This document shows, one piece after another, positions 1-64,000 of a stretch of DNA of 64,000 bases. The stretch is from Nitrospira sp. (GTDB taxonomy: Bacteria > Nitrospirota > Nitrospiria > Nitrospirales > Nitrospiraceae), in contig JARFXQ010000012.1 in the NCBI GenBank assembly GCA_029194725.1, positions 62,001 to 126,000 on the forward strand. The letters run 5' to 3'. The notes under the pieces were generated by a model. That model saw only the letters and a list, made by a program, of their open reading frames with translations, searched no databases and had not been told where the DNA came from. The position numbers were made by a program, and so were the translations under genes. Positions within the stretch are counted from its first letter, which is position 1, and every line of letters starts with the position of its first letter.

Positions 1-290
1 CATTGCCCCACAAATGCTCCTACAACCACAAGCAGGCCCGCTCCGATGATGAGATACGGTGGTGACCGGTTTGATCGCGCCGCACCAGTCGATGCACCAG
101 GGCGGCCCTCACCTGCTTCCGACGGTGGATCGGCATCTGGACCTTCTGTTCTGCTCTCAGGAGAGAAGGACTCTACCAGCTTGCCAGCGTTATCCAGCGA
201 CTGATTCGTATCAGTACTGGCGCCTATGGGCGGCGGTGGCTGCTGGTCCTGCACTAACGAAGGTTCTTGCCCCTCAGAATTCGAAGGCAT
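1..290 (-). CDS. Membrane-anchored protein of unknown function, N-terminal part
   Basis: An open frame starts with ATG at 290 and runs off the left edge of the window without a stop. The first roughly 75 residues are polar and rich in Pro, Ser, Glu and Gly, so probably disordered. They are followed by a hydrophobic stretch (PYLIIGAGLLVVVGAFVG) that looks like a single membrane span, so the protein probably has a cytoplasmic disordered tail and a C-terminal part across the membrane, outside this window. The Shine-Dalgarno is weak. No family can be assigned. The frame was read directly on the minus strand and is open over all 96 codons. Confidence 0.55.
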   Translation of the reverse strand, partial: MPSNSEGQEPSLVQDQQPPPPIGASTDTNQSLDNAGKLVESFSPESRTEGPDADPPSEAGEGRPGASTGAARSNRSPPYLIIGAGLLVVVGAFVGQ

Positions 291-334
291 ACCGATACCC
301 CGCGTTCGTTCCTAGCAGGAAGGGGCGTTGCCGG

Positions 335-685
335 CTAACCGGCGGCGGATCGGAACGGTTCAAATTCCCGATCCGCCTTGGCTGCCAAGTAGAAGTCGCT
401 CTCGGTCAAGCCATTGATCTTATGCGTCCAAATTTCAACCTTGGTTTTCCCCCAAGCCAGATACAGATCAGGATGATGACCTTCTGCCTCAGCAACCGCA
501 CCGACCTTGTTCACATAGGCCAGGGCCTGAGCGAAATCCTTGAAGGTATAAAGGCGTTCAAGATGCCCTTGCCCATTGAGCAGCCACCCTTGACCCAGTT
601 CCTTCAGCAACGCCTGAGCGCGATCATTCGGCAACGGCGGCACCCCGCCACGACAGGGAACACATTTATTGTCTGCAAGACCCAT
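335..685 (-). CDS. phhB: Pterin-4a-carbinolamine dehydratase
   Basis: This 116-residue protein belongs to the PCD/DCoH family, which dehydrates 4a-hydroxytetrahydropterin to recycle the pterin cofactor of aromatic amino acid hydroxylases; many bacteria keep it for pterin or molybdopterin metabolism instead. The signature EGHHPD lies near residues 67-72, followed by the conserved VEIWTHKINGLTESD region. Length matches the family (about 100-115 residues). A strong Shine-Dalgarno (GGAAGGAGG) lies 5 nt before ATG. There is no aromatic hydroxylase in this window, so its local partner is unknown. An N-terminal CxxC (CVPC) precedes the domain, as in several Nitrospirota and cyanobacterial versions. 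Confidence 0.93.
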   Translation of the reverse strand: MGLADNKCVPCRGGVPPLPNDRAQALLKELGQGWLLNGQGHLERLYTFKDFAQALAYVNKVGAVAEAEGHHPDLYLAWGKTKVEIWTHKINGLTESDFYLAAKADREFEPFRSAAG

Positions 686-759
686 AACGTCCTCCTTCCG
701 AAAAAAACCAAGGAATCATTGTAATCGGGCATTGAGAGGAAGGGCAAGGTAGAGAAAGC

Positions 760-2049
760 CTATCGTTCCTGCGCGAGATCCTGTACGCAGCGAAAGCCTC
801 TGCCGGGCGCTCCATCATAGGCACTCGCGTACATGCGCACTTGATAGTCAATGTCTCCAAAGACTTTCTGAATATTGAGTGCCCGAAGGCTGCCTCGTAC
901 GACCTTGCGCGTCGGGTCTTGCGGTTCACCGGAGCTGAATCTGGATTCTTGATACGTATTGGCCGTCCATTCGTATACTCGATCGTTGAGGATTCGGCCT
1001 TGCGTGTCACGCGCCGCCTTTTCCCACTCGTCTTCGGTCGGTAGCCGCTTGTCCGCCCATTGGCAGAACGCGACCGCGTCGTGCCACGAGACATCTTCCA
1101 CCGGCTCCTCGGGTTTGAGCGACGCCGCGTGCTCCTCCAGCTCAGCAAGGGGAATCACACCTGTGGCCTCTACGAACCGGAGATAGCGCGCGTTGCTGAC
1201 TAACGTTGCCTCGACATAGAGATTGTCCCGAAGGTACACGAATCGCGCCGGGCCTTGAACTTCTTCCACAGTTCCCCCGCCATAGACGCCTACAATCTTG
1301 GTCGGGATGCGCCCAGACCGAATCAGCACCATGGACACACCGTCCGCGCCGATTTTTTCCTGCGGCACCATCGATTCGCTTGCACGTGGCTCGATCCGCC
1401 ATCCACGGAGAGCGACGGCAAGAATCGACGCCGGCACCGCATATCCAAGCCGCCCTCTGGTGTCACTCACGACGCCGATCACCTGCCCGTTCAGCAAGAG
1501 TGGGCCGCCGGAATGCCCTTCTTCCACCAGAGCTTGAAACGCGATGGTCGGCCCGTTCATCCCACTCAGGCTGCCAGTTGAGACAGTCCAAGGTGGCAAG
1601 GTCCGTGGAAAGCCGATAAAGGTGAGTGCTTCTCCGCCGACAACTTTTGTTGTCAGGTCCAGTGGCAACGCCACGACGCCGTCTGGAATCGGCCCAGCCA
1701 CCAGCAGGGCCGCGAGGCCGTTTTGCTCCCCTCCTTCAATCCCGACGACCTGAGCCGCGAGCGACTGCTGAGGCTGGGGAAGAAATGTGATCTGAGGTTT
1801 GGGATCGCCTTCGATGACATGCGCCGCCGTGACGATGTAGGCGGCGTCCTTGTCTACTCGCACGACAATCCCTGTCCCGATCTTGGATTGCTGCCCCTCT
1901 CCTTGGGCGATGATCTTCACCACGCCGCGCTTGAGGTCATCACTGACTTGCGCCCACAGATCATGTGGAACGAACGAAGTGGACAGCATGAAAAAGGCTA
2001 CCGGAAAGAAAGCAATTCTTACGATGGACATAGGATCACGTACGGTCAC
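760..2049 (-). CDS. Secreted trypsin-like / FGE-like two-domain protein
   Basis: The protein has a signal peptide (roughly residues 1-34), then a trypsin-like domain with TAAHV (histidine) and EEGHSGGP (serine nucleophile), then a C-terminal FGE-sulfatase-like domain with RLPTEDEWEKAAR and a terminal GFRCVQD. The place of the catalytic Asp (D-[ILM]-A-L in HtrA-type proteases) reads NGLAALL, so the triad looks incomplete. The FGE part is degenerate: the usual MVLVPAG entry motif reads MVLIRSG, much of the metal-binding loop is missing, and there is no Cys pair for formylglycine formation. It is a paralogue of the protein at 3038-4465. The start is GTG 2049 or ATG 2031; an AGGAT 8 nt upstream favours the GTG. 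Confidence 0.82.
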   Translation of the reverse strand: MTVRDPMSIVRIAFFPVAFFMLSTSFVPHDLWAQVSDDLKRGVVKIIAQGEGQQSKIGTGIVVRVDKDAAYIVTAAHVIEGDPKPQITFLPQPQQSLAAQVVGIEGGEQNGLAALLVAGPIPDGVVALPLDLTTKVVGGEALTFIGFPRTLPPWTVSTGSLSGMNGPTIAFQALVEEGHSGGPLLLNGQVIGVVSDTRGRLGYAVPASILAVALRGWRIEPRASESMVPQEKIGADGVSMVLIRSGRIPTKIVGVYGGGTVEEVQGPARFVYLRDNLYVEATLVSNARYLRFVEATGVIPLAELEEHAASLKPEEPVEDVSWHDAVAFCQWADKRLPTEDEWEKAARDTQGRILNDRVYEWTANTYQESRFSSGEPQDPTRKVVRGSLRALNIQKVFGDIDYQVRMYASAYDGAPGRGFRCVQDLAQER

Positions 2050-2051
2050 TG

Positions 2052-2204
2052 AGGGAGATCCTGGCCCCGAACGGGCTTTCGGTCAAGGCAGCCGTCGAGG
2101 TTCTTGGCGTCTCTAGACCTGCCCTGTCGAATTTGCTCAATGGCAACGCCGACCTTTCCGACGACGTAGCACTCCCGCCCACTCCAAAAGTTACCCAACG
2201 ATGA
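2052..2204 (+). pseudogene. Remnant of a HigA-type (XRE) antitoxin gene
   Basis: The plus frame through 2058-2204 encodes ILAPNGLSVKAAVEVLG followed by VSRPALSNLLNGNADLSDDV. This is the first half of a HigA/VapA-type helix-turn-helix: the LSV...LGVSR.ALS.LLNG.A.LS core is intact. After about 2177 the similarity ends, and TGA follows at 2202. No proper start or C-terminal half exists, and its upstream end abuts the start of the divergent protease gene. It is most likely a fragment of a former higBA locus; no HigB toxin is visible beside it. Confidence 0.65.
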
Positions 2205-2278
2205 ACGAATGTACCGCAGTACGATTAGGCGGAAGCGTGGGGTCTCAGATCAAGGATACTAGCCTGGCCATCCAGACA

Positions 2279-2488
2279 CTAAGCATGAATTTTCACGAAA
2301 GCTGGAGAGTGAGCCTCAATTTTTTGCATGGCTTGGCGATCGTAGATTTTCTCACCGCATGTTGGACATTCATAAAACTCCAGCCCAGACACCGTATAGA
2401 CCTGACCCTGGAAGTCGCCGGTCCAATTCCGCTTGACTCGCTTTATTTTGGCGCTGTCACAACGAGGACACTTGGTGATCTTCAGCAT
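2279..2488 (-). CDS. YgiT-type zinc-finger antitoxin (MqsA N-terminal-like)
   Basis: This 69-residue protein has two CxxC pairs (KCPRC near residue 8 and ECPTC near residue 40) in the layout of the YgiT/MqsA N-terminal zinc-binding domain, with the typical phrase ECPTCGEKIYD. It lacks the C-terminal helix-turn-helix of full MqsA, so it can bind a toxin but probably does not bind DNA as MqsA does. It follows the DUF4258-like gene by 19 nt in the same direction, giving the toxin-first order of mqsRA systems. The function as antitoxin is inferred from family and context. Confidence 0.85.
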   Translation of the reverse strand: MLKITKCPRCDSAKIKRVKRNWTGDFQGQVYTVSGLEFYECPTCGEKIYDRQAMQKIEAHSPAFVKIHA

Positions 2489-2507
2489 TGAAACGACCGT
2501 GGCCTCT

Positions 2508-2819
2508 CTACAAACTTCGCTTCGAAGAGATCAGAAAGTAGTAGGTTTCGACGCCGGCTTCGAAGACCAGTCTACCCTTCGTATAAATGGGAAATCCAGT
2601 CAGGTTTGTGCTGTGAATAATGTAGAGACGTTCCTTTTTGCTCTGCCGAAACGGACTAGTCGAACGAATCGTTTTTGTGATGGCCACAGCATTGAGAATT
2701 GATTCGGCAATATCCAGCTCAGTGAGACGGTCCGCTTCCATCTCCACACGCGCTTTTTCGCTGAACACATAATGCCCCGCCAACACGGCGCGCTTGATGC
2801 GAACAAGGATATCACTCAT
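2508..2819 (-). CDS. DUF4258-like putative toxin of an mqsRA-type pair
   Basis: A 103-residue protein resembling DUF4258 domains, which share the small RelE/MqsR-like fold. It has an N-terminal helical part (YVFSEKARVEMEADRLTELDI) followed by strands ending in ETYYFLIS. It sits 19 nt before a YgiT-type zinc-finger antitoxin, the usual partner, so the two probably form a type II toxin-antitoxin module with toxin first. Catalytic residues cannot be assigned with certainty. The start ATG at 2819 has no obvious Shine-Dalgarno, but a candidate promoter lies just upstream, so the transcript may have a very short leader. Confidence 0.8.
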   Translation of the reverse strand: MSDILVRIKRAVLAGHYVFSEKARVEMEADRLTELDIAESILNAVAITKTIRSTSPFRQSKKERLYIIHSTNLTGFPIYTKGRLVFEAGVETYYFLISSKRSL

Positions 2820-2837
2820 TGATCAGATACCATATCG

Positions 2838-2866
2838 AGAATAGATCCGCCTATTCATCCTTGCAA
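2838..2866 (-). promoter_or_regulatory. Candidate sigma70-type promoter of the toxin-antitoxin pair
   Basis: On the minus strand TTGCAA (2866-2861) and TATTCT (2843-2838) are separated by exactly 17 nt. Transcription would start about 10-12 nt before the toxin ATG at 2819. This is a match by eye; the same -10 hexamer occurs in the stronger promoter before rplI. Confidence 0.45.
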
Positions 2867-3037
2867 TTCTCCGCCCCGGCCGATGAAAAGAGCACTGGAT
2901 CATCGCTTTGGTGACCGCGGCTGGAGGGCTGCAGGTTCTTTCCTCGGTCATGAGAACCCCCGGCGACTATTCGATCTCACGGCGAGAGCCACAAAACCAA
3001 GACCCGGAGAAAAGGGAAAAGGGCAAAAGCGTAAAGG

Positions 3038-4465
3038 TTAGTTCGGAACGTCCCGGGCACAGCGGAACCCGATCAGATCTCCTGTGTTATCCGAGGAGCT
3101 ATATCGAGCTGCAGACCGAAGAGAGTCTATTGAACGAGATGCGGAGGAGCCACCGCGATACACGTGCTTCTTACCACTCACTGGTCCTTTAGGATTTTGA
3201 GGTGAATCCCCCTGGCTGTAATGGTTCTCGTCATACCAATCCGCAACCCATTCTGAGGCATTGCCTGCCATATCGTAGACGTTGTAGGGACTTTTTCCAC
3301 CTTCGAAAGACCCGATGTTGCTCAGCAATGAATAGTGACTACTACCACCACCGCTACCGTAACTGGCTGGACCGCTGCCGAATAGCCTCCTGAAGGTTCC
3401 GGCGGGACTTCCCCAGGGATAAATGCGCTGGTCAGTTCCTCGTGCAGCCTTCTCCCACTCCGCCTCTGTGGGCAAGCGTTTCCCCGCCCAAGAGCAGTAC
3501 GCTGTGGCATCGTCCCAGTACATGTCAACCACAGGCTTTTGCTCAAGCTGCTTCTCGACCTGGTCTGACCACTGCCTACGATTTGTCTTGTGAAGAAATG
3601 TGGCGAACCGAGCGGTTGTCACTTCATACTGATCGATATAAAAGGCATCCAGATACACCTTATGAGCTGGCCGCTCGTCCTCATGAGCCTCCTTGTCCTC
3701 TTCTCGCGAGCCCATCGTGAACACCCCGGCTGGCACCAGCACCATCGGCGCGCCATCTTTGCCTGTGATTTCTTTGGGCAAGGATGCTCGAATGCCATCT
3801 GGAGCCTGAGTGGCGGTTGCTTCAACAACAATGCCGTTCCCCTCCAAGTAGTCACGCACAGTGCCAGTCGTGACACCCTTCCCATACCGCTGTGCGCCCC
3901 CAATCAACCCCACAACCTGACTGTTGTGCATGATCGGCCCCCCGGAGTTGCCCTCATCGATATTGGCATCAATCGTCACATATCGCCCCTGGCGAGAGGC
4001 GATGCTGCCCTTGATGATAGCCCAATCCCCTGCGCCTCGCGGATGCCCGATGACGATGATGTCCTCTGATCCTGATAGGCTCGTAGTGGTCGCCAAGGGA
4101 AGTGCAGCGACGCCAGAAGGGATATTCTCCTTACCTTGCACAGTCAACAATGCCATGCCGGTCGCTTCGTCACCACCTTCGGCATGTTTCACAGTGGCTC
4201 GTACCTGCCCCTCTTGCCGTGAAAAGAACTGTACTCTTGGTTGAGGGTCACCACTGACGACGTGTGCGGCCGTCACAATGTAGACGACCTCCGAGTCGAG
4301 CTTGACGACGAAACCGGTGCCCACTTTCGTCTTGTTTCCTTCGGTGGCCGTAATCCTGACCACCCCGGACTTTAGGCGTTCGATGTCCTGGGCACCAACC
4401 AGGCTTTCTTCAGCCAGTCCGATCATCAGTATTAAACATGCCGTTATCGCGATTCGTACCTTCAC
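3038..4465 (-). CDS. Secreted trypsin-like / FGE-like two-domain protein, coupled to the TIR gene
   Basis: A protein of 475 residues. I place the start at GTG 4465 rather than further upstream because GTG overlaps the TGA of the TIR gene (GTGA), an AGGAG lies 8 nt before it, and the protein then begins with a clean signal peptide ending near GAQD. The trypsin-like domain shows TAAHV and DEGNSGGP; the catalytic Asp position reads TGMALL. The FGE-like domain (about residues 240-475) is complete: MVLVPAGVFTMGS, RLPTEAEWEKAARG, YPWG, NVYDMAGNASEWVADW, GFRCARD. The two cysteines used by true formylglycine-generating enzymes are replaced (the RCAAR motif reads RSAAR), so it is more likely a C-type-lectin-fold binding module. 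Expected location is the periplasm. It is a paralogue of the product of 760-2049. Confidence 0.87.
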   Translation of the reverse strand: MKVRIAITACLILMIGLAEESLVGAQDIERLKSGVVRITATEGNKTKVGTGFVVKLDSEVVYIVTAAHVVSGDPQPRVQFFSRQEGQVRATVKHAEGGDEATGMALLTVQGKENIPSGVAALPLATTTSLSGSEDIIVIGHPRGAGDWAIIKGSIASRQGRYVTIDANIDEGNSGGPIMHNSQVVGLIGGAQRYGKGVTTGTVRDYLEGNGIVVEATATQAPDGIRASLPKEITGKDGAPMVLVPAGVFTMGSREEDKEAHEDERPAHKVYLDAFYIDQYEVTTARFATFLHKTNRRQWSDQVEKQLEQKPVVDMYWDDATAYCSWAGKRLPTEAEWEKAARGTDQRIYPWGSPAGTFRRLFGSGPASYGSGGGSSHYSLLSNIGSFEGGKSPYNVYDMAGNASEWVADWYDENHYSQGDSPQNPKGPVSGKKHVYRGGSSASRSIDSLRSAARYSSSDNTGDLIGFRCARDVPN

Positions 4466-6021
4466 CGCCTGAACTCCTTCCAAAGCCGATAGGCTCCGAG
4501 ACTTGTCGTGAACACCGTGACGATAATCGTCACAAACACCGCGAGCCACGCATTATGCCACAAGGCATCCAATGCGGTGAGGCTGTGCTGAATCGGAATC
4601 TCGCCCCTCTTGGTACGGACCTGTTTGACCGGGCCATAGCCGACCACATTCATTCCTTTCCCATCAGCCCGCAATGTGACGTGCTCGATCGTGAATTTGT
4701 CCAGCCGCTCTAAGCCGATGGCCTCCCCCTCGTTGAGCGGCACGCTGCCGAGGTGTGGATAATCCGGGAAACTGATTGTCCCCTTGCCGATTAATGCGCT
4801 GACCCGTTCGCCGGATGGGTCTTGCTTGGTAAAGTCCATCGAGACCACGCGTATGTCGCTGAAGAATGACGTCGCCGACTGGCCCAATGCAAAGGTCGGC
4901 GAGAGAATCAGACCGACCGGCAGAGCGGTGACTGCGATCCAGGATGCCTGCTCCGGCAAGGTGACGCGATAGGTTAGCTCATCCTGTTTCCGAAAGGGCA
5001 ATGCGATGTCGCGCAGCTCTACCTGATCCGCGATCAATTTGAACGGCTTATGAATAGACAGCGTGAAAGTTTCCTGCCCTGTGACTTGGAGCGTCACTCC
5101 CTCTTTCTTTCCCCCATGTGTCTCTCGCGTTGCCAATGTGACGTGTGTGCCCGACGCCACCGCTATGGGATCCAGATGAATGGTCTCTGATTCAGCAGCG
5201 TTCAATCCTTCTACCGTCACTCTCGGATGCTGCGTCTGGTCCTTGGCGCCCAATGTAACCTTGTTGGCACGGCTGATGTTCAGCGGCTTCCAAGCCGATG
5301 AGGGAAAGTCATCTGTTTTGACTCGATATTGGGCCGGATCGGCGACCTCGATCGAAGCCGGTTCAAATGAGAGATCAGTGAACTTCTCGATGGCGATGGA
5401 CTGCATATCAAACCCGCTCAGAGTCGTCTCGCCTCGTTCTGTCGTTCCAATCTCGAATTCCACACGCTCCGCGGTCAACTTCACCTGGACCAGCGCAGGA
5501 ATAGGCCACAGCATGAGCCCGATCACGACGACTGCCGCCAGGACGGCCGGGGCGCCGACAAGCCAGACCGGATGAACCCGTTTCCACCAAGACTTCGGGC
5601 CGAATTCAACTCGCTTCGGCGGACTCTTGACGAGTCGTTCAACATCTTTAAGCAGCTGGGAGAACCCAGCATGCTCGGTGCCTGCTTCCCAATCCACAAG
5701 AGATTGAAATGTCCGCTGGGTAAAGCCCAGGGGGATGTCGCTCTCGTTGATCTTGATAGGGAGATATTTGTCCTGCTTCTTGGCTTCGGCGGCTTCCGCT
5801 TGGACCCATTCGGACTCGACGGACTGGTCAGACCACACGACGATCGCGCATTTGGCGGCTGAAAGTTCCTGTCTTATTACTGCGTTGAACGATCCACCGG
5901 TGGGTATGTTGCGGTCCCACCAGACCGACCAGCCGTGCGCCTCCAATGTTATCGCGAATCGTTCGACCCAGGGGCGATCTTTGCTGGAATAGCTGATGAA
6001 GATGTCGCTCATGGCCGGCAC
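4462..6021 (-). CDS. Membrane-spanning TIR-domain protein
   Basis: The N-terminal domain (about residues 4-135) is a bacterial TIR domain: DIFISYSSKD, then GWSVWWDRNIPTGGSF, then SEWVQAEAAEA. The Glu in that last motif (about residue 76) is where TIR NADases carry their catalytic Glu. A membrane span follows (about 152-173), then some 310 residues of probably extracytoplasmic, beta-rich sequence, then a second span near 491-511 and a short basic tail. So the TIR domain faces the cytoplasm while a large domain samples the periplasm. The stop overlaps the start of the downstream protease/FGE gene, implying coupled translation. The start may be GTG 6021 or ATG 6012. NAD cleavage or an immune role is inferred from the TIR family, not shown. 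Confidence 0.86.
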   Translation of the reverse strand: MPAMSDIFISYSSKDRPWVERFAITLEAHGWSVWWDRNIPTGGSFNAVIRQELSAAKCAIVVWSDQSVESEWVQAEAAEAKKQDKYLPIKINESDIPLGFTQRTFQSLVDWEAGTEHAGFSQLLKDVERLVKSPPKRVEFGPKSWWKRVHPVWLVGAPAVLAAVVVIGLMLWPIPALVQVKLTAERVEFEIGTTERGETTLSGFDMQSIAIEKFTDLSFEPASIEVADPAQYRVKTDDFPSSAWKPLNISRANKVTLGAKDQTQHPRVTVEGLNAAESETIHLDPIAVASGTHVTLATRETHGGKKEGVTLQVTGQETFTLSIHKPFKLIADQVELRDIALPFRKQDELTYRVTLPEQASWIAVTALPVGLILSPTFALGQSATSFFSDIRVVSMDFTKQDPSGERVSALIGKGTISFPDYPHLGSVPLNEGEAIGLERLDKFTIEHVTLRADGKGMNVVGYGPVKQVRTKRGEIPIQHSLTALDALWHNAWLAVFVTIIVTVFTTSLGAYRLWKEFRR

Positions 6022-6044
6022 CTAACAGGCAGCGGGAAAAACCT

Positions 6045-6243
6045 CCGTTCATCCTTCGAGAGCCTCAGGACGAACGGAGCGGTCATTAAATATCCTGGCT
6101 TTTCCGTTCGTGCTGAGCTTGTCGAAGCATGAGCCCTTCGATTGACTCAGGACAGGCCTTGTCGAACTCTGCGGTGAGCTACGTCGAACCGCATGAACGG
6201 AACTGCCTGAAATCGCACCCCTTCGACGAGCTCAGAGCGAACG
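6045..6243. repeat. Cluster of REP-like extragenic inverted repeats
   Basis: This intergenic stretch holds several copies, in both orientations, of a motif related to CCGTTCGTGCTGAGCTTGTC / GAAGG. The first unit (6045-6077) has arms CCGTTC...GAACGG around an 11-nt loop. The second (6104-6199) begins with CCGTTCGTGCTGAGC and ends with TGAACGG. The third (6218-6243) reads CCCTTCGACGAGCTCAGAGC followed by GAACGG. Motifs of this kind recur between genes in many unrelated bacterial genomes. Here they separate the TIR gene from the next gene upstream. Confidence 0.75.
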
Positions 6244-6291
6244 GACTCTGATAAGAACTTCTGTGACACAACACTAGGCCTTGATCTTCCG

Positions 6292-7050
6292 CTACCGTGC
6301 TGTCGGACGGTGAAAGAAGCGCACGGTCTGTCGTAGGGGCTGACTGGTATCGAGGAAATACCCGTCGCAGACTAATGAATACTGGCCTTCCGGCGCAGTC
6401 CCAGCATCCCAGCGCACGGTGAACGGCCGCCCTCCGGGAAGTCTGCGGAACACTTGCGTCATGAGCTCGGCCTGCTCTCTGCCTCGAAGGACCTTGCAGG
6501 AAAGCCGCGCATCCCCGTTGGTCTTCATGGTGAACAGATACCCGCCGATCTTGTCGGGAGGCTGTGCATGATAGAAGATCGCCGGCGCGATCTCCTCATT
6601 TTCGGCCGGTGTTTCCCTTCCGAGGCGAACCAATACCCCCAACTCATACATGTTGAGTTTCTGATCCAATTGTTGCAACACAGCCCCTGTCGGCCAGGTA
6701 TATTCATTCACCGACTTGGCTTGCCATCCCTTCGCCGGTTTCACCCGGTCGAGCCAATAGTAGAGCCGGTAGTCCTGCTCGCGAACGGTAAGATGAACGG
6801 GAGTCTGGCTCTGGAGATAGAACCCGACCCGGAGTTGATCGGGCAGCTGGGTGGCAGGTTCCTGATAGTCGGCCAGAACGGAGATGACTTCAATGTCGTA
6901 GCCGGAGACCGGTTTCGGTTTGACCCCTTCGAAACGGTCCCCACGATTTTGGTAATCCAGATTTGAATCGGCCCACAGAGGCAGGGGCAAAATGAGCCAC
7001 ACAAGGAGGAGGAAATCTCGCGTGAGTGAGCGGGCCATGTTGGCACCCAT
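6292..7050 (-). CDS. Secreted protein of unknown function
   Basis: The 252-residue protein starts with a signal peptide (hydrophobic core LLLVWLILPLPLWA, cleavage probably after WADS). The rest is beta-rich with no motif I recognise. The C-terminal part (PFTVRWDAGTAPEGQYSLVCDGYF) resembles the Ig-like end of FlgD-type domains, but this is weak. It contains two Cys residues in the mature part (SCKVL and LVCDG) that could form a disulfide. It lies alone between the repeat cluster and a small secreted protein and could be expressed on its own. The start is ATG 7050 or 7038; neither has a good Shine-Dalgarno. Confidence 0.7.
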   Translation of the reverse strand: MGANMARSLTRDFLLLVWLILPLPLWADSNLDYQNRGDRFEGVKPKPVSGYDIEVISVLADYQEPATQLPDQLRVGFYLQSQTPVHLTVREQDYRLYYWLDRVKPAKGWQAKSVNEYTWPTGAVLQQLDQKLNMYELGVLVRLGRETPAENEEIAPAIFYHAQPPDKIGGYLFTMKTNGDARLSCKVLRGREQAELMTQVFRRLPGGRPFTVRWDAGTAPEGQYSLVCDGYFLDTSQPLRQTVRFFHRPTAR

Positions 7051-7185
7051 TGGATTGACGGCGAATCGGTTGAAACGCTGTCCCCGATTCGGCTGCAGTA
7101 TAGTACTGACACGTACGTGAGTCTAGGAGGCGAATTGAATCGTCTCCAATCTCATGGAGAGGTTTTCTTCAATGGTGGATTCGGA

Positions 7186-7596
7186 TTATGGTGTCACGCG
7201 ATCGATGGCGTCCGCGTAGATGACGGGAATCCCGAGAGGATCCTTTTCATCCGTAACCACGACTCCACGGATGCGCAACCGTTCGTCCTGGGAAACCGGT
7301 TGCATCGCGCCCGGCTTGCAAGTTCCGGCCACTCCCACCTGGATGGACCCTGACTGGTCGTGCAGCTGGAACAGTTGGGCGTCGTAGACAGGTCCCCCGG
7401 CGCAGCGATGGACTCTGAATCGAGGCGGCAGTTCCATCACATCGCTCGCCCGTCCCTCCACAATGACGACTTTGGCCTGATAGTCCGATGGACGATCCAA
7501 AATCTTTGTGATGCGCAAGATCTCGTCGGCCAAAGCCGACGGGTTTGGACTGAGTCCATATAGGATCAATGACAAGCCAAAGATTACATATGGCAT
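7186..7596 (-). CDS. Small secreted OB-fold-like protein
   Basis: A 136-residue protein with an N-terminal signal peptide (cleavage near ALADE). The remainder follows an OB-fold-like pattern of short strands: VVIVEGRASDV, FQLHDQSGSIQVGV and RLRIRGVVV. Two cysteines (HRCAGG and GTCKPG) could form a disulfide in the periplasm. It lies 9 nt downstream of the ParB-like gene on the same strand, so the two are probably cotranscribed. The binding partner is unknown. Confidence 0.7.
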   Translation of the reverse strand: MPYVIFGLSLILYGLSPNPSALADEILRITKILDRPSDYQAKVVIVEGRASDVMELPPRFRVHRCAGGPVYDAQLFQLHDQSGSIQVGVAGTCKPGAMQPVSQDERLRIRGVVVTDEKDPLGIPVIYADAIDRVTP

Positions 7597-7605
7597 GTAC
7601 CCTCC

Positions 7606-8604
7606 CTATTCGCTTTCGTCCAGTGCGCCGCCTGAGCGAGCCACGTCTTCCATCTTGATCTTTTCGGGATTCAATTTGATCGCAGCCTGGGTCATGCGAT
7701 CGAGCGCTTCATCGAACGACAAGGGTGGGGCCTCTTTGCGACGAAAGCGAATGGGATTCACGCGAGCGACGACGAAGCTCTTGAGATAGGGACTGGTCAG
7801 CCCCTTGGCTTTGAGGGCCTCGACTTGTTTGACGATGAGATCATCCAGCGCGAGGACGACCTTGGCCCGCTGCTGACGAATGGTCAACGCTCCCTGCATT
7901 GGTTCCTTCAGAAATTCGTCCACCCGTTTCAGCACCGGATGGTAGGCTCCGCCGCTGAATCGAGGCCGTTCTTCATAACAGAGGCCCAGCGTGATCAGCG
8001 CCGGTTCCTCGAACTCCAAGGCATAGGTGTCCTCCGTTGCTTGATCGAGTTGTGCCAGCTCCCGGTACATCCGAATCACCTCCAGGGCCTTTTCGCGTAG
8101 GTTGTGCGCTTTTTCCGTATTCAGCGCGAGAATTTGATAGGCCGCGGCAGCTTCCGGCACCACGATCGCGATGATGCTCTTCGCACCGAGCGTTCGCATG
8201 GCGGACAGACGATGGTGTCCATTCGGTGTCCAGTACTTCGCCGCATGATCGGGTTTTGCGATTCGCACGGTGATGATGGGGTCGAGAAAGCGGCCGATTT
8301 TGCCGATGACCGCCTCCAACTTTCTGACATGCATGTCAGAGATATTGCGTTGATAGGGTGTCGGCTCGACCAGCTCGATCGGCAAGGCTGCCAGGACCAA
8401 CCAATGTCCGCCGTAGGGTTCGCGATAGATCGAGAGGACTTTCCCGCTATCCTGTTCGATCGCCTGATGCAAATCGGCCAGGGCGCCTGGCGGCGCAGCC
8501 GCTTGGAGCTCCCCGGCGGCCAAGCCGGTTGAAACACCGGTCGGTTTCCGACGCCGTTTCGCCCCCTTGGGTAGAGGCGCTCGTTTAGATTTCTTTTCAG
8601 CCAC
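7606..8604 (-). CDS. ParB/Srx-like domain protein
   Basis: The central domain carries ParB N-terminal-domain hallmarks: a strand with PIELVEPTPYQRNIS, then a helix (VRKLEAVIGKIGRFLDPIITVRI) and the box NGHHRLSAMRTLG, equivalent to the GERRWRA CTP/DNA loop of ParB. An N-terminal basic tail (KKSKRAPLPKGAKRRRK) suggests DNA binding. The C-terminal 150 residues are helical and match nothing I know. The position and missing HTH argue against a chromosomal segregation ParB. I chose GTG 8604 because the upstream starts (ATG 8628, and 8664) would overlap the divergent diesterase gene; no clear Shine-Dalgarno decides it. Archaeal and bacterial relatives often have unknown roles. Confidence 0.75.
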   Translation of the reverse strand: MAEKKSKRAPLPKGAKRRRKPTGVSTGLAAGELQAAAPPGALADLHQAIEQDSGKVLSIYREPYGGHWLVLAALPIELVEPTPYQRNISDMHVRKLEAVIGKIGRFLDPIITVRIAKPDHAAKYWTPNGHHRLSAMRTLGAKSIIAIVVPEAAAAYQILALNTEKAHNLREKALEVIRMYRELAQLDQATEDTYALEFEEPALITLGLCYEERPRFSGGAYHPVLKRVDEFLKEPMQGALTIRQQRAKVVLALDDLIVKQVEALKAKGLTSPYLKSFVVARVNPIRFRRKEAPPLSFDEALDRMTQAAIKLNPEKIKMEDVARSGGALDESE

Positions 8605-8626
8605 CGCGATATGGTAGGACAGAGCC

Positions 8627-9316
8627 ATGGAAAAGGAAAGTCCCAACGAACGGATTCTTCGCATCGGCCATCGCGGCGCTCAAGGGTATGCAGCGGAAAA
8701 TACCCTGGCCTCCATCGAGCAAGCGATCGCGCTCCGATGTTCCTTCACGGAAGTGGATATCCAACGAACTTCCGACGATGAACTGGTCCTCCTGCATGAC
8801 GAGCGGGTGGACCGCACGACGAACGGTCGTGGGCTGGTTTCCGAGCTGACTCTCTCAGATATTCGAAAGCTGGATGCCGGTGATGGTCAGCTGGTTCCAA
8901 CGCTGGAGGACGCTCTCAAGGCCGCCAAGGGACGAATTGGACTGATTCTGGAACTGAAGACCAAGGGGTTAGCCCAGGATGTCTGTGCGATTGTCCGCGC
9001 CGGCGGCCTGGACCGCTCGGTGATCTATGCCTCGTTCCTGCATGATGAACTTCAGCATGTACGAAGAATTGATCCGCAGGCCGACACGTTGGTCCTCTTC
9101 AAGTGGTTTTCCAAGGCCCCTGTCGCGCAAGCCGTCAGGCTGCAAGCCACGCACGTGGGCCTCCGCTTCAATACTGTTACGAAACGTCGAGTGAAGGCCT
9201 TCCATAAGGTGGGGCTAACCCTGTTCGTCTATACCGTTAACAAACCTGCCGAGATCAACAGGATGAAACTCCTCGGCGTAGACGGTCTTATCTCGGATTT
9301 CCCGGATCGCATTTGA
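8627..9316 (+). CDS. ugpQ: Glycerophosphodiester phosphodiesterase
   Basis: A 229-residue GDPD-family enzyme that hydrolyses glycerophosphodiesters to glycerol 3-phosphate and an alcohol. Family motifs are intact: RIGHRGAQGYAAENT (general-base His and metal-binding Glu), TEVDIQ (metal ligands), LLHDERVDRTTNG (second His) and LILELKTKG. No signal peptide is seen, so it is cytoplasmic like UgpQ rather than periplasmic GlpQ. It is divergent from the ParB-like gene, with only about 20 nt or less between start codons. AGGAC upstream of the ATG serves as a weak ribosome site. Confidence 0.92.
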   Translation: MEKESPNERILRIGHRGAQGYAAENTLASIEQAIALRCSFTEVDIQRTSDDELVLLHDERVDRTTNGRGLVSELTLSDIRKLDAGDGQLVPTLEDALKAAKGRIGLILELKTKGLAQDVCAIVRAGGLDRSVIYASFLHDELQHVRRIDPQADTLVLFKWFSKAPVAQAVRLQATHVGLRFNTVTKRRVKAFHKVGLTLFVYTVNKPAEINRMKLLGVDGLISDFPDRI

Positions 9317-9871
9317 TCAACACACAAGGAGGAGAGGATTCAGAAACAGGGCGGGCGACCTTGCACTACGGTGGGAGGTCGCCCGCGATTTGGCGCTTAG
9401 GACGCCGCAAGTATTCTGTTTATCTCTGTTGTCGCGGCCCTCATGACCCACACGATACTTCTGGTGATCTCAGGTTTCCAGTCGGGGGAGACCTTGTCAA
9501 TCCCGGGTGCTTGTGTTCCTCTTGCTAACCAAGATTTCTCCGCTCACGAACGGCTTTCACCCTTGATAGGGCTCTGTGTGCCGATCCGGCACAGCCGGCA
9601 GAGAACCGGTTAGCATGACCGACAAGAAACCCACCCTTGCACCGGTGGGCCTGATGGGCCAGGTGGCGTCGTGTCGTCCATCTCCACCCTCCTCTCGCGA
9701 TGAAGTCATCAAGAGACCTGGATGGCAGCCGCGCGGTCTACCCGATCTCTCGATCTTCGATTGATAGATGGGCCGCGAGTTTCTCCCTACGCCCATTAGG
9801 AGATCCTGTCAAGAGCCAAGTCGCGCTTCTGGGAACCGATGCATAAGGTATAGCTGATGCCAACCAGCGTG
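9317..9871. other. Intergenic region without a credible gene
   Basis: About 555 nt separate the diesterase gene from the downstream end of the FGE-like gene. Short open frames exist on both strands, but none shows a family motif or good start. The one clear structure is the hairpin at 9351-9386. Confidence 0.6.
9351..9386. terminator. Strong hairpin downstream of ugpQ
   Basis: GCGGGCGACCT at 9351-9361 pairs perfectly with AGGTCGCCCGC at 9376-9386, leaving a 14-nt loop. It lies 35 nt after the ugpQ stop. No real T-tract follows, so it may protect or stabilise the mRNA 3' end rather than terminate intrinsically. Confidence 0.55.
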
Positions 9872-10852
9872 CTACGGCTGCTTCGGAACATCCTGGGCAC
9901 AGCGGAAGCCCACATTCGGATCCTGCTCGGTCGGATCACTCTTCGTGCGAAACGACGACCGTAGCCGATACGGGGTATTGAGATACGATCCACCCCGCTG
10001 AACCTTTACCGTCCCCTCTCCGGGACCACGTGGATTAATGGCGGGGCCGTTGAGAAAGCTGGAATAAAAGTCCTCGGCATACCAGTCCATCACCCATTCG
10101 TAGAGATTCCCCGCCAGATCCTGCACGCCGTACGGACTTTGTCCCATGTGGTGATCGCCGATGACGGACACAGTCTCCGCGCCGCCTTCCTTTAATCCAT
10201 AGACCGCATGCACAGGAGTCGGCGGGTCATTGCCCCACGGATAGACCCGTTCGTCAGTTCCACGCGCGGCCTTTTCCCATTCGGCTTCTGTCGGAAGCCG
10301 CTTGCCCACCCAGAGGCAGTACCCCATCGCATCCATCCAGTTCACCCAGCGGACAGGATGTTCGGCATGGATCTGAGGCGTCTCCTTGTCCGCGAATCCC
10401 CACGGTGGTTCGCTCTGGATGGCCTCGACGTACTTGGCGAATCGCCCGTTCGTCACTTCGAACTTGTCCATGTAGAACGCATTGAGATACACACGGTGCA
10501 CAGGGGCTTCATCTTCATCTCCCTTATCGCTTCCCATCACAAACTCACCGGCCGGCACCAGCACCATCGGCGCACCATCTTTGCCCATGACTTCCGGAGA
10601 GGCCGAGGTCAGCACAGTCAGCTGATACGCAGCACTACCATTGGTCGGCGACTTGCTCTTCTCCCCAATCTTGTGATCGCCGTTGGAACCAGGTGGTTTC
10701 GTCGGCACCGGAGGAGGATCGGTTCTTGGGGATGCTGGTGGAACGGACTCGGGCTTAACTATCCGGTTTTCGGTCGCCGCCGCAGACCCTGGCTGTAGAG
10801 AGAGGGTCACGACACCGACAATACATGCGGCAAAAATTCGTCGGACATCCAT
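9872..10852 (-). CDS. Secreted FGE-like (SUMF1-type) domain protein
   Basis: A protein of 326 residues. I start it at ATG 10852, which gives a signal peptide (FAACIVGVVTLSLQPGSAAA) and avoids overlap with the divergent lipoprotein gene. A Pro/Ser-rich linker (about residues 30-75) leads to a complete FGE-sulfatase-like domain: MVLVPAGEFVMGSDKGD, RLPTEAEWEKAARGTDERVYPWG, GVQDLAGNLYEWVMDWY, QRGGSYLN and GFRCAQD. The Cys pair needed for formylglycine generation is missing (that segment reads RLRSSFR). Unlike the two paralogues at 760 and 3038 it has no protease domain. The module entry GKDGAPMVLVPAG is nearly identical to the 3038-4465 protein, pointing to recent common origin. Confidence 0.88.
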   Translation of the reverse strand: MDVRRIFAACIVGVVTLSLQPGSAAATENRIVKPESVPPASPRTDPPPVPTKPPGSNGDHKIGEKSKSPTNGSAAYQLTVLTSASPEVMGKDGAPMVLVPAGEFVMGSDKGDEDEAPVHRVYLNAFYMDKFEVTNGRFAKYVEAIQSEPPWGFADKETPQIHAEHPVRWVNWMDAMGYCLWVGKRLPTEAEWEKAARGTDERVYPWGNDPPTPVHAVYGLKEGGAETVSVIGDHHMGQSPYGVQDLAGNLYEWVMDWYAEDFYSSFLNGPAINPRGPGEGTVKVQRGGSYLNTPYRLRSSFRTKSDPTEQDPNVGFRCAQDVPKQP

Positions 10853-11018
10853 ACCTTGGCCTCGCCCGATAATAAGGTACCGAAAACGTATGGCCAAATC
10901 CAGCCCAACTCGACCCAACCCCTCTGGGGCTCGACGACGGCAGTCCGTCGAACATGACGGCGGGTGATCGCGCCTAGAGTTGCACTTGCCGGTCGTCCGG
11001 TGTAGCGTAGGCGTCAGG

Positions 11019-11465
11019 ATGTCCGTTTCGATTTTTTCCTCCATCCATAAGTATCTTCCTCTTGTCGCCGGTGCTCTTCTTGCCGCTCTGGTCATGGGCT
11101 TTACCGGCTGTGGCGGTCCCTGGCGAGATACCTATCTCAAGGAGGGGGTCGGGCGACTGACACAGGAAGATATTCGGGAGCGACTGGGTCCCCCACATAC
11201 GGCGAAGACCCCGGCTCTCGGGGGGGACAGTCTCTGGACCTATCGGTTCGCGATTGGAGAACAGGAGCTCAACCGGTGGAACACCTCTGTCATCGCCGAC
11301 GCTTCCAACTCTGTCACCAGCTTGATGGGCAAGGGAGGAGAGGGTCCCAAACGCACGTTGTACTGCTATCGGTACACATTGACGTTTTCCGAAGACAAGA
11401 CCCTAAAGAGCTGGAAACGTGAGGAATGCGTTCCGGGTACCCGCGAAACACTGACCGTCAACTAG
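11019..11465 (+). CDS. Lipoprotein of unknown function
   Basis: Starting from ATG 11019, the 148-residue product opens with a lipoprotein signal (LLAALVMGFTGC, lipobox FTGC). The mature part has the phrase GVGRLTQEDIRERLGPPHTAKT, which resembles SmpA/OmlA (BamE-like) domains where a short helix precedes a beta sheet that often includes the tyrosine-rich WTYRF. It could therefore be a small outer-membrane lipoprotein. The MscS-like gene follows after 3 nt and is surely cotranscribed. An in-frame TTG at 10980 is a less likely start, since it would bury the signal peptide. Confidence 0.78.
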   Translation: MSVSIFSSIHKYLPLVAGALLAALVMGFTGCGGPWRDTYLKEGVGRLTQEDIRERLGPPHTAKTPALGGDSLWTYRFAIGEQELNRWNTSVIADASNSVTSLMGKGGEGPKRTLYCYRYTLTFSEDKTLKSWKREECVPGTRETLTVN

Positions 11466-11468
11466 AGG

Positions 11469-12308
11469 ATGATGGTGTCCCAAATCGAGTGGTTTGGAAT
11501 CGACAGCTCCGTCGCGTTGGACGGATTGAAATCCCTGATCCTATTGCTGACGTTGATCGTCGTCAGGTCGTTGATCGTGCGTTGGATCGCTCACAATCCG
11601 ACGCTCTCGATGGAATCGAAGCGTCGCTGGGTCGTCACCACCCGGAACTCGGTCGTCCTCGCATTTCTCATCGGACTCATGATCATCTGGGCTCACGAAC
11701 TACAAGCCTTTGCCGTTTCGCTCGTCGCATTGGCGGCGGCGTTCGTTTTGGCGACGAAAGAGCTCCTCCTCTGTTGGAGCGGCGCGGCGCTTCGAGTGGG
11801 CGGCAAAGTCTATGCCGTCGGTGATCGAATTCAAATCGCGGGCCATCGCGGAATCGTGCTGGATCACGATGTTTTTGCGACAAAGCTATTGGAGATCGGT
11901 CCCGGTCAATCCGCACATCTCTACACCGGCCGTGTGACGGTGTTTCCCAACAGTCTGTTGTTCACGAACCCATTGATCAAAGAAAACCCTGAGCAGGAAT
12001 ACGGACTCTACACGGTAGTCGTACCCATCAAACACGACGGAGATTGGCAACGAGAAGAGCGGATTCTGCTGGAGGCGGCAAAAATCGAATGCACGCCGTT
12101 CATGGATGAAGCGGTGCGGCAGATGAAACTGCTGGAGAAGACCAATTTGCTGGAAGCGCCTTCTCCGGAACCGCGCATCACGATCCAACTACCCGAATCC
12201 GGAAAGATCCATCTCGTGCTCCGATTCCCAGCCCCGGATCGAGGACGCTCCCGTATCGAGCAAGCAATCTTGCGTCGTTATCTCATCGGAACGACCACCG
12301 TCAACTGA
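11469..12308 (+). CDS. MscS-family mechanosensitive channel-like protein
   Basis: This 279-residue protein has three hydrophobic segments (about 18-38, 55-73 and 77-95), then an MscS-type beta domain with VGDRIQIAGHRGIVLDHDVFATKL and the conserved FPNSLLFTNPLIK. The third segment is Ala-rich (FAVSLVALAAAFVLATKELLL), as expected for a pore helix. The C-terminal portion is a mixed alpha/beta domain. It probably releases osmolytes on hypo-osmotic shock, though some family members serve signalling. The start is ATG 11469 or 11472, three nt after the lipoprotein stop. Confidence 0.85.
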   Translation: MMVSQIEWFGIDSSVALDGLKSLILLLTLIVVRSLIVRWIAHNPTLSMESKRRWVVTTRNSVVLAFLIGLMIIWAHELQAFAVSLVALAAAFVLATKELLLCWSGAALRVGGKVYAVGDRIQIAGHRGIVLDHDVFATKLLEIGPGQSAHLYTGRVTVFPNSLLFTNPLIKENPEQEYGLYTVVVPIKHDGDWQREERILLEAAKIECTPFMDEAVRQMKLLEKTNLLEAPSPEPRITIQLPESGKIHLVLRFPAPDRGRSRIEQAILRRYLIGTTTVN

Positions 12309-12338
12309 CCAGCACATAGCGTTTCAGCCCGACGAAGG

Positions 12339-12374
12339 CAGAGGGCTTCCCCCGTTGCCGAAGGAAGCCCTCTG
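12339..12374. terminator. Bidirectional terminator between convergent genes
   Basis: CAGAGGGCTTCC (12339-12350) pairs perfectly with GGAAGCCCTCTG (12363-12374) around a 12-nt loop. It lies between the MscS-like gene and the convergent dihaem peroxidase gene and could serve both. The T-tracts are poor on both sides. Confidence 0.75.
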
Positions 12375-12399
12375 ATGACCTTATGCGTCAAATTCACGC

Positions 12400-13458
12400 T
12401 TACTTCGGAAATGTCTTTGGCGCCGTGATGTGTTGCCACCCTTCGCCGTTGAGCGTATGGAGAAACTCAACCAGGTCATGCTGTTCTTGTTCCGTCAGCT
12501 CCAGCGGAATAATGAGATTGTCCTGGTGGGGATTCTTGACACCACCTTTGTTGTAGAAATTGACGACTTGTTCAAGAGTCTTGAAGCGCCCGTCGTGCAT
12601 GTACGGACCGCTTCGAGCGATCTCCCGTAGGGTCGGGGTCTTAAAGGCACCAAGTTCCTCAGGATTCTGAGTGACCATGTAACGGCCAAGATCTACTTTA
12701 TTGTCGTCCCAGCCGATGCCGAGGTTGTGAAACTTTTCGTCGGTGAAATTGAACCCGGAGTGGCACTTGGTGCAACGTGCCTTATCACGGAACAGGATGA
12801 GGCCCCTCTGAGCTGCTTCTGGAATGGCCCCTGTTTCCCCTCCCTGATCGAACCGGTCCGCCGGGCTATTGCCGGACAGAACGGTGCGCTGGAAGCTGGC
12901 AACGGCCATGCCCACCCTCTCCGTCGTGATGTTGTCATCGCCGAAGACTTGCTTGAAGAGCTTCCGGTAGCCTGGGATTTTCATCAGCTTCGCATTCATC
13001 ACCTCGTGGTTGGCAAAGCCGTGCTCGATCGGATTGATAAACGGCCCAACGGACTGATCTTCCAACGTCGCCGCTCGGCCGTCCCAAAATTGTGCGGTGC
13101 TGAACAGCCGGTTGAAGGACACTGGAGCGCTGCGACCGCCCTTCTGGCCTCGGATCCCAGTGGCAACCGGCTTGCCGTCCGTGAATGCGAATTTTGCGAT
13201 ATGACAATTCGCGCAGGCGATGGTGTTGTCCTGTGACAACCGCTTGTCAAAAAACAGCAACCGGCCTAACTCGACCTTCTCCTTCGTCAAAGGATTATCG
13301 GCTGGAATAACCGCAGCCGTCTCTTCGAGGCCGAAAGGAATCTTAAGCTTGTACTCCTCCGCTCGTGCTTGGCCGAAAGAGACTCCCAACAGCAGTCCCA
13401 ACGCCATACACGTACGCACGGATATCGAATTCGTCAGCTTCTGCCTCTTCATCTTCAT
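12400..13458 (-). CDS. ccpA: Dihaem cytochrome c peroxidase (MauG/CcpA family)
   Basis: A 352-residue periplasmic enzyme with a signal peptide (cleavage near GQARA-EEY). Two c-type haem sites are present: CANCH near residue 80 and CTKCH near residue 230. Further family motifs are NPIEHGF, PTLREIARSGPYMHDGRF and the typical ending with a helical cap. It reduces hydrogen peroxide to water with electrons from cytochrome c. Length is standard for bacterial CCP (about 330-350). It is the next gene on the strand after a catalase, 340 nt away, so peroxide removal is covered on both sides of the inner membrane. Shine-Dalgarno GGAGGAG is present before ATG. Confidence 0.93.
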   Translation of the reverse strand: MKMKRQKLTNSISVRTCMALGLLLGVSFGQARAEEYKLKIPFGLEETAAVIPADNPLTKEKVELGRLLFFDKRLSQDNTIACANCHIAKFAFTDGKPVATGIRGQKGGRSAPVSFNRLFSTAQFWDGRAATLEDQSVGPFINPIEHGFANHEVMNAKLMKIPGYRKLFKQVFGDDNITTERVGMAVASFQRTVLSGNSPADRFDQGGETGAIPEAAQRGLILFRDKARCTKCHSGFNFTDEKFHNLGIGWDDNKVDLGRYMVTQNPEELGAFKTPTLREIARSGPYMHDGRFKTLEQVVNFYNKGGVKNPHQDNLIIPLELTEQEQHDLVEFLHTLNGEGWQHITAPKTFPK

Positions 13459-13797
13459 CTCCTCCCTCTGCAGGCTAGAACTGTGACCTCTGACACCCTC
13501 TGCGAACTCGCCGCATCATCGTTCATTACCTCTGGATCCTTCTCAAGCGGATCGACCCTGGGCCGAAACCACCATCTCTCTCAGACTATTCCAGCTGGCT
13601 GCCGAGCATCCACCCGGTCCAGCCCACGCTGAGGTTTGTCATATCATGACTCATGCTATGGACTCAATTGTCGGGACCGGCATCACGGCCTGATCCGCGA
13701 GACGTACAAGGATATCGAGGTCCTCCAGACCCCATGCTCTCGATGACATCCTCGGTTATCTGCTCGCTTCAAGCTCCAGCATTTTCGCACTCCCCTC
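13459..13797. other. Intergenic region, no gene seen
   Basis: About 340 nt between the catalase stop and the peroxidase start. I see no coding frame with a recognisable product, no RNA gene and no strong hairpin. It must hold the peroxidase promoter, but no good -35/-10 pair stands out by eye. Confidence 0.5.
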
Positions 13798-15255
13798 CTA
13801 GGCCGACACATCGCTCAAGGCAATGCCTAACGCGTCAGCAACGCCTTTGCCGTAAGTTGGATCGGCTTTCAGACAGTTGCGGATGTGCCGAATTTGGATT
13901 TCCCGCGACGCTGGGCCGATGGAACGTGCCGTGTTTTCGAACAACAGTTTCTGTTGAGCCGTTGTCATTAAACGAAACAGCGCACCAGGCTGCGAATAAT
14001 AGTCCTGGTCCTCTCGGTGGTTCCAATGGTCGGCGGCGCCTTCGAGCGACAGCGGCGGCTCGCGGAAATCCGGTTGCTCCTTCCACTCACCGGGGCTGTT
14101 CGGCTCATAGCCGAGAGTGCTTCCGTGGTTGCCGTCTACTCGCATGGCACCGTCGCGGTGGTAGCTGTGCGCCGGGCAGCGCGGAGCGTTCACCGGGATG
14201 AGATGGTGATTGACACCGAGGCGATAGCGCTGCGCGTCGCCATAGCTGAACAGGCGTCCCTGCAGCATCTTGTCTGGTGAGAAGCCGATGCCAGGCACGA
14301 CATTCGCCGGGTTGAACGCAGACTGTTCGACCTCGGCGAAGAAGTTCTCGGGGTTGCGATTGAGTTCCATTATACCCACCTCGATCAATGGATAGTCCTT
14401 GTGCGGCCAGATCTTGGTGAGGTCGAACGGGTTATAACGGACCTTCGCCGCATCCTTTTCCGGCATGATCTGCACGTAGAGTATCCACTTGGGAAAACCA
14501 CCTTTCTCAATGCTCTCGTAGAGGTCGCGCTGGTGGCTCTCGCGATCCTTGCCGATCACCGCCTCGGCTTCAGCATCGGTCAGGTTACTGATGCCTTGCT
14601 GGCACTTGAAGTGGAACTTGACCCAGTGGCGCTCGCGCTTCGCGTTGATGAAGCTAAATGTGTGACTGCCGAACCCGTGCATGTGGCGGTAACTCGCCGG
14701 GATGCCACGGTCGCTCATGACGATCGTAATCTGATGCAGTGCCTCAGGCAGCGAAGTCCAGAAGTCCCAGTTGTTCTTCGCGCTGCGCAAATTAGTGCGC
14801 GGGTCGCGCTTGACCGCGTGATTGAGGTCAGGGAATTTGAGTGGGTCACGCAGGAAAAACACCGGCGTGTTGTTGCCGACCAAATCCCAATTGCCTTCCT
14901 CGGTGTAGAACTTCACGGCGAAGCCGCGAATGTCACGCTCGGCGTCGGCGGCGCCGCGTTCACCCGCTACCGTGGTGAACCGAGCGAATAGCTCGGTCTT
15001 CTTGCCGACCTGACTGAAGATCTTCGCGCTGGTGTATTTCGTGATATCGTGCGTGACGGTGAATGTGCCATAGGCGCCGCTGCCCTTCGCATGCATGCGA
15101 CGTTCCGGAATCACCTCGCGGTCGAAATGCGCCAGCTTCTCCAGGAACCAGACATCTTGCAACAATTGCGGGCCACGAGGCCCGGCGGTCATCACGTTTT
15201 GATTGTCGGGGACCGGGCAACCGGCGTTCGTGGTCAGCTTTTTCTCATCATTCAT
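13798..15255 (-). CDS. katA: Haem catalase (monofunctional, small-subunit type)
   Basis: A 485-residue clade-3-type catalase that disproportionates hydrogen peroxide in the cytoplasm. Conserved elements are [14 protein letters not shown] (distal His near residue 55), [13 protein letters not shown] (distal Asn), [19 protein letters not shown] and [14 protein letters not shown] (proximal haem Tyr). Length matches the family (480-500). The start has a very good Shine-Dalgarno (GGAGGAGACCTC before ATG). No signal peptide is present. No PerR or OxyR gene is seen in this window, so control cannot be told from here. Confidence 0.96.
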
Positions 15256-15647
15256 GAGGTCTCCTCCCTTTTCAGATATGGATCACTGTGTGCATAATTA
15301 CGGTACGTTCTTTCGGACAGGCTTGTTCATCAAGTGACACACTCCCACCCGAAGATCAAGGCTCGTGTTTTCGATTCAATTGCCAGGCAATGCCGAAACT
15401 CCAGAACCAGCGCCTGATCGTGCTAAAACTGGAAGGTCCAGTGTCTGACCATCGAATCGGTCTCGCCTGGCGACCTGAGTTCACCAGGCCTCAAGTTATC
15501 GACATAATTCGAGGCGCCGTACATGGATGATAGGATGGGATTTCAAGGTGACGACGGAGTGACGTACACAACTCAACACATCCCAGCCGCTTGTTGCCTT
15601 GGACGGCTTTTGTTAGGATGCCCCGACTCTATGGGAACGTACCTGGA
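15256..15647. other. Intergenic region between divergent katA and xth
   Basis: About 390 nt. It must carry the promoters of two divergent oxidative-damage genes, catalase and exonuclease III. Short frames here lack family features. No clear operator palindrome was found by eye. Confidence 0.5.
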
Positions 15648-16421
15648 ATGAAAATCGCGACGTTCAACGTCAATTCATTGCGCAAACGGTTGCCGATCGT
15701 GCTTGAGTGGCTCGATCGGCATCAGCCTGATGTGCTATGCCTCCAGGAAACCAAGGTCCAGGACAGCGAGTTTCCGCTGCTCGCGCTGGCACCCAGCGGG
15801 TATGAGACGACGTTTCGAGGAATGAAATCCTATAACGGAGTGGCGATTCTCAGCCGGAAGAAGCCGGAAGCAGTTGTCTACGGATTCGACGATGGAGGAG
15901 ACCCCGAAGACTCTCGCTTGCTGAAAGTCCTCATCGACGGAATTCCCATTATCAATACTTACGTGCCACAGGGGTTCGAAATCGATTCGCCGAAATATGC
16001 CTACAAATTGGCGTGGTACGAACGACTGCGGAATTACTTCAGCGCACACCTTTCACCGCAAGCCCCGGCTATCTGGTGCGGAGATATGAACGTCGCTCCA
16101 CGCCCTATGGACGTCCACAGTCCGGAGAAACATCTAAACCATGTCTGCTATCATGAGGCCGCCCGCAAAGCCTATGAACAGACGGTTGCCTGGGGGTTTC
16201 AGGATGTCTTTGTGAAGCTGTACCCCACACGTCAACAATATACATTCTGGGATTACCGTGCGCCAAGCTCACTGGAAGCGAACAAAGGGTGGCGCATCGA
16301 TCACATGATGGCGACGGCACCACTGGCAGAAAAGTGTGTAAAGGCGGATGTGGACGTCGAGCCGCGGCGAGCGAAAGAGCCTTCAGACCATACGTTCTTG
16401 TGGGCTCAGTTTTCGATCTGA
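15648..16421 (+). CDS. xth: Exodeoxyribonuclease III
   Basis: A 257-residue AP endonuclease / 3'-5' exonuclease of the ExoIII family used in base-excision repair. Hallmarks are the start MKIATFNVNSLRKRLP, LCLQETK (catalytic Glu), GDMNVAPRPMDVH (Asp/Asn), WRIDHMMAT and PSDHTFLWAQF (catalytic His). I chose ATG 15648 because the family always starts with this motif; a longer frame from 15591 adds an unrelated tail. Divergent from katA, in keeping with an oxidative-damage role. Confidence 0.94.
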   Translation: MKIATFNVNSLRKRLPIVLEWLDRHQPDVLCLQETKVQDSEFPLLALAPSGYETTFRGMKSYNGVAILSRKKPEAVVYGFDDGGDPEDSRLLKVLIDGIPIINTYVPQGFEIDSPKYAYKLAWYERLRNYFSAHLSPQAPAIWCGDMNVAPRPMDVHSPEKHLNHVCYHEAARKAYEQTVAWGFQDVFVKLYPTRQQYTFWDYRAPSSLEANKGWRIDHMMATAPLAEKCVKADVDVEPRRAKEPSDHTFLWAQFSI

Positions 16422-16491
16422 CTGCGCACGCGACGCCCAATCCGACAGCGCAATAAATTCCACGACCTCCGGTCTGTTCAAAGTCCGTCTC

Positions 16492-16647
16492 CTAAGCAGC
16501 CTTAGCCCGCATCTGATTGTTGCGATTCAGCTGAATCAAGGGATCAATGATCAGACCGCAATTGAGACAACGGAGAATGATCGTACTGGATGACACCGAG
16601 GGTTGGCGCTCGCGTATCATCAACCCTTTGCATTTGACACAGGTCAT
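16492..16647 (-). CDS. Small zinc-ribbon protein
   Basis: A 51-codon frame with a strong Shine-Dalgarno (GGAGGAGAG) encodes MTCVKCKGLMIRERQPS, then TIILRCLNCGLIIDPLI and a basic tail. Two CxxC pairs (CVKC and CLNC) spaced about 22 residues apart form a zinc ribbon. It is isolated between xth and the flavoprotein gene. An AT-rich stretch lies upstream (about 16680-16750). Target and function are unknown; it could bind nucleic acid or another protein. Confidence 0.72.
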   Translation of the reverse strand: MTCVKCKGLMIRERQPSVSSSTIILRCLNCGLIIDPLIQLNRNNQMRAKAA

Positions 16648-16871
16648 GTGGCTCTCCTCCTTGCCGATATTGACTACGGACAGTATTTAACATTCCAAGA
16701 TTAACGACATGTTAACTGTTAGTTAGAAACCTCTAACCCCACCTTATTATGACTTATGTGGCCGACAGTGGCTTTCGTCTGCTTCCGCGAACTTCGGCAT
16801 AAGATCTCTCCTCACCTCGATCCGAAGGGAATCGCAGACGAGTCGCGATTCGCGATCAAACAGAGTTCACC

Positions 16872-18167
16872 GTGAAGCTGATGACCGACGAGGTGGTAAA
16901 CGTGGCTATCGTGGGAGCCGGCGCGGCGGGCTTGACCGGTGCGATCGTTGCGGCGGAAACACTCGCAAATGACGGAAAGCGTGGACCTGTGCTCTTGCTG
17001 GACGGGGCCAAGCGGATAGGGACCAAAATTCTGGTCTCGGGCGGTGGGCGTTGCAATGTCACGCACGAGGTTGTCACTCCAAGAGATTTCTTCGGCAATC
17101 AAAACATTATCCGAAATATTCTTGCGGCGTTTTCTGTTGACCGGACAGTCGCGTGGTTTGCTTCACTCGGCGTTATCCTAAAGCGCGAACCGACGGGAAA
17201 GCTGTTTCCCACTACCGATGACGCGCGGACCGTCCTCACCGCATTGGTTGCTCGCGCTCGGCATGCGGGTGTCATCATCCGTCCTGGCCATCGCGTGACC
17301 GGGATCTCCACATCAAGCACGGGATTTCTGCTGCAGCACAGTCACGGCCGGACACAGGCATCCCGAGTCGTGCTCGCCACAGGCGGCCAGTCGTTGCCAA
17401 GGACCGGCAGTGATGGATTCGGATATCAACTGGCTCGTGGCCTCGGCCATCGCGTGACAGCGACGGTGCCGGCTCTCGTCCCTTTGGTACTCGATCGTTC
17501 CATGTTTCATGCAACGCTCTCAGGTCTATCCCATGACGTGGAGCTGACCACGGTGGTGGATGGGCGAGCAGTCGATAGACGGACCGGAAGCCTACTCTGG
17601 ACCCATTTCGGGATCAGCGGCCCCGTGGTCATGGACGCTGGCCGCTTCTGGACCTTGGCGACGAATCGGGATGCGCCGGTTGATCTGTACGGCAACTTTG
17701 TCCCAGGCAGGACATCGGACGAATTGAAGCGGTGGTTTGCGACCCAAACGGCTCAGCATCCCAGACGTTCACTGACACGAACATTGTCGATCCTGGTCCC
17801 GGATCGTCTTGCCGACTCTCTCTGCCGCCATTGTTCATGCGACTCGCAGGCGACAATGGCTCAGGTCTCACGTCATGATCGAGAGAAGGTGCTGAGCACC
17901 CTGACGAGGTTCCGGTTTCCTATTGAGCGGGACCGCGGGTGGAACTTTGCCGAAGTCACGGCCGGCGGCGTGCCGTTGGAAGAACTCAACTATCGCACCA
18001 TGGAGTCGAAGCTGGTTTCTGGACTCTATCTGATCGGGGAGATCCTCGATTGCGACGGCCGCATCGGAGGGTTCAATTTTCAGTGGGCCTGGACGACGGG
18101 CTGGCTGGCTGGTCAGTCAGCGGCGAGGAGTCTAGTGGCCGCGAAGGTTCCACTTCGCAGCGCATGA
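16872..18167 (+). CDS. HI0933-like FAD-dependent oxidoreductase (YhiN/BaiN family)
   Basis: A 431-residue flavoprotein. The N-terminus has the FAD Rossmann motif VAIVGAGAAGLTGAI, then the family signature KILVSGGGRCNVTH, GKLFPTTDDARTV, VVLATGGQSLPRTGSDGFGY and the C-terminal VTAGGVPLEELNYRTMES and GRIGGFNFQWAWTTGWLAG. Members occur almost universally, but their substrate is poorly defined; bile-acid and other reductive activities are known for single cases. No signal peptide. The start may be GTG 16872 or ATG 16881. It stands alone as a transcription unit. Confidence 0.9.
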   Translation: MKLMTDEVVNVAIVGAGAAGLTGAIVAAETLANDGKRGPVLLLDGAKRIGTKILVSGGGRCNVTHEVVTPRDFFGNQNIIRNILAAFSVDRTVAWFASLGVILKREPTGKLFPTTDDARTVLTALVARARHAGVIIRPGHRVTGISTSSTGFLLQHSHGRTQASRVVLATGGQSLPRTGSDGFGYQLARGLGHRVTATVPALVPLVLDRSMFHATLSGLSHDVELTTVVDGRAVDRRTGSLLWTHFGISGPVVMDAGRFWTLATNRDAPVDLYGNFVPGRTSDELKRWFATQTAQHPRRSLTRTLSILVPDRLADSLCRHCSCDSQATMAQVSRHDREKVLSTLTRFRFPIERDRGWNFAEVTAGGVPLEELNYRTMESKLVSGLYLIGEILDCDGRIGGFNFQWAWTTGWLAGQSAARSLVAAKVPLRSA

Positions 18168-18218
18168 TCGAGGGGGGCGTCCTCGTTCCACCTTCAACTC
18201 CGACTCCTGAGTCGAAGA

Positions 18219-19037
18219 TCACCACACACCCGCTTCCGCTTCCGAGCAGGCTTTGGCCCGAGGCATGCCTCGATACGACATTTCTTGCTCCTTCGACTCA
18301 TTGGCCGGCAACATCGTCACCTGGAGTTTTTCTGCTGCGAAGGCCTCATCGTCGGTGCGCAACACCCCTTCACGATTCAACATCTTGACCGCATTCGTGC
18401 GTGAGACGATCGGAGGGTACTGTCTGAACTGATCCGCCGAGACATAGGGGACCTGAATGGTGACGGGGCGCCGCTTGACGTAGATGAACTCGCGCAGATA
18501 ATCGTCGATGGGAGTCTTTAGACTGACCACCACCGAGCTCGACGCAGGAAGGGCCGCGATCGAGACCACATACAAGGGCTTGACATCAGGCGGGGCCTCC
18601 TTGTTGCCCGTGGCGACCAAGGTTGGAGCGGTCAACAGCTGCGTCACCTGATTAATGGCGGGTGATCTCACACCAACCCGAAGATTCGTGATGTCGCGAT
18701 CAGACACGTTTTCGAGCAACAGCTTAATGAGTACCCAGGCTTGCGGATCGGGCGCCGTCGCGCGACCACTCGAGACAGATTGCTCCTCACGGCGGATGCT
18801 GCAATCGGATACCAGATTGCGCCTTTCGAAGAAATACAGCGTATTCATTCCCTGTGGCTGAATTCCCCGTTCATACGTGTAGAAGGCCACGCCGACGTGA
18901 ATCATGGTCGGCCTGAACCAAGCCACGACCGTCGGGAGCACAAATGGGACAAAGGCTGCAAACAGACCGATGAGAACCACCTTATTGAGAAAACTTTGCT
19001 TCCAAAACCAGTTCCACGATCGCTTCAGCAGATTCAC
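18219..19037 (-). CDS. Membrane-anchored protein of unknown function
   Basis: This 272-residue protein has one N-terminal membrane span (VVLIGLFAAFVPFVLPTVVAWF, about 19-40) with a positively charged N-side, so the bulk is probably outside the cytoplasm. The body is beta-rich (VLIKLLLENVSDRDITNLRVGV and SSVVVSLKTPIDDYL), resembling a single Ig-like sandwich. The C-terminal 40 residues are charged. I know no family for it. Confidence 0.7.
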   Translation of the reverse strand: MNLLKRSWNWFWKQSFLNKVVLIGLFAAFVPFVLPTVVAWFRPTMIHVGVAFYTYERGIQPQGMNTLYFFERRNLVSDCSIRREEQSVSSGRATAPDPQAWVLIKLLLENVSDRDITNLRVGVRSPAINQVTQLLTAPTLVATGNKEAPPDVKPLYVVSIAALPASSSVVVSLKTPIDDYLREFIYVKRRPVTIQVPYVSADQFRQYPPIVSRTNAVKMLNREGVLRTDDEAFAAEKLQVTMLPANESKEQEMSYRGMPRAKACSEAEAGVW

Positions 19038-19197
19038 AGAACCCTCGCTGACTCATCTCAACGCATGTTTATTCTAGAAAACACGGGGCTCAAACAGCAA
19101 GGCAAGGTCCCGAGGAAGTCACAGAGCTATTTTTCTGCATCTTGACCGTGGCCATTCCTCGTCGCCATGCTGCAAATAACTCGACTCAAGAGGAACA

Positions 19198-19419
19198 ATG
19201 CCGGAGAAGAGAGAGGAAGAAGCTCGCGAGACGGCTCGGCGGATCGCCATCCGCTGGAAAGTTATGCAAGCGCTCGGTGCCGTCCTCATCGCGATGGGTC
19301 TTTTCGTTGATTGGCCGCCTCCTCAGGAAGCCAGCCTGCCTGACACCTCGTCGTTTCTGATCATCCTGGGTGGGCTTCTCGGAGCTGCGGGACTCCTTGC
19401 TGCTATCCAGAAGGACTAG
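19198..19419 (+). CDS. Small two-span membrane protein
   Basis: A 73-residue product with a charged helix first (PEKREEEARETARRIAIRW), then two hydrophobic segments (MQALGAVLIAMGLFVDW and FLIILGGLLGAAGLLAAI) and a short tail. An AGAGG precedes the ATG by 6 nt. An overlapping frame from 19142 in another phase has no features and is taken as a shadow. Function unknown. Confidence 0.65.
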   Translation: MPEKREEEARETARRIAIRWKVMQALGAVLIAMGLFVDWPPPQEASLPDTSSFLIILGGLLGAAGLLAAIQKD

Positions 19420-19452
19420 CCACGGTGAATCAGAACTGACAGCCTGCCAGGA

Positions 19453-20457
19453 TCACATCGTGAGGACCGCTGCCCCTTGAAAGGTCCCGGCTTTCAATTC
19501 TTGTAATGCACGGTTCGCTTGTTCAAGGGGAAAACGGACCGTATGTGGTTTGATTGGAATAGCTGCTGCGTCGCGCAACAAATCGACTCCGTCCTGCCTC
19601 GTATTGGCTGTCACACTGCGAATCACCCTCTCTCCAAACACATCACGATCGTAGTCCAGCGAAGGAATCGGTGACATGTGGATGCCGGCCAATGCCAATG
19701 TCCCGCCTCGGTCGAGCGCTCTCAAGGCCGGAGGCACAAGTTCACCGGCCGGTGCAAAGATGATCGATCCATGCAGCTTATCCGGCGGCATCTCCGTCGC
19801 CCCGCCGACCCAAACTGCCCCCAGTTGTCTTGCCAATTCCTGATGCTCTCGTTTGAGTGAACTCACATAAACCTGGCAACCCCAGTGACGCGCGATCTGG
19901 ATGGCGATGTGTGCCGATGCGCCGAATCCATAGAGTCCGAGACGCTGGCCAGGCTTAATGCCGCTGAGCCGTAATGCTCGATAGCCGATGATGCCGGCAC
20001 ATAACAGGGGAGCGGCCTCTTCGTCAGAAAAGATCGGTGGGATTGGGTAGGCGAATCGCGCGGGCACGACCGCATATTCAGCATACCCTCCATCGACCTG
20101 GTAACCGGTGAACTTCGCTTGTTGACAGAGATTTTCTCGCCCACTTGTACAAAACTCACAATGCCCACAGGTCCCCTGGAGCCAAGCGATCCCGACACGA
20201 TCTCCTTCCTTGATCTCTGATGCCTTGGAGCCGACTTGCGTCACAGTGCCGACTGCTTGATGGCCTGGAATTAATGGGGAGGGAATATCGGGTAGTTCTC
20301 CTTCCACCACATGGAGATCCGTGCGACAGACGCCGCAAACATGAATCTTGACGAGGACCTGACCTGCCTGTGGGACAGGTATCGGCCGGTCGTGAAGTCG
20401 TAGCGGACCAGTGGAAACGTCATTGGTATGGTCGAGAACCATGGCTTTCATAGTCAC
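19453..20457 (-). CDS. Zinc-dependent alcohol dehydrogenase
   Basis: A 334-residue medium-chain dehydrogenase. Catalytic zinc residues are in CGVCRTDLHVVEGE and GHQAVG; the structural-zinc lobe reads GTCGHCEFCTSGRENLC; the nucleotide fold reads GLYGFGASAHIA. The GFGAS loop is typical of the AdhA-like subfamily annotated as zinc-binding alcohol dehydrogenases. The substrate is unknown; primary alcohols or aldehydes are likely. It precedes nothing on its strand and follows the YceI gene by 45 nt, so these may be cotranscribed. Confidence 0.9.
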   Translation of the reverse strand: MTMKAMVLDHTNDVSTGPLRLHDRPIPVPQAGQVLVKIHVCGVCRTDLHVVEGELPDIPSPLIPGHQAVGTVTQVGSKASEIKEGDRVGIAWLQGTCGHCEFCTSGRENLCQQAKFTGYQVDGGYAEYAVVPARFAYPIPPIFSDEEAAPLLCAGIIGYRALRLSGIKPGQRLGLYGFGASAHIAIQIARHWGCQVYVSSLKREHQELARQLGAVWVGGATEMPPDKLHGSIIFAPAGELVPPALRALDRGGTLALAGIHMSPIPSLDYDRDVFGERVIRSVTANTRQDGVDLLRDAAAIPIKPHTVRFPLEQANRALQELKAGTFQGAAVLTM

Positions 20458-20502
20458 TCAGGTGATGAATGTCGGGTCGGAAGATTCTGCTGTCGTAATC
20501 CC

Positions 20503-21117
20503 TCACGGATTTTTCGCCTTGATGCATTCGATGTCCAGGCGGATCTGGACGTCGTCTCCGACGACTAACCCGCCATTATCCAGCGTCTTGTTCCAAATCA
20601 TCCCGAAATCCTTGCGATTCAATGTTCCCTCGGCGGTGAATCCGGCCCTGGTATTCCCCCAGGGATCCTTGGTGACGCCATTGAACGTGCCCATGAGCGT
20701 GACATCTTTGGTCACGCCGCGCAAAGTCAGGTTGCCGAGAACTTTATAGGTATCTCCCTCTTTCTGGTAGGTTTTCATCCTGTAAGTGATCGTCGGAAAC
20801 TGTTTGACGTCCAAGAAGTCGGCAGTGCGCAGATGGGCGTCTCGTTTTTCATGGTTCGTGTTGATCGACTCGGCATTGATCGTGGCTTCGATTGCCTTGA
20901 AGGTTTTCGCGTCAGCGTCCAGATCAACAAATCCACGATAGGACAGGAAGCGCCCCGACGTTTTGGACACCACCATGTGAGCCACTCGAAACTCGATGAT
21001 CGAATGATCAGGGTCGATGTCCCAACGAGCCGTTTCCGCCCCGGCGACCAGCGGGAAGAATCCCACCAGAAGCCCCGCCATGACGATTCCCCGCAACCAG
21101 TCGGACCAGATTTTCAT
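20503..21117 (-). CDS. YceI-family periplasmic protein
   Basis: Begins at ATG 21117 with a signal peptide (IVMAGLLVGFFPLVAGAETA). The mature part is a YceI lipocalin-like barrel: WDIDPDHSIIEFRVAHM, TSGRFLSYRGFVDLD, NTNHEKRDAHLRTADFLDV and FGMIWNK. Such barrels bind isoprenoid-type lipids (polyprenyl chains) in solved members; in several bacteria they are induced by acid or base stress. An upstream in-frame ATG (21135) would also be possible but makes the signal peptide unusually long. Possibly in one transcript with the downstream dehydrogenase. Confidence 0.92.
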   Translation of the reverse strand: MKIWSDWLRGIVMAGLLVGFFPLVAGAETARWDIDPDHSIIEFRVAHMVVSKTSGRFLSYRGFVDLDADAKTFKAIEATINAESINTNHEKRDAHLRTADFLDVKQFPTITYRMKTYQKEGDTYKVLGNLTLRGVTKDVTLMGTFNGVTKDPWGNTRAGFTAEGTLNRKDFGMIWNKTLDNGGLVVGDDVQIRLDIECIKAKNP

Positions 21118-21280
21118 ACCATCCCCTTTCGGCATCTCCCTGCCAGCCTATATGAACCGATACTTAGCCTCATCATCACGATGAGTCCCGCCATCCTACC
21201 CATCGTCAGGAAGCCCGTGCAACCCGTTTGTTTCGCCGAAACACGGGTGTCAACTGATGGAGGTGGTATAGAATAGGTTC

Positions 21281-22315
21281 ATGCAAGCACTCGTCAAGAC
21301 CATTGCTGGACCTGGTTTAACCCTCACCGATTGGGCGGACCCGACCCCGGGGCCACATGACGCTGTGGTGAAGGTCGCCGCGACCTCTTTATGTGGAACC
21401 GACGTCCATATCTATCGGTGGGACGAATGGGCACAACGACGGATTCGCCCGCCACGAATCATCGGCCATGAATTGTGCGGCCACGTCGTGGATATTGGTC
21501 GTGAGGTGTCTCTGGTCAAGGTCGGTGACTATGTCGCCGCCGAATCACACCTGACCTGTGGAGCCTGCTTTCAGTGCCGCACCGGACAGGCGCACGTGTG
21601 CAAGAATTATAAGATACTTGGGATCGATCGGGATGGGTCGTACGCTCAGTATGTCGCGCTGCCCGAAGGGGTCTTGTGGCACACGGCTCCGGAAATTCCT
21701 CAGGAGTTGGCCTGTGTCCAGGAGCCGCTTGGCAACGCCGTTGACGCCGCTCTCGCTGAGGATCTCACCGGACATACAGTATTAATCACGGGCTGTGGCC
21801 CGACCGGTCTATTTGCCGCCGCTGTCGCACGCACCGCCGGGGCTGCGACCATTATCGCGTCCGATGTCAGTGACTATCGGCTTGGCCTGGCGAAGCAGGT
21901 TGGAGCGGATCACGTCCTCAACGTGAGAGCCGAGTCCCCGGAGCAAGTGGCGGCAGCCATCCTCGAGATGACCGGTGGTGAGGGAGTTGATGCTGCGCTG
22001 GAAATGTCGGGAGACCCTACGGCCATGCATCAAGCCTTTCGCGCGGTGAAGAACGGCGGACGAGTAACCCTGTTCGGTATCCCGACCGGTCCCGTTTGCT
22101 TTGATCTGCCGAACGAAGTTATTTTTAAGGGCATCCGTGTCTATGGGATCACCGGGCGGCGCTTGTTCGGAACCTGGTACCGGTTGGCTGGTCTCTTCAA
22201 AGCAGGTCTCGATATTCGACCGGTGATCACACATTCATTCCCGCTGCGCGAGTTTGCGACCGGCTTTGAGTTGATTCAGTCAGGGCAGTGCGGCAAAGTT
22301 GTCTTGATTCCATAG
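21281..22315 (+). CDS. tdh: L-threonine 3-dehydrogenase
   Basis: A 344-residue zinc-dependent enzyme that oxidises L-threonine with NAD+ to 2-amino-3-ketobutyrate. Zinc ligands are in [17 protein letters not shown] and [10 protein letters not shown]; the structural-zinc lobe is [18 protein letters not shown]. The coenzyme motif is [15 protein letters not shown]. Length equals that of E. coli Tdh (341). The next gene is kbl, which completes the route, with a hairpin between. Together they yield glycine and acetyl-CoA. Confidence 0.94.
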
Positions 22316-22330
22316 TAGGGCTGATGTACG

Positions 22331-22376
22331 AGGACTGAGAGAACAGAGGGATTGCCCTCGCTCAGCCCTCAGTCCT
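22331..22376 (+). promoter_or_regulatory. Stem-loop in the tdh-kbl gap
   Basis: AGGACTGAG (22331-22339) pairs with CTCAGTCCT (22368-22376). An inner AGGG/CCCT pair (22347-22350 with 22355-22358) may extend the fold. It ends 9 nt before the kbl ATG, exactly where a ribosome-binding site would lie, and no obvious Shine-Dalgarno exists outside it. It may tune kbl translation or partly terminate the tdh message. Confidence 0.5.
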
Positions 22377-22385
22377 GTTCCAACC

Positions 22386-23576
22386 ATGGCCTACTCGTCC
22401 TTCAAAAAAACCCTTGAAGCTCAGCTCGCCGACATCAGATGTCACGGTCTGTACAAGGCCGAACGCCAATTGTTGAGCCCGCAGGGCTCCGACATCCGAG
22501 TTGCGCAAGGCCAGGTTCTCAATCTTTGCGCAAACAATTATCTAGGGCTGGCGAATCACCCGGATATCGTGCAGGCTGCCACGAAGGGATTGGAAACGCA
22601 TGGATATGGCATGGCCTCCGTGCGGTTTATATGCGGTACACAGGATCTGCATAAACAACTCGAGCAGGCGGTCAGCGAGTTTCTCGGCACCGAGGATACA
22701 ATCCTCTACAGTTCCTGTTTCGACGCGAACGGGGGACTGTTCGAAGTGTTGTTGGATGAGCATGATGCCGTCATCAGCGACGCCTTGAACCATGCCAGCC
22801 TCATCGACGGCATCAGACTCTGCAAGGCCAAGCGATTCCGATATGCCCATTCCGACATGGCAGATCTCGAAGCACAGCTCCAGGCAGCAGGCGGATGCCG
22901 GCTGCGCCTGATTGCAACCGATGGGGTGTTCTCGATGGATGGCGATCCGGCCAAACTGGATCGGATCGTCGAGCTGGCGGAACGGTATGATGCAGCGGTG
23001 GTGGTTGATGACAGCCACGCGACAGGAGTGCTGGGTCCTCAGGGCAGGGGGATACCGGCTCATTTCGGGGTGGCTGACCGAATCGAAATTGTAACGAGCA
23101 CGCTGGGAAAGACGCTCGGTGGTGCAACCGGCGGGTTTACATCCGGCAAGGCCGAGGTGATCGAGATGCTGCGTCAACGATCGCGGCCCTACCTGTTCTC
23201 CAACTCACTTCCTCCCCCCATTGCGGCCGGTGCGTTGCGTGCCATCGACTTGGTGAAACAGGGCGATCATCTCAGGAAGCAGCTTCGGGACAATGCCGTC
23301 TTCTTCCGGGCTGAGTTGACCAGGCTTGGTTTCCGGCTTATCCCGGGCGAACATCCTATCATTCCCGTGATGTTGGGTGATGCTGTCCTTGCGACCTCGA
23401 TGGCTGAGGCATTACTGAAAGAAGGAGTTTACGTCGTCGGCTTTAGCTATCCGGTGGTGCCACAAGGGCAGGCAAGGATCCGGACTCAAATGTCGGCGGC
23501 CCATACAACGGCTCAGCTGCAGCAAGCCGTGGCAGCCTTCGCAAAGGTAGGCCGGGCTCTCGGGGTGATCCGATAG
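22386..23576 (+). CDS. kbl: Glycine C-acetyltransferase (2-amino-3-ketobutyrate CoA ligase)
   Basis: A 396-residue PLP enzyme of the alpha-oxoamine synthase family. It cleaves 2-amino-3-ketobutyrate with CoA into glycine and acetyl-CoA. Features are [53 protein letters not shown] and the PLP-lysine segment [14 protein letters not shown]. Length is as in E. coli Kbl (398). It lies 70 nt after tdh; glycine made here can feed GlyA, encoded just downstream. Confidence 0.95.
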
Positions 23577-23600
23577 TTGGCCTCAAGGTGCCCCTCAGAA

Positions 23601-23629
23601 TTGACATTTTCCAGCCGGCTCAGTATTCT
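23601..23629 (+). promoter_or_regulatory. Sigma70-type promoter of rplI
   Basis: A perfect TTGACA (23601-23606), 17-nt spacer and TATTCT (23624-23629). Transcription would begin near 23636, giving about 25 nt of leader before rplI ATG 23661. This makes rplI-glyA-nrdR independent from tdh-kbl. Confidence 0.75.
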
Positions 23630-23660
23630 CTACCACTTTATCATGTAGAGGAGTAGGGGT

Positions 23661-24128
23661 ATGAAAGTCATTCTTCAAGAAACCCTGGAAGGGGTGGGGC
23701 ATCTCGGCGATCTCATCAACGTCGCCGATGGGTTTGCGAGGAACTATCTGTTGCCACGTCGCAAGGCCGTCGAAGCCGATGGTCGTAGTATCAAAGCCTT
23801 CGAACATGCCAAACGAGTGGCGGCCGAGAAGGCCAAGAAGGAAAAGTTGGAAATTGAATCCTATGCCAAGAAGGTCTCGGCTATCACAGTGACAATTGAA
23901 GCGCAGGTCGGGAAAGACGATAAGATGTTCGGCTCCGTCACCGCCAAAGACATCGCGGAAGGGTTGGCCGAGCAAGGTGTTACGGTGGATCGGCGAAAGA
24001 TCCAACTGGCACAACCGATCAAGGAACTCGGTTCGGTGGCTGTCCCCATCAAGATGCCCAGGGATGTGGCGGCGACCGTGACCGTCCGTGTGGTGAAGAA
24101 GCAAGAGACTGAAGAGCCTTCAGCGTAG
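23661..24128 (+). CDS. rplI: 50S ribosomal protein bL9
   Basis: A 155-residue bL9. It opens with [25 protein letters not shown], contains [13 protein letters not shown] (N-terminal rRNA-binding domain), then the long connecting helix rich in Ala, Lys and Glu, then a C-terminal domain with [12 protein letters not shown]. It binds 23S rRNA near the L1 stalk. Unusually, rpsF, ssb and rpsR are not beside it; upstream is kbl and downstream glyA. GAGGAGTAGGGGT forms the ribosome site. Confidence 0.96.
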
Positions 24129-24138
24129 TATTTGGAGC

Positions 24139-25413
24139 ATGGAGAAGATGAGTAGCGACGCAATCGGTTCATGGGAGGCCCTGAGAACGACAGATCCCGA
24201 AGTCTTTGCCGCGATTGAGGCGGAAGAGGTGCGTCAACGTGAGAAGCTGCTCTTGATCGCCTCAGAAAATTTCGCCAGCCCGGCGGTCTTGGCGGCGCAA
24301 GGCTCCTTGCTCACCAATAAGTACGCGGAGGGCTATCCCGGCAAGCGATACTACGGCGGATGTCAGCATGCCGACGCCGTGGAAGATTTGGCGATTCAGC
24401 GGTGCAAAGAAATCTTCGGCGCCGAGCATGTAAACGTTCAGCCGCATTCTGGTTCACAAGCCAACATGGCGGCCTATCTGTCGGTCCTGAAGGCAGGCGA
24501 CACCATTCTCGGAATGGATCTCGCCCAGGGCGGTCACCTTACGCATGGGAGTAAAGTCAATTTCTCCGGTCTCCTCTTCCGTGTTTTCTCATATGGTGTC
24601 GATCGACGGACCGAAACCATCGACTACGATGCCGTCCAGAAGGTCGCAGAGGAATGTCGTCCCCGGATGATCGTGGTCGGAGCCAGTGCCTATGCCCGCG
24701 TGCTGGATTTTCCTCGTTTTCAGCAGATCGCCAAGTCAGTGGAGGCCTATCTGTTGGTCGACATCGCGCATATTGCCGGTCTCATCGCTGCCGGGCTTCA
24801 TCCGAATCCCGTTCCCTATGCTGACTTCGTCACGACGACGACTCATAAGACGCTCCGCGGTCCGCGTGGGGGCGTCACGATGTGTAAAGCCGAGTATGCG
24901 AAGGCCGTCGACAAACTCGTATTTCCTGGGCTACAGGGCGGTCCGTTGATGCATGTGATCGCGGCCAAGGCGGTCGCCTTCAAAGAGGCTTTGTCTCCGG
25001 GATTCAAACGTTATCAGCAGCAAGTCCTGACCAATGCGAAGGCATTGGCACAAGGGTTCGTCGATCGCGGCTATAAGATCGTCTCAGGCGGCACCGATAC
25101 GCACCTGATGCTCCTGAACCTCGCGAACAAGGGGATCACCGGGAAAGAGGCGGATGCCGCGCTGGATACCGCCGGTATTATCGTCAATAAGAACGCCGTC
25201 CCGTACGATGAAAAACCCCCGGCGGTGGCCAGCGGGATACGTCTGGGGTCGCCCATCGTTTCCACGCGCGGCATGAGAGAGCCGGAGATGAAACAGATCG
25301 TCGAATTAGTCGATCGTGTCCTCCAACACCGACAAGAGCCGGCTGTGTTGGAAGAGGTTCGCGGACAAGCCAAAGCGTTGTGCGCTCGGTTTCCTATCAT
25401 TCACCCCTACTAG
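24139..25413 (+). CDS. glyA: Serine hydroxymethyltransferase
   Basis: A 424-residue PLP enzyme converting serine and tetrahydrofolate to glycine and methylene-tetrahydrofolate. Conserved parts are [44 protein letters not shown] and the PLP-lysine segment [14 protein letters not shown]. The gene follows rplI by 10 nt and precedes nrdR by 33 nt, an arrangement found in many bacteria (glyA-nrdR). The start is ATG 24139 or 24148. It links glycine from tdh-kbl to one-carbon supply. Confidence 0.97.
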
Positions 25414-25446
25414 TCAGCCGATCGTAAGAGAGCAGGGTCGTCGTCG

Positions 25447-25911
25447 GTGAAATGTCCCTTCTGCGATGAAGTTGAGGACAAGGTCGTCGATTCTCGTATG
25501 GCCAAGGAAGGCGAGGTCATTCGTCGCCGCCGGGAGTGCCTCGGTTGCAAACGCCGCTACACCACCTACGAGCGGGTCGAAGAAATTCTTCCCGTTGTCG
25601 TGAAGAAGGACGGTCGCCGCGAGTCGTTTGACCGCAGCAAGATTCTCGCCGGTCTCAAAAAAGCCTGTGAAAAGCGACCGATCAGTATCGGCACGATCGA
25701 AGCCGTCACCGACCGGATAGAAAAACGGATTCAGGAGATGGGCGAGACGGAAATTGAAAGCCGGGTCGTCGGAGAAGAAGTCATGAAGGAGTTGGATCAA
25801 CTGGACCAGGTCGCCTATGTGAGATTTGCATCTGTGTACCGAGAATTTAAGGACATCGAGCAGTTCATGGACGAATTAAGAACGCTCGCTCAGCAACGTC
25901 GCGAACGTTGA
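25447..25911 (+). CDS. nrdR: Transcriptional repressor NrdR
   Basis: A 154-residue regulator with a zinc ribbon ([15 protein letters not shown]...[12 protein letters not shown]) and an ATP-cone domain ([28 protein letters not shown]). It represses ribonucleotide reductase genes in response to dATP/ATP. GTG start, then the usual KCPFC. Length is typical (150-160). It lies in the rplI-glyA-nrdR unit, 99-108 nt before the histidine kinase gene. No nrd gene is in the window. Confidence 0.96.
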
Positions 25912-26019
25912 GACAGAGCTTCGGCCTCCATCGTTTCTCTTTCCAGCTCTCGGGAATCCCGTCCGATCGGTCATTTGTTCGGTGGTTGACCCCGGTGAGC
26001 TGTAGCAGGCGTGGAATCC

Positions 26020-27126
26020 ATGACTAAGACGGTTCCCCAGCAACGTGCCAAGCGGAACACTCCGACCTCCGGAGCGACGAGCGTCGCCATTATCGGGGCC
26101 GGTCGCGGCGGCACTGCGCTCATGGAGATTTTTGCCGTTGATCCACTGGTGCAAATCGTCGGTGTTGCCGAACGTGATCCGGAAGCGCCGGGATTAGGCT
26201 TGGCCAAACAACTCAGCATCCCTGTTACGCACGACTATAGACGGTTGCTGGCGATGGAACCTGTCGATCTGATCATCGACGTGTCGGGTGATGCTGAGGT
26301 CCGGCAGTTTCTCCAAGATTTTCATCGTATGGGTGTCACCATCATCGGCGGTGCCAGCGCGAAATTCATGTGGGAACTCATCGAGGCCCGCATTCGCGCG
26401 ACTGGGGAGATTGAAAAGACCCTGAACAAGTACCAATCGCTCTATCGATTGTACGTCAAAGAAACCGGAGCTGCAGTGACGGAAGAGCGGACCAGAATCG
26501 CTTGCGAGATCCACGACGGACTCGTGCAGAGCTTAGCGGGGGTGAACTTCAAGCTGGATCTTTGCCAACAACTCATTCGAAAGAACCCGCGAGCGAGTTT
26601 GGCGACCCTCAAGGAGAGTAAGGCCCAACTGAAGCTGGCCATACAGGAAGCCCGCCAAGTCATCTTCAATCTGCGCCCCTTGCACTACGACAAGATGGAA
26701 TTGATTCCAGCCCTCACGAATTATTTCAAGTCGTATCAGACCCAGACCCACATCGCCACGAAGTTTTCCGTCACGGGGGATGAGCAGATACTTTTCCCAC
26801 GGACGAAGATCTTTTTGTTTCGCATCATTCAGGAAGCCTTGAGCAATGTTGAAAAGCATGCCAAAGCCGACCGAGTCTCAATCAAGTTGGACATCGAGAT
26901 GGAGCTGTTGCGCGTGACGATTTCAGACAATGGGATCGGCTTCGATCTGGAAACCGTTCTACGTGACCCCGAAAAGTGGGATCATTTCGGCATCAAGGGG
27001 ATCTTGGAACGAGCTCGCTTGGTGGGCGGCGAAGCGCGTGTCCAATCCAAACCGGGTAAAGGCACGAAAATCATCGTCGAGGTGCCGTTGGGTCACAAGG
27101 AGGAGAGAGGGAATGGAGAAAATTAA
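26020..27126 (+). CDS. Histidine kinase with N-terminal NAD-binding-like Rossmann domain
   Basis: The N-terminal 120 residues look like the Rossmann half of Gfo/Idh/MocA or homoserine-dehydrogenase-type proteins: SVAIIGAGRGGTALMEIF, VGVAERDPEAPGLGLAKQ, PVDLIIDVSGDAEVRQF. A helix then leads to a HisKA_3 dimerisation domain with the phospho-acceptor in ACEIHDGLVQSLAG (about His165), an N box (QEALSNVEKHAKA), DNGIGFD and GIKGILERARLVGG. No membrane span exists, so it is a cytoplasmic NarL-family kinase. The Rossmann part would be a sensor of NAD(H), NADP(H) or a metabolite; this is inference. ATG 26020 is preferred; GTG 26011 is in frame. The stop overlaps the next gene by 14 nt. Confidence 0.87.
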   Translation: MTKTVPQQRAKRNTPTSGATSVAIIGAGRGGTALMEIFAVDPLVQIVGVAERDPEAPGLGLAKQLSIPVTHDYRRLLAMEPVDLIIDVSGDAEVRQFLQDFHRMGVTIIGGASAKFMWELIEARIRATGEIEKTLNKYQSLYRLYVKETGAAVTEERTRIACEIHDGLVQSLAGVNFKLDLCQQLIRKNPRASLATLKESKAQLKLAIQEARQVIFNLRPLHYDKMELIPALTNYFKSYQTQTHIATKFSVTGDEQILFPRTKIFLFRIIQEALSNVEKHAKADRVSIKLDIEMELLRVTISDNGIGFDLETVLRDPEKWDHFGIKGILERARLVGGEARVQSKPGKGTKIIVEVPLGHKEERGNGEN

Positions 27127-27784
27127 GGTTCTGATCGCCGATGACCATCGGGTGGTTCGGGAAGGCTTGGCCGCCATTCTCAAGACCAAGGAAGACATTC
27201 AGGTCATCGGCGAAGCGCAAGACGGGACAGAAGCGGTGGAGAAAGCGCGTACGCTGCTCCCGGATGTGATTCTCATGGATGTCAGCATGCCGCGGATGGG
27301 CGGTGTTGAGGCGACGAGACAGATCAAACGCGAGTTTCCGCACATCGGCATCGTCGCCTTGACCATGTATGAAGAACAACAATACATCTTCGATCTTGTC
27401 CGTGCGGGAGCGACCGGGTATCTTTTGAAAGACTCTGAATCGTCTCAGATCGTTGCGGCCATTCGTGCCATCTATCGAGGCGAATCACTGATCCATCCGT
27501 CCGTGGCCAGTAAGATCTTGGCGGAATTCTCTTTGATGGCCCAAAAGAAAGGCAAGAAGTCGGCCTGGGCCGAGCATGATTTGACCGAGCGAGAAATTAC
27601 GGTGTTACGATTGGTCGCCGACGGAAAAACCAACAAAGAGATCGCCAACAGCCTTGATTTGAGCGAAAAGACGGTGAAGAATCATGTCCGGAACATCTTC
27701 CACAAGCTGCAAGTCTACGATCGTACGCAAGCCGCCATCCTCGCCATCCGGAAGGGACTGATCGAGCTGGATCCAAAGCGATAG
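27113..27784 (+). CDS. NarL/FixJ-type response regulator
   Basis: A 223-residue response regulator. The receiver domain starts KIKVLIADDHRVVREGL, has the phospho-acceptor in VILMDVSMPRMGG (about Asp56) and TGYLLKD (conserved Lys). The C-terminal LuxR-type HTH reads LTEREITVLRLVADGKTNKEIANSL...KTVKNHVRNI. ATG 27113 lies 14 nt inside the kinase gene and is preceded by AGGAGAGAGG, so the two are translated as a coupled pair. Its targets are unknown. Palindromes with a TAC-GTA core upstream of the lipoprotein genes that follow are candidate sites, since this family often binds such cores. Confidence 0.95.
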   Translation: MEKIKVLIADDHRVVREGLAAILKTKEDIQVIGEAQDGTEAVEKARTLLPDVILMDVSMPRMGGVEATRQIKREFPHIGIVALTMYEEQQYIFDLVRAGATGYLLKDSESSQIVAAIRAIYRGESLIHPSVASKILAEFSLMAQKKGKKSAWAEHDLTEREITVLRLVADGKTNKEIANSLDLSEKTVKNHVRNIFHKLQVYDRTQAAILAIRKGLIELDPKR

Positions 27785-27823
27785 GAATTTCTGTCCGGCA
27801 GGGGGATTCGCATTCGAAGAGGT

Positions 27824-28855
27824 TCACGATAACGGTCGGCTCACGGTAACAGTATACTGCTTTATACTTATTTGATCCTGCGCCGTCACGATAATGTTCA
27901 CTGGTAGGCTTGCCCCAGGCCCCAATTGGACGGACGTTTGACCTGTCGGCGTCCCCGCCCCGACGATCACCGAACCCAGCGCCATCACGGCATTCGGATC
28001 GGACTTGGTCGCAGAAATAGTCACGGTCCCGTTGGCAGCTGCCACACCCACCGTATAGTTTTCCGTATCAGGGGAAAACGCCGGAACCAAGGTGCCGGCG
28101 GACACGGTCAAGGCCGAGAGTTTGTTGTCGCTGGACGGCGCAGCTCGGTTCACAACGATGCGGTATGTGTCGGAATTGCCGTTCGGTGCGATGACGATGA
28201 TCGACACTGGTGTGGCTGACCCCTGTGCACCCAGCTGAATGGTCGCCCGCCCTGTTGCTTGTCCCGGCCCAGGGTTGGTGATGGAGCCGGACAAGACGGC
28301 ACTTGGATCGTCCTTGGTCGCGGAGACCGTCACGCTCGCGACATCCATACCTACATCCACCGTGTAATTCATGGTGCCTGGAGCAAAGGCGGGAACCAGG
28401 GTGCCGGGTGACACCGTCAAGGCTGATAGATCTGTATTACCCGATAACGCCGCTTTGTGGACCGTGATGGTATAGGTGCTCTGACTTCCGTTCGTCGACG
28501 TCACTATGATCGTGATATCTTTGCTCGATCCTGGCGCTCCGAGTGTCACCGTAAGACTTTGAGTCGCTGTTCCAGCGATCGTGACCGTCGCCGTGCTGTC
28601 TTGAGGGGTGGCCGTCACCGTAACAGCGCCGACCGCCGGTGACACATTGGCTCCATAAGTGACGGTGTTGCTCGAAAAAGCAGGCTGAAGCGTCCCAGGA
28701 CTGATCGTCAAACTGGCGAGAGGCACATCTGGCCCCTGCAAGACCGACGCGGAATCACCGCAACCAAAGGAAAGCAAACCCATGATGGCAAGAATGATAA
28801 GGGCGAAATATTGTCCAATGATGGAGAACATGCGTCTCATGGTAATAGCGTTCAT
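27824..28855 (-). CDS. Lipoprotein with three cadherin-like beta-sandwich domains
   Basis: From ATG 28855 the 343-residue product has a lipoprotein signal (LIILAIMGLLSFGC). The mature part is three repeats of about 90-105 residues, each opening like LTISPGTLQPAF and closing with a strand such as YTITVHKA (cadherin-like beta-sandwich, PF12733-type). Such domains are found in surface and adhesion proteins. It is the last of five consecutive paralogues on this strand. The convergent response-regulator gene ends 39 nt away. The exact start is not fixed by a clear ribosome site. Confidence 0.82.
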   Translation of the reverse strand: MNAITMRRMFSIIGQYFALIILAIMGLLSFGCGDSASVLQGPDVPLASLTISPGTLQPAFSSNTVTYGANVSPAVGAVTVTATPQDSTATVTIAGTATQSLTVTLGAPGSSKDITIIVTSTNGSQSTYTITVHKAALSGNTDLSALTVSPGTLVPAFAPGTMNYTVDVGMDVASVTVSATKDDPSAVLSGSITNPGPGQATGRATIQLGAQGSATPVSIIVIAPNGNSDTYRIVVNRAAPSSDNKLSALTVSAGTLVPAFSPDTENYTVGVAAANGTVTISATKSDPNAVMALGSVIVGAGTPTGQTSVQLGPGASLPVNIIVTAQDQISIKQYTVTVSRPLS

Positions 28856-28993
28856 TTCTTGGCGATGTCTGGAACGATCGCTAGCTCTGGTCAACCCAAA
28901 CGGTAGGTAGAGAGGCTACGAGAGGGTTCCGATCTCTGTAAGAGCTGAGCAGGGTCTTGGACTATATTCAATTCTTACTGATGAGGTCAAGAC

Positions 28994-29015
28994 TTCTAAT
29001 CGAGTTCTAATCGAG
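28994..29015. repeat. Direct repeat of TTCTAATCGAG
   Basis: Two perfect, adjacent copies (28994-29004 and 29005-29015) lie about 140-160 nt upstream of the start of the three-domain lipoprotein gene, in a 300-nt gap without genes. It could be an operator or a replication slip. Confidence 0.45.
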
Positions 29016-29156
29016 AGGTCGTGGACCGATGCGCGTACGACCAGGATACGTGCGGTGACAGGGTGTCCAGGGAGGAGCTACTTCTTCCTGGTCACCGATG
29101 GTTAGATGGAAAGTGGCATGGGGAACTGGAGAACTGTAGGCGGATTTTGTTTCACC

Positions 29157-31409
29157 CTAGGGCGCTTTGTTGACAGTGACGGTATAGAGGCTCTGACTTG
29201 CCATATCCTGTGCGATCACTGTAATCGTCACCACCTCTGTGGTCGGTCCAACCCCCAATGTGACCGTCACTTGACCGCCTGGGACACCCGGCGCCGCGAT
29301 CACCGAACCCAAGGTGGACATCGTGGCCTGCGGATCAGCTTTAGTCGCAGAGATAACTACACTACTAACGCTGTTATCGACATCCACCGTGTAGCTTAGC
29401 TGGTCTGGGTTAAAGACAGGAGTCAAGCCCAGAGCCGCGGAGCCTGATGACACCGTCAAGTCCAACAGTTTGCTGTTGCTGGAGGCTGCTTGGTTCACGG
29501 TGATCGTGTAAGTCTCTTGGCTGCCGTTGGGAGCAGTCACGATAATCTCAATTGCGGTCGGTCCAGGAACCTCAAGGTCGATGTCACGAGCCTGGCCTGA
29601 GCTGGTTCCCTGTCCATTGATCATCATGCTCGCATTTGTATCCGAAAGTGTCGCGGTTACTGTGACGCTGGTGATCTCGGTTGCCACGTTCACCGTATAG
29701 CTCGTCGTGCTCGCATTAAAGGTGGGGGCCAAGATGCCCGGCGATACGGCCAGGCTCTCGAGCTTGTTATTCCCGCTGAGTGCGGCACGAGTGACGTTTA
29801 TGGAGTAGGTTTTCGTGGTGCCGTTCTGCGCGGTTACCACTATAGCAATAAAGGTGGCTGAACCAGAGGTGGGCAACGGAGTGGGCTGGGTCTGTCCTGA
29901 GGTGGCAGGTTGTCCATTCACGGTCATGCTTGCCGTGGCATCTTGCAACGTCGGCGTCACTGTCATGTTGCTTGGGTTGCCCGGTAAAATGCTCGGCAAA
30001 TTCACTGTGTAGCCTTCTGTGCCAGCGTTGAAGACTGGGGTTAACGTGCCCGGTGAAATGTTCAAGGCCGACAGAAAATTGTTTCCGTTGAGTGCGGCAC
30101 GAATGACGGTCACTGTATATGTTTTTTTGGTGTTATTTTGCGCGGTCACTACGATGCTGATAGCGGTGTTCGCGCCAGGGGCGGGCAACGGAGTGGGCTG
30201 GGCCTGTCCTGAGGTGGCAGGTTGTCCATTCACGGTCATGCTTGCCGTGGCATCTTGCAACGTCGGCGTCACTGTCATGTTGCTTGGGTTGCCCGGTAAA
30301 ATGCTCGGCAAATTCACTGTGTAGCCTTCTGTGCCAGCGTTGAAGACTGGGGTTAACGTGCCCGGTGAAATGTTCAAGGCCGACAGAAAATTGTTTCCGT
30401 TGAGTGCGGCACGAATGACGGTCACTGTATATGTTTTTTTGGTGTTATTTTGCGCGGTCACTACGATGCTGATAGCGGTGTTCGCGCCAGGGGCGGGCAA
30501 CGGAGTGGGCTGGGCCTGTCCTGAGGTGGCAGGTTGTCCATTCACGGTCATGCTTGCCGTGGCATCTTGCAACGTCGGCGTCACTGTCATGTTGCTTGGG
30601 TTGCCCGGTAAAATACTTGGCAAATTCACCGTGTAGCCTTCGGTGCCGGCGTTGAAGGGCGGGTCTAACGTGCCTGGTGAAATCGCCAGGCTCTGCAAGA
30701 AGTTATTGCCTGATTCTCCGCGGTTTACAGTGACGTGGTAGGTTTTCTGACTGCCGTTCTGAGCGGTCACCACTATATCGATAGGGGTGCTTGAGCCCGT
30801 CCCACCTAACTGTATGGGTTGGCTCTCTTCACCCGAGTTCGTAGCCTGTCCATTCACCGTCACCGTCGCAGCAGAGTCTTGAAGAGTGGGCGTCACCGTG
30901 ACGCTGTCGACATTGTTGGCAACATCGACCGTATAGTTCTGTGTGTTCGCGTTGAATCCGGGAGCCAGGGTGCCGGTCGACACGATCAGGCTCAGCAACG
31001 AATTATTTCCGGCTAAACTCGCTCTCTTGAGAAGCACGATATAGGTACGGGAATTGTTGCTTGATTCCGACACGACGATACTTACGGAAGTGGTCGACCC
31101 TTCGGGACCAAGGGTAATGGTGCTGCTCGTCGTGGCCTGACCATTGATCGTGATGGTATCGCCTGCTACGGCAGGTTGCGCCGTGAGCCTCACACTTGTA
31201 ACCTCGCGGGTGAGATCGACGGTGTATTGAGTTGTCTCACTGGTAAAGGCCGGTTGGAGTGTTCCGGGGGTGACCGTCAGGCTGGCGAGCTCGGCCACTG
31301 GGTTCACGCTTGCCGAGCCCATACAGCCTGAGACGCTGAAGCTGATCGCGATGATAAGAGCAGCGGTTAACCGTTGTCCTGCCAACGTCAGAATACCCTT
31401 CATGGTCAT
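29157..31409 (-). CDS. Lipoprotein with seven cadherin-like beta-sandwich domains
   Basis: About 750 residues from ATG 31409 (an in-frame ATG at 31433 is possible). The signal ends with the lipobox VSGC. Seven repeats follow, opening LASLTVTPGTL, LLSLIVSTGTL, LQSLAISPGTL, LSALNISPGTL (twice), LESLAVSPGIL and LLDLTVSSGSA. Repeats 4 and 5 are identical because the DNA is duplicated (29892-30614). The first domain is closely similar to the first domain of the 34036-35952 protein (QPAVAGDT and SIVVSES). Probably an outer-membrane or surface lipoprotein. The upstream 245 nt carry a palindrome and a candidate promoter. Confidence 0.85.
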   Translation of the reverse strand: MTMKGILTLAGQRLTAALIIAISFSVSGCMGSASVNPVAELASLTVTPGTLQPAFTSETTQYTVDLTREVTSVRLTAQPAVAGDTITINGQATTSSTITLGPEGSTTSVSIVVSESSNNSRTYIVLLKRASLAGNNSLLSLIVSTGTLAPGFNANTQNYTVDVANNVDSVTVTPTLQDSAATVTVNGQATNSGEESQPIQLGGTGSSTPIDIVVTAQNGSQKTYHVTVNRGESGNNFLQSLAISPGTLDPPFNAGTEGYTVNLPSILPGNPSNMTVTPTLQDATASMTVNGQPATSGQAQPTPLPAPGANTAISIVVTAQNNTKKTYTVTVIRAALNGNNFLSALNISPGTLTPVFNAGTEGYTVNLPSILPGNPSNMTVTPTLQDATASMTVNGQPATSGQAQPTPLPAPGANTAISIVVTAQNNTKKTYTVTVIRAALNGNNFLSALNISPGTLTPVFNAGTEGYTVNLPSILPGNPSNMTVTPTLQDATASMTVNGQPATSGQTQPTPLPTSGSATFIAIVVTAQNGTTKTYSINVTRAALSGNNKLESLAVSPGILAPTFNASTTSYTVNVATEITSVTVTATLSDTNASMMINGQGTSSGQARDIDLEVPGPTAIEIIVTAPNGSQETYTITVNQAASSNSKLLDLTVSSGSAALGLTPVFNPDQLSYTVDVDNSVSSVVISATKADPQATMSTLGSVIAAPGVPGGQVTVTLGVGPTTEVVTITVIAQDMASQSLYTVTVNKAP
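29892..30614. repeat. Tandem 312-bp duplication inside a lipoprotein gene
   Basis: Copy one is 29892-30203, copy two 30204-30515, and a partial third runs to about 30614. By eye the full copies are identical, including third codon positions. 312 bp is 104 codons, one beta-sandwich domain, so the frame is kept. Confidence 0.85.
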
Positions 31410-31473
31410 GTTGCTCCACTTTTCGTAATGCATGGGCCTCTCGATCCCTGAAAAGGTCAGCCGACAGATTCGG

Positions 31474-31515
31474 ATGGTATGAGAGGAGTCGAGATCGGTC
31501 CAGACCTACTTAGGT
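31474..31515 (-). promoter_or_regulatory. Candidate promoter with adjoining palindrome (seven-domain lipoprotein)
   Basis: On the minus strand TGGACC (31502-31497), a 17-nt spacer and TACCAT (31479-31474) form a candidate promoter. Directly upstream lies ACCTAAGTAGGT (31515-31504), an imperfect palindrome, in the place of an activator site overlapping the -35. Confidence 0.45.
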
Positions 31516-31654
31516 AAGGCGAAGTACGCTGAAGGTATCAGCCAATCTGCTGGTCGAGGCAAGAGGTGGGATCAGGAGCCATGAGGATGTGAATGGCACA
31601 AGAGGAATGGGGCGACCCTCCGACGGTCTTGCCCACATCGGCGGTGTTCTGAGA

Positions 31655-33601
31655 CTACGGAAATCCCGGGGCTACGTTGTCAATGTGCACGTTCAGGGAC
31701 GGACTTGGGAGAGACTCAAGGCCGGCTGCATTGGTCACAGTGCTGGTAACAGTAATATCGTATTCACCGCTAGGCAACGGATTCGTCGGTGTGAGGGTGT
31801 TGGTTCTCTCATCAAACCCTTCCTTGACTTTAACCCCGTCTATATAGAGGTTCGGCGTTTCTCCCGCCTCAGGCTGGGCCACTGTGAAGCTCGGTGTTAA
31901 GTCGTTGGTGATGTTGTCGGCATCCTGGCCAGGGTTGAATCCGGAATCACTCTCCGGCGTCAGATCCGGTGCGCTTGCCGGCGCCGGTGGTGCCGTTGGC
32001 GCCGCTCGGTTGACGTTGATGCTGTATGTCTTGGGACTACTATTCGGAGCAGTCACAGTAACCGACAGGGGTGTGCTGATCCCTGCTCCATTCAGCGGAA
32101 TAGTGGCCTGGCCTGTTGCGACACCTGTCCCGGCCGACAGGTCCCCGGACATCACGGCATTCGCGTCGACTTTGGTTGCAGAGACATGAATGCTGGTAAC
32201 GACGGTCCCGACGTTCACCGTGTATTCCATGGTGTTTGCACTAAAGGCGGGAGCCAAGGTGCCGGGCGACACCGTCAACGTTGACAGATTATTGTTGCCC
32301 CCGAGCGCCTCGCGGATGGCGTCGATTTGGTATGTTCTAGGGTTTCCATTCGGAGCGACCACTGTAATGTCAATTTCCGTAGTCGAGCCGGGTGGCTCTA
32401 ATGGAATCGGGCGGGACTGGCCCGAGCCGGCTCCTTGACCATTAATCATCACGGTTGCCCCTGCATCCTGCAAGGTAGCGGTCACGGTGAGATTGTCGAT
32501 GTTACTACCGAGGCTCACCGAGTAGCCGGTCCGATTCGTCCTGAATGCGGGAGCCAGGGTGCCTGGCGACACGGCCAGACTCCGTAGATTGTTATTCCCG
32601 CCAAGGGCGGCACGTATGACGTTGAGGGAGTAGATTCTCTGGGTGCCGTTCTGGGCGATTACAGTAATGTTGATAACCGTGGTCGAACCAGTCCCATTCA
32701 ATGTAATGGTTTGAGCCTGTCCGGAGTCTGTGGCTCGCCCATTCACGGTCATGTTAGCCGTGGCATCAGCCACTGTTGGCCGTACCGTCACGTTGGTCAC
32801 ATTGCTTGCCACATTCACGGTGTAACTGGTTGTACTTGCTCTGAAGTTCAATGTTCCCTGTGAAATCGTTAATCCTCGCAAGTTATTATTGCCTGATGCC
32901 CCGCGATTGATGGTAACCCTGTATGCCTTCTTACTCCCGCTCGGGCGCGTGATGTCTATCGACACAGGTGTGGCCGACCCCGTGCCGCTGAGCTGAACGG
33001 TCGCTTGCCCCGACGCAGTTCCTGCCGGGACGGTGACCGAACTGATCTGCATGACCGAATTTGGGTCAGACTTTGTGGCCGAGATGGTCACGCTGGTGAC
33101 AGACGGACCGACATCATTGACCGTATAGTCAAGCGTGTCCTTATCGAATGGGGCGGGGGCCAGGGTTCCGCTCGAAACAGAGAGGGCCTGTAACGAATTA
33201 TCCTCAACGTCCCGCTTGACAAGAACGGTGTAGGACTTCGAACCACCTCCTGCGTCTGTTCCCGTAACGACGATACTTACGGACTTCTCCACCCCCGGCG
33301 AGTCGAGAGTGATGGTCCGACTCGTTGTCTGTTGGTTGTCGATACGTATGATGTCTCCGTCTACTCGGGGGCTTGCGGTGATGGTCATAATCGAGACATC
33401 GCTGGCGAGCTGAACCGTGTAGTCAGTTGTTGCGGGGGCAAAAGATGGCCGCAGAGTTCCAGCGGAGACCGACAGGTTCCCGAGTTCCACCGGTTCGGTT
33501 GCCGTCGGTGCATCCCCGCAGCCAGAGGCGAGCAAGCCGAGCAGGATCAGAACGACGGCGGTTAGATACTGTCTCACGGCGGTCACAGTGCGCATGATCA
33601 T
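31655..33601 (-). CDS. Lipoprotein with five cadherin-like domains and C-terminal Ig-like domain
   Basis: 648 residues from ATG 33601, with a signal ending LLASGC. Five beta-sandwich repeats (opening LGNLSVSAGTL, LQALSVSSGTL, LRGLTISQGTL, LRSLAVSPGTL, LSTLTVSPGTL) are followed by a Pro-rich linker (APTAPPAPASAP) and a different last domain with DLTPESDSGFNPGQDADNIT, as in bacterial Ig-like domains of large adhesins (BapA type). It is the only one of the five paralogues with that ending. The 5' leader shares the TCTAGAGAAAGAGA block with the 34036-35952 gene. Confidence 0.84.
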   Translation of the reverse strand: MIMRTVTAVRQYLTAVVLILLGLLASGCGDAPTATEPVELGNLSVSAGTLRPSFAPATTDYTVQLASDVSIMTITASPRVDGDIIRIDNQQTTSRTITLDSPGVEKSVSIVVTGTDAGGGSKSYTVLVKRDVEDNSLQALSVSSGTLAPAPFDKDTLDYTVNDVGPSVTSVTISATKSDPNSVMQISSVTVPAGTASGQATVQLSGTGSATPVSIDITRPSGSKKAYRVTINRGASGNNNLRGLTISQGTLNFRASTTSYTVNVASNVTNVTVRPTVADATANMTVNGRATDSGQAQTITLNGTGSTTVINITVIAQNGTQRIYSLNVIRAALGGNNNLRSLAVSPGTLAPAFRTNRTGYSVSLGSNIDNLTVTATLQDAGATVMINGQGAGSGQSRPIPLEPPGSTTEIDITVVAPNGNPRTYQIDAIREALGGNNNLSTLTVSPGTLAPAFSANTMEYTVNVGTVVTSIHVSATKVDANAVMSGDLSAGTGVATGQATIPLNGAGISTPLSVTVTAPNSSPKTYSINVNRAAPTAPPAPASAPDLTPESDSGFNPGQDADNITNDLTPSFTVAQPEAGETPNLYIDGVKVKEGFDERTNTLTPTNPLPSGEYDITVTSTVTNAAGLESLPSPSLNVHIDNVAPGFP

Positions 33602-34035
33602 GGGGTAGTAATCTCTTTCTCTAGAAGCGTGAAGCGTCAGGCCCATCATGTATGGCAGTCCTGAGTAAAGCTGGCGGATATTACGGGAGAGCTAAAGATT
33701 GGTCCATACCTACGTAGGTATAAGGCCGATTAGCTAACGTACCTACTAGGCATAGGGCAAATTAGCGAGTGTGCCTATAGCCGATCTTCCCGGTGAGATC
33801 GGGGCTCTTGTTCGAGAGATGGGGAACCAGCATGAGTCAGCTGAAGGGGTCCAGAATCGGCGTCAGGGCTCAAGGCGTGAACTATAACAGGTCAGGTTAG
33901 GACTCTGTTGTGTGCTCTTCGGGAGGGGCTGAGAGGAAATCAGACCGGTCGCGCGACGGTTCGCAGGTCCGTCGATGTCAAACGGGCCTCTGCTCTGCTC
34001 TGTTGGACTCCTTAAATTCGATAGCGCTATCGTTC
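33602..34035. other. Regulatory gap between lipoprotein genes
   Basis: About 430 nt without a coding frame of merit. It holds the promoter/palindrome at 33678-33721, a second related half-palindrome (ACCTACTAGGC near 33740) and the shared leader block just before the 33601 start. Confidence 0.6.
33678..33721 (-). promoter_or_regulatory. Candidate promoter with perfect 16-bp palindrome (five-domain lipoprotein)
   Basis: On the minus strand TGGACC (33706-33701), 17-nt spacer, TAATAT (33683-33678). The perfect palindrome ATACCTACGTAGGTAT (33706-33721) abuts the -35. Same layout as at 31474-31515. This arrangement suits a dimeric activator that touches the polymerase at -35. Confidence 0.55.
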
Positions 34036-35952
34036 CTAGAAGAGCGCCCGGGTGATGGTAATGCTGTATGGCTTTGGGACTCCATTCGCTGCTATGACGG
34101 TGATCGACACAATTCTTGGTGTCAATGGCACGAGTTGATCAAAGGTCGCTTGGCCTGTGGCGACCCCTGTCCCAGCCGTGACGTCACCCGACATCACGGC
34201 ACCTGGATCAGACTTGGTCGCGGAGACTGTCACGCTCGCGACAGCGGCTGGAACATTCACCATGTAGGCTGTCGTGCTTGGAGCAAAATCAGGAACCAAG
34301 GGGCCTCCCGTTACTGTCAAGGCCGCGAGATTGTTGTCACTTGAGGGCGCCGCTCGGTTCACGGTGAGGCCGTAGGTCTTGCTGATTCCATTCGGGGCAG
34401 TCACCGTGATTGTCACTGGGGTCGACGTCCCCGGCGCACCGAGTTGAATGGTCGCTTGACCGGTCGCTTGCCCCACCCCGGGATCAGTGATCGAACCGGA
34501 GAGGACCGCATTCGGGTCGGACTTGGTCGCGGAGACCGTCACTTGGGTAACGTCGGTCGCCACGTCTACAGCATAGGCCAAGGTGCCTTCGGCAAAGGCA
34601 GGAGCCAGGGTGCCTGGTGTCACCGTCAACGCCGACAGATTGTTGTCGCTCGACTGCGCCCTAGTGACGGCGACGACATATGGGTTCCGACTCCCGTTTT
34701 GAGCAGTCACAACTATATTGATAACGGTGGTTGAACCAGGTCCGTTCAACGGAACAGGTCGGCCTTGGCCCGAGTTGGTGGCTTGTCCGTTCACCGTCAT
34801 CGTCGCAGCTGGATCTGAAAGCGTGGGAGTCACTGTGACGCTTCCGACATTGCTGGCCACAGCGACTGTATAGTCCTGTGTGTTCGCGTTGAATGCGGGG
34901 GTGAGGGTGCCTGGCGATACGGTCAAACCCTGAAGATTATCGTTTGCGCCAAGGGCAGCACGAATGACATTGACGGAGTAGGTTTTCTGAGTGCCGTTCT
35001 GGGCGGTCACTACGATATTGATAAAAGTGCTCGAACCAGGTCCGGGCAACGGAGTGGCTTGAGCCTGTCCGGAGGTGGCTGGTTGTCCATTCACGGTCAT
35101 GCTGGCCGTAGCATCTTGCAATGTCGGCGTCACCCTGACGCTGGTTACGTTGCCCGGCAACGTGGCCGGCAAATTGACCCTGTAGCCGACTCCGCTGGGA
35201 GTGAAGTCTGGGCTTAACGTTCCCGGCGACACGGTCAGGTTCTGTAAGTTGTTATTGCCCGATACTCCCCGACTCACCGTGACAGTGTAGATTTTGGTGC
35301 TGTTGTTCTGGGCGGTCACGACGATCGTGATCGCGGTGTCTTGGCCGGCAGGGTTGAGGGTAATGGTGCGAGCCTGTCCGGACGTAGTGGCTTGTCCATT
35401 CACGGTCATCTTCGCAGCAGGATCCGAAGGCGTGGGGGTCACCGTGACGATTCCGACATTGTTGGCGACATCGACGGTATAGGTTTGCAAGTTCGGATCG
35501 AATGTAGGAGCCAAGGTCCCTGGCGACACGGTCAAACTCTGTAGCGAGTTGTTCCCTGTCAGGCCGGCTCTCACCAGAAGGACTGTGTAGGTCCTCGAAT
35601 TGGTGTTCGATTCCGACACGACGATGCTCACCGGCGTCGTCGTTCCTGCCGCGCCCAGCGGAACAACGCTGCTTGTCGTGGTCTGGCCATTGATCGCCAC
35701 CGTATCCCCCGCCACGGCCGGTTGAGCGGTGATCGTCACACTCGTGACGTTGCTGGTGAGATTGACATTGTATTCGGTGGTGCCGCCGGTAAAGGCCGGC
35801 TGGAGCGTCCCGGGGGAGACCGTCAAGCTGGCGAGTTCGACCACTGGGTTGACGGTCGCTGAGTCTCCGCAGCCCGAGCCGAGTAAGCCGAGTACGATCA
35901 GAAAGGCGGCGGTCAGATACCGCCGCGCGACGGTCACGGTAGGCATGGTCAT
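34036..35952 (-). CDS. Lipoprotein with six cadherin-like beta-sandwich domains
   Basis: A 638-residue product with a signal ending LLGSGC. Six repeats open LASLTVSPGTL, LQSLTVSPGTL, LQNLTVSPGTL, LQGLTVSPGTL, LSALTVTPGTL and LAALTVTGGPL. Its domains 5-6 are close copies of domains 2-3 of the 35990-37006 protein (shared ATKSDPNAVLSGSI and VMSGDVTAGTGVATGQATF), and domains 1-4 resemble the seven-domain paralogue, so it looks like a mosaic. It starts 37 nt after the 35990-37006 gene stop and is presumably in one transcript with it. Confidence 0.85.
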   Translation of the reverse strand: MTMPTVTVARRYLTAAFLIVLGLLGSGCGDSATVNPVVELASLTVSPGTLQPAFTGGTTEYNVNLTSNVTSVTITAQPAVAGDTVAINGQTTTSSVVPLGAAGTTTPVSIVVSESNTNSRTYTVLLVRAGLTGNNSLQSLTVSPGTLAPTFDPNLQTYTVDVANNVGIVTVTPTPSDPAAKMTVNGQATTSGQARTITLNPAGQDTAITIVVTAQNNSTKIYTVTVSRGVSGNNNLQNLTVSPGTLSPDFTPSGVGYRVNLPATLPGNVTSVRVTPTLQDATASMTVNGQPATSGQAQATPLPGPGSSTFINIVVTAQNGTQKTYSVNVIRAALGANDNLQGLTVSPGTLTPAFNANTQDYTVAVASNVGSVTVTPTLSDPAATMTVNGQATNSGQGRPVPLNGPGSTTVINIVVTAQNGSRNPYVVAVTRAQSSDNNLSALTVTPGTLAPAFAEGTLAYAVDVATDVTQVTVSATKSDPNAVLSGSITDPGVGQATGQATIQLGAPGTSTPVTITVTAPNGISKTYGLTVNRAAPSSDNNLAALTVTGGPLVPDFAPSTTAYMVNVPAAVASVTVSATKSDPGAVMSGDVTAGTGVATGQATFDQLVPLTPRIVSITVIAANGVPKPYSITITRALF

Positions 35953-35989
35953 GAGGAATTAGTCTCTTTCTCTAGAGGTGTGAAGCGTT

Positions 35990-37006
35990 CTATAAGAGTG
36001 CTCGGATGATCGTAATGGTGTATGACTTGGAGGCTCCATTCGGAGCCGTGATGATAATCGACACAGGTCTGGGTATCAATGGGACGAGTAGAAACGTTGC
36101 TTGGCCTGTTGCGACCCCTGTCCCAGCTGTGACGTCACCGGACATCACGGCATCTGAATCAGACTTGGTCGCAGAGACCGTCACGCTTGCAACATTGGCT
36201 GGAACGCCCACCTGGTAGGCTGTCGTGCTTGCAGCAAAACCAGGAACCAAGGAGCCTCCCGTTACCGTCAAGGCCGACAGATTGTTGTCGCTTGATGGCG
36301 CCGCTCGGTTCACCGTGATGCTGTAGGTCTTGCTGTTTCCATTCGGGGCGGTCACAGTGATGATCACAGGCGTCGACGTCCCCGGCCCACCGAGCGGAAT
36401 GGTCGCCTGACCGGTGGCTTGCCCCACCCCGGGATCAGCGATCGACCCGGACAGGACCGCATTCGGGTCGGACTTGGTCGCGGAGACGATCACTTCTGCG
36501 ACGCTGGTCGCAACATTCGCTGTGTAGGTCAAGGTGCCCGGCGCAAAGGCAGGATCCAAAGTGCCTGGCTCCACCGTCAACGCCGACAGGTTGTTATTGC
36601 TCGATTGGAGTCTCGTGACGGCGACCGCATAGGTGCTTTCCTGGCCCGTCTGTGACTCTAAGACGATGGAAACGATTGTGGTTGTTCCCGGCGCGCCTAA
36701 CGGCACGGACCTCCCCTGCCCGGCAGAGCTTGGGGCCCCATTGATTGTCATGGCTGTCGTGCTATCCTTGGGAGTGGCTGTCACGGTGACGGTGGTCGCC
36801 GATGTCGGCGCATCGACCGTATACTCGGTAATATTGCCGGAAAACGCTGGTTGGAGGGCGCCGGGAGTGACAGCCAAGCTGGAGAGCGGTGCCTGAACTT
36901 CATCCGAGATCGAGGCGGAGTCTTTGCAGCCATAGGCGCCAACGCCGATTGCGGAGATAAGGACGGCGACGAACCGTTGTCCAGGGTAGATATGATTCCG
37001 TCTCAT
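35990..37006 (-). CDS. Lipoprotein with three cadherin-like beta-sandwich domains
   Basis: 338 residues from ATG 37006, with a hydrophobic signal ending near VGAYGC. Three repeats open LSSLAVTPGAL, LSALTVEPGTL and LSALTVTGGSL. First of the five-gene array in transcription order. Starts further upstream (37069) are in frame but would put 21 polar residues before the signal peptide. A GGTCC..CTAC element about 95 nt upstream resembles those before the paralogues, though weaker and without the 17-nt spacing. Confidence 0.82.
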   Translation of the reverse strand: MRRNHIYPGQRFVAVLISAIGVGAYGCKDSASISDEVQAPLSSLAVTPGALQPAFSGNITEYTVDAPTSATTVTVTATPKDSTTAMTINGAPSSAGQGRSVPLGAPGTTTIVSIVLESQTGQESTYAVAVTRLQSSNNNLSALTVEPGTLDPAFAPGTLTYTANVATSVAEVIVSATKSDPNAVLSGSIADPGVGQATGQATIPLGGPGTSTPVIITVTAPNGNSKTYSITVNRAAPSSDNNLSALTVTGGSLVPGFAASTTAYQVGVPANVASVTVSATKSDSDAVMSGDVTAGTGVATGQATFLLVPLIPRPVSIIITAPNGASKSYTITIIRALL

Positions 37007-37273
37007 GTCATGCCGGCCTGTTTCATTCGATGTTGTGAGTGGAGAACTGTTCATGCCTATGAGCCTCATCCAGGGACACCGATATTACAGGAGGGTAATC
37101 GGTCCGGTCTACCTCTACTCGCGCAAGGGCGTTCGGATGCTGGAAAGTGGGACCGTTCTCCTGATGGTCCAGCCTCGGATCGACGAGTGACCATCGGATT
37201 CTACAGAGCAGCAAGAACGTCGATATTTCAGCACCACGAGGCTGGGGGTCTCAATAAGACAGATACTGATGGT

Positions 37274-38656
37274 TCAACGTCCTGCAGGGGGTTTGTCTTG
37301 CGACTTGGCAAGAAGATCGGCCTTGGACGGAACCTGCGTGAGGAGATCCGGGCGGACCAGATAGACACCTTGCAGACGTTGACCGGCGGCATAGCGGAGA
37401 TTGCCTGCTTGGTTGCCGAGGGTCAGTTTCCCTGAGGTCTTGCCGTCCTTGCTGGTTGCGACAAATTCTGCAGCGGGAGACAGCAGCCCATAGGGGGCGA
37501 GTGGCGCGGATTGTTTCATGACACGTTCTTCGGCCGGGAGATTCGCGACTCGACTGACAAAGAGATCTGCTGCTTCTTGGCTCACTTTCTCGGTGGCTTG
37601 GTCTTCGAGTACCCACTCACCCGTCTGGTTGATCAGAACATACTGATGATCTCTCGTCTTCACCGACAACATGGCGATGTCGGTGTAGTCGAGGCCCAGC
37701 AGTCGCTTGTCCTGGAGATTAAAGAGTTCCTTCGTGAGATCCTTGATCAGCGCGGGGTTGATACGATAGAGCGGGGCGTCGGTCGTCGTCTCCGCGATGG
37801 CCTCCCCGCTTTGTGGGTTCGGTTGATACAGCCGAACTGATTGGTCGCCGGTTGAAGTATGCAGCGTGATTTTTACTCTGGGGGCGGTCAGGGTCTTGGC
37901 AACAGCATCTCGTTCGGGGCCGGGATCGATGATGCCGAGCGCCTTCAGATCTTCCAACCGAAACATCAACGAGCGGACTTCAGTTTGGTCTGCTTCTGCT
38001 TCGATCGGATAACGGATCTTCCATGAAGGCCTAGGCTTATCTTTGGCCATATTGTAGATCACGATTTCGGTCGTGGGATAAGTCAGGCGGACCCGCTCGA
38101 CATCATTCTGCACAAACCGCAAGAGCTCCTTACGACGGAATGTCATCAACGACTTGTTGATGAAGTCTTTCGGTGCCAAATTCGTCAACAGCACATGTCG
38201 ATCCGACCCGCGGAGCACATAGAGAGTATTGGAGAGAGGGCCGCTGTCGCCGATGGAAATCGTCTCTTGCTGCGTCCCGGCTGTTAGGGTGATGGTGGTG
38301 ACCGGCTGTTCGAGCCCGAATGGTGCGAGCTGCGTGACCTGTTCTTCGACAGTTCTGCTGACCGTTCCTGTCACGAGCGCTCGAATAAGCGCCTGCACTT
38401 CACGATTATCGGCGTCCGTTTGAAGCGGAGCCACGATAGACCATTTGCTCGGCTCCTTGTGCTTGAATTCGACGAGTCCCTGAGCGGTGGTGATCGAGAG
38501 GCCGGTGATCGCAGTTTCCGGAAAAGGCAGAATGTGTTTCTGTTCGCTTTCCTGTTTCTCTTCTCGCTCCTTGGCGGGAAATTCCACAAGGTAGAGATAG
38601 CCACCAAGACCGGCCAGCACTATGAGCATGAGCAGAGTCGGCCAGTAGCGTCTCAT
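37274..38656 (-). CDS. DUF4340-domain membrane-anchored protein
   Basis: A 460-residue protein with one N-terminal membrane anchor (LLMLIVLAGLGGYLYLVEF), then repeated DUF4340-type beta units: ITGLSITTAQGLVEFKH, WSIVAPLQTDADNREVQALI, and again SWKIRYPIEAEADQTEVRSL. Such proteins commonly close operons with GldA/F/G-like ABC transporters, as here (3 nt after the GldG-like gene). It probably works with that transporter on the outer face of the inner membrane. Substrate unknown. Confidence 0.85.
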   Translation of the reverse strand: MRRYWPTLLMLIVLAGLGGYLYLVEFPAKEREEKQESEQKHILPFPETAITGLSITTAQGLVEFKHKEPSKWSIVAPLQTDADNREVQALIRALVTGTVSRTVEEQVTQLAPFGLEQPVTTITLTAGTQQETISIGDSGPLSNTLYVLRGSDRHVLLTNLAPKDFINKSLMTFRRKELLRFVQNDVERVRLTYPTTEIVIYNMAKDKPRPSWKIRYPIEAEADQTEVRSLMFRLEDLKALGIIDPGPERDAVAKTLTAPRVKITLHTSTGDQSVRLYQPNPQSGEAIAETTTDAPLYRINPALIKDLTKELFNLQDKRLLGLDYTDIAMLSVKTRDHQYVLINQTGEWVLEDQATEKVSQEAADLFVSRVANLPAEERVMKQSAPLAPYGLLSPAAEFVATSKDGKTSGKLTLGNQAGNLRYAAGQRLQGVYLVRPDLLTQVPSKADLLAKSQDKPPAGR

Positions 38657-38659
38657 GGG

Positions 38660-40183
38660 CTAGAGGCGGCGGCGTTTTCTCCACACGATGATGCCGGTGA
38701 GCAACGTCACGAGTGGAAGGAAAATCACTTGTACGTAAATCAGAGCCCGTTCCTGAGTGGGGTTGGGTGTGAACGGACGCAACGCGGGCTCTTTAGGCGC
38801 GATGGAAATCAAGTCTCGTTCCTCGGCCAGCCAACCGGTCGTATGGAGAAAGAAGTCGCTGTTGCCGGGGAAGTTGAAAAAGGCGTTGGACACGAAGGTC
38901 GAGTTCCCGATCACCACGACGGCGGGTCGAGGTTGGCCCTCTTCCGGAGCTTTCTTCGGCGACAGCGCCGCAGCCATGGGAAGGGGTCCTTTCACGTCTT
39001 CCTTTTCGCTCAGGCTCACGACCCGGCCCTGTATGTTCGTTTCAGCCCAGCTGTTCGGTGAGGTACGAGCCAGCGGCACAAAGTCCCAATCTTTCCCGAC
39101 CTGTTCATCGAACGTGACGTGTCGCGAAAGCGGCAAGAGCACGGCAGAGGTGAGATCGCGCGTAATCTCATGCTCGGTGAACGTCCGAACCAACAGCGCG
39201 GTGAGGTCTCCCTGCGCCAATCGGTCCTGTAAATCGACCAACACACCCGGACCTAGGCCGATCCCCCAATGGGCCAGCATCGGCTCCAGACCTGTCTGAG
39301 TGTCCGGGTCAGCCAGGACTAAGAGATGACCGCCCTTCTCGACATAAGTCTTAATACGCTCCTGTTCTTCCTTCGTCACAGAACGACGAGGACCGGCCAA
39401 TACCAGCACCGAGGTATTTTCCGGCACAGCCGACTCCTTGAGGAGCGAGACGGTGCCGACGTCATAGCCTTGCCGCGTCAGGGCCTCTTTGGCGATGGAG
39501 AGGCCGTTGCGATCTTTGTCTTCCACACTCAACTCGCTATGGCCTTCAACAAAGACGATACGTTTCTTGGCGTCCTTGGAAATGCGAATCAGGGCGCCGG
39601 TCAGCTCCACTTCCGACGGTGAAGTCACGCGGATCGTTTGGCCGTTGCTCTCGAAAATCGCGGTATCGCTTCGGAAAATCCCGTAGCTCTGGGCGATCTT
39701 CGGCTGTTTTTCCGGATCGATGAATTCGACGTTGAGCTTGGTAGAAGCTTGCCGATAACTTTCCAATCGTTCCTTGTATGGTTGATAGCCGGGGTCCTTT
39801 TCCCTCGTGAAGACCGTGATCTTGACGTCGTGCGGCAAGGTTCGGAGAACCCGATGGGTCTGCGGGGCGAGGGTGAAATTCTGGTTTTCGGACAAATCCC
39901 ACCGTATCGAGTGTCGTGATGCTAAAAAGTTCACGATGACCAAAATGCCGGAAAAGAGCGCGATCATGAGAAGACTGTTCAGCCCCATCCTGGTCGACCG
40001 TCGGCTTGAGAACGCCTTGACGGTCTCAAAATGCAGAACGAAGAACAGCACCAAACAGACCAGTGCCGCCCCCTCGGCGGTCGTGACGACCCACAGCCAA
40101 TCAGGTCGAAGGCTATAGGTGACCATGCCGCCGATGCCGAGCGTGACTCCAAGAATGCCGAGGGGAAAGGACTTGAGGCTCAT
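38660..40183 (-). CDS. GldG-like ABC transporter auxiliary membrane protein
   Basis: 507 residues. Two N-terminal spans and a third (SLLMIALFSGILVIVNFLA) precede a large periplasmic domain with RWDLSENQNFTLAPQTHRVLRTL, the usual opening of the GldG / ABC_transp_aux family; a C-terminal span (LIYVQVIFLPLVTLLTGIIVW) ends in a basic tail. In Flavobacteria GldG works with GldA and GldF; in other bacteria the set exports unknown substrates. Its ATG overlaps the permease stop (ATGA). Confidence 0.88.
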   Translation of the reverse strand: MSLKSFPLGILGVTLGIGGMVTYSLRPDWLWVVTTAEGAALVCLVLFFVLHFETVKAFSSRRSTRMGLNSLLMIALFSGILVIVNFLASRHSIRWDLSENQNFTLAPQTHRVLRTLPHDVKITVFTREKDPGYQPYKERLESYRQASTKLNVEFIDPEKQPKIAQSYGIFRSDTAIFESNGQTIRVTSPSEVELTGALIRISKDAKKRIVFVEGHSELSVEDKDRNGLSIAKEALTRQGYDVGTVSLLKESAVPENTSVLVLAGPRRSVTKEEQERIKTYVEKGGHLLVLADPDTQTGLEPMLAHWGIGLGPGVLVDLQDRLAQGDLTALLVRTFTEHEITRDLTSAVLLPLSRHVTFDEQVGKDWDFVPLARTSPNSWAETNIQGRVVSLSEKEDVKGPLPMAAALSPKKAPEEGQPRPAVVVIGNSTFVSNAFFNFPGNSDFFLHTTGWLAEERDLISIAPKEPALRPFTPNPTQERALIYVQVIFLPLVTLLTGIIVWRKRRRL

Positions 40184-40950
40184 TTCCAGCGTGTGGACTC
40201 CACCACGCGATGCGTGAGGAACAGCATGAGCGCCAATCCGCTGCCGAAGTAGATGAGATCGCTCGTGTCGATCAGTCCACGGACCAATCGTTCATAGTGT
40301 TCCATGTACGAGACATACGAGATAATGCGGCCTGCCGTGGTATCTCCGAAAAGACTTCCCAATCCGGCTATCAGCCAGATGGTCAGAAGCATGCCGAAAC
40401 TGACAAAGGCGGCAACGATTTGATTCTCCGTGAGCGCCGAGGCAAATAAGCCCACGGACAGAAACAGAGCTCCCAGCAGCACCATTCCTAGATAACCGGT
40501 CCAGATGGGATTCCAATCGAAGTCGCTGAAGAGCATCAGCACAGTCGGGACCAATATGGTTAGCGCTACAAGGCCAAGATAGATCAAAAACACACTGACG
40601 AATTTGCCGACGACGATTTCATTGATCCTGATCGGCGAGGTCATCAAGAACTCAAAGGTGCGGAGTTTGCGCTCTTCCGCGAACAACCGCATGGTCAGGA
40701 TGGGCAGGATAATCACGAGGACGATCCGCATGCTTGAGAAGAGATTTCGAAACACCAAATCGTTCAAGTTGATCTGGGCCAATCCTCCCTGCATTTGCAT
40801 CAGTTGGATGGCTTGCGCGCCGGCGAACCCGACGTAGAGGTAGGAGAGCAGCCCGAAGATCAATAGAAAGACCGAACCGACCACGTAGACGATGGGGGAA
40901 ACGAAATAGCCGCGCAGTTCCTTGGCGATGACGGCCTGCACCGGGGTCAT
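40180..40950 (-). CDS. ABC-2 type permease (GldF-like)
   Basis: 256 residues with six hydrophobic segments, and the N-terminal QAVIAKELRGYFVSPIVYV typical of GldF-like ABC-2 permeases. The family phrase RLFAEERKLRTFEFLMTSPI is present. AGGAG lies 6 nt before ATG. Six nt separate it from the ATPase gene upstream; downstream it overlaps the GldG-like gene by 4 nt. Confidence 0.9.
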   Translation of the reverse strand: MTPVQAVIAKELRGYFVSPIVYVVGSVFLLIFGLLSYLYVGFAGAQAIQLMQMQGGLAQINLNDLVFRNLFSSMRIVLVIILPILTMRLFAEERKLRTFEFLMTSPIRINEIVVGKFVSVFLIYLGLVALTILVPTVLMLFSDFDWNPIWTGYLGMVLLGALFLSVGLFASALTENQIVAAFVSFGMLLTIWLIAGLGSLFGDTTAGRIISYVSYMEHYERLVRGLIDTSDLIYFGSGLALMLFLTHRVVESTRWK

Positions 40951-40956
40951 AAGCTC

Positions 40957-41943
40957 CTACGCGTCCGTCCTTTCCGCGGAGGTCATGCTGAGGCCGGTCT
41001 CGGCCGGCTCGGAGAGGTGGTCCTCGTGGCGCGTCAGCTGGAGAAAAACGTCTTCCAAGGTCATAGACAGGGTGCGGAGCTCGAGCAACCCCCACTGATT
41101 GAACACGGCGACACGCGCGATCTCGTCCCGTAGATCATGGCCCAGCTCGCATTCGATCAGAAAGCTTCCTCCCGCTTGCCCAGGAAACACATTGAGAATG
41201 CCAGGAATCGCGCGAAGCTTCATCTCACAGTCAGCCGGGCATGTTTTGAGCGTAATCGAAACTTTCTCCGATTGGCGCAATCGGGCCGACAACTGTGCAG
41301 GGGTATCTTCGGCGACGATGCGGCCTTTATTGATGATGACGACCCGTTGGCAAACTGCCGTGGCCTCCGGGAGAATGTGCGTGCTGAGGATCACGGAATG
41401 CGAGCCGGCCAGGCTCTTGATGAGCTCCCTAATTTCAATGATCTGTTTGGGATCAAGACCGACCGTCGGTTCGTCAAGGATCAATACCGACGGGTCATGC
41501 AGCAACGCTTGCGCGAGCCCCACTCGCTGGCGATAGCCGCGTGACAGGTTGCCGATCAGCCGATGGCGGACGGATCCAAGCTCAAGTCGTCCAATGGAGT
41601 GGTCGAGCGCCGACGAGAGTTTCTGACCCGAGATCCCACGGAGTCGTCCGACAAAGGTCAGATATTCCGCCACTGTAAGTTCTTGGTAGACCGGCGGCGT
41701 TTCGGGCAAATAGCCGATCTGTCGTTTTACTTCCAGTGGCTGATCGGTGCAATCAAAACCCGCCACGCGCGCCGTACCTTCTGTCGCCGGCATGAAACAG
41801 GTCAAAATCCGCATGGTGGTTGTTTTGCCCGCACCGTTGGGGCCAAGGAATGCCAACACCTCTCCCTTGGCCACCGAGAAGGTGACGCCATCGATGGCCG
41901 TATGATGGCCGTACCGCTTGGTGATGTTTTGGACGTCGATCAC
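40957..41943 (-). CDS. ABC transporter ATP-binding protein (GldA-like)
   Basis: 328 residues. Walker A GPNGAGKTTTMR, signature LSRGYRQRVGLAQALLHDP, Walker B VLILDEPTVGLDPKQ and H-loop STHILPEA are all present. A 100-residue C-terminal domain follows (VSITLKTCPADCEMKLRAIPG), typical of the GldA/DrrA branch. First gene of the four-gene operon; GTG start. Confidence 0.92.
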   Translation of the reverse strand: MIDVQNITKRYGHHTAIDGVTFSVAKGEVLAFLGPNGAGKTTTMRILTCFMPATEGTARVAGFDCTDQPLEVKRQIGYLPETPPVYQELTVAEYLTFVGRLRGISGQKLSSALDHSIGRLELGSVRHRLIGNLSRGYRQRVGLAQALLHDPSVLILDEPTVGLDPKQIIEIRELIKSLAGSHSVILSTHILPEATAVCQRVVIINKGRIVAEDTPAQLSARLRQSEKVSITLKTCPADCEMKLRAIPGILNVFPGQAGGSFLIECELGHDLRDEIARVAVFNQWGLLELRTLSMTLEDVFLQLTRHEDHLSEPAETGLSMTSAERTDA

Positions 41944-42434
41944 GAATGTGAAAGTGGTGCGAACATCTGAGGAGTAATGGAGCGGTAGCCGTCTAGAAAC
42001 TCTACCCTGTTGTTTGAGTCGGAATCTTACTCATTTCGTCCGAGGCAGTCAATATCTTCGGATGGAATCTCAAGCGGGATGGGTCACCTAGCACTACAGG
42101 AGACGTGGCGGCTCGACGCCGACTCTTCGTCACTCAGGATGGATAGCAACAGCAGCGCGAAGAGGGGTGCTTCAGAGAGGTCCGACGCATCGCTGCCGAC
42201 TCCGTTTGATCGACAGATGTTGAATTAAAGTCCTGACTCCTTTATATAGAGGTGGCGAGGAAGCCTAGCCTTTGCGTTGTCGGTGCGATCACCTCTCGAT
42301 CACGGAACAGAGGAGTCCATACGGAGGTGGGGGAACCGGTACTCCAGTCGGTATTGTCGAAGTCCCATACCTTTCATACGCTGAATCGACCAGAGGTCCC
42401 ATTGTTCACAACAGAGGGAGGCGCGAGACCCAGC
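41944..42434. other. Divergent intergenic region before rlpA
   Basis: About 490 nt. No credible gene. Holds the divergent promoters of the ABC operon (minus) and rlpA (plus). A candidate for the latter is at 42220-42248. Confidence 0.5.
42220..42248 (+). promoter_or_regulatory. Candidate sigma70-type promoter of rlpA
   Basis: TTGAAT (42220-42225), 17-nt spacer, TATATA (42243-42248), in an A/T-rich patch. It would give a leader of about 180 nt before the rlpA ATG. Confidence 0.35.
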
Positions 42435-43070
42435 ATGTACACTGAGCTTCGCCATAGTGGGCACTCATCAACCACATCCTTCGCTCTAATCCTGTGCCTT
42501 TCGTTAGGGGCTTGTTCTTGGGTTCCCAAAGGGGATACGCAGCTGGATGTAGGGATCAAAGATCGAGGAGTCGCTTCGTGGTACGGTGAACAGTTCCATG
42601 GCAGGCAGGCAGCGAACGGCGAGCTGTTCGATATGGAGGCGTTGACGGCTGCTCATCGGACCATGCCGTTGGGGAGTGTGGTGCGCGTGGTCAATTTGAC
42701 GAATGGTAAACATGTCCATGTGCGGATTACCGACCGGGGGCCTTACGAGAAGGGCCGCATTCTCGATCTTTCACATGGTGCGGCCGTCCGGTTGGGTATG
42801 GCACACGAAGGGGTGGGGTATGTGCAGGTGGAGATTGTCGGCGAACGCCACCCGGAGCTGATGGTGCTGTCGGAACAATTTTCAGACCAAACTGCTTCAC
42901 TTCGTGCCGATACGAGGCCGCAAACCGATCGCACCTCCTCCGGGATGGCCTCTCCGGCTCGACATTTTCCCGGCGACCTGTGGATTGCCAGGCGGAATCG
43001 CTGGGCCCTTGCCATGCTCGGGGTGGCGCATCAGGTCTCCTCCCCAGTCGCGTCGTTGGTCATCAGTTAA
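42435..43070 (+). CDS. rlpA: RlpA-family septal ring lipoprotein
   Basis: 211 residues from ATG 42435, with a lipoprotein signal (FALILCLSLGAC). The double-psi beta-barrel is clear: GVASWYGEQFHGRQAANGE, FDMEALTAAHRTMPLGSVVRV, HVRITDRGPYEKGRILDLS. The Asp in TDRGPY is the catalytic residue of RlpA lytic transglycosylases acting on glycan lacking stem peptides. No SPOR domain is seen at the C-terminus, so septal targeting by SPOR is missing. The longer frame from 42252 would put 61 residues ahead of the signal peptide and is rejected. Confidence 0.92.
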   Translation: MYTELRHSGHSSTTSFALILCLSLGACSWVPKGDTQLDVGIKDRGVASWYGEQFHGRQAANGELFDMEALTAAHRTMPLGSVVRVVNLTNGKHVHVRITDRGPYEKGRILDLSHGAAVRLGMAHEGVGYVQVEIVGERHPELMVLSEQFSDQTASLRADTRPQTDRTSSGMASPARHFPGDLWIARRNRWALAMLGVAHQVSSPVASLVIS

Positions 43071-43270
43071 TTTCAGTTTGTCGGTGACATCGAGCGGATC
43101 TCCCGGCACGCGTTTCTTGTCGAGATGAGACCTCGCACTTGTATGTCATCGAGCGATGATGATCCTGCTGATCCCATCCAAGTTGACAGGGTGCAAAGCT
43201 CTCCACTAGACTGCACGTTCCTCGTCGAGAGCCGAGAATCGTCAGTATATGGAAGGGGAGGCATGGATCG

Positions 43271-43486
43271 ATGGCCAAGAAGCGGGCAGCGGAACCGGAT
43301 GAAGTGAGATTGAAGAAGAAGATCGCCACAACACTGACCAACCACAGCAACCCGGAGGGGGATGCCGCACTCCGGTCATTGAGAAAACGATTGAAGAGGG
43401 AACAGCGTAAACGGCGGGCCCTCGCGCAGCGGAAGAAACGAGCGGCTGGAAGTAAAGGTGCGGCTGCAGCCCCTGCAGCGGCATAG
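43271..43486 (+). CDS. Small basic protein of unknown function
   Basis: A 71-residue, highly charged product (RLKKKIATTL, SLRKRLKREQRKRRALAQRKKR) ending in an Ala-rich tail. GGAGG lies 10 nt before the ATG. Composition suggests nucleic-acid binding or a ribosome-associated role, but no domain is recognised. 37 nt separate it from the HEAT-repeat gene if that starts at 43524; a GTG at 43458 would overlap it. Confidence 0.6.
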   Translation: MAKKRAAEPDEVRLKKKIATTLTNHSNPEGDAALRSLRKRLKREQRKRRALAQRKKRAAGSKGAAAAPAAA

Positions 43487-43523
43487 TCCTTCAGCGGTCA
43501 CGGCCAAGACAGGTACAGATTCC

Positions 43524-44354
43524 ATGGCACAAGAGCCGGAACAATCTCCTCAAAGCGGCACCCCTCTTAGCCGGCAACCCGGTGACAGGCCCATCACCGA
43601 CGCCGTGGGCGATCAGACGGAGGCTGGTTCCCCTGCCGCCGATGCGGTAGTGGTCGGTCAAGATACCGTCGCGCTCGACGAAGAGCAGGTGAAGGATGAA
43701 ATCGAGATCCAGATCGATCTGCTGGGTGATCCCGACTGGGTGGTCCGTCGGGAAGCGGTCATCACCCTGGGCGAGATGGGGGATGAGCGCTGTGTCGAAC
43801 CGTTGGCCCGCGCATTGCGCGATGGGGATTGGCAGGTCCGAGAAGTCGCGATCGAAGCGATGGGACAGTTGGGATCTCTCGCCGTTGAGACCCTCCTGAA
43901 ACTGCTCCGTGACTGGGATGTTCGTAGAGGCGCCATCGCATCGCTCGGGAAGATCCGTGACGAGCGGGTGCTGGATCCTTTGATGCTTCAGCTTCGGAAC
44001 GACGAGTTCAAAGACGATGCCGTTGATGCGTTGGTCGCGCTTGGCGAGCCCTCGGTCGTAAGGCTCATCGGGGCTCTTCGTGACAAAGATGAAAATGTCC
44101 GCAAGTGCGCCGTGCTGGCCTTGGGACGGATCAAAAGCAACGAGGCCATTGATCCGCTCATTACAATGCTCGGTGATAAAGATTGGTTCACGCGCCTGAC
44201 AGCCGCCGCAGCGTTGGAATCAATCGGTGACGAGCGGGGCCGCGAGGCGATCAAGCCGTTGCTCAAAGACCCAGATATGGTCGTGAAGATGCGGGTGGAA
44301 CGGATTCTGGCAAAGTGGAAGAAACAACCGAGCTCCCTACCGGCCAACGCCTGA
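43524..44354 (+). CDS. Cytoplasmic HEAT-repeat protein
   Basis: 276 residues from ATG 43524. After a 60-residue acidic disordered head come about six HEAT/PBS-lyase repeats (DWVVRREAVITLGEMGDERCVEPLARAL and similar, each about 31 residues). Such stacks mediate protein binding; in cyanobacteria similar ones attach bilins, but nothing else here points to that. A GTG at 43458 is an alternative start. It converges on a coiled-coil membrane protein gene, with 1 nt between stop codons. Confidence 0.85.
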   Translation: MAQEPEQSPQSGTPLSRQPGDRPITDAVGDQTEAGSPAADAVVVGQDTVALDEEQVKDEIEIQIDLLGDPDWVVRREAVITLGEMGDERCVEPLARALRDGDWQVREVAIEAMGQLGSLAVETLLKLLRDWDVRRGAIASLGKIRDERVLDPLMLQLRNDEFKDDAVDALVALGEPSVVRLIGALRDKDENVRKCAVLALGRIKSNEAIDPLITMLGDKDWFTRLTAAAALESIGDERGREAIKPLLKDPDMVVKMRVERILAKWKKQPSSLPANA

Positions 44355-44355
44355 G

Positions 44356-44811
44356 TTATTTATTCAGCAGTTGATCCATTTTCTGCTGGAGCTCCTCCAG
44401 CCTCTTCAGCGACACCGGTTTTCCCGCCTCAAGGTCCACCTTCACCTCCCGTAACGATCCGGCCATGTCCTCTAAATCTTTGGTTGAGGGATCGGGCTTG
44501 GCTCCTTTTGTGATGTTCTCCACGGCATTGATGGCCTCAGATAATTCTTTCGCTGCGTCGCCGAAATTGCGATCCGCGAGGTGTGCCTTCGCCTGAATCA
44601 GTCGAGATTTCGCCTCCACGAGGCCCTGACGCCGCCGGAGATCGCGCTCAATACCGCGTGTCGTGTCCAACACGTCTCTGGACACATCCTTCAACGACTG
44701 TTGAAGCTCCGCGACCGATCGCTGCAGCGTCCCGACTGGCCTCTGTCCAAGGTAATAGCCTCCTCCAAACGCTCCGATGAGCAGCAACACAACCACGAGA
44801 AATTTAGCCAT
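44356..44811 (-). CDS. Membrane-anchored coiled-coil protein
   Basis: 151 residues. An N-terminal membrane segment (FLVVVLLLIGAFGGGYYLG) is followed by heptad-rich helices (RSVAELQQSLKDVSRDVLDTT and SLKRLEELQQKMDQLLNK), so it probably forms rods outside the inner membrane. 12 nt downstream of the secreted HEAT protein gene and thus likely coexpressed. No family recognised. Confidence 0.75.
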   Translation of the reverse strand: MAKFLVVVLLLIGAFGGGYYLGQRPVGTLQRSVAELQQSLKDVSRDVLDTTRGIERDLRRRQGLVEAKSRLIQAKAHLADRNFGDAAKELSEAINAVENITKGAKPDPSTKDLEDMAGSLREVKVDLEAGKPVSLKRLEELQQKMDQLLNK

Positions 44812-44823
44812 AGGAGGTCCTTG

Positions 44824-46164
44824 CTAACGGCGGCTTTTCAGCGAACTCGATCGGGTCAGCTGTTGAAGCAGGCTGTTCGCCGCAGCGATACGGACGGTCT
44901 CATCCGAGTCTTGCAACCCTTTCACCAAAACAGGGATGGCGCTATCGCTGCTTTTTCGCAATCCCTTGGCAGCCATCAGGCGAGGAAGCGGCTGTTGGTC
45001 CTGGAGGAGAGTTTGTAGCACCGCCAGAGCCTCTTTATCGGGAGATGCGCTCAAGGCCTGCGCCGCTGCACCGCGAATGGACGGGTCGGAATGCCGAGCC
45101 AGGTCGGTTGCCAGCTTGAGGCCGGAGGTATCGCCGAGGCGAATCAATCCCTCTGCGGCGCTGGCACGGACATGAACATTCGGATCTCTCGTGAGTGCCG
45201 ACAACAAGGGGCGGGTTCCCGTGATGCCGAGCTTTCCGAGACTTGTTGCGGCAACGCCGCGAACCATCGCCATTTCATCTCCGATGGCATGCGTCAGCGG
45301 AGCTACGCCGTCCGGTGAGCCGAATTCTCCCAGTGCTCCGGCAGCGAATGCCCGCACCGATGGATCAGGATCATACACAGCTTGAGCCAGGACCGCCAGA
45401 CTGGCCGGACGTTTGAGACGTCCCAATACCCCCAGCGCCGCCATCCTCGTTTCCGCATCCGGTAAGGTGGCCGCGCTGGTGATGTCGCCCAGCTTCTCGG
45501 AATGGCCAAGCTTAAACAAGGCTGCATAGGCAAAAATTGCTTCAGGTCCGTCTTCCGTACGCGCGACGTCGAGCAATCGCTGTTGAACGTCGGTGGCGTT
45601 CGCCTCTCCAAGCGAGGTCATGGCGGCGATGCGCACCGTCGGCATCTCGTCCCGCAAAGCGCGGCGCAAGGCGCCGGACTTTGCCGCCAGTCCTGCTCTT
45701 CCGATGGCTTCAGCGGCCCGCGCTCGTACGACGACAGAGGGATCGAGCAAACCATCTTCCAAAATCGCGACGGTTTCAGGCAGGCCTAATTCCGACAGGG
45801 CCGAGTAGGCCGCAATACGGACATGTTCGTTTCGGTCTCGGACGTGGCTCGTGATTATTCCGAGCGCCAATGGACGAAGGAGTGAAGCATCATGAGGCTG
45901 TCCCGGCTGGATCAATTTCGCATAGATCGTCAGGGCCTCGTCTGCTCGTCCCAAGCGGACATAGCTCAGCAAGGAGAGACGGAGGAATTCGTTCGAGGGC
46001 CTCGCGTCCGGCGGAAGGCTTCGGTACAGAGATATCACTTCGGAGTAGTCACCGGCTTTGAAGAGGGATACGGCTTTCGATTCGGCCGTCGAAGGGGTTG
46101 CAGCCGATGCAGGAAAGAGAGGCGCAGCGATGAGGAGCAGAATGAGCGTGATGACACGCGTCAT
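44824..46164 (-). CDS. Secreted HEAT-repeat protein
   Basis: 446 residues from ATG 46164, which gives a good signal peptide (LILLLIAAPLFPASAA). A short TPR-like pair (SLFKAGDYSEVISLYRSLP) precedes about ten HEAT repeats (VVRARAAEAIGRAGL and similar) to the end. It is a periplasmic scaffold by prediction, in contrast to the cytoplasmic HEAT protein 470 nt away. The longer frame from 46350 would read through the upstream glgP end and is not used. Confidence 0.85.
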   Translation of the reverse strand: MTRVITLILLLIAAPLFPASAATPSTAESKAVSLFKAGDYSEVISLYRSLPPDARPSNEFLRLSLLSYVRLGRADEALTIYAKLIQPGQPHDASLLRPLALGIITSHVRDRNEHVRIAAYSALSELGLPETVAILEDGLLDPSVVVRARAAEAIGRAGLAAKSGALRRALRDEMPTVRIAAMTSLGEANATDVQQRLLDVARTEDGPEAIFAYAALFKLGHSEKLGDITSAATLPDAETRMAALGVLGRLKRPASLAVLAQAVYDPDPSVRAFAAGALGEFGSPDGVAPLTHAIGDEMAMVRGVAATSLGKLGITGTRPLLSALTRDPNVHVRASAAEGLIRLGDTSGLKLATDLARHSDPSIRGAAAQALSASPDKEALAVLQTLLQDQQPLPRLMAAKGLRKSSDSAIPVLVKGLQDSDETVRIAAANSLLQQLTRSSSLKSRR

Positions 46165-46223
46165 TATGGTCTGGTCGGAAGCCGGGTCGCGTCGCAGATG
46201 ACGATCCCTTGCGCCGAGCCGAA

Positions 46224-48383
46224 CTACCATGTCGTCGGCAGCCGCAGCGTGGCGGCGCGGTACATCAGACCAACATAGTCCTTCAGCATGCGGGTGGTGC
46301 AAAACTGTGGCGAGACGGTACGGATACATTCTTTGACCATTTGGAGCCAACCTCTGGGGATCCCGTCGCGATCGCGCTGATAGAACAGCGGCACGGCCTC
46401 CTGTTCCAACACACGATAGAGCTGCTCCACATCATGTTGGTCTTGCGCCTGCGCGTCGGCCGCCTCACTCAGCGGTTGGATTCCCCAGCCATTGGCCCCG
46501 TTGTACCCTTCGACCCACCATCCATCGAGGACACTGAGGTTCAACACGCCGTTCAGAGCGGCCTTCATGCCGCTGGTGCCGCTGGCCTCCATCGGAAATC
46601 GCGGAGTGTTCAACCAAATGTCGACGCCTTGGACGAGATATTTCGCCATGTGCATCTCGTAATCTTCAAGGAAAGCGAGGTGGCCTCCCAGCTTGTGATC
46701 ATGGCAGAAGTTCAGCACCTCGTGAATGAAGTATCGGCCCAGCTCATCGGCTGGATGGGCCTTGCCGGCGAAGATGACTTGGACCGGCCTCCAGCGGTCT
46801 TGGAGGAGCGCCTTCAATCGTTCCAGGTCTTGGAAGAGTAGCGTGGCGCGTTTGTACGTCGCGAACCGCCTGGCGAATCCAATGGTCAATGCTTCGGGGT
46901 CCAGGAGTGTGCCCTGTGTGAGGACTTGGGACGGCTGCAAATGGCCCTGCATCCAGCCGACTCTGGCTCGTTCACGGATAAATCCCATCAGTTTCCGCTT
47001 TAATGCTTGCCGAACCGCCCACAGCTCATGGTCGGGGATATCCATCACCCGCTGCCACATGATCGGATCATCGCAGGTTTGAGTCCAGGTCGGGCTGAGC
47101 GACTTGCTGTACAGATGGTGCAGCTCCGCCGAGATCCAGGTCGGCGCATGAATGCCGTTCGTCACGCTGCGGATTGGGACCTGGTCAATCGGCAGCCCCG
47201 GCCAGAAGTGTTGCCACATGTCGCGAGTCACGCGGCCATGTTCGCGGCTGACCCCGTTGACGTGGGCCGACAGGCGCATGACCAGTGCGGTCATGTTGAA
47301 CCCGTGTCCGCTCGACTCGGGAGTTTCACCAAGGCGGAGAAATTCGTCGCGCGAGAGGCCCAGTTGCTCCCAGTAGCCGGCAAAATATCGATCCATCAGA
47401 TGGTGCGGGAAGACGTCATGCCCGGCTGGCACCGGTGTATGCGTCGTAAAGACAGTACTCTGACGGACCAGCTCGCTGGCCTCCGCATGGGCCGAGCCTG
47501 CTTGAACAAACTCGCGAACCCTTTCCAAGGTGAGGAAGGCCGAATGACCTTCGTTGGCATGCCATACTGATGGCGAGATGCCGAGCGAGCGCAACATGCG
47601 CACGCCGCCGATCCCCAGCAAAATCTCCTGGCAGAGCCGCATTTCTTGATCTCCGCCATAAAGACGGGCAGAGAGGGCACGATCCTCCGGACTGTTTTCA
47701 GGCACATCCGTATCGATGAGAAAGAGCGGGATTCTTCCCACCAGCACTCTCCACACTGCCGCAGTCACGCGGCGACTACCCATTTCAACGGCAAATCGGC
47801 ATGGCTCTCCCGACGGCGTCAGAGCCGGATGAACCGGAGATTCCTCGCGGTTGAAAGGAGAGTAGGCCGCCTCCTGCCAACCCTCCGGCGTGATCCGCTG
47901 GCGGAAATACCCTTGCGGATACATGAATCCAATGCCGACGATCGGCAAGCCAAGGTCGCTCGCCTCTTTACAATGGTCTCCAGCCAAGATCCCGAGACCG
48001 CCGCTATAAATTGGGACAGAGGCATGTAACCCGAATTCGGCGGAGAAATATGCGATAGTGGTCTTTGTCAAATCGGCATGATTCGTTCCGACCCAACTCT
48101 TCTTGTTGGCGAGATACTCGTCGAACAGGCGGAACACCGCAGAGTATTGGCGGAGGAACGACGGGTCTTCGGCCAATTGTGCCAACCGGTCGGGTTTGAC
48201 ATCGGACAAGAGTTTGACCGGATTGTGGTTCGTGAGAAACCACAGCGTCGGGTCGATCACTTCGAACAACTGGCGGGCTTCCAATGTCCAACTCCACCAG
48301 AGATTTTGCGCCAGTTCCGGCAGACGCTTGAGGCTCTGGGGAAGAGAGCCGGAGGAACTGTTCACCGCATTACGAAGATCCAC
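46224..48383 (-). CDS. glgP: Alpha-glucan phosphorylase (GT35)
   Basis: 719 residues. I start at GTG 48383 because AAAGGAG lies 6 nt before it; ATG 48407 has no ribosome site. The DUF3417-type N-terminus reads LPELAQNLWWSW. Further motifs are YFSAEFGLHASVPIYSGGLG, AGDHCKEASDLGLP, WHANEGHSAF and the PLP-lysine segment EASGTSGMKAALNG. It releases glucose 1-phosphate from glycogen or maltodextrin; this short-form family belongs to archaeal/bacterial enzymes without the mammalian regulatory sites. No other glycogen gene lies nearby. Confidence 0.95.
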   Translation of the reverse strand: MDLRNAVNSSSGSLPQSLKRLPELAQNLWWSWTLEARQLFEVIDPTLWFLTNHNPVKLLSDVKPDRLAQLAEDPSFLRQYSAVFRLFDEYLANKKSWVGTNHADLTKTTIAYFSAEFGLHASVPIYSGGLGILAGDHCKEASDLGLPIVGIGFMYPQGYFRQRITPEGWQEAAYSPFNREESPVHPALTPSGEPCRFAVEMGSRRVTAAVWRVLVGRIPLFLIDTDVPENSPEDRALSARLYGGDQEMRLCQEILLGIGGVRMLRSLGISPSVWHANEGHSAFLTLERVREFVQAGSAHAEASELVRQSTVFTTHTPVPAGHDVFPHHLMDRYFAGYWEQLGLSRDEFLRLGETPESSGHGFNMTALVMRLSAHVNGVSREHGRVTRDMWQHFWPGLPIDQVPIRSVTNGIHAPTWISAELHHLYSKSLSPTWTQTCDDPIMWQRVMDIPDHELWAVRQALKRKLMGFIRERARVGWMQGHLQPSQVLTQGTLLDPEALTIGFARRFATYKRATLLFQDLERLKALLQDRWRPVQVIFAGKAHPADELGRYFIHEVLNFCHDHKLGGHLAFLEDYEMHMAKYLVQGVDIWLNTPRFPMEASGTSGMKAALNGVLNLSVLDGWWVEGYNGANGWGIQPLSEAADAQAQDQHDVEQLYRVLEQEAVPLFYQRDRDGIPRGWLQMVKECIRTVSPQFCTTRMLKDYVGLMYRAATLRLPTTW

Positions 48384-48447
48384 AAACGCTCCTTTTGTGA
48401 AGATCATGCATTTGGTCTCGGCAACGGCGGGCGATCACCGGCTGGGA

Positions 48448-49284
48448 TCAGGCGTGTCCTGCCTTATGCCACGAGGCCCAGTCTTTGGAGAATGCCACGG
48501 CGGCATACCGTTCGCCAACGATTTTTGCGACTCTGTTCAAGAGTTTGGTGAGTTGCTGGAGTTCGGAGGGGGTGAGGTCCTCACGGAACCGTGGGTGGAG
48601 TCCCCAACGGGTCTCGATTTCTTCACCTGTCACGCTCGACATCATGCTGACGAGTTTGATCTCATGGCCGGTCGATTGATTCTGTTCGGTTGAGGTCCCA
48701 ACGGCCGGAGGCGCGGTCTGTGATGCTTCCTGAGAGGGAGGAACCTGTCCCTGTAGTATCGAGCTGAGAGCCGGCACGACGGCGCTGGCACAGAGCGTCG
48801 CCGCTGAGCTGAGTTGCGCATTGCCGGCCGCGCCGAGGGCGTCAGCCACTTTGTCGCCGAACTCGCGGAACATTTCGTTCTTGGTCTTGGAGTCTTCGGA
48901 GATCAGAAACTTATATCTCTCATAGGCCTGTCGACTTTCTGCGACGGTCGTGCCGATCGTCAGCACGATTTCCATCTGATCGGCGTTGTTTCCGAATGCC
49001 GGCTCCAGCGCACGCTTCAACTGGTGTGTCACGGCGTCTTCCAACCCGTTCATGAATTCCATCTGGTCCTTCAGCGGGATATGCAGAGCCACCAGCCGGT
49101 CCGTGAGATTGAACATAATCTTGAGGAATTCCAAATAGACGCCCCACTCTTCCTGACGCTTGAGCTTCAGAGCCTGCTCCGGCGCATTGCGCTTCATCAC
49201 CGTGACTGATTCGCCCGACACGGCGAGCATCACTTCGGCCAACCGGCGAAGTCGTTCCCTATATTCAGGCTTGGCGGTAGTCAT
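48448..49284 (-). CDS. Protein of unknown function
   Basis: 278 residues from ATG 49284. N-terminal helices (RERLRRLAEVMLAVSGESVTVM, EFLKIMFNLTDRLVALHIPL) and a central Ala/Ser-rich helix pair (SSAATLCASAVVPALSSIL) that could lie in or on a membrane. The C-terminal 80 residues have a different composition (TGEEIETRWGLHPRFREDL). No family recognised. It lies 31 nt after the hsdR stop, on the same strand, so may share its transcript. Confidence 0.65.
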   Translation of the reverse strand: MTTAKPEYRERLRRLAEVMLAVSGESVTVMKRNAPEQALKLKRQEEWGVYLEFLKIMFNLTDRLVALHIPLKDQMEFMNGLEDAVTHQLKRALEPAFGNNADQMEIVLTIGTTVAESRQAYERYKFLISEDSKTKNEMFREFGDKVADALGAAGNAQLSSAATLCASAVVPALSSILQGQVPPSQEASQTAPPAVGTSTEQNQSTGHEIKLVSMMSSVTGEEIETRWGLHPRFREDLTPSELQQLTKLLNRVAKIVGERYAAVAFSKDWASWHKAGHA

Positions 49285-49332
49285 AGATGTTCTAATAAGC
49301 AACGCGGATTATAACGGAGACTTGGGTGGCAT

Positions 49333-52300
49333 TCAAAGCTCGGTCGAAAAGGATGAACCACCTTGGTATGAACGATATAGGCTGGCGCCCTTATCGCCGT
49401 AGCTTTCATAGAAGTGTTCGAACACCGCCGAACATTTCTGCTTGTACAGATCAGGAGTGTAGGCCCGCGGGAGGCCTTGATCCAGCATATCCTCGATGGC
49501 CAGTTTCACGCGTGACCGCGCGGCGACTGTTTGCCGCCAGTTCAGCACGAGCAATTGTTTCAACTTCTCCAGCAGGTCTTTGGCTATCTTCTTGAGCTCG
49601 GCCCGCTCGACATGACTCAACTCAGGAGCCGGACGTGTGAGGATGTCGAAGATCACCAATTCCTCTTCGGACAGGTTCTCACGGACATGCCGTTCCTGCT
49701 CTTCGTTTAGACTGCGGCTGAGGGCCAGCAATTCCTTGAACAGTTCGTCGATGTTCCGGCTACCTACGTTGTAGGATTCGATCAGTTCCTCGAACTTGGT
49801 AAGATAGTCGGCTCTGGTCCGGTTGAGGCGAACCAGCTTGTCGAGCTGCGACCGGATTGCTGTTTTGAGTTGCTCCAAATCAATGTTCTTGGTTTTGGAT
49901 TTTCCAAATCGTTTGGCCAACGCCTCGAAGTCGATCTTGGTCAGATCAATCGCCCCATGGCCAGCCTTTCCTTGTGAGATATGAAAACCATCCGCCGCGA
50001 CGGACTCATCCAGAATCTTCTTGAGGTCGGCCATGACGGCTGAAATATCCGCCGGCCCCTCGCCCGTGCGTTCACGGATGCTTTCAGCGATGGTCGTGAG
50101 ACAGGCGACCCGTGAGGCAAATTCCAACACAGAAGGGTCCGGCTTCACGGCTTGGAACAGCGTCTGCGCCCAACGTTCCTGAGCCAAGAAGTCTTTCCGG
50201 AGCGGGTCCGGGGAAATGAGGTGTTCGATCGCGTCGGCAATCTTCGTGAGACGATCCATGCTTCCGGCTGTAATCCGCTCAATCGCCTCCAGATTCACGC
50301 CATGGGCCTGACAAAAGGCTGTGGCATCGGCAATCGCCTGGCGGAGGCTTTCAACCAGCTTCTGCTTGTCCCGAATCGGTTGTTCTCCGCCTTTGCCTTT
50401 GGCATAGATCGCCAGCGCTTTCTCCAATGACTCGAAGACGTTCGCATAGTCCACGATTAAGCCGCTCTGCTTGCCGGGAAACGCGCGGTTGGCCCGGGCG
50501 ATGGTCTGCATCAGGGTATGGTTCCGCATCGGCTTGTCGAGATAGATAGTCGAGCAGCTTGGCGCATCGAAGCCCGTCAACCACATCGCGCAGACGAATA
50601 CTAGGCCCAGCGGATCGGTAGGGTCTTTGAACTGCTCGTCTAACGACTCGTCGTTCATCCGCTTCCGATGCGGGACAATATCAAGACCGCGCTTCTTCAT
50701 TTGCTCAATCTCGTTCTGCCCTGGCGAGACGATCAGCGCCATGTCAGTCGTTCGGAGCACGTCGAGCCGGACTTTTAGTTCTCGGATTCGGTCCGGGTTG
50801 GCATCTTTCGCCTTGTACGTCGTGAGCCTCGCCAATTCCTGCTCCACGCGCTTCTGCTCGGACTGCCAGTGCTTCCGTACCTTGTCGTGCATCCGTAGCG
50901 CTGTGGCTTTGTCGAGGGAAATCACCATCGCCTTACCCTGAAAGCCGCGCCCAAGGAAGTGCTGAACAATGTCTTTCGCAATCGTCTCCAACCGGTCGTG
51001 GCGAGTGAGAATTTGATATTGCCGGCCCAACTCTCGCTCCAGACGCTCTTCTTGCTCCTCATCCAACCCTGCCGCTTCGATCATGTTGTAGATGTCGTCG
51101 TTAAGGTTCGGATTCTCCAGACGCAATTCCGGCGTCCGATTTTCATAGAAGAGCGGCACCGTCGCGCCATCCTCGACGGACTGTTGGAAGTCATAGATGG
51201 AGACATACTCACCAAACACTTCCCGCGTCCGCTCTTCGTCCGCGATCAGCGGCGTGCCGGTGAAGGCCAGGAAGAGTGCCCGCGGCAATGCCGAGCGCAT
51301 ATTCATCGCCAGGGTGTCGTATTGGCTCCGGTGGGCTTCGTCGGTCAGCACGATCACGTCGGATCGATCACAGAGCAGTTCGGAAGTCTGGAACTTGTGA
51401 ATCAGCGTAAAGACATAGCGGTGATTCTCGCTGAGGAGTTGACGAAGTTGCGCGCCGTTTTGCGCGTGGCACACATCACTTTCACTCTCGCTGTCCGCGC
51501 CGCAGGCCTTGAAGGTTTTGGCGATCTGATCGTCCAGCTCCACACGGTCTGTCACCACGACGAACGTCCAGTTGCCGGGAACCTTGCGCAGGATCTTCTG
51601 GGTGAAAAACACCATCGCGAGACTTTTGCCGGATCCCTGTGTCTGCCAAAAGACACCGCCCCGTCCATGGCCTTGTTTGCGGGCAGCCAACGTCGCGGCA
51701 ATAGCATTGTTTACACCGAGGAACTGGTGATTCTGGCCCAGCACTTTCACCAATCCTGCCTTATGCTCAGAAAAGAGGGTGAAGTTTTCCAACAGGTCCA
51801 GCAGCCGTGATGGCTCACAAGTGCCACGCAACATGACTTCCAAAGACACGCGGCGCGGTTCGTCCTCACGCTCAATCCGTTTCCACTCGAAGAACCGTTC
51901 CCAATCAGCGGTCAGGGACCCCACACGGCTTTCCGTGCCGTTGGAGGCGATCATCAGCCCATTGAACCAAAAGAGCTGTGGTATGTCGGACTTGTAACAG
52001 GTGAGATTATCGTCGAAGGCTTGCTGTGCCGGCACGCCGGGCTTCTTCAGCTCGATCACGACGAGCGGGAGGCCGTTCACGAAGGCGACGAGATCAGGCC
52101 GTCGCGTGTAAAGCGGTCCCGTGACGCTGAGCTGACCGACGACGAGAAAATCATTGACGCCAGGATTATCCCAATCAACGACGCGGACCCGCTTTGGCTC
52201 CTGGCCTCCACTCTTGGTATCCGTGACGGACACTTCAATGCCATTTTTGAGGAACCGGTACACTTCTCGATTCGCAGCCGCGAGGCTCATCGCCGAACGA

Positions 52301-52539
52301 TTGCGGGTCAGATGATCGATGGCTTGTGAGAGCGCTTCAGGAGGAAGAGATGGATTCAGTCGCTCAATCGCGGCACGGAGACGAGGAAGAAGGACGGCTT
52401 CGCTCTTGGTTTCTCTTCCGAGCGTGCCGCGAACTCCGAAGACTTCCTCTCGTGCCGATAGCGTCTGCCAGCCAAGCTCCACAAAGAGTTGAATGGCCGG
52501 TTGTTCGACGAGTTGATCTTCTGAGTAGGCTTGGGCCAT
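49333..52539 (-). CDS. hsdR: Type I restriction enzyme HsdR subunit
   Basis: 1068 residues. N-terminal nuclease with D149 and ELK (E163, K165) in RRPDLVAFVNGLPLVVIELK. Helicase motor with Walker A QTQGSGKSLAM, DEAH-type LTDEAHRSQ, FTGTPL, AMWLTGFDAPS and QTIARANRAF. C-terminal helices assemble with HsdM/HsdS. The motor translocates DNA past the complex and cuts unmethylated DNA. ATG directly follows the TAA of the HIRAN-domain gene (TAAATG), so translation is coupled. Length is typical (about 1000-1100). Confidence 0.97.
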   Translation of the reverse strand: MAQAYSEDQLVEQPAIQLFVELGWQTLSAREEVFGVRGTLGRETKSEAVLLPRLRAAIERLNPSLPPEALSQAIDHLTRNRSAMSLAAANREVYRFLKNGIEVSVTDTKSGGQEPKRVRVVDWDNPGVNDFLVVGQLSVTGPLYTRRPDLVAFVNGLPLVVIELKKPGVPAQQAFDDNLTCYKSDIPQLFWFNGLMIASNGTESRVGSLTADWERFFEWKRIEREDEPRRVSLEVMLRGTCEPSRLLDLLENFTLFSEHKAGLVKVLGQNHQFLGVNNAIAATLAARKQGHGRGGVFWQTQGSGKSLAMVFFTQKILRKVPGNWTFVVVTDRVELDDQIAKTFKACGADSESESDVCHAQNGAQLRQLLSENHRYVFTLIHKFQTSELLCDRSDVIVLTDEAHRSQYDTLAMNMRSALPRALFLAFTGTPLIADEERTREVFGEYVSIYDFQQSVEDGATVPLFYENRTPELRLENPNLNDDIYNMIEAAGLDEEQEERLERELGRQYQILTRHDRLETIAKDIVQHFLGRGFQGKAMVISLDKATALRMHDKVRKHWQSEQKRVEQELARLTTYKAKDANPDRIRELKVRLDVLRTTDMALIVSPGQNEIEQMKKRGLDIVPHRKRMNDESLDEQFKDPTDPLGLVFVCAMWLTGFDAPSCSTIYLDKPMRNHTLMQTIARANRAFPGKQSGLIVDYANVFESLEKALAIYAKGKGGEQPIRDKQKLVESLRQAIADATAFCQAHGVNLEAIERITAGSMDRLTKIADAIEHLISPDPLRKDFLAQERWAQTLFQAVKPDPSVLEFASRVACLTTIAESIRERTGEGPADISAVMADLKKILDESVAADGFHISQGKAGHGAIDLTKIDFEALAKRFGKSKTKNIDLEQLKTAIRSQLDKLVRLNRTRADYLTKFEELIESYNVGSRNIDELFKELLALSRSLNEEQERHVRENLSEEELVIFDILTRPAPELSHVERAELKKIAKDLLEKLKQLLVLNWRQTVAARSRVKLAIEDMLDQGLPRAYTPDLYKQKCSAVFEHFYESYGDKGASLYRSYQGGSSFSTEL

Positions 52540-53310
52540 TTAGGCAACGAGGGGAAGAAACTCCTCAGTGCTCATCGGTTGGTATCCAACATGAAACATG
52601 CCTTCGAGTTCGACCAGCACACGCTGATTGTGCGGCGCCGGAGGAAGATTATTCCGCACGACATGAGCCCGCATGGTCTCGACACCCCCCGCAATGGCGG
52701 CCAGCATGTCCTTAATGAGATATCGGGGCGCCCATCCGACCATGAAGTAGTCATCCGCCGTCAATAGTTGGATTGCCGCACCAGTGGCAGGATTGTTCAG
52801 CTCCACAGAGACTTGCAATGGAGCACCGGCCTCCAATCGGCTTAATCGCTCCTGAGAAGGCACATTGACGTGCCGCCATCCATGCAGGAAAAACCGGCAC
52901 GAAAATCTTCCGTCCCGATGGGGGCGGATTTGAGGGAAGACTTCCAAGTTATCGGTTTGCCGTCCCCCGCCGGAGACAGCCAAAATCGCGAAGGGATCAG
53001 TTTCCTCCGGGGGCAGCGCCAGCCGTTCGAGGTATTCCGCATAATCCTCTCGCTTGGGACTGATCAGCCGGTTTTGGAACAGCGGAAATAACTCGCTGGA
53101 TTCATACACCTTCTCCAGTTTGGGGAACGCATTCAACGGTTGAAAGCCGGCTTTGGCCTGCGCGTCCAACGCGCCCTTCGTATAGAGAAACCGGAACCAG
53201 TCCTGCCCCGGTTCAGCCTCCAACCGACCGATAGGAAACCACGCACGTGATCCAGGGCGCACTCCTCCGTCCGGTCTCGTCTCTTGCCAAGCGAGAAACA
53301 ACGTTTTCAT
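52540..53310 (-). CDS. HipA-N-like plus HIRAN-domain protein within the hsd operon
   Basis: 256 residues. Residues 1-130 hold the HipA N-subdomain-like phrase SSELFPLFQNRLISPKREDY and TDPFAILAVSGGGRQTDNLEV. Residues about 144-235 look like HIRAN: a Gly-His turn (FLHGWRHVN), LEAGAPLQVSVELNNPATGA, then FMVGWAPRYLIKDML. HIRAN domains bind DNA ends or act with nucleases and helicases. The kinase gene overlaps it by 4 nt (ATGA) and hsdR begins right after its stop. So it could be both partner of the kinase (as HipS is for HipT) and a DNA sensor for the RM complex. Those roles are inferred. Confidence 0.82.
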   Translation of the reverse strand: MKTLFLAWQETRPDGGVRPGSRAWFPIGRLEAEPGQDWFRFLYTKGALDAQAKAGFQPLNAFPKLEKVYESSELFPLFQNRLISPKREDYAEYLERLALPPEETDPFAILAVSGGGRQTDNLEVFPQIRPHRDGRFSCRFFLHGWRHVNVPSQERLSRLEAGAPLQVSVELNNPATGAAIQLLTADDYFMVGWAPRYLIKDMLAAIAGGVETMRAHVVRNNLPPAPHNQRVLVELEGMFHVGYQPMSTEEFLPLVA

Positions 53311-54230
53311 GATAATGACTCTGTTACCTGTCTAAAAGTAAATCCCAGAAGTCCTTTTGCAAACCTGCGGTGTCGTGCATCCATCACGTGATCCGGCACA
53401 CGATCCACGAGGGAGAGTATGCGATCAAGGCCGACATTCTGCAACATTTTCCCCCATGGTTGGAAGTACCGAGGCCAGGCACGGGTCGCCACTTCCACGA
53501 GTCTCAACGGATTTGCACCATGTGAGTCTGTCGGTTTGATAAAAATCGCCCCGCGCCCGCGCGCTGCATACCATTCAAAGCGATCAGGCTCCCGCAACCA
53601 TCGGTCGACCTTCTCCACAGGCTCGTTTCGTCCCAACGACGAAGCATGATCGAAGGTTGGAGCCACTCGATGGACATACGTTCCATCGAACGAACGCAAT
53701 CGCAGCATCGCCCAGTTTTCATGATGCCGGTCGGTGTTGAGAATCAGGGCATCCAACGTGACGAAGCCGACGAGTTGATGAAAGGCCGCCTCTCGTTCAT
53801 CACGATCGGGAATGACGGCAAGAACAGCCTTGGCGATATTTTCGATGGTATGGTCCGGCTGTGCTCGACGTCCTGCCCGGTCATACCCCAACACCGCTCC
53901 CGCCAGGAGATCATTGCCATGAATCAACTCGGTGCCGGGACGGGACAGCTCGGCGAAGCGTCGACTGATACAGCCTACCGCCCCATCGAGCGTAGCCAGA
54001 TCGACACGTGCGTGAGGAATCTGCAGCAGATCGGCCAGTTCAGCGGCGATCTTTTCCGCCCAATGTTCTCCCGTAACCTCACCATTGCTCAGCCGCGCAT
54101 GCTTAAAGAGCCACGGCGTCGAATCAGCGCCCACCTGCACCCAGCCCTTCCGCTTACTCCCCATTTCTTCAGTGGCAAGCACATCCTCTTTACGGAGAGG
54201 GATGATGCGATATGGCTCAAGGTCGGGCAT
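53307..54230 (-). CDS. HipA-like kinase lacking N-terminal subdomain
   Basis: 307 residues matching the catalytic part of HipA-type Ser/Thr kinases: ATP-binding Lys in WLFKHARLS (K43), helix EHWAEKIAAELADLL, catalytic loop LNTDRHHENWA (D167, N172), metal Asp in PTFDHASSLG (D194). The usual HipA N-subdomain 1 is absent and appears in the next gene instead. Full HipA phosphorylates glutamyl-tRNA synthetase, HipT tryptophanyl-tRNA synthetase; the target here is unknown. Gene order and overlap (5 nt after hsdS, 4-nt overlap with the next gene) make it part of the RM operon. Confidence 0.85.
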   Translation of the reverse strand: MPDLEPYRIIPLRKEDVLATEEMGSKRKGWVQVGADSTPWLFKHARLSNGEVTGEHWAEKIAAELADLLQIPHARVDLATLDGAVGCISRRFAELSRPGTELIHGNDLLAGAVLGYDRAGRRAQPDHTIENIAKAVLAVIPDRDEREAAFHQLVGFVTLDALILNTDRHHENWAMLRLRSFDGTYVHRVAPTFDHASSLGRNEPVEKVDRWLREPDRFEWYAARGRGAIFIKPTDSHGANPLRLVEVATRAWPRYFQPWGKMLQNVGLDRILSLVDRVPDHVMDARHRRFAKGLLGFTFRQVTESLS

Positions 54231-54235
54231 GAAGC

Positions 54236-55408
54236 TTAACAGGAGAGTGGAATCTGCCCTGACAGCAGCCGCGGGAGCAGCAGGTCGCGGGTGCAGCGGA
54301 GGTTTTCGATGGTCTTTCTCAAGGCGCAGGTTTGGGCAAGCATAGCCCCTGCAATCTCTTGGAATTTCCCTTGAAGAGGTCGAGGCGGAATCCGCGTTTC
54401 TAGGCCATGAATGTCATTGCGGTTTAGTGTGGGAACCGCTGCACCAGAATTGAAGTGACTGAGGTCTAGGTCGGAAAGTAGATAGTAGGCGAATAATGGT
54501 TCAGACTTCCGAAACTCTTTCACCCAGAGGGTAGTGTTCAGAGGCCAGAAATCCTCCTGCACATAGATCACATTACCGATCGTCCCAGAACGACCGGTAA
54601 CTATGCCAGGTGCCTTCACCTTTGCATCATTGTGGGAGCCCACGACGCCCGTGGCAGCATAAACTGGAACAAGCCCGTCTACGCGCTGCCTTTTGGACAA
54701 ATCAAATCCACGCTGCAGAACAATAACATCATCTAATCGCCCCACCTTCCAACCTTGAGGGATGAGGCCGAGGGAGGAGGGAACCATTTTGACTTTGTCG
54801 TGGCCGGGGAAGCGGAAGTTGACGAACCACTCGCGGTAGAGGAATCTGGCCATCTCTTCCAGGTTCTTGATACGCCGCTGGTTGTTCTCGATCAGTTCGT
54901 CGTAGGCCGACAGGATGCCCGCGATTCGACGTTGGATAGGAAGAGGTGGAACTTGAACGGGAAATTCAGGAAACTTCGACAGTGGAATGCGGTCTACAGT
55001 CGAGCCAGCGAGCAAGTTATTTGTTATGACGGCCTGCCATTCTTTCGTAAAGAAGTAGTAGAACAGAAAACGGGTATCGACTTTTGTGGCGTCTGGGCGG
55101 ATTAGTGCCATGCGGCGGCCGAGACAGCCACGGAAGCCTGTTGGAACGATCGCGTATCGATTGAGAGTTGCTTCGTATGTAAAAACAAGGTCGCCCGCCT
55201 GCGGTTCTACTCGACGGGTCCATGCTGGGAAATCTTCTTCGGCAATATGCCGAATATCTGACAAATCAAGCCTTCCATCTTCGGTCACGTTTTTTATGCC
55301 GAGGAATACAGGGCCATTGTCGGAAGGCTTAGGCGTGGCATGAGGCCCATCATAGAGCCCCTCGTAAAGCTCTTTGATTGGTACTTTCTGCAAGACGGAA
55401 CCCTTCAC
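54236..55408 (-). CDS. hsdS: Type I restriction-modification specificity subunit HsdS
   Basis: 390 residues with two target-recognition domains split by a conserved helical spacer (PLPIQRRIAGILSAYDELIENNQRRIKNLEEMARFL, spacer near residues 150-190) and a second helix set at the C-terminus. It sets the bipartite DNA sequence recognised by HsdM and HsdR. GTG start 2 nt after the hsdM stop. The two TRDs differ, as expected for an asymmetric site. Confidence 0.94.
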   Translation of the reverse strand: MKGSVLQKVPIKELYEGLYDGPHATPKPSDNGPVFLGIKNVTEDGRLDLSDIRHIAEEDFPAWTRRVEPQAGDLVFTYEATLNRYAIVPTGFRGCLGRRMALIRPDATKVDTRFLFYYFFTKEWQAVITNNLLAGSTVDRIPLSKFPEFPVQVPPLPIQRRIAGILSAYDELIENNQRRIKNLEEMARFLYREWFVNFRFPGHDKVKMVPSSLGLIPQGWKVGRLDDVIVLQRGFDLSKRQRVDGLVPVYAATGVVGSHNDAKVKAPGIVTGRSGTIGNVIYVQEDFWPLNTTLWVKEFRKSEPLFAYYLLSDLDLSHFNSGAAVPTLNRNDIHGLETRIPPRPLQGKFQEIAGAMLAQTCALRKTIENLRCTRDLLLPRLLSGQIPLSC

Positions 55409-55410
55409 AC

Positions 55411-57021
55411 TTAGCTCTCCAAAATCTCCGCCACATTTCGGGCAATCGTTTGTTCAAGCTCCCGGGCTTGGGCGTTCAAGGTTTCAAGTTCTTCATTTAG
55501 CGTTTCGAGCTGTTCCTTAAAGTCCTCGTCACTGACTTCCTCGCCAGTCGCCACGCCGACGTAGCGACCTGGATTCAGGCTCCATCCCTGCGCTTCGATT
55601 TCTTTGATGCTGGCGGCTTTGCACAGGCCTGGCACATCAGCAAACTTGAGCTTCTTGCCGAAGACTTTCTTCAACTTAGCTTCGGCTTCCGCTCCGCCGA
55701 GGGTGAAGTCCGGTTCTTCGCCTCGATACAAACGAACCACGTTGGCTAAGAAGCCGATTTGGCCTTCGGTCCAGTCACGGTGGGCCCGATCCACTTGCCG
55801 ATAGATATGCCTTGCATCCAGGAAGAGCACCTTGTCCGCGCGAGGCATCTTCTGCTTGCTCTTGTCGAGAAACCAGAGGGTGCAGGGCAACGTGACGGTG
55901 TAGAACATGTTCGGTCCGACGGCGACCATCACATCTACCGCGTGGGCTTCGATGAGCTGCTTGCGGATCTCCTGCTCGGAAGAGCGCGCGTCGGAGGCGG
56001 AATTGGCCATGACGAACCCACCCCGGCCATTCGCGCTCAGCGTGGAATAGAAGAGCTGAATCCAGAGATAGTTGGCATTGTCCGTACGTGGCATGCCGAA
56101 AGGATAGCGGCGGCCTTTGCCGACCTCAGCCTCCAGTCGCTCCTTATCGACGGCGTTCACGTTGAACGGTGGATTGGCGAGGACGAAGTCGAACTTGCCT
56201 GTGCTGTTGTGCAGATCCTCATAGTAGGTGATGGCTTCTTTGATGTCTCCTTCCAGGCCGTGCATGGCGAGGTTCATGCGGCAGAGGGCGACGGTAGCTG
56301 CGACTTTCTCCTGTCCATGAATGGCGAGTTCGGAGGACGGATTCTTCTTGTGTTCGGCCACGAAGCGGGCGCTCTGCACGAACATGCCGCCGGAGCCGCA
56401 GGCCGGGTCCAGGATGCGACCGTGAAACGGCTCCAACACTTCCACCAACAGGCGCACGATGCTGGAGGGCGTGTAGAACTCGCCGCCTTTTGAGCCTTCT
56501 TCGCGGGCAAACTCGCCGAGGAAGTATTCGTAGATGCGACCGAAGGCGTCGTAGTCGATGGTGGCCGGAATCTCGGAGACGCGCTTCAGGAGTTCTTTCA
56601 GCAGCGTGCTGGTGAAAATTTCGTAGGTCTTGGGCAATACGCCGGCGAGCTGAGGATTGTGCTTTTCTATGTCGTGCATCGCTTCGTTGATGGCCTTGCC
56701 GGCATTGGCACCTTCCGGCAGGTGTAGGAGTGTGTCGAAACGGACGTTCGGCGTGAGATACAGCACCCCTTCGGCATGGTAGGCGGCCGGTTCGTCCACG
56801 CGCGAGCCGTGGCGGGACGACGAGGCCATCTTCTCCAGACCGGCCCGAATTTTTGCGAAGCGGACATCAGCGAACCGGAGGAAGATGAGCCCAAGAACCG
56901 GCGTTGAGTATTGCGCCGATGCCAGGCCGCTATTGGCCCGGAGCTGATCGGCGGCATCCCACAGCCGCTTTTCCAGCGCATCCGTCGCAGTGTCTTTCTC
57001 GAAGGGAGCGACCCAGAGCAT
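55411..57021 (-). CDS. hsdM: Type I restriction-modification methyltransferase HsdM
   Basis: 536 residues of N6-adenine methylase. The N-terminal helical HsdM domain ([17 protein letters not shown]) is followed by SAM motif [10 protein letters not shown] (205-214) and catalytic NPPF (283-286). The C-terminus is a coiled coil ([21 protein letters not shown]) for contact with HsdS. First hsd gene on the strand, 68 nt after the zeta-like toxin gene. HsdM alone with HsdS methylates hemimethylated sites; with HsdR it forms the restriction complex. Confidence 0.97.
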
Positions 57022-57089
57022 AGGCAGCCTTTATAGAAGGTCATTTTGGTGGGGCAGTGTACCTGAAACCGGCAAATAGCTCGACCCCA

Positions 57090-57779
57090 TCAGATGGACC
57101 AGTGGGGCGCTCCCTTGTCCCCATTACCCTTCCGATACAGGTGGTTCAGCTTGAGGGCTGCGGCGACGATCGGTTTAGCCCAGGTCGGCGTGGATGCCAG
57201 GTCCGGCGGGGCGAGGATTCTGCCATGCTTCATATGCAGCACCGACTTCAGTTTCGGTGTTCGGGCTGCTGCGTGGTCTGCGTCCACGCTGTTGTCGTAC
57301 ATGTACAGGGTGGTGAGGCGCGGGCGCAGTGCTATGAGGTTGAGACGACTATGTTCGTAGCGCCGATGAATGTCGTGCGCTGGGATGTCGTGCCCACCTC
57401 GGCTGACTCGCGCCCGCACACGTGCTATGTGCAATTCCGGGCTCGATAGTCCCACGTACCAGACATGCACCTCGATGCCCTGTTCGGCTGCTTGTGCAAG
57501 GAGGCTTGTGATGGTTTTCTCGCCGAGGGTGGTCTCGAAGGTAAAGGCCAGGTGCTTTTCGATCGCCCACTTCAACAGCCTCACGCCTTGGCGCCAAGCT
57601 GCACCGTTGGCCTCTGCCTGTGTTAGAGCAGGGTCTTTCTCTCTGAGGGCGCGGGCTGCTTCGTCCGGATTGAAATACTCGCCTCCGTGTTGACGGACAG
57701 CCGTACCGCCGATGCTACTCTTCCCCGCCCCATTGACGCCGGCCAGCACATGAATGCGTGGGCGGCGGGAAGCGCTCAC
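57090..57779 (-). CDS. Zeta-toxin-family P-loop kinase
   Basis: 229 residues. Walker A AGVNGAGKSS (13-22), then FNPDEAARALRE and FETTLGEKT, all typical of zeta/PezT-like kinases that phosphorylate UDP-N-acetylglucosamine and block cell-wall synthesis. Its GTG start overlaps the stop of the Phd-type gene upstream (GTGA), giving the antitoxin-first order. Other P-loop kinases share this fold, so the substrate is not certain. hsdM follows by 68 nt on the same strand. Confidence 0.87.
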   Translation of the reverse strand: MSASRRPRIHVLAGVNGAGKSSIGGTAVRQHGGEYFNPDEAARALREKDPALTQAEANGAAWRQGVRLLKWAIEKHLAFTFETTLGEKTITSLLAQAAEQGIEVHVWYVGLSSPELHIARVRARVSRGGHDIPAHDIHRRYEHSRLNLIALRPRLTTLYMYDNSVDADHAAARTPKLKSVLHMKHGRILAPPDLASTPTWAKPIVAAALKLNHLYRKGNGDKGAPHWSI

Positions 57780-58174
57780 GTGTGCGCAGCAGCGGAGCGG
57801 CGCCGTGCTCGTTTGCGCGCCGGTGAGCGATGCCTTTGGGCCGCCGTGACTGCGACGCGCCCAAGTTCCCCTGGAGAGGCGTTGAAGGCGGCCTCTACAC
57901 CCTTCCGCACTTGCCTCGTCTGCATGCGGGCCAGCGATTCGTCGAACTGTCCGTTCAGATCGTCCAGCGAACGGCTGCGTTCTTTTACGAGCGATTCGAA
58001 TTCTGCAAGCGAGAGGAGCACGGCCTTGGGCCTGTCGTGACGGGTAATGGCGACCGCGCCGCTCTGCAGCGCTTTCTCTAGGATCGCCCCGAACTCGTTC
58101 TTGACCTTCGTGGCCGCGACGGCGGAGACGTCTATAAGTTCTCCACGGCTGTTTCTGAATGTGAGCTTCGACAT
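57776..58174 (-). CDS. Phd/YefM-type antitoxin
   Basis: 132 residues from ATG 58174. The Phd/YefM DNA-binding core is clear: IDVSAVAATKVKNEFGAILE...AVAITRHDRPKAVLLSLAEFESL. The C-terminal part is highly basic (RHRSPARKRARRRSAAAHT) and is not the usual toxin-binding tail, so it may fit a zeta-type kinase. A TGTACA hexamer lies in its promoter, the core of YefM operators. Pairing with a zeta toxin (rather than YoeB or Doc) is less common. Confidence 0.85.
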   Translation of the reverse strand: MSKLTFRNSRGELIDVSAVAATKVKNEFGAILEKALQSGAVAITRHDRPKAVLLSLAEFESLVKERSRSLDDLNGQFDESLARMQTRQVRKGVEAAFNASPGELGRVAVTAAQRHRSPARKRARRRSAAAHT

Positions 58175-58192
58175 GATGTCTCGAAAGGAACC

Positions 58193-58239
58193 AATAATTA
58201 TTACAGCCAAGTTGTACATATCAGCTATTTATCGGTCAA
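58193..58239 (-). promoter_or_regulatory. Promoter and likely operator of the Phd/zeta pair
   Basis: On the minus strand TTGACC (58239-58234), 17-nt spacer, TACAAC (58216-58211). TGTACA (58213-58218), the hexamer known from YefM-YoeB operators, covers the -10. A second palindrome AATAATTATT lies at 58193-58202 near the start of transcription. Autorepression by the antitoxin is the expected outcome. Confidence 0.5.
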
Positions 58240-58466
58240 GTGCGTGCAACCCGTGAACGCGTGGACCGTTACGAACCACTGTCGGGCGGCTCTCACGAGG
58301 TGACGGCTTCTTAATCGAGAACAACACGCACGAGAGAAGAATGAGATCGAATCTTGAATCGTGCCACCCATTTTTCTGATCGCCGGACAGGTGCTCGGGT
58401 CTGCTACTGGACAGCCGGCGACAATAGACGCTAGGCTGAAGCATAATCTAAACGAGTAGGTGGCCC

Positions 58467-58568
58467 ATGCCTGGAATGTTCGGTGCCCATCCTCCGCTCA
58501 TGTTGATCGCTATCGCGATTGTCGTGATAGCGGTTGTGGTGTTCGCCCTTATGACGGCAGGTTATTGA
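58467..58568 (+). CDS. Possible 33-residue single-span membrane peptide
   Basis: A frame of 33 codons encodes MPGMFGAHPPLMLIAIAIVV followed by a hydrophobic run and MTAGY. A GTAGGTGG lies about 5 nt upstream. It is almost wholly a membrane span, like many small membrane peptides. It could also be chance; no partner is seen. Confidence 0.35.
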   Translation: MPGMFGAHPPLMLIAIAIVVIAVVVFALMTAGY

Positions 58569-58910
58569 TGGATGAGTGATTGGACAGAAGTGCGGGGGTA
58601 TCGATCGCTCCACAAAAACAAGAAGAGGCACCGGAGTGATTTTCAAGGATCCAAACCGAATCGAGTAGTGAACCCTGTGCGGTGGGAACTTCTCTGCCCG
58701 TCGCGGTTCAAGCCTGTTACAAACGCATTACAAAGAGCGTGACGCCGATGTGATGCGCGAAGCGCTTCAGAGGAAGTATGCTGAACACCAGGCTGCCTGT
58801 ATGAGATGTAAGAAATGTGTTTACCGGAGCTCAGGTACGCAGTAGTTTGGTGAAGCAACCAGTTGATCCGAGGGCCTTGTTGGGCAATTCGTCGATAGGG
58901 AGGTTTATGA
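58569..58910. other. Intergenic region, no gene seen
   Basis: About 340 nt before the PEGA lipoprotein. Short frames only, no RNA gene, no good hairpin noticed. Confidence 0.45.
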
Positions 58911-59306
58911 ATGAAGAATGAAGGGCGGTTGTGGGCGGTCTGTCGCCGAGCCATTGCGTCGTTAGCGCTCGTTACCTTCAGTGGCTGTTCTTTTTTCGCT
59001 CCATCGAAGCAGACCATACTGGTGACGTCGTCACCTGAAGGAGCGAAGGTACTTGCCGGAGGGCAAGCGGTTGGTCAAACACCGGTTCAGTTTGAGGCTC
59101 ATCGAGGCGATAATCTTTTAATAGAAGTGCAAAAAACTGGGTATCAAACGCAATATCGCACGACATCCCGCACACTGAGCTCAGTGGGGATCCTCGATGT
59201 CGTTGGTGGTTGTTTTCTTCTCCTCCCCTTAATCGGCCTGTTATCATCCGGTGCCTGGAAACACGATCCTGATAAGTATGGGATTATCCTCGAGCCAGAG
59301 AGGTGA
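58911..59306 (+). CDS. PEGA-domain lipoprotein
   Basis: 131 residues. Lipoprotein signal with lipobox FSGC; then a PEGA domain (TSSPEGAKVLAGGQAVGQTP, then VEVQKTGYQT-like strand); then a hydrophobic stretch (FLLLPLIGLLSSG) that may re-enter or cross a membrane, and a short polar tail. AGGGAGG lies 7 nt before ATG. PEGA domains occur in surface and envelope proteins; the function is unknown. Confidence 0.82.
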   Translation: MKNEGRLWAVCRRAIASLALVTFSGCSFFAPSKQTILVTSSPEGAKVLAGGQAVGQTPVQFEAHRGDNLLIEVQKTGYQTQYRTTSRTLSSVGILDVVGGCFLLLPLIGLLSSGAWKHDPDKYGIILEPER

Positions 59307-59491
59307 TGCTCAATGCTCAGTAGCGGGAGGCACGAGGTCGTTAAGTATCGAGGTCGGATTCTTACACAGCCTGGTAGGCGTCAATCTATATCTGATGGAA
59401 CAGGGAAGTCTGTCGAGACATTGAACGGATGAGAGATTAGGACGGCAGCGAGGGTCTATCGGACACCTCCCGGATCCCATAACCTGTTCCA

Positions 59492-60256
59492 TTATCCAAC
59501 TATTGACCGGGTATCTACTTCTAACCGGCGGACCATTTCGCAATAGAAGGTATCGGCCAGCCGCTCCAGATTCACGCAATCCGCTTGATTGTAGCCGAGC
59601 AGCCTGGCTCTGGCTTCCTCATCATGACCCTGTCGCCATCGATTCCACAGCAGCAGCGCATCATGACCATTCAAGCCCTGCAGATCAGACGCGCGAGCAA
59701 TCTCCAATTGCGTTTCAATCGACTTGAGTCCGCCACGGTACCCGAGCTGCCGGCCCAGGAAACAGAGGTCGATGTGGGGTTGATCCAATGGCAGGCTAGG
59801 AAACTGCGCCAACAACATCGGCACATCGAACGTCGTCCCGCAAAACGTCACCAGTAGGTCGTACTGCGACAATTCATCCGCAACCTGCCGCACATTCAGC
59901 GACTCGCCGCGAACGAACGAGGTAAACCGGCCACGGCCGAAGCACCCTACGACGGTGATCTGTCCGAACGAATCGGTTTCGATGTCCAGATACACAGCCC
60001 GCTCGCGGAGCCATTCGTAGAGTCGCCATTGCTCTCGCCGAGGCAGGACTACGCCGAAGTAGCGTGCATCGTCTCGCGCATGATGTACTTGAGCTTCCGA
60101 GATACCATCGTCATACAGCGCCTTCCTGCCTGCGCTGATACCCCGAATGGAGGGAGCGATGAGGAAATCCGACCACGTGGTCATCCCTTCCCGCCACAGT
60201 CGCCGTTCCGTGGTACGTCCTACCCCTGGAAGCAAGCAGAAGGTAGATGTGATCAT
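59492..60256 (-). CDS. YprB-like ribonuclease H-fold exonuclease
   Basis: 254 residues. The RNase_H_2 (YprB) exonuclease core shows AVYLDIETDSFG (metal Asp/Glu), FCGTTFDVPML (Asp), HIDLCFLG and LGYNQADCVNLERLA (Asp). The first 80 residues contain a helix-hairpin-helix-like phrase (LLPGVGRTTERRLWREGM), fitting DNA binding. It resembles 3'-5' exonucleases of the DEDD class; substrate unknown. Stands alone. Confidence 0.83.
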   Translation of the reverse strand: MITSTFCLLPGVGRTTERRLWREGMTTWSDFLIAPSIRGISAGRKALYDDGISEAQVHHARDDARYFGVVLPRREQWRLYEWLRERAVYLDIETDSFGQITVVGCFGRGRFTSFVRGESLNVRQVADELSQYDLLVTFCGTTFDVPMLLAQFPSLPLDQPHIDLCFLGRQLGYRGGLKSIETQLEIARASDLQGLNGHDALLLWNRWRQGHDEEARARLLGYNQADCVNLERLADTFYCEMVRRLEVDTRSIVG

Positions 60257-60562
60257 GTTTCATCTATCACAAATACATGAGACGATTTCAATGCCTATCA
60301 GTCAAAATTGAAAAACGGGCCACCGCGTTCGCTTACGACCTGTTCGGCATGTGCAAGTGCTTGTAGAACTCCGGCGACGGCAGTACCACGAGAAACCGCC
60401 GCATCGCTTGCTCAGCTTGTGTCCCACCTCCACAGGAAATCCTCCACTATCATGTGCATAAGTGACGGACATACTGGTACACTGATCGGAGACAGCACCG
60501 AGTAGATCTCGCATACACTCATACTGCTCATGTGCGAACCGTCCCCCACGAAGAGAGGAAAG
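60257..60562. other. Divergent intergenic region, no gene seen
   Basis: About 305 nt between the nuclease gene and a small membrane protein gene. A frame on the minus strand here (60302-60760) is antisense to the next gene and shows no family features. Confidence 0.45.
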
Positions 60563-60859
60563 ATGGCCATGGACCGGCTTGTGCTGGGAGTACTGGGCGC
60601 TCTCATTTTTCTGGTCATGAGCGTAGTCAGCCTGCACAATTCCGTTCTTGCGCTTCCGCCCGTTCAAGGAGAAATTGTCTCCATGACGGCCGGTGTTCCA
60701 GGAACGATGGTCATTCGAGACGACAAAGGGCAACTCCATATTCTGAACCTCACGCAACAAACTCAGCTTGGTGCTCAGTTTAAGGTTGGTGACAAGGTGC
60801 TGGCCTTCTTCAGCCCATACGGCGTGAGCGCTGTTCAGCTCCAGAGTGGAAATCGTTAG
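60563..60859 (+). CDS. Small membrane-anchored or secreted protein
   Basis: 98 residues from ATG 60563 (GAGAGGAAAG before it). One hydrophobic segment (LVLGVLGALIFLVMSVVSL) at the N-terminus, then a small beta-rich domain (VQGEIVSMTAGVPGTMVIRD, VGDKVLAFFSPYGVSAVQL). The pattern resembles small OB/SH3-like barrels. No family recognised. Confidence 0.72.
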   Translation: MAMDRLVLGVLGALIFLVMSVVSLHNSVLALPPVQGEIVSMTAGVPGTMVIRDDKGQLHILNLTQQTQLGAQFKVGDKVLAFFSPYGVSAVQLQSGNR

Positions 60860-60951
60860 CCCGGCTCGCTGTCGCGATCGCGACTACATCCTACGGGCAA
60901 AAAGCTTTTGTCAGGCGCAGGTCGTCTCGCGGGCGATATTTGGATAGCCCA

Positions 60952-63090
60952 CTACGGATGCGCGATCACAACGAGGGTAGGCGCCCGCGACAGGACGCAT
61001 CGGAGACATTGGGTAAGCGTTTCCGGGTCCAGTGCCGCAAAACTTTCGTCGAGAACCACCAGTTCCGCCTTTTGGAGCAAGGCACGTGCAAGGTACAGGC
61101 GGCTCCGCTCACCGTGAGACAATTGCCAGCCCGTCTCGCCGACTATCTGCATCAACCCTGAGGGCATACGACTCAGGAGATCACCAAGACCAAGCTCGTC
61201 GCAAAGTTGCTTGGCTTCCGCCATATCCTCGACGGTCGGTGGCCAGCGACGGCCCATCAGCAGGTTAAAGGCGAAGGGTCCCGTCATGACATGGTTTTCA
61301 TGAAATTGCGATGCGACAGTGGTCAGCCGCTGCCAGGTTTGCCCCAGCGTCGACCGATCCAAGCCGTTGAGCATCAACAATCCGGAATCAGGATGCCGCA
61401 ATCCGGCAAGTACGGCGCCCAACGTCGATTTCCCACCTCCGGAAGCTCCTTCAATTAAGAGCCGATCGCCACGGTAGATCGTCAAATTGCAGCCTTTCAA
61501 TACTGGTTCACCTTGTCGCATATAGCTGTAAGAAAGATCGCGGGCATAGACCAAGATATCCGTTGCCGCATCTTCACCATGGCTGAGCGTGGCATGTGGC
61601 ATAACTGATACGGCTATGCGTCCTTCTTCGATGTGTTGGGCGGTCTTGAATAGTGGGGCGACGGTTTCCCAGGCGACTGCCGCTCGTGCCAACGCGGCGA
61701 GGCCGGATCCAATTTCGCCGAATGCGCGGTACGCCAGCAACACCCCGCCTAGTCCGATGGCAAGCCCCATCCCATCAGCACTGCTCCAGATGAACGTCGG
61801 AAGAAGCGCTAACATGCCCACAAGCAACCAACCTCTCGGCGCTCCCCAAGCCAGCGGAAAAAAGGCCTTATCAAACTCGCGAGAAAGGTGAAGAAATCGT
61901 TCCAGAGAATCATCTTCACTGACATGCCGCTGTTCTGGTGCTTCCTGCGCGATTCGAGTGCGATGGCCCACCATCTGTTCGACCAGCCCATGAGTGAGGC
62001 CGATTCGTGCGTGGGTCCAGCGGCGAAGTCGCCGGTAATAGAACCAACTGAATGCGACTGTTCCGGCCACCCACAGCAGGAGCGCGAACACATGCCAAAG
62101 CCCACCAGTGCCCCACGCCAGCACCCAGGCGGCCAAGCCTAACTCAACCGCTGCAACAAGGACCGCAAATCCGCCGTTCAAGGCGAGAGACTCTAGGGCT
62201 TGAGACTCGATCACGTGCCCGAGTAACTGTCCGAATCCTTTTTGACGAATCTCATCCATGTTCATGGACAATGCACCGGATAACAACCGCTGTTTCAACA
62301 ACGTTCCAAAGTCAATGGCGAAGGTCCCTTGTAGCCACGTACCCACCATCTGGATGGGAACCATACCCAGCAGCAAGAGAGCCCATGCCATGAGCCAACC
62401 GAAATCGAGCCGTCCCTCTAATGCACCCTGGCCGATGATGGCCCACCCGATGATTTCGAGGAGATACAGCGCCACAAAGATTGCAACCATTGCCAGTGCA
62501 CGATGAGGCAGGCTCATAGACGTGATCTGCGGCCAAAATGGCCTGCTGGGAGGCATTCGTATCATCCAACAGCCGTCGATGGTCTGGTTCATCATCCGTT
62601 CCTGTACAAGCAGACGAGCAATGTGGGTCTGAGTATCGGCGGGAAGCTTCGCATGCTGGAGCAATGCGTCGACTTCGGCAGTCACCGGTCTCTCCATTTC
62701 TGCGCACAACGCTGCCCGTAGAAGACCTGCCGGATATCGCCTCATCTCTTGATCGGGTCCGATAAGGTACACGTGACGGGCAGTGGCCTTGAGCAGCAGC
62801 AAGATGGCCGGCTCGCCTGCCGACCGATGTCGTAACAGCACCGGCCCTGCACCATGGATCAGCTTCACCAGGTCCGCTCCAGTGGCGGTCACTGATTCCA
62901 TTTCTATTCCGCGTTGAGCACAGATCCAATCCAGCCACCGTTCAAACTCCTCGTGGCAAAAAGCTTCACGACATGAGGGGTGCAGGTCGATTTTGACAGA
63001 GGTCGGTTTGAGCCCCGCTCGGCGAGCCAGCACCTCGATCGCTTCGGGCAGTCGAACTATGGGCCATGCGATAGAGGCGATATTATCCAC
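60952..63090 (-). CDS. ABC exporter with degenerate C39-like N-terminal domain
   Basis: 712 residues if started at GTG 63090. About 150 N-terminal residues look like a C39 peptidase-like domain that has lost its Cys/His pair (AIEVLARRAGLKPTSV, then GPVLLRH and ILLLLKATARHVYLIGPDQ). Six membrane spans follow (about 195-480). The ATPase part has Walker A GASGGGKST, signature LSHGERSRL, and Walker B LVVLDESFAALD; the protein stops right after the H-loop (VVIAHP). This is the layout of exporter partners in bacteriocin-type (NHLP-like) pairs. GTG overlaps the end of the upstream ABC gene by 8 nt. A start at 63162 would overlap it by 80 nt. Confidence 0.82.
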   Translation of the reverse strand: MDNIASIAWPIVRLPEAIEVLARRAGLKPTSVKIDLHPSCREAFCHEEFERWLDWICAQRGIEMESVTATGADLVKLIHGAGPVLLRHRSAGEPAILLLLKATARHVYLIGPDQEMRRYPAGLLRAALCAEMERPVTAEVDALLQHAKLPADTQTHIARLLVQERMMNQTIDGCWMIRMPPSRPFWPQITSMSLPHRALAMVAIFVALYLLEIIGWAIIGQGALEGRLDFGWLMAWALLLLGMVPIQMVGTWLQGTFAIDFGTLLKQRLLSGALSMNMDEIRQKGFGQLLGHVIESQALESLALNGGFAVLVAAVELGLAAWVLAWGTGGLWHVFALLLWVAGTVAFSWFYYRRLRRWTHARIGLTHGLVEQMVGHRTRIAQEAPEQRHVSEDDSLERFLHLSREFDKAFFPLAWGAPRGWLLVGMLALLPTFIWSSADGMGLAIGLGGVLLAYRAFGEIGSGLAALARAAVAWETVAPLFKTAQHIEEGRIAVSVMPHATLSHGEDAATDILVYARDLSYSYMRQGEPVLKGCNLTIYRGDRLLIEGASGGGKSTLGAVLAGLRHPDSGLLMLNGLDRSTLGQTWQRLTTVASQFHENHVMTGPFAFNLLMGRRWPPTVEDMAEAKQLCDELGLGDLLSRMPSGLMQIVGETGWQLSHGERSRLYLARALLQKAELVVLDESFAALDPETLTQCLRCVLSRAPTLVVIAHP

Positions 63091-64000
63091 GCTTCGCCTT
63101 TCCGTTTCCGACTGCCACCGCTTTCCTAGGGGACATCGACATCTTGAGGCTAGAGGTTTCATTCTCCTGGACCTGTCCCTGGTCCAGCCGGAAACGACGC
63201 CAGATTGCTCCTGCCCATAACTCCTGACGGACCGACTCCTCAGATTCTAGGAGTGCCCGATATCGTGAAGTCGGATCTGCTACCAACTGGTCAGGCGATC
63301 CATCCCCTACAAGACAGCCGTTCTCGACCACGAGCACTCGATCAAACAAGCGTGTCTCTGCCACGTCATGGGTGACACAAAGGAGACTCGCCGCATTCCA
63401 AAACTGTCGAGCCTCAGCTAACAGGTGGTGCCGCAGTTCTCGTTCCAATCCTCGAAAAGGCTCGTCTAACAGCACCAGACGAGCCGCTGGTTGCCACATC
63501 GCTCGCGCAAGGCGGAGACGCTGACCTTCACCGCCGGAGAGGCGCGATCCACCCTCGCCTAATGAGGTTTGCAGGCCGTCGCCCAGGCGAGCCGTCACGT
63601 TCGTAAGCTCGGTTCGTTCGAGAAGGGGGCCCAAAGCTGAATAGGATTCGACTTTGCCGCCGTAACAGACATTCGCCAACAGCGACCGATTCCAGATCTG
63701 AATCGCCGGATCCACCCACGCCGTGGCACGCCGGAGTTGCTGCAGTTGCTCCGTTGATAGGGGTTGTCGATCGACGAAGATCGCTCCTTTGTCGGCGCGA
63801 TACCAGCCGAGGAGCAAGCCGATCAAACTCGACTTGCCTGCGCCGGATGGCCCGATAATAGCGATATGTTCGCCTGGTTGAACATGCAGACAAATGTCTT
63901 GCAAGATGGTTTGCCCGGCAGCAATGACCGCGACTCGTTGAAACTCGATTTCTACACCGAACTTCGGCGGTGGGACGGTTGAGACCTGACTGTGCTCCAC
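63083..64000 (-). CDS. ABC exporter, C-terminal ATPase part (cut by window edge)
   Basis: The visible 305 codons carry a full ATPase domain: Walker A GPSGAGKSS, signature LSGGEGQRLRLARA, Walker B LVLLDEPFRGLE and H-loop VTHDVAETRL. The domain is followed by a 60-residue polar extension (RRFRLDQGQVQENETSSLKM). The frame stays open to the window end, so a membrane part almost surely precedes it outside. Together with the next gene it forms a two-gene exporter pair; the cargo is not in view. Confidence 0.85.
   Translation of the reverse strand: MEHSQVSTVPPPKFGVEIEFQRVAVIAAGQTILQDICLHVQPGEHIAIIGPSGAGKSSLIGLLLGWYRADKGAIFVDRQPLSTEQLQQLRRATAWVDPAIQIWNRSLLANVCYGGKVESYSALGPLLERTELTNVTARLGDGLQTSLGEGGSRLSGGEGQRLRLARAMWQPAARLVLLDEPFRGLERELRHHLLAEARQFWNAASLLCVTHDVAETRLFDRVLVVENGCLVGDGSPDQLVADPTSRYRALLESEESVRQELWAGAIWRRFRLDQGQVQENETSSLKMSMSPRKAVAVGNGKAKRG

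Follow-up and report, generated by a model that had tools for sequence, protein, structure and literature searches.

Known bacterial TIR defenses mostly sense invaders inside the cell. In the insect Toll-Spaetzle pathway, a membrane receptor whose TIR domain is cytoplasmic acts downstream of secreted recognition proteins and serine proteases. Among the closest bacterial systems are putative conflict systems of multicellular bacteria diversified by diversity-generating retroelements (DGRs), whose targets, in the parts of the study considered here, are mostly STAND or vWA/MoxR proteins (PNAS 2024; PMC10907252). The ternary conflict systems built from MoxR-vWA/VMAP and iSTAND components, as set out in the relevant portions of the original account, include trypsin domains in the effector position that are mostly inactive (eLife 2020; PMC7159879), and the available text of a further report describes nuclease-trypsin pairs in antiviral immunity in which the protease activates its partner (Science 2025; PMC12799240). 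The locus reported here, from Nitrospira, lies in a 64,000-nucleotide stretch of DNA that was analyzed as a whole (hereafter the window). It combines a membrane TIR receptor with secreted trypsin-like proteins and a further secreted protein, and we read this conserved operon, with a probability of about 60%, as an envelope-spanning conflict or immune receptor.

Organization of the operon

The operon occupies the minus strand of the window and runs, in the order of transcription, from geneA through the TIR receptor and trypsin-FGE no. 1 to trypsin-FGE no. 2. The product of geneA (6292-7050), directly upstream of the receptor, is a secreted protein of ~248 aa with a signal peptide-like start. 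The receptor gene (4462-6012), delineated by its ORF, Pfam matches and hydropathy, starts with an ATG, an in-frame GTG also being present at 6021, and codes for a 516 aa protein of TIR-TM-ECD-TM architecture. Trypsin-FGE no. 1 (3038-4465) is best read from the GTG at 4465, which gives a secreted protein of 475 aa with the signal peptide MKVRIAITACLILMIGLAEESLVGAQ, and trypsin-FGE no. 2 (760-2049), the 'constant' partner, codes for a secreted protein with a trypsin-like and a degenerate FGE-like domain; the signal peptides of geneA and both trypsin-like proteins were judged by eye and hydropathy. The initial annotation had described a two-gene layout, viz., a membrane TIR protein translationally coupled to a secreted protease/FGE-like protein. 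Both of its ORFs lie where it had placed them, on the minus strand, and Pfam confirms their TIR_2, Trypsin_2, and FGE-sulfatase domains, but the operon has at least three components (geneA, receptor, and trypsins), geneA and trypsin-FGE no. 2 having been missed. The coupling site (4462-4478) was described exactly: the receptor stop TGA (4462-4464) and the partner start GTG overlap as GTGA, with an AGGAG 8 nt ahead. An overlap or a spacing of a few nucleotides recurs at 20 of the 25 junctions compared, with real gaps at L023 and at four loci from a different genus, and dN/dS is low across all four operon genes (0.08-0.32, i.e., purifying selection); these observations together argue that the arrangement is not due to chance.

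Several features around these genes deserve mention in their own right. The gap between geneA and the receptor measures 270 nt in the window, with several REP-like GAGCTCAGG/CCTTCGA repeats at 6040-6260, and just 18-27 nt in most relatives. Between the two trypsin-FGE genes lies a small ORF of 103 aa (2508-2819, minus strand) that looks like a DUF4258-type toxin by eye, a Pfam search at 0.01 matching nothing, and a short frame terminating just upstream of it, near 2400-2487, by eye resembles a zinc-finger (YgiT/MqsA-like) antitoxin. Elsewhere in the window, also on its minus strand, lies a run of five large lipoprotein-like ORFs built from tandem cadherin-like repeats (LSxLxVSxGTLxPxF; 27824-37069), a repeat that is fused to a TIR domain in another locus (L021:15065-17041), as well as a type I restriction-modification system whose HsdR, HsdS, and HsdM-like genes are interspersed with small accessory genes (49333-57021). 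The genome that contributed the window has ten TIR_2 and 22 FGE-sulfatase matches in all, and has relatives among Nitrospira MAGs.

The membrane receptor and geneA

Residues 4-121 of the receptor match TIR_2 (Pfam, 8.9e-25; domain at 5650-6012). They are followed by the basic stretch KSWWKRVHP, a first TM segment (TM1, 5488-5544; Kyte-Doolittle 2.53), the ECD (4567-5487), a second TM segment recognized by hydropathy (TM2, 4510-4566), and a short basic tail, RLWKEFRR. The two hydrophobic segments thereby flank a loop of ~305 residues, and the basic residues on the inner side of both indicate a cytoplasmic TIR domain and C-terminal tail with a periplasmic loop, in agreement with the earlier proposal of a TIR half inside and a further domain outside. 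The putative catalytic glutamate proposed along with it is E73 (codon at 5794-5796) in the motif W69-V70-x-x-E73; it is invariant in 15/15 relatives and, in the alignment, in register with the glutamate of the AbTIR WTNYE motif. More broadly, E73, W69, and the residues of the BB-loop region are invariant among TIR-bearing members. By sequence, the domain has the TIR fold with the catalytic-type glutamate that characterizes TIR NADases, and it would putatively cleave NAD+. The receptor gene evolves with a dN/dS of 0.14-0.27.

Matches of the receptor in PADLOC and, by sequence, in the PDB are confined to the TIR domain, and the ECD has no family match in Pfam or NCBIfam, by which it would be set apart as a new conserved protein family. 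Its AlphaFold2 model is all-β and of low confidence (pLDDT 49.7), and a Foldseek search with that model returned nothing with E below 0.001. For geneA, too, no family was found in Pfam, NCBIfam, PADLOC, or the PDB. Given that a homolog stands in the same position, directly upstream of the receptor, in all complete loci, and that its dN/dS is 0.08-0.18, geneA would likewise be a new conserved protein family. Its AlphaFold2 model (mean pLDDT 57.6) is good over the C-terminal ~165-245 and poor over the N-terminal half, with Foldseek/VIA matches (Z up to 10) to GbpA domains, GH2, and fibronectin-type sandwiches; with low confidence, these suggest that the C-terminal part is an Ig-like β-sandwich, and they say nothing finer. 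The poor quality of the ECD and geneA models counts against the reading as an envelope conflict receptor.

Trypsin-like and FGE-like partners

Trypsin-FGE no. 1 contains a Trypsin_2 domain (Pfam, 6.1e-19) and an FGE-sulfatase domain (4e-56). The loci contain from one to four trypsin genes, whose C-termini vary (FGE-like, Sel1 repeats, and others). The trypsin-like assignment of the initial annotation stands as regards the fold and the catalytic His and Ser, which are present in the trypsin-like domains of the window and in 52 of the 54 distinct domains compared. The canonical Asp is where it falls short: Gly occupies this position in trypsin-FGE no. 1 and in 46/54 domains, and Asp in 4, as scored at the canonical position, which leaves room for a displaced Asp. 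Because of this replacement, the protease activity of these domains is putative and uncertain, and the lack of the canonical Asp in most of them counts against an envelope conflict receptor. The FGE-like label was likewise apt for the fold, that of C-type lectins, and less so for the chemistry. Both active-site cysteines of FGE (C336/C341 of SUMF1) are absent from trypsin-FGE no. 1 in the alignment, and from 18/18 domains that allowed the motif to be located; we therefore reject an active formylglycine-generating enzyme. With these cysteines missing wherever they could be placed, the domain is best read, from its sequence, as a binding domain of the C-type-lectin fold.

Trypsin-FGE no. 2 is found at the same place in ten other loci (L021, L022, L062, L064, L065, L067, L070-L072, and L074). 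Its C-terminus is conserved across genomes and is constant over the segment that corresponds in relatives to the DGR variable region (VR). Two of these loci display further rearrangements. In L021 (9524-9970), the first gene after the receptor consists of a signal-peptide start fused in frame with the C-terminal FGE half, the trypsin part having been deleted, with an intact trypsin gene coming next; in L022 (6723-8198), a frameshift just before the catalytic GHSGGP splits trypsin-FGE no. 1, which might reflect decay or a MAG error.

The resemblance of the trypsin-like domains to HtrA/MarP proteases, the secretion of the partners, and the purifying selection on all genes are features that might also be seen in envelope quality control or stress signaling of the DegS/RseA kind. 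Here, the trypsins would sense misfolded envelope proteins, the FGE-like domain would bind peptidoglycan or surface sugars, and the TIR domain would be a non-lethal scaffold or signaling module. The invariance of the TIR glutamate speaks against such a module, as do features of distribution and diversification that are given below, and we consider a quality-control function unlikely.

Distribution and domain swaps

The order geneA-ECD-trypsin is found at 22 loci in 20 genomes, from Nitrospirota and, in two cases, from a proteobacterial sample; three more loci cut by contig ends (L067, L069, and L074) agree as far as their sequence goes. The full-length relatives of the receptor include those of two Nitrospira MAGs (83% and 65% identity) and one in a genome labeled uncultured proteobacterium (28-30% identity), all flanked by a geneA homolog immediately upstream and by genes for secreted trypsin-like proteins immediately downstream. 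The search for the pair in other genomes, which the initial annotation had proposed as a check, thus finds the gene order kept at identities as low as ~30% in the genome labeled proteobacterium, as well as in a second Nitrospirota family; its refuting condition, a pair confined to close relatives, does not hold. With the geneA profile, more loci were recovered in this second family (from the same order) and in two additional genomes belonging to the class of the L023 genome; two loci with geneA and no detectable partners (L116, and L105 at a contig edge) were excluded from the support. The ECD profile found its target in 16 of the 175 Nitrospiraceae genomes, i.e., the presence is patchy, and, among 398 genomes of the phylum of the L023 genome, in that genome itself only, suggesting that spread outside Nitrospirota is rare in this sample. 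A fixed gene order at 22 loci with such patchy presence counts for an envelope conflict receptor, and the patchiness would be unexpected of a housekeeping quality-control system.

The TIR domain is present in 20/22 loci; the remaining two (L114 and L115) encode a TM-ECD-TM protein without TIR, together with geneA and trypsins. The same ectodomain occurs with its two TMs behind an nSTAND1 NTPase (E 7e-84) in L068 (G058:C61, 6877-11147). There, the upstream gene, which overlaps that for the nSTAND1-TM-ECD-TM protein, codes for a TIR protein, and no geneA or trypsin is found nearby, making this two-gene locus a second system built on the ectodomain. L106 encodes a single 1197-residue fusion of geneA, trypsin, and FGE behind a TM segment, adjoining genes for a MoxR-type AAA protein and a DUF4062 protein. 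This fusion is the C-terminal part of a large membrane protein broken by an apparent transposase gene (L106:616-9782, G107:C3). One-gene TIR-TM-FGE proteins occur in relatives and in Proteobacteria, and a TIR-...-TM-FGE protein is encoded in the window's own genome. The arrangement is consistent in L068, L106, and the TIR-TM-FGE proteins, the FGE or geneA-trypsin part lying outside and the TIR or STAND part inside, which supports signaling from the envelope to the TIR domain. The swaps in L068 and L106, the TIR-less loci, and the TIR-TM-FGE proteins count for an envelope conflict receptor. Large ORFs are also seen upstream of geneA: that in L102 (1763-7321) codes for a protein of ~1850 residues with α/β-hydrolase, CHAT (caspase-like), and TPR-S domains (Pfam), with similarly large ones in L103 and L104 and one at the contig end in L101.

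The TIR-less loci also show that TIR is not indispensable, and in this respect count against an envelope conflict receptor. Since they keep geneA, ECD, and trypsins, they could be taken to mean that the TIR domain has no catalytic activity and a role in assembly alone, with the operon acting mainly as a secreted protease cascade. Such a cascade sits poorly with the loss of the canonical Asp from most trypsins, and a silent TIR with the invariance of E73, W69, and the BB-loop-region residues in TIR-bearing members, and we hold this alternative to be improbable.

Diversification of the presumed recognition gene in relatives

DGR targeting of this operon in relatives, which did not feature in the initial annotation, is most complete in G026 (99% complete), where a whole DGR lies inside the operon (locus L064) and targets the FGE domain of the trypsin-FGE gene. 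The VR forms the 3' end of that gene (L064:10778-10892) and is followed by genes for bAvd (L064:10994-11347; PF22296, 6e-19) and an RT (L064:11351-12490; PF00078, 7e-22) and by the TR (L064:12462-12576), which pairs with the VR over 115 nt. The two differ at TR adenines in 22/23 instances (9 A>G, 8 A>T, and 5 A>C), the signature of a DGR. G107 has a DGR on another contig (L118), its Avd and RT being homologous to those of G026. The TR of this element corresponds to the VR of a geneA/(ECD remnant)/trypsin-FGE locus, the two differing 16 times at A and once at non-A; the receptor of that locus has decayed, and an intact operon is present elsewhere in the genome (L070). The operon of G006 retains two Avd-like remnants, no RT being found in that genome. 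G026 and G107 are the only two carriers of a DGR whose TR matches the operon's trypsin-FGE: the TRs of G073, G118, G131, and G461 did not match their own operon loci at the sites examined and showed many non-A mismatches, a result that is weak for two of them, as the G118 operon contig is truncated and the G461 operons are without FGE.

In nine trypsin-FGE sequences, the columns at the A-rich codons of the TR have a mean entropy of 2.30 bits, versus 0.44 for the rest, an excess matched in none of 20,000 shuffles; without the two TR-matched genomes, the values are 2.00 and 0.50 bits. The same genomes also carry an FGE gene that stands alone, a few kb upstream, with 96% identity across the VR-equivalent segment, implying that the variability of the VR is not forced by the fold as such. 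In the comparison of the window with L063, geneA has a dS of 0.34 and the receptor one of 0.68, against 3.0 in trypsin-FGE no. 1, a disparity which suggests that this recognition gene alone was exchanged as a cassette. Neither DGR diversification of the FGE domain nor preferential replacement of the recognition gene would be expected of housekeeping quality control. Together with the Avd remnants, the VR entropy and the dS contrast, the targeting in G026 and G107 counts for an envelope conflict receptor.

We also searched for a DGR in the window's own genome (78% complete) and found none: no RVT_1/RT was detected, nor any TR or second copy of the VR beyond a 29-nt paralog match, and the window itself has no Avd or RT homolog. 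The VR-equivalent segment of its trypsin-FGE no. 1 (3059-3160) has lost an invariant Trp and Pro and has acquired small indels; this gene is probably a fixed derivative whose VR segment is no longer under DGR control. The lack of RT and TR in this genome and the restriction to two TR-matched carriers count against an envelope conflict receptor.

DGR-diversified lectin-fold proteins serve adhesion in other bacteria, and Nitrospira grows in aggregates. The operon might accordingly mediate cell-cell or surface recognition rather than phage defense, e.g., kin discrimination or adhesion to partners in flocs and biofilms, with a TIR output following contact with non-self. The outward-facing receptor would suit this, as would the relationship in sequence of the FGE-like domain to the Treponema variable protein TvpA (PDB 2y3c), a lectin-fold protein of the DGR type. 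The contexts with TIR, nSTAND1, CHAT, and MoxR point instead to conflict systems, going by the relevant portions of earlier surveys (PMC7159879, PMC10907252), and we regard surface recognition as distinctly unlikely.

A model for signaling across the envelope

For the envelope conflict receptor that we favor, we propose the following scheme. The FGE-like domain of trypsin-FGE no. 1, of C-type-lectin fold and DGR-diversified in relatives, would be the recognition element and would bind something foreign at or outside the envelope, the presumed trigger. The bound protein, together with the constant trypsin-FGE no. 2 and the secreted, Ig-like geneA product, would then change the ECD through direct contact or cleave it by a putative proteolysis. 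The ECD would relay this change via its two TM helices, upon which the cytoplasmic TIR domains would come together and either consume NAD+ or produce a nucleotide signal, leading to growth stop or cell death. A role in phage defense would be a presumed outcome of this scheme; against the conflict reading counts that no phage-defense family was matched at useful strength. One may go further and see a secreted lectin-trypsin, rewritten by a DGR, that acts with a secreted Ig-like protein to trigger a membrane TIR, i.e., a system functionally analogous to the Toll pathway whose variable part is antibody-like; this we advance tentatively, as possible with the odds somewhat against it. If the conflict reading holds, the operon would provide an ecologically important nitrifier (the nitrite-oxidizing Nitrospira) with an outward-facing, evolvable immune receptor. 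Besides geneA and the ECD as two candidate new conserved families, it yields a clear substrate-partner hypothesis for trypsin-like proteins and a setting in which to probe the function of DGR diversification directly.

Comparison with known systems

In the open-licence literature, to the extent that its text was accessible, we came across neither geneA nor a membrane TIR receptor bearing this ECD, and no case in which a DGR targets the secreted trypsin partner of such a receptor. Like the antiphage TIR NADases (Thoeris and others), the receptor has a TIR fold with a glutamate of the W-x-x-x-E type. Unlike in Thoeris, it is a two-TM protein with a periplasmic domain, and ThsA is not among its neighbors, the conserved ones being geneA and trypsins at 22/22 loci; with a PADLOC ThsB match at only E 1e-6, we reject the pair as a Thoeris system.

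The closest resemblance is to the DGR-diversified conflict systems, in which, according to the parts of that study considered here, Avd, RT, and TR likewise diversify an FGE/C-type-lectin domain at loci with TIR, trypsin-like, nSTAND1, or MoxR components, and one target is predicted to be secreted (PMC10907252). Those parts describe no Nitrospira system, and the present operon differs from the ones described there in that the target is a secreted trypsin-FGE protein, paired with a membrane TIR receptor, a novel ECD, and a conserved secreted geneA product. With the ternary systems, as far as the relevant portions go, the operon shares a domain vocabulary (TIR, trypsin, FGS, and STAND), and the geneA-trypsin-FGE protein of L106 adjoins a MoxR gene (PMC7159879). 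It differs from them in its new core families and in the absence of MoxR, vWA, and VMAP genes, none of which is among its conserved neighbors; a MoxR-type AAA gene is found only near the fused form in L106. The antiviral nuclease-trypsin pairs, in the available text, resemble it in joining a trypsin-like protein to an effector, the latter being a nuclease there and a membrane TIR receptor here, with secreted trypsins (PMC12799240). The insect Toll-Spaetzle pathway is offered only as an analogy and not as a claim of homology for the receptor ectodomain or geneA, and the bacterial output would probably be NAD consumption rather than transcription.
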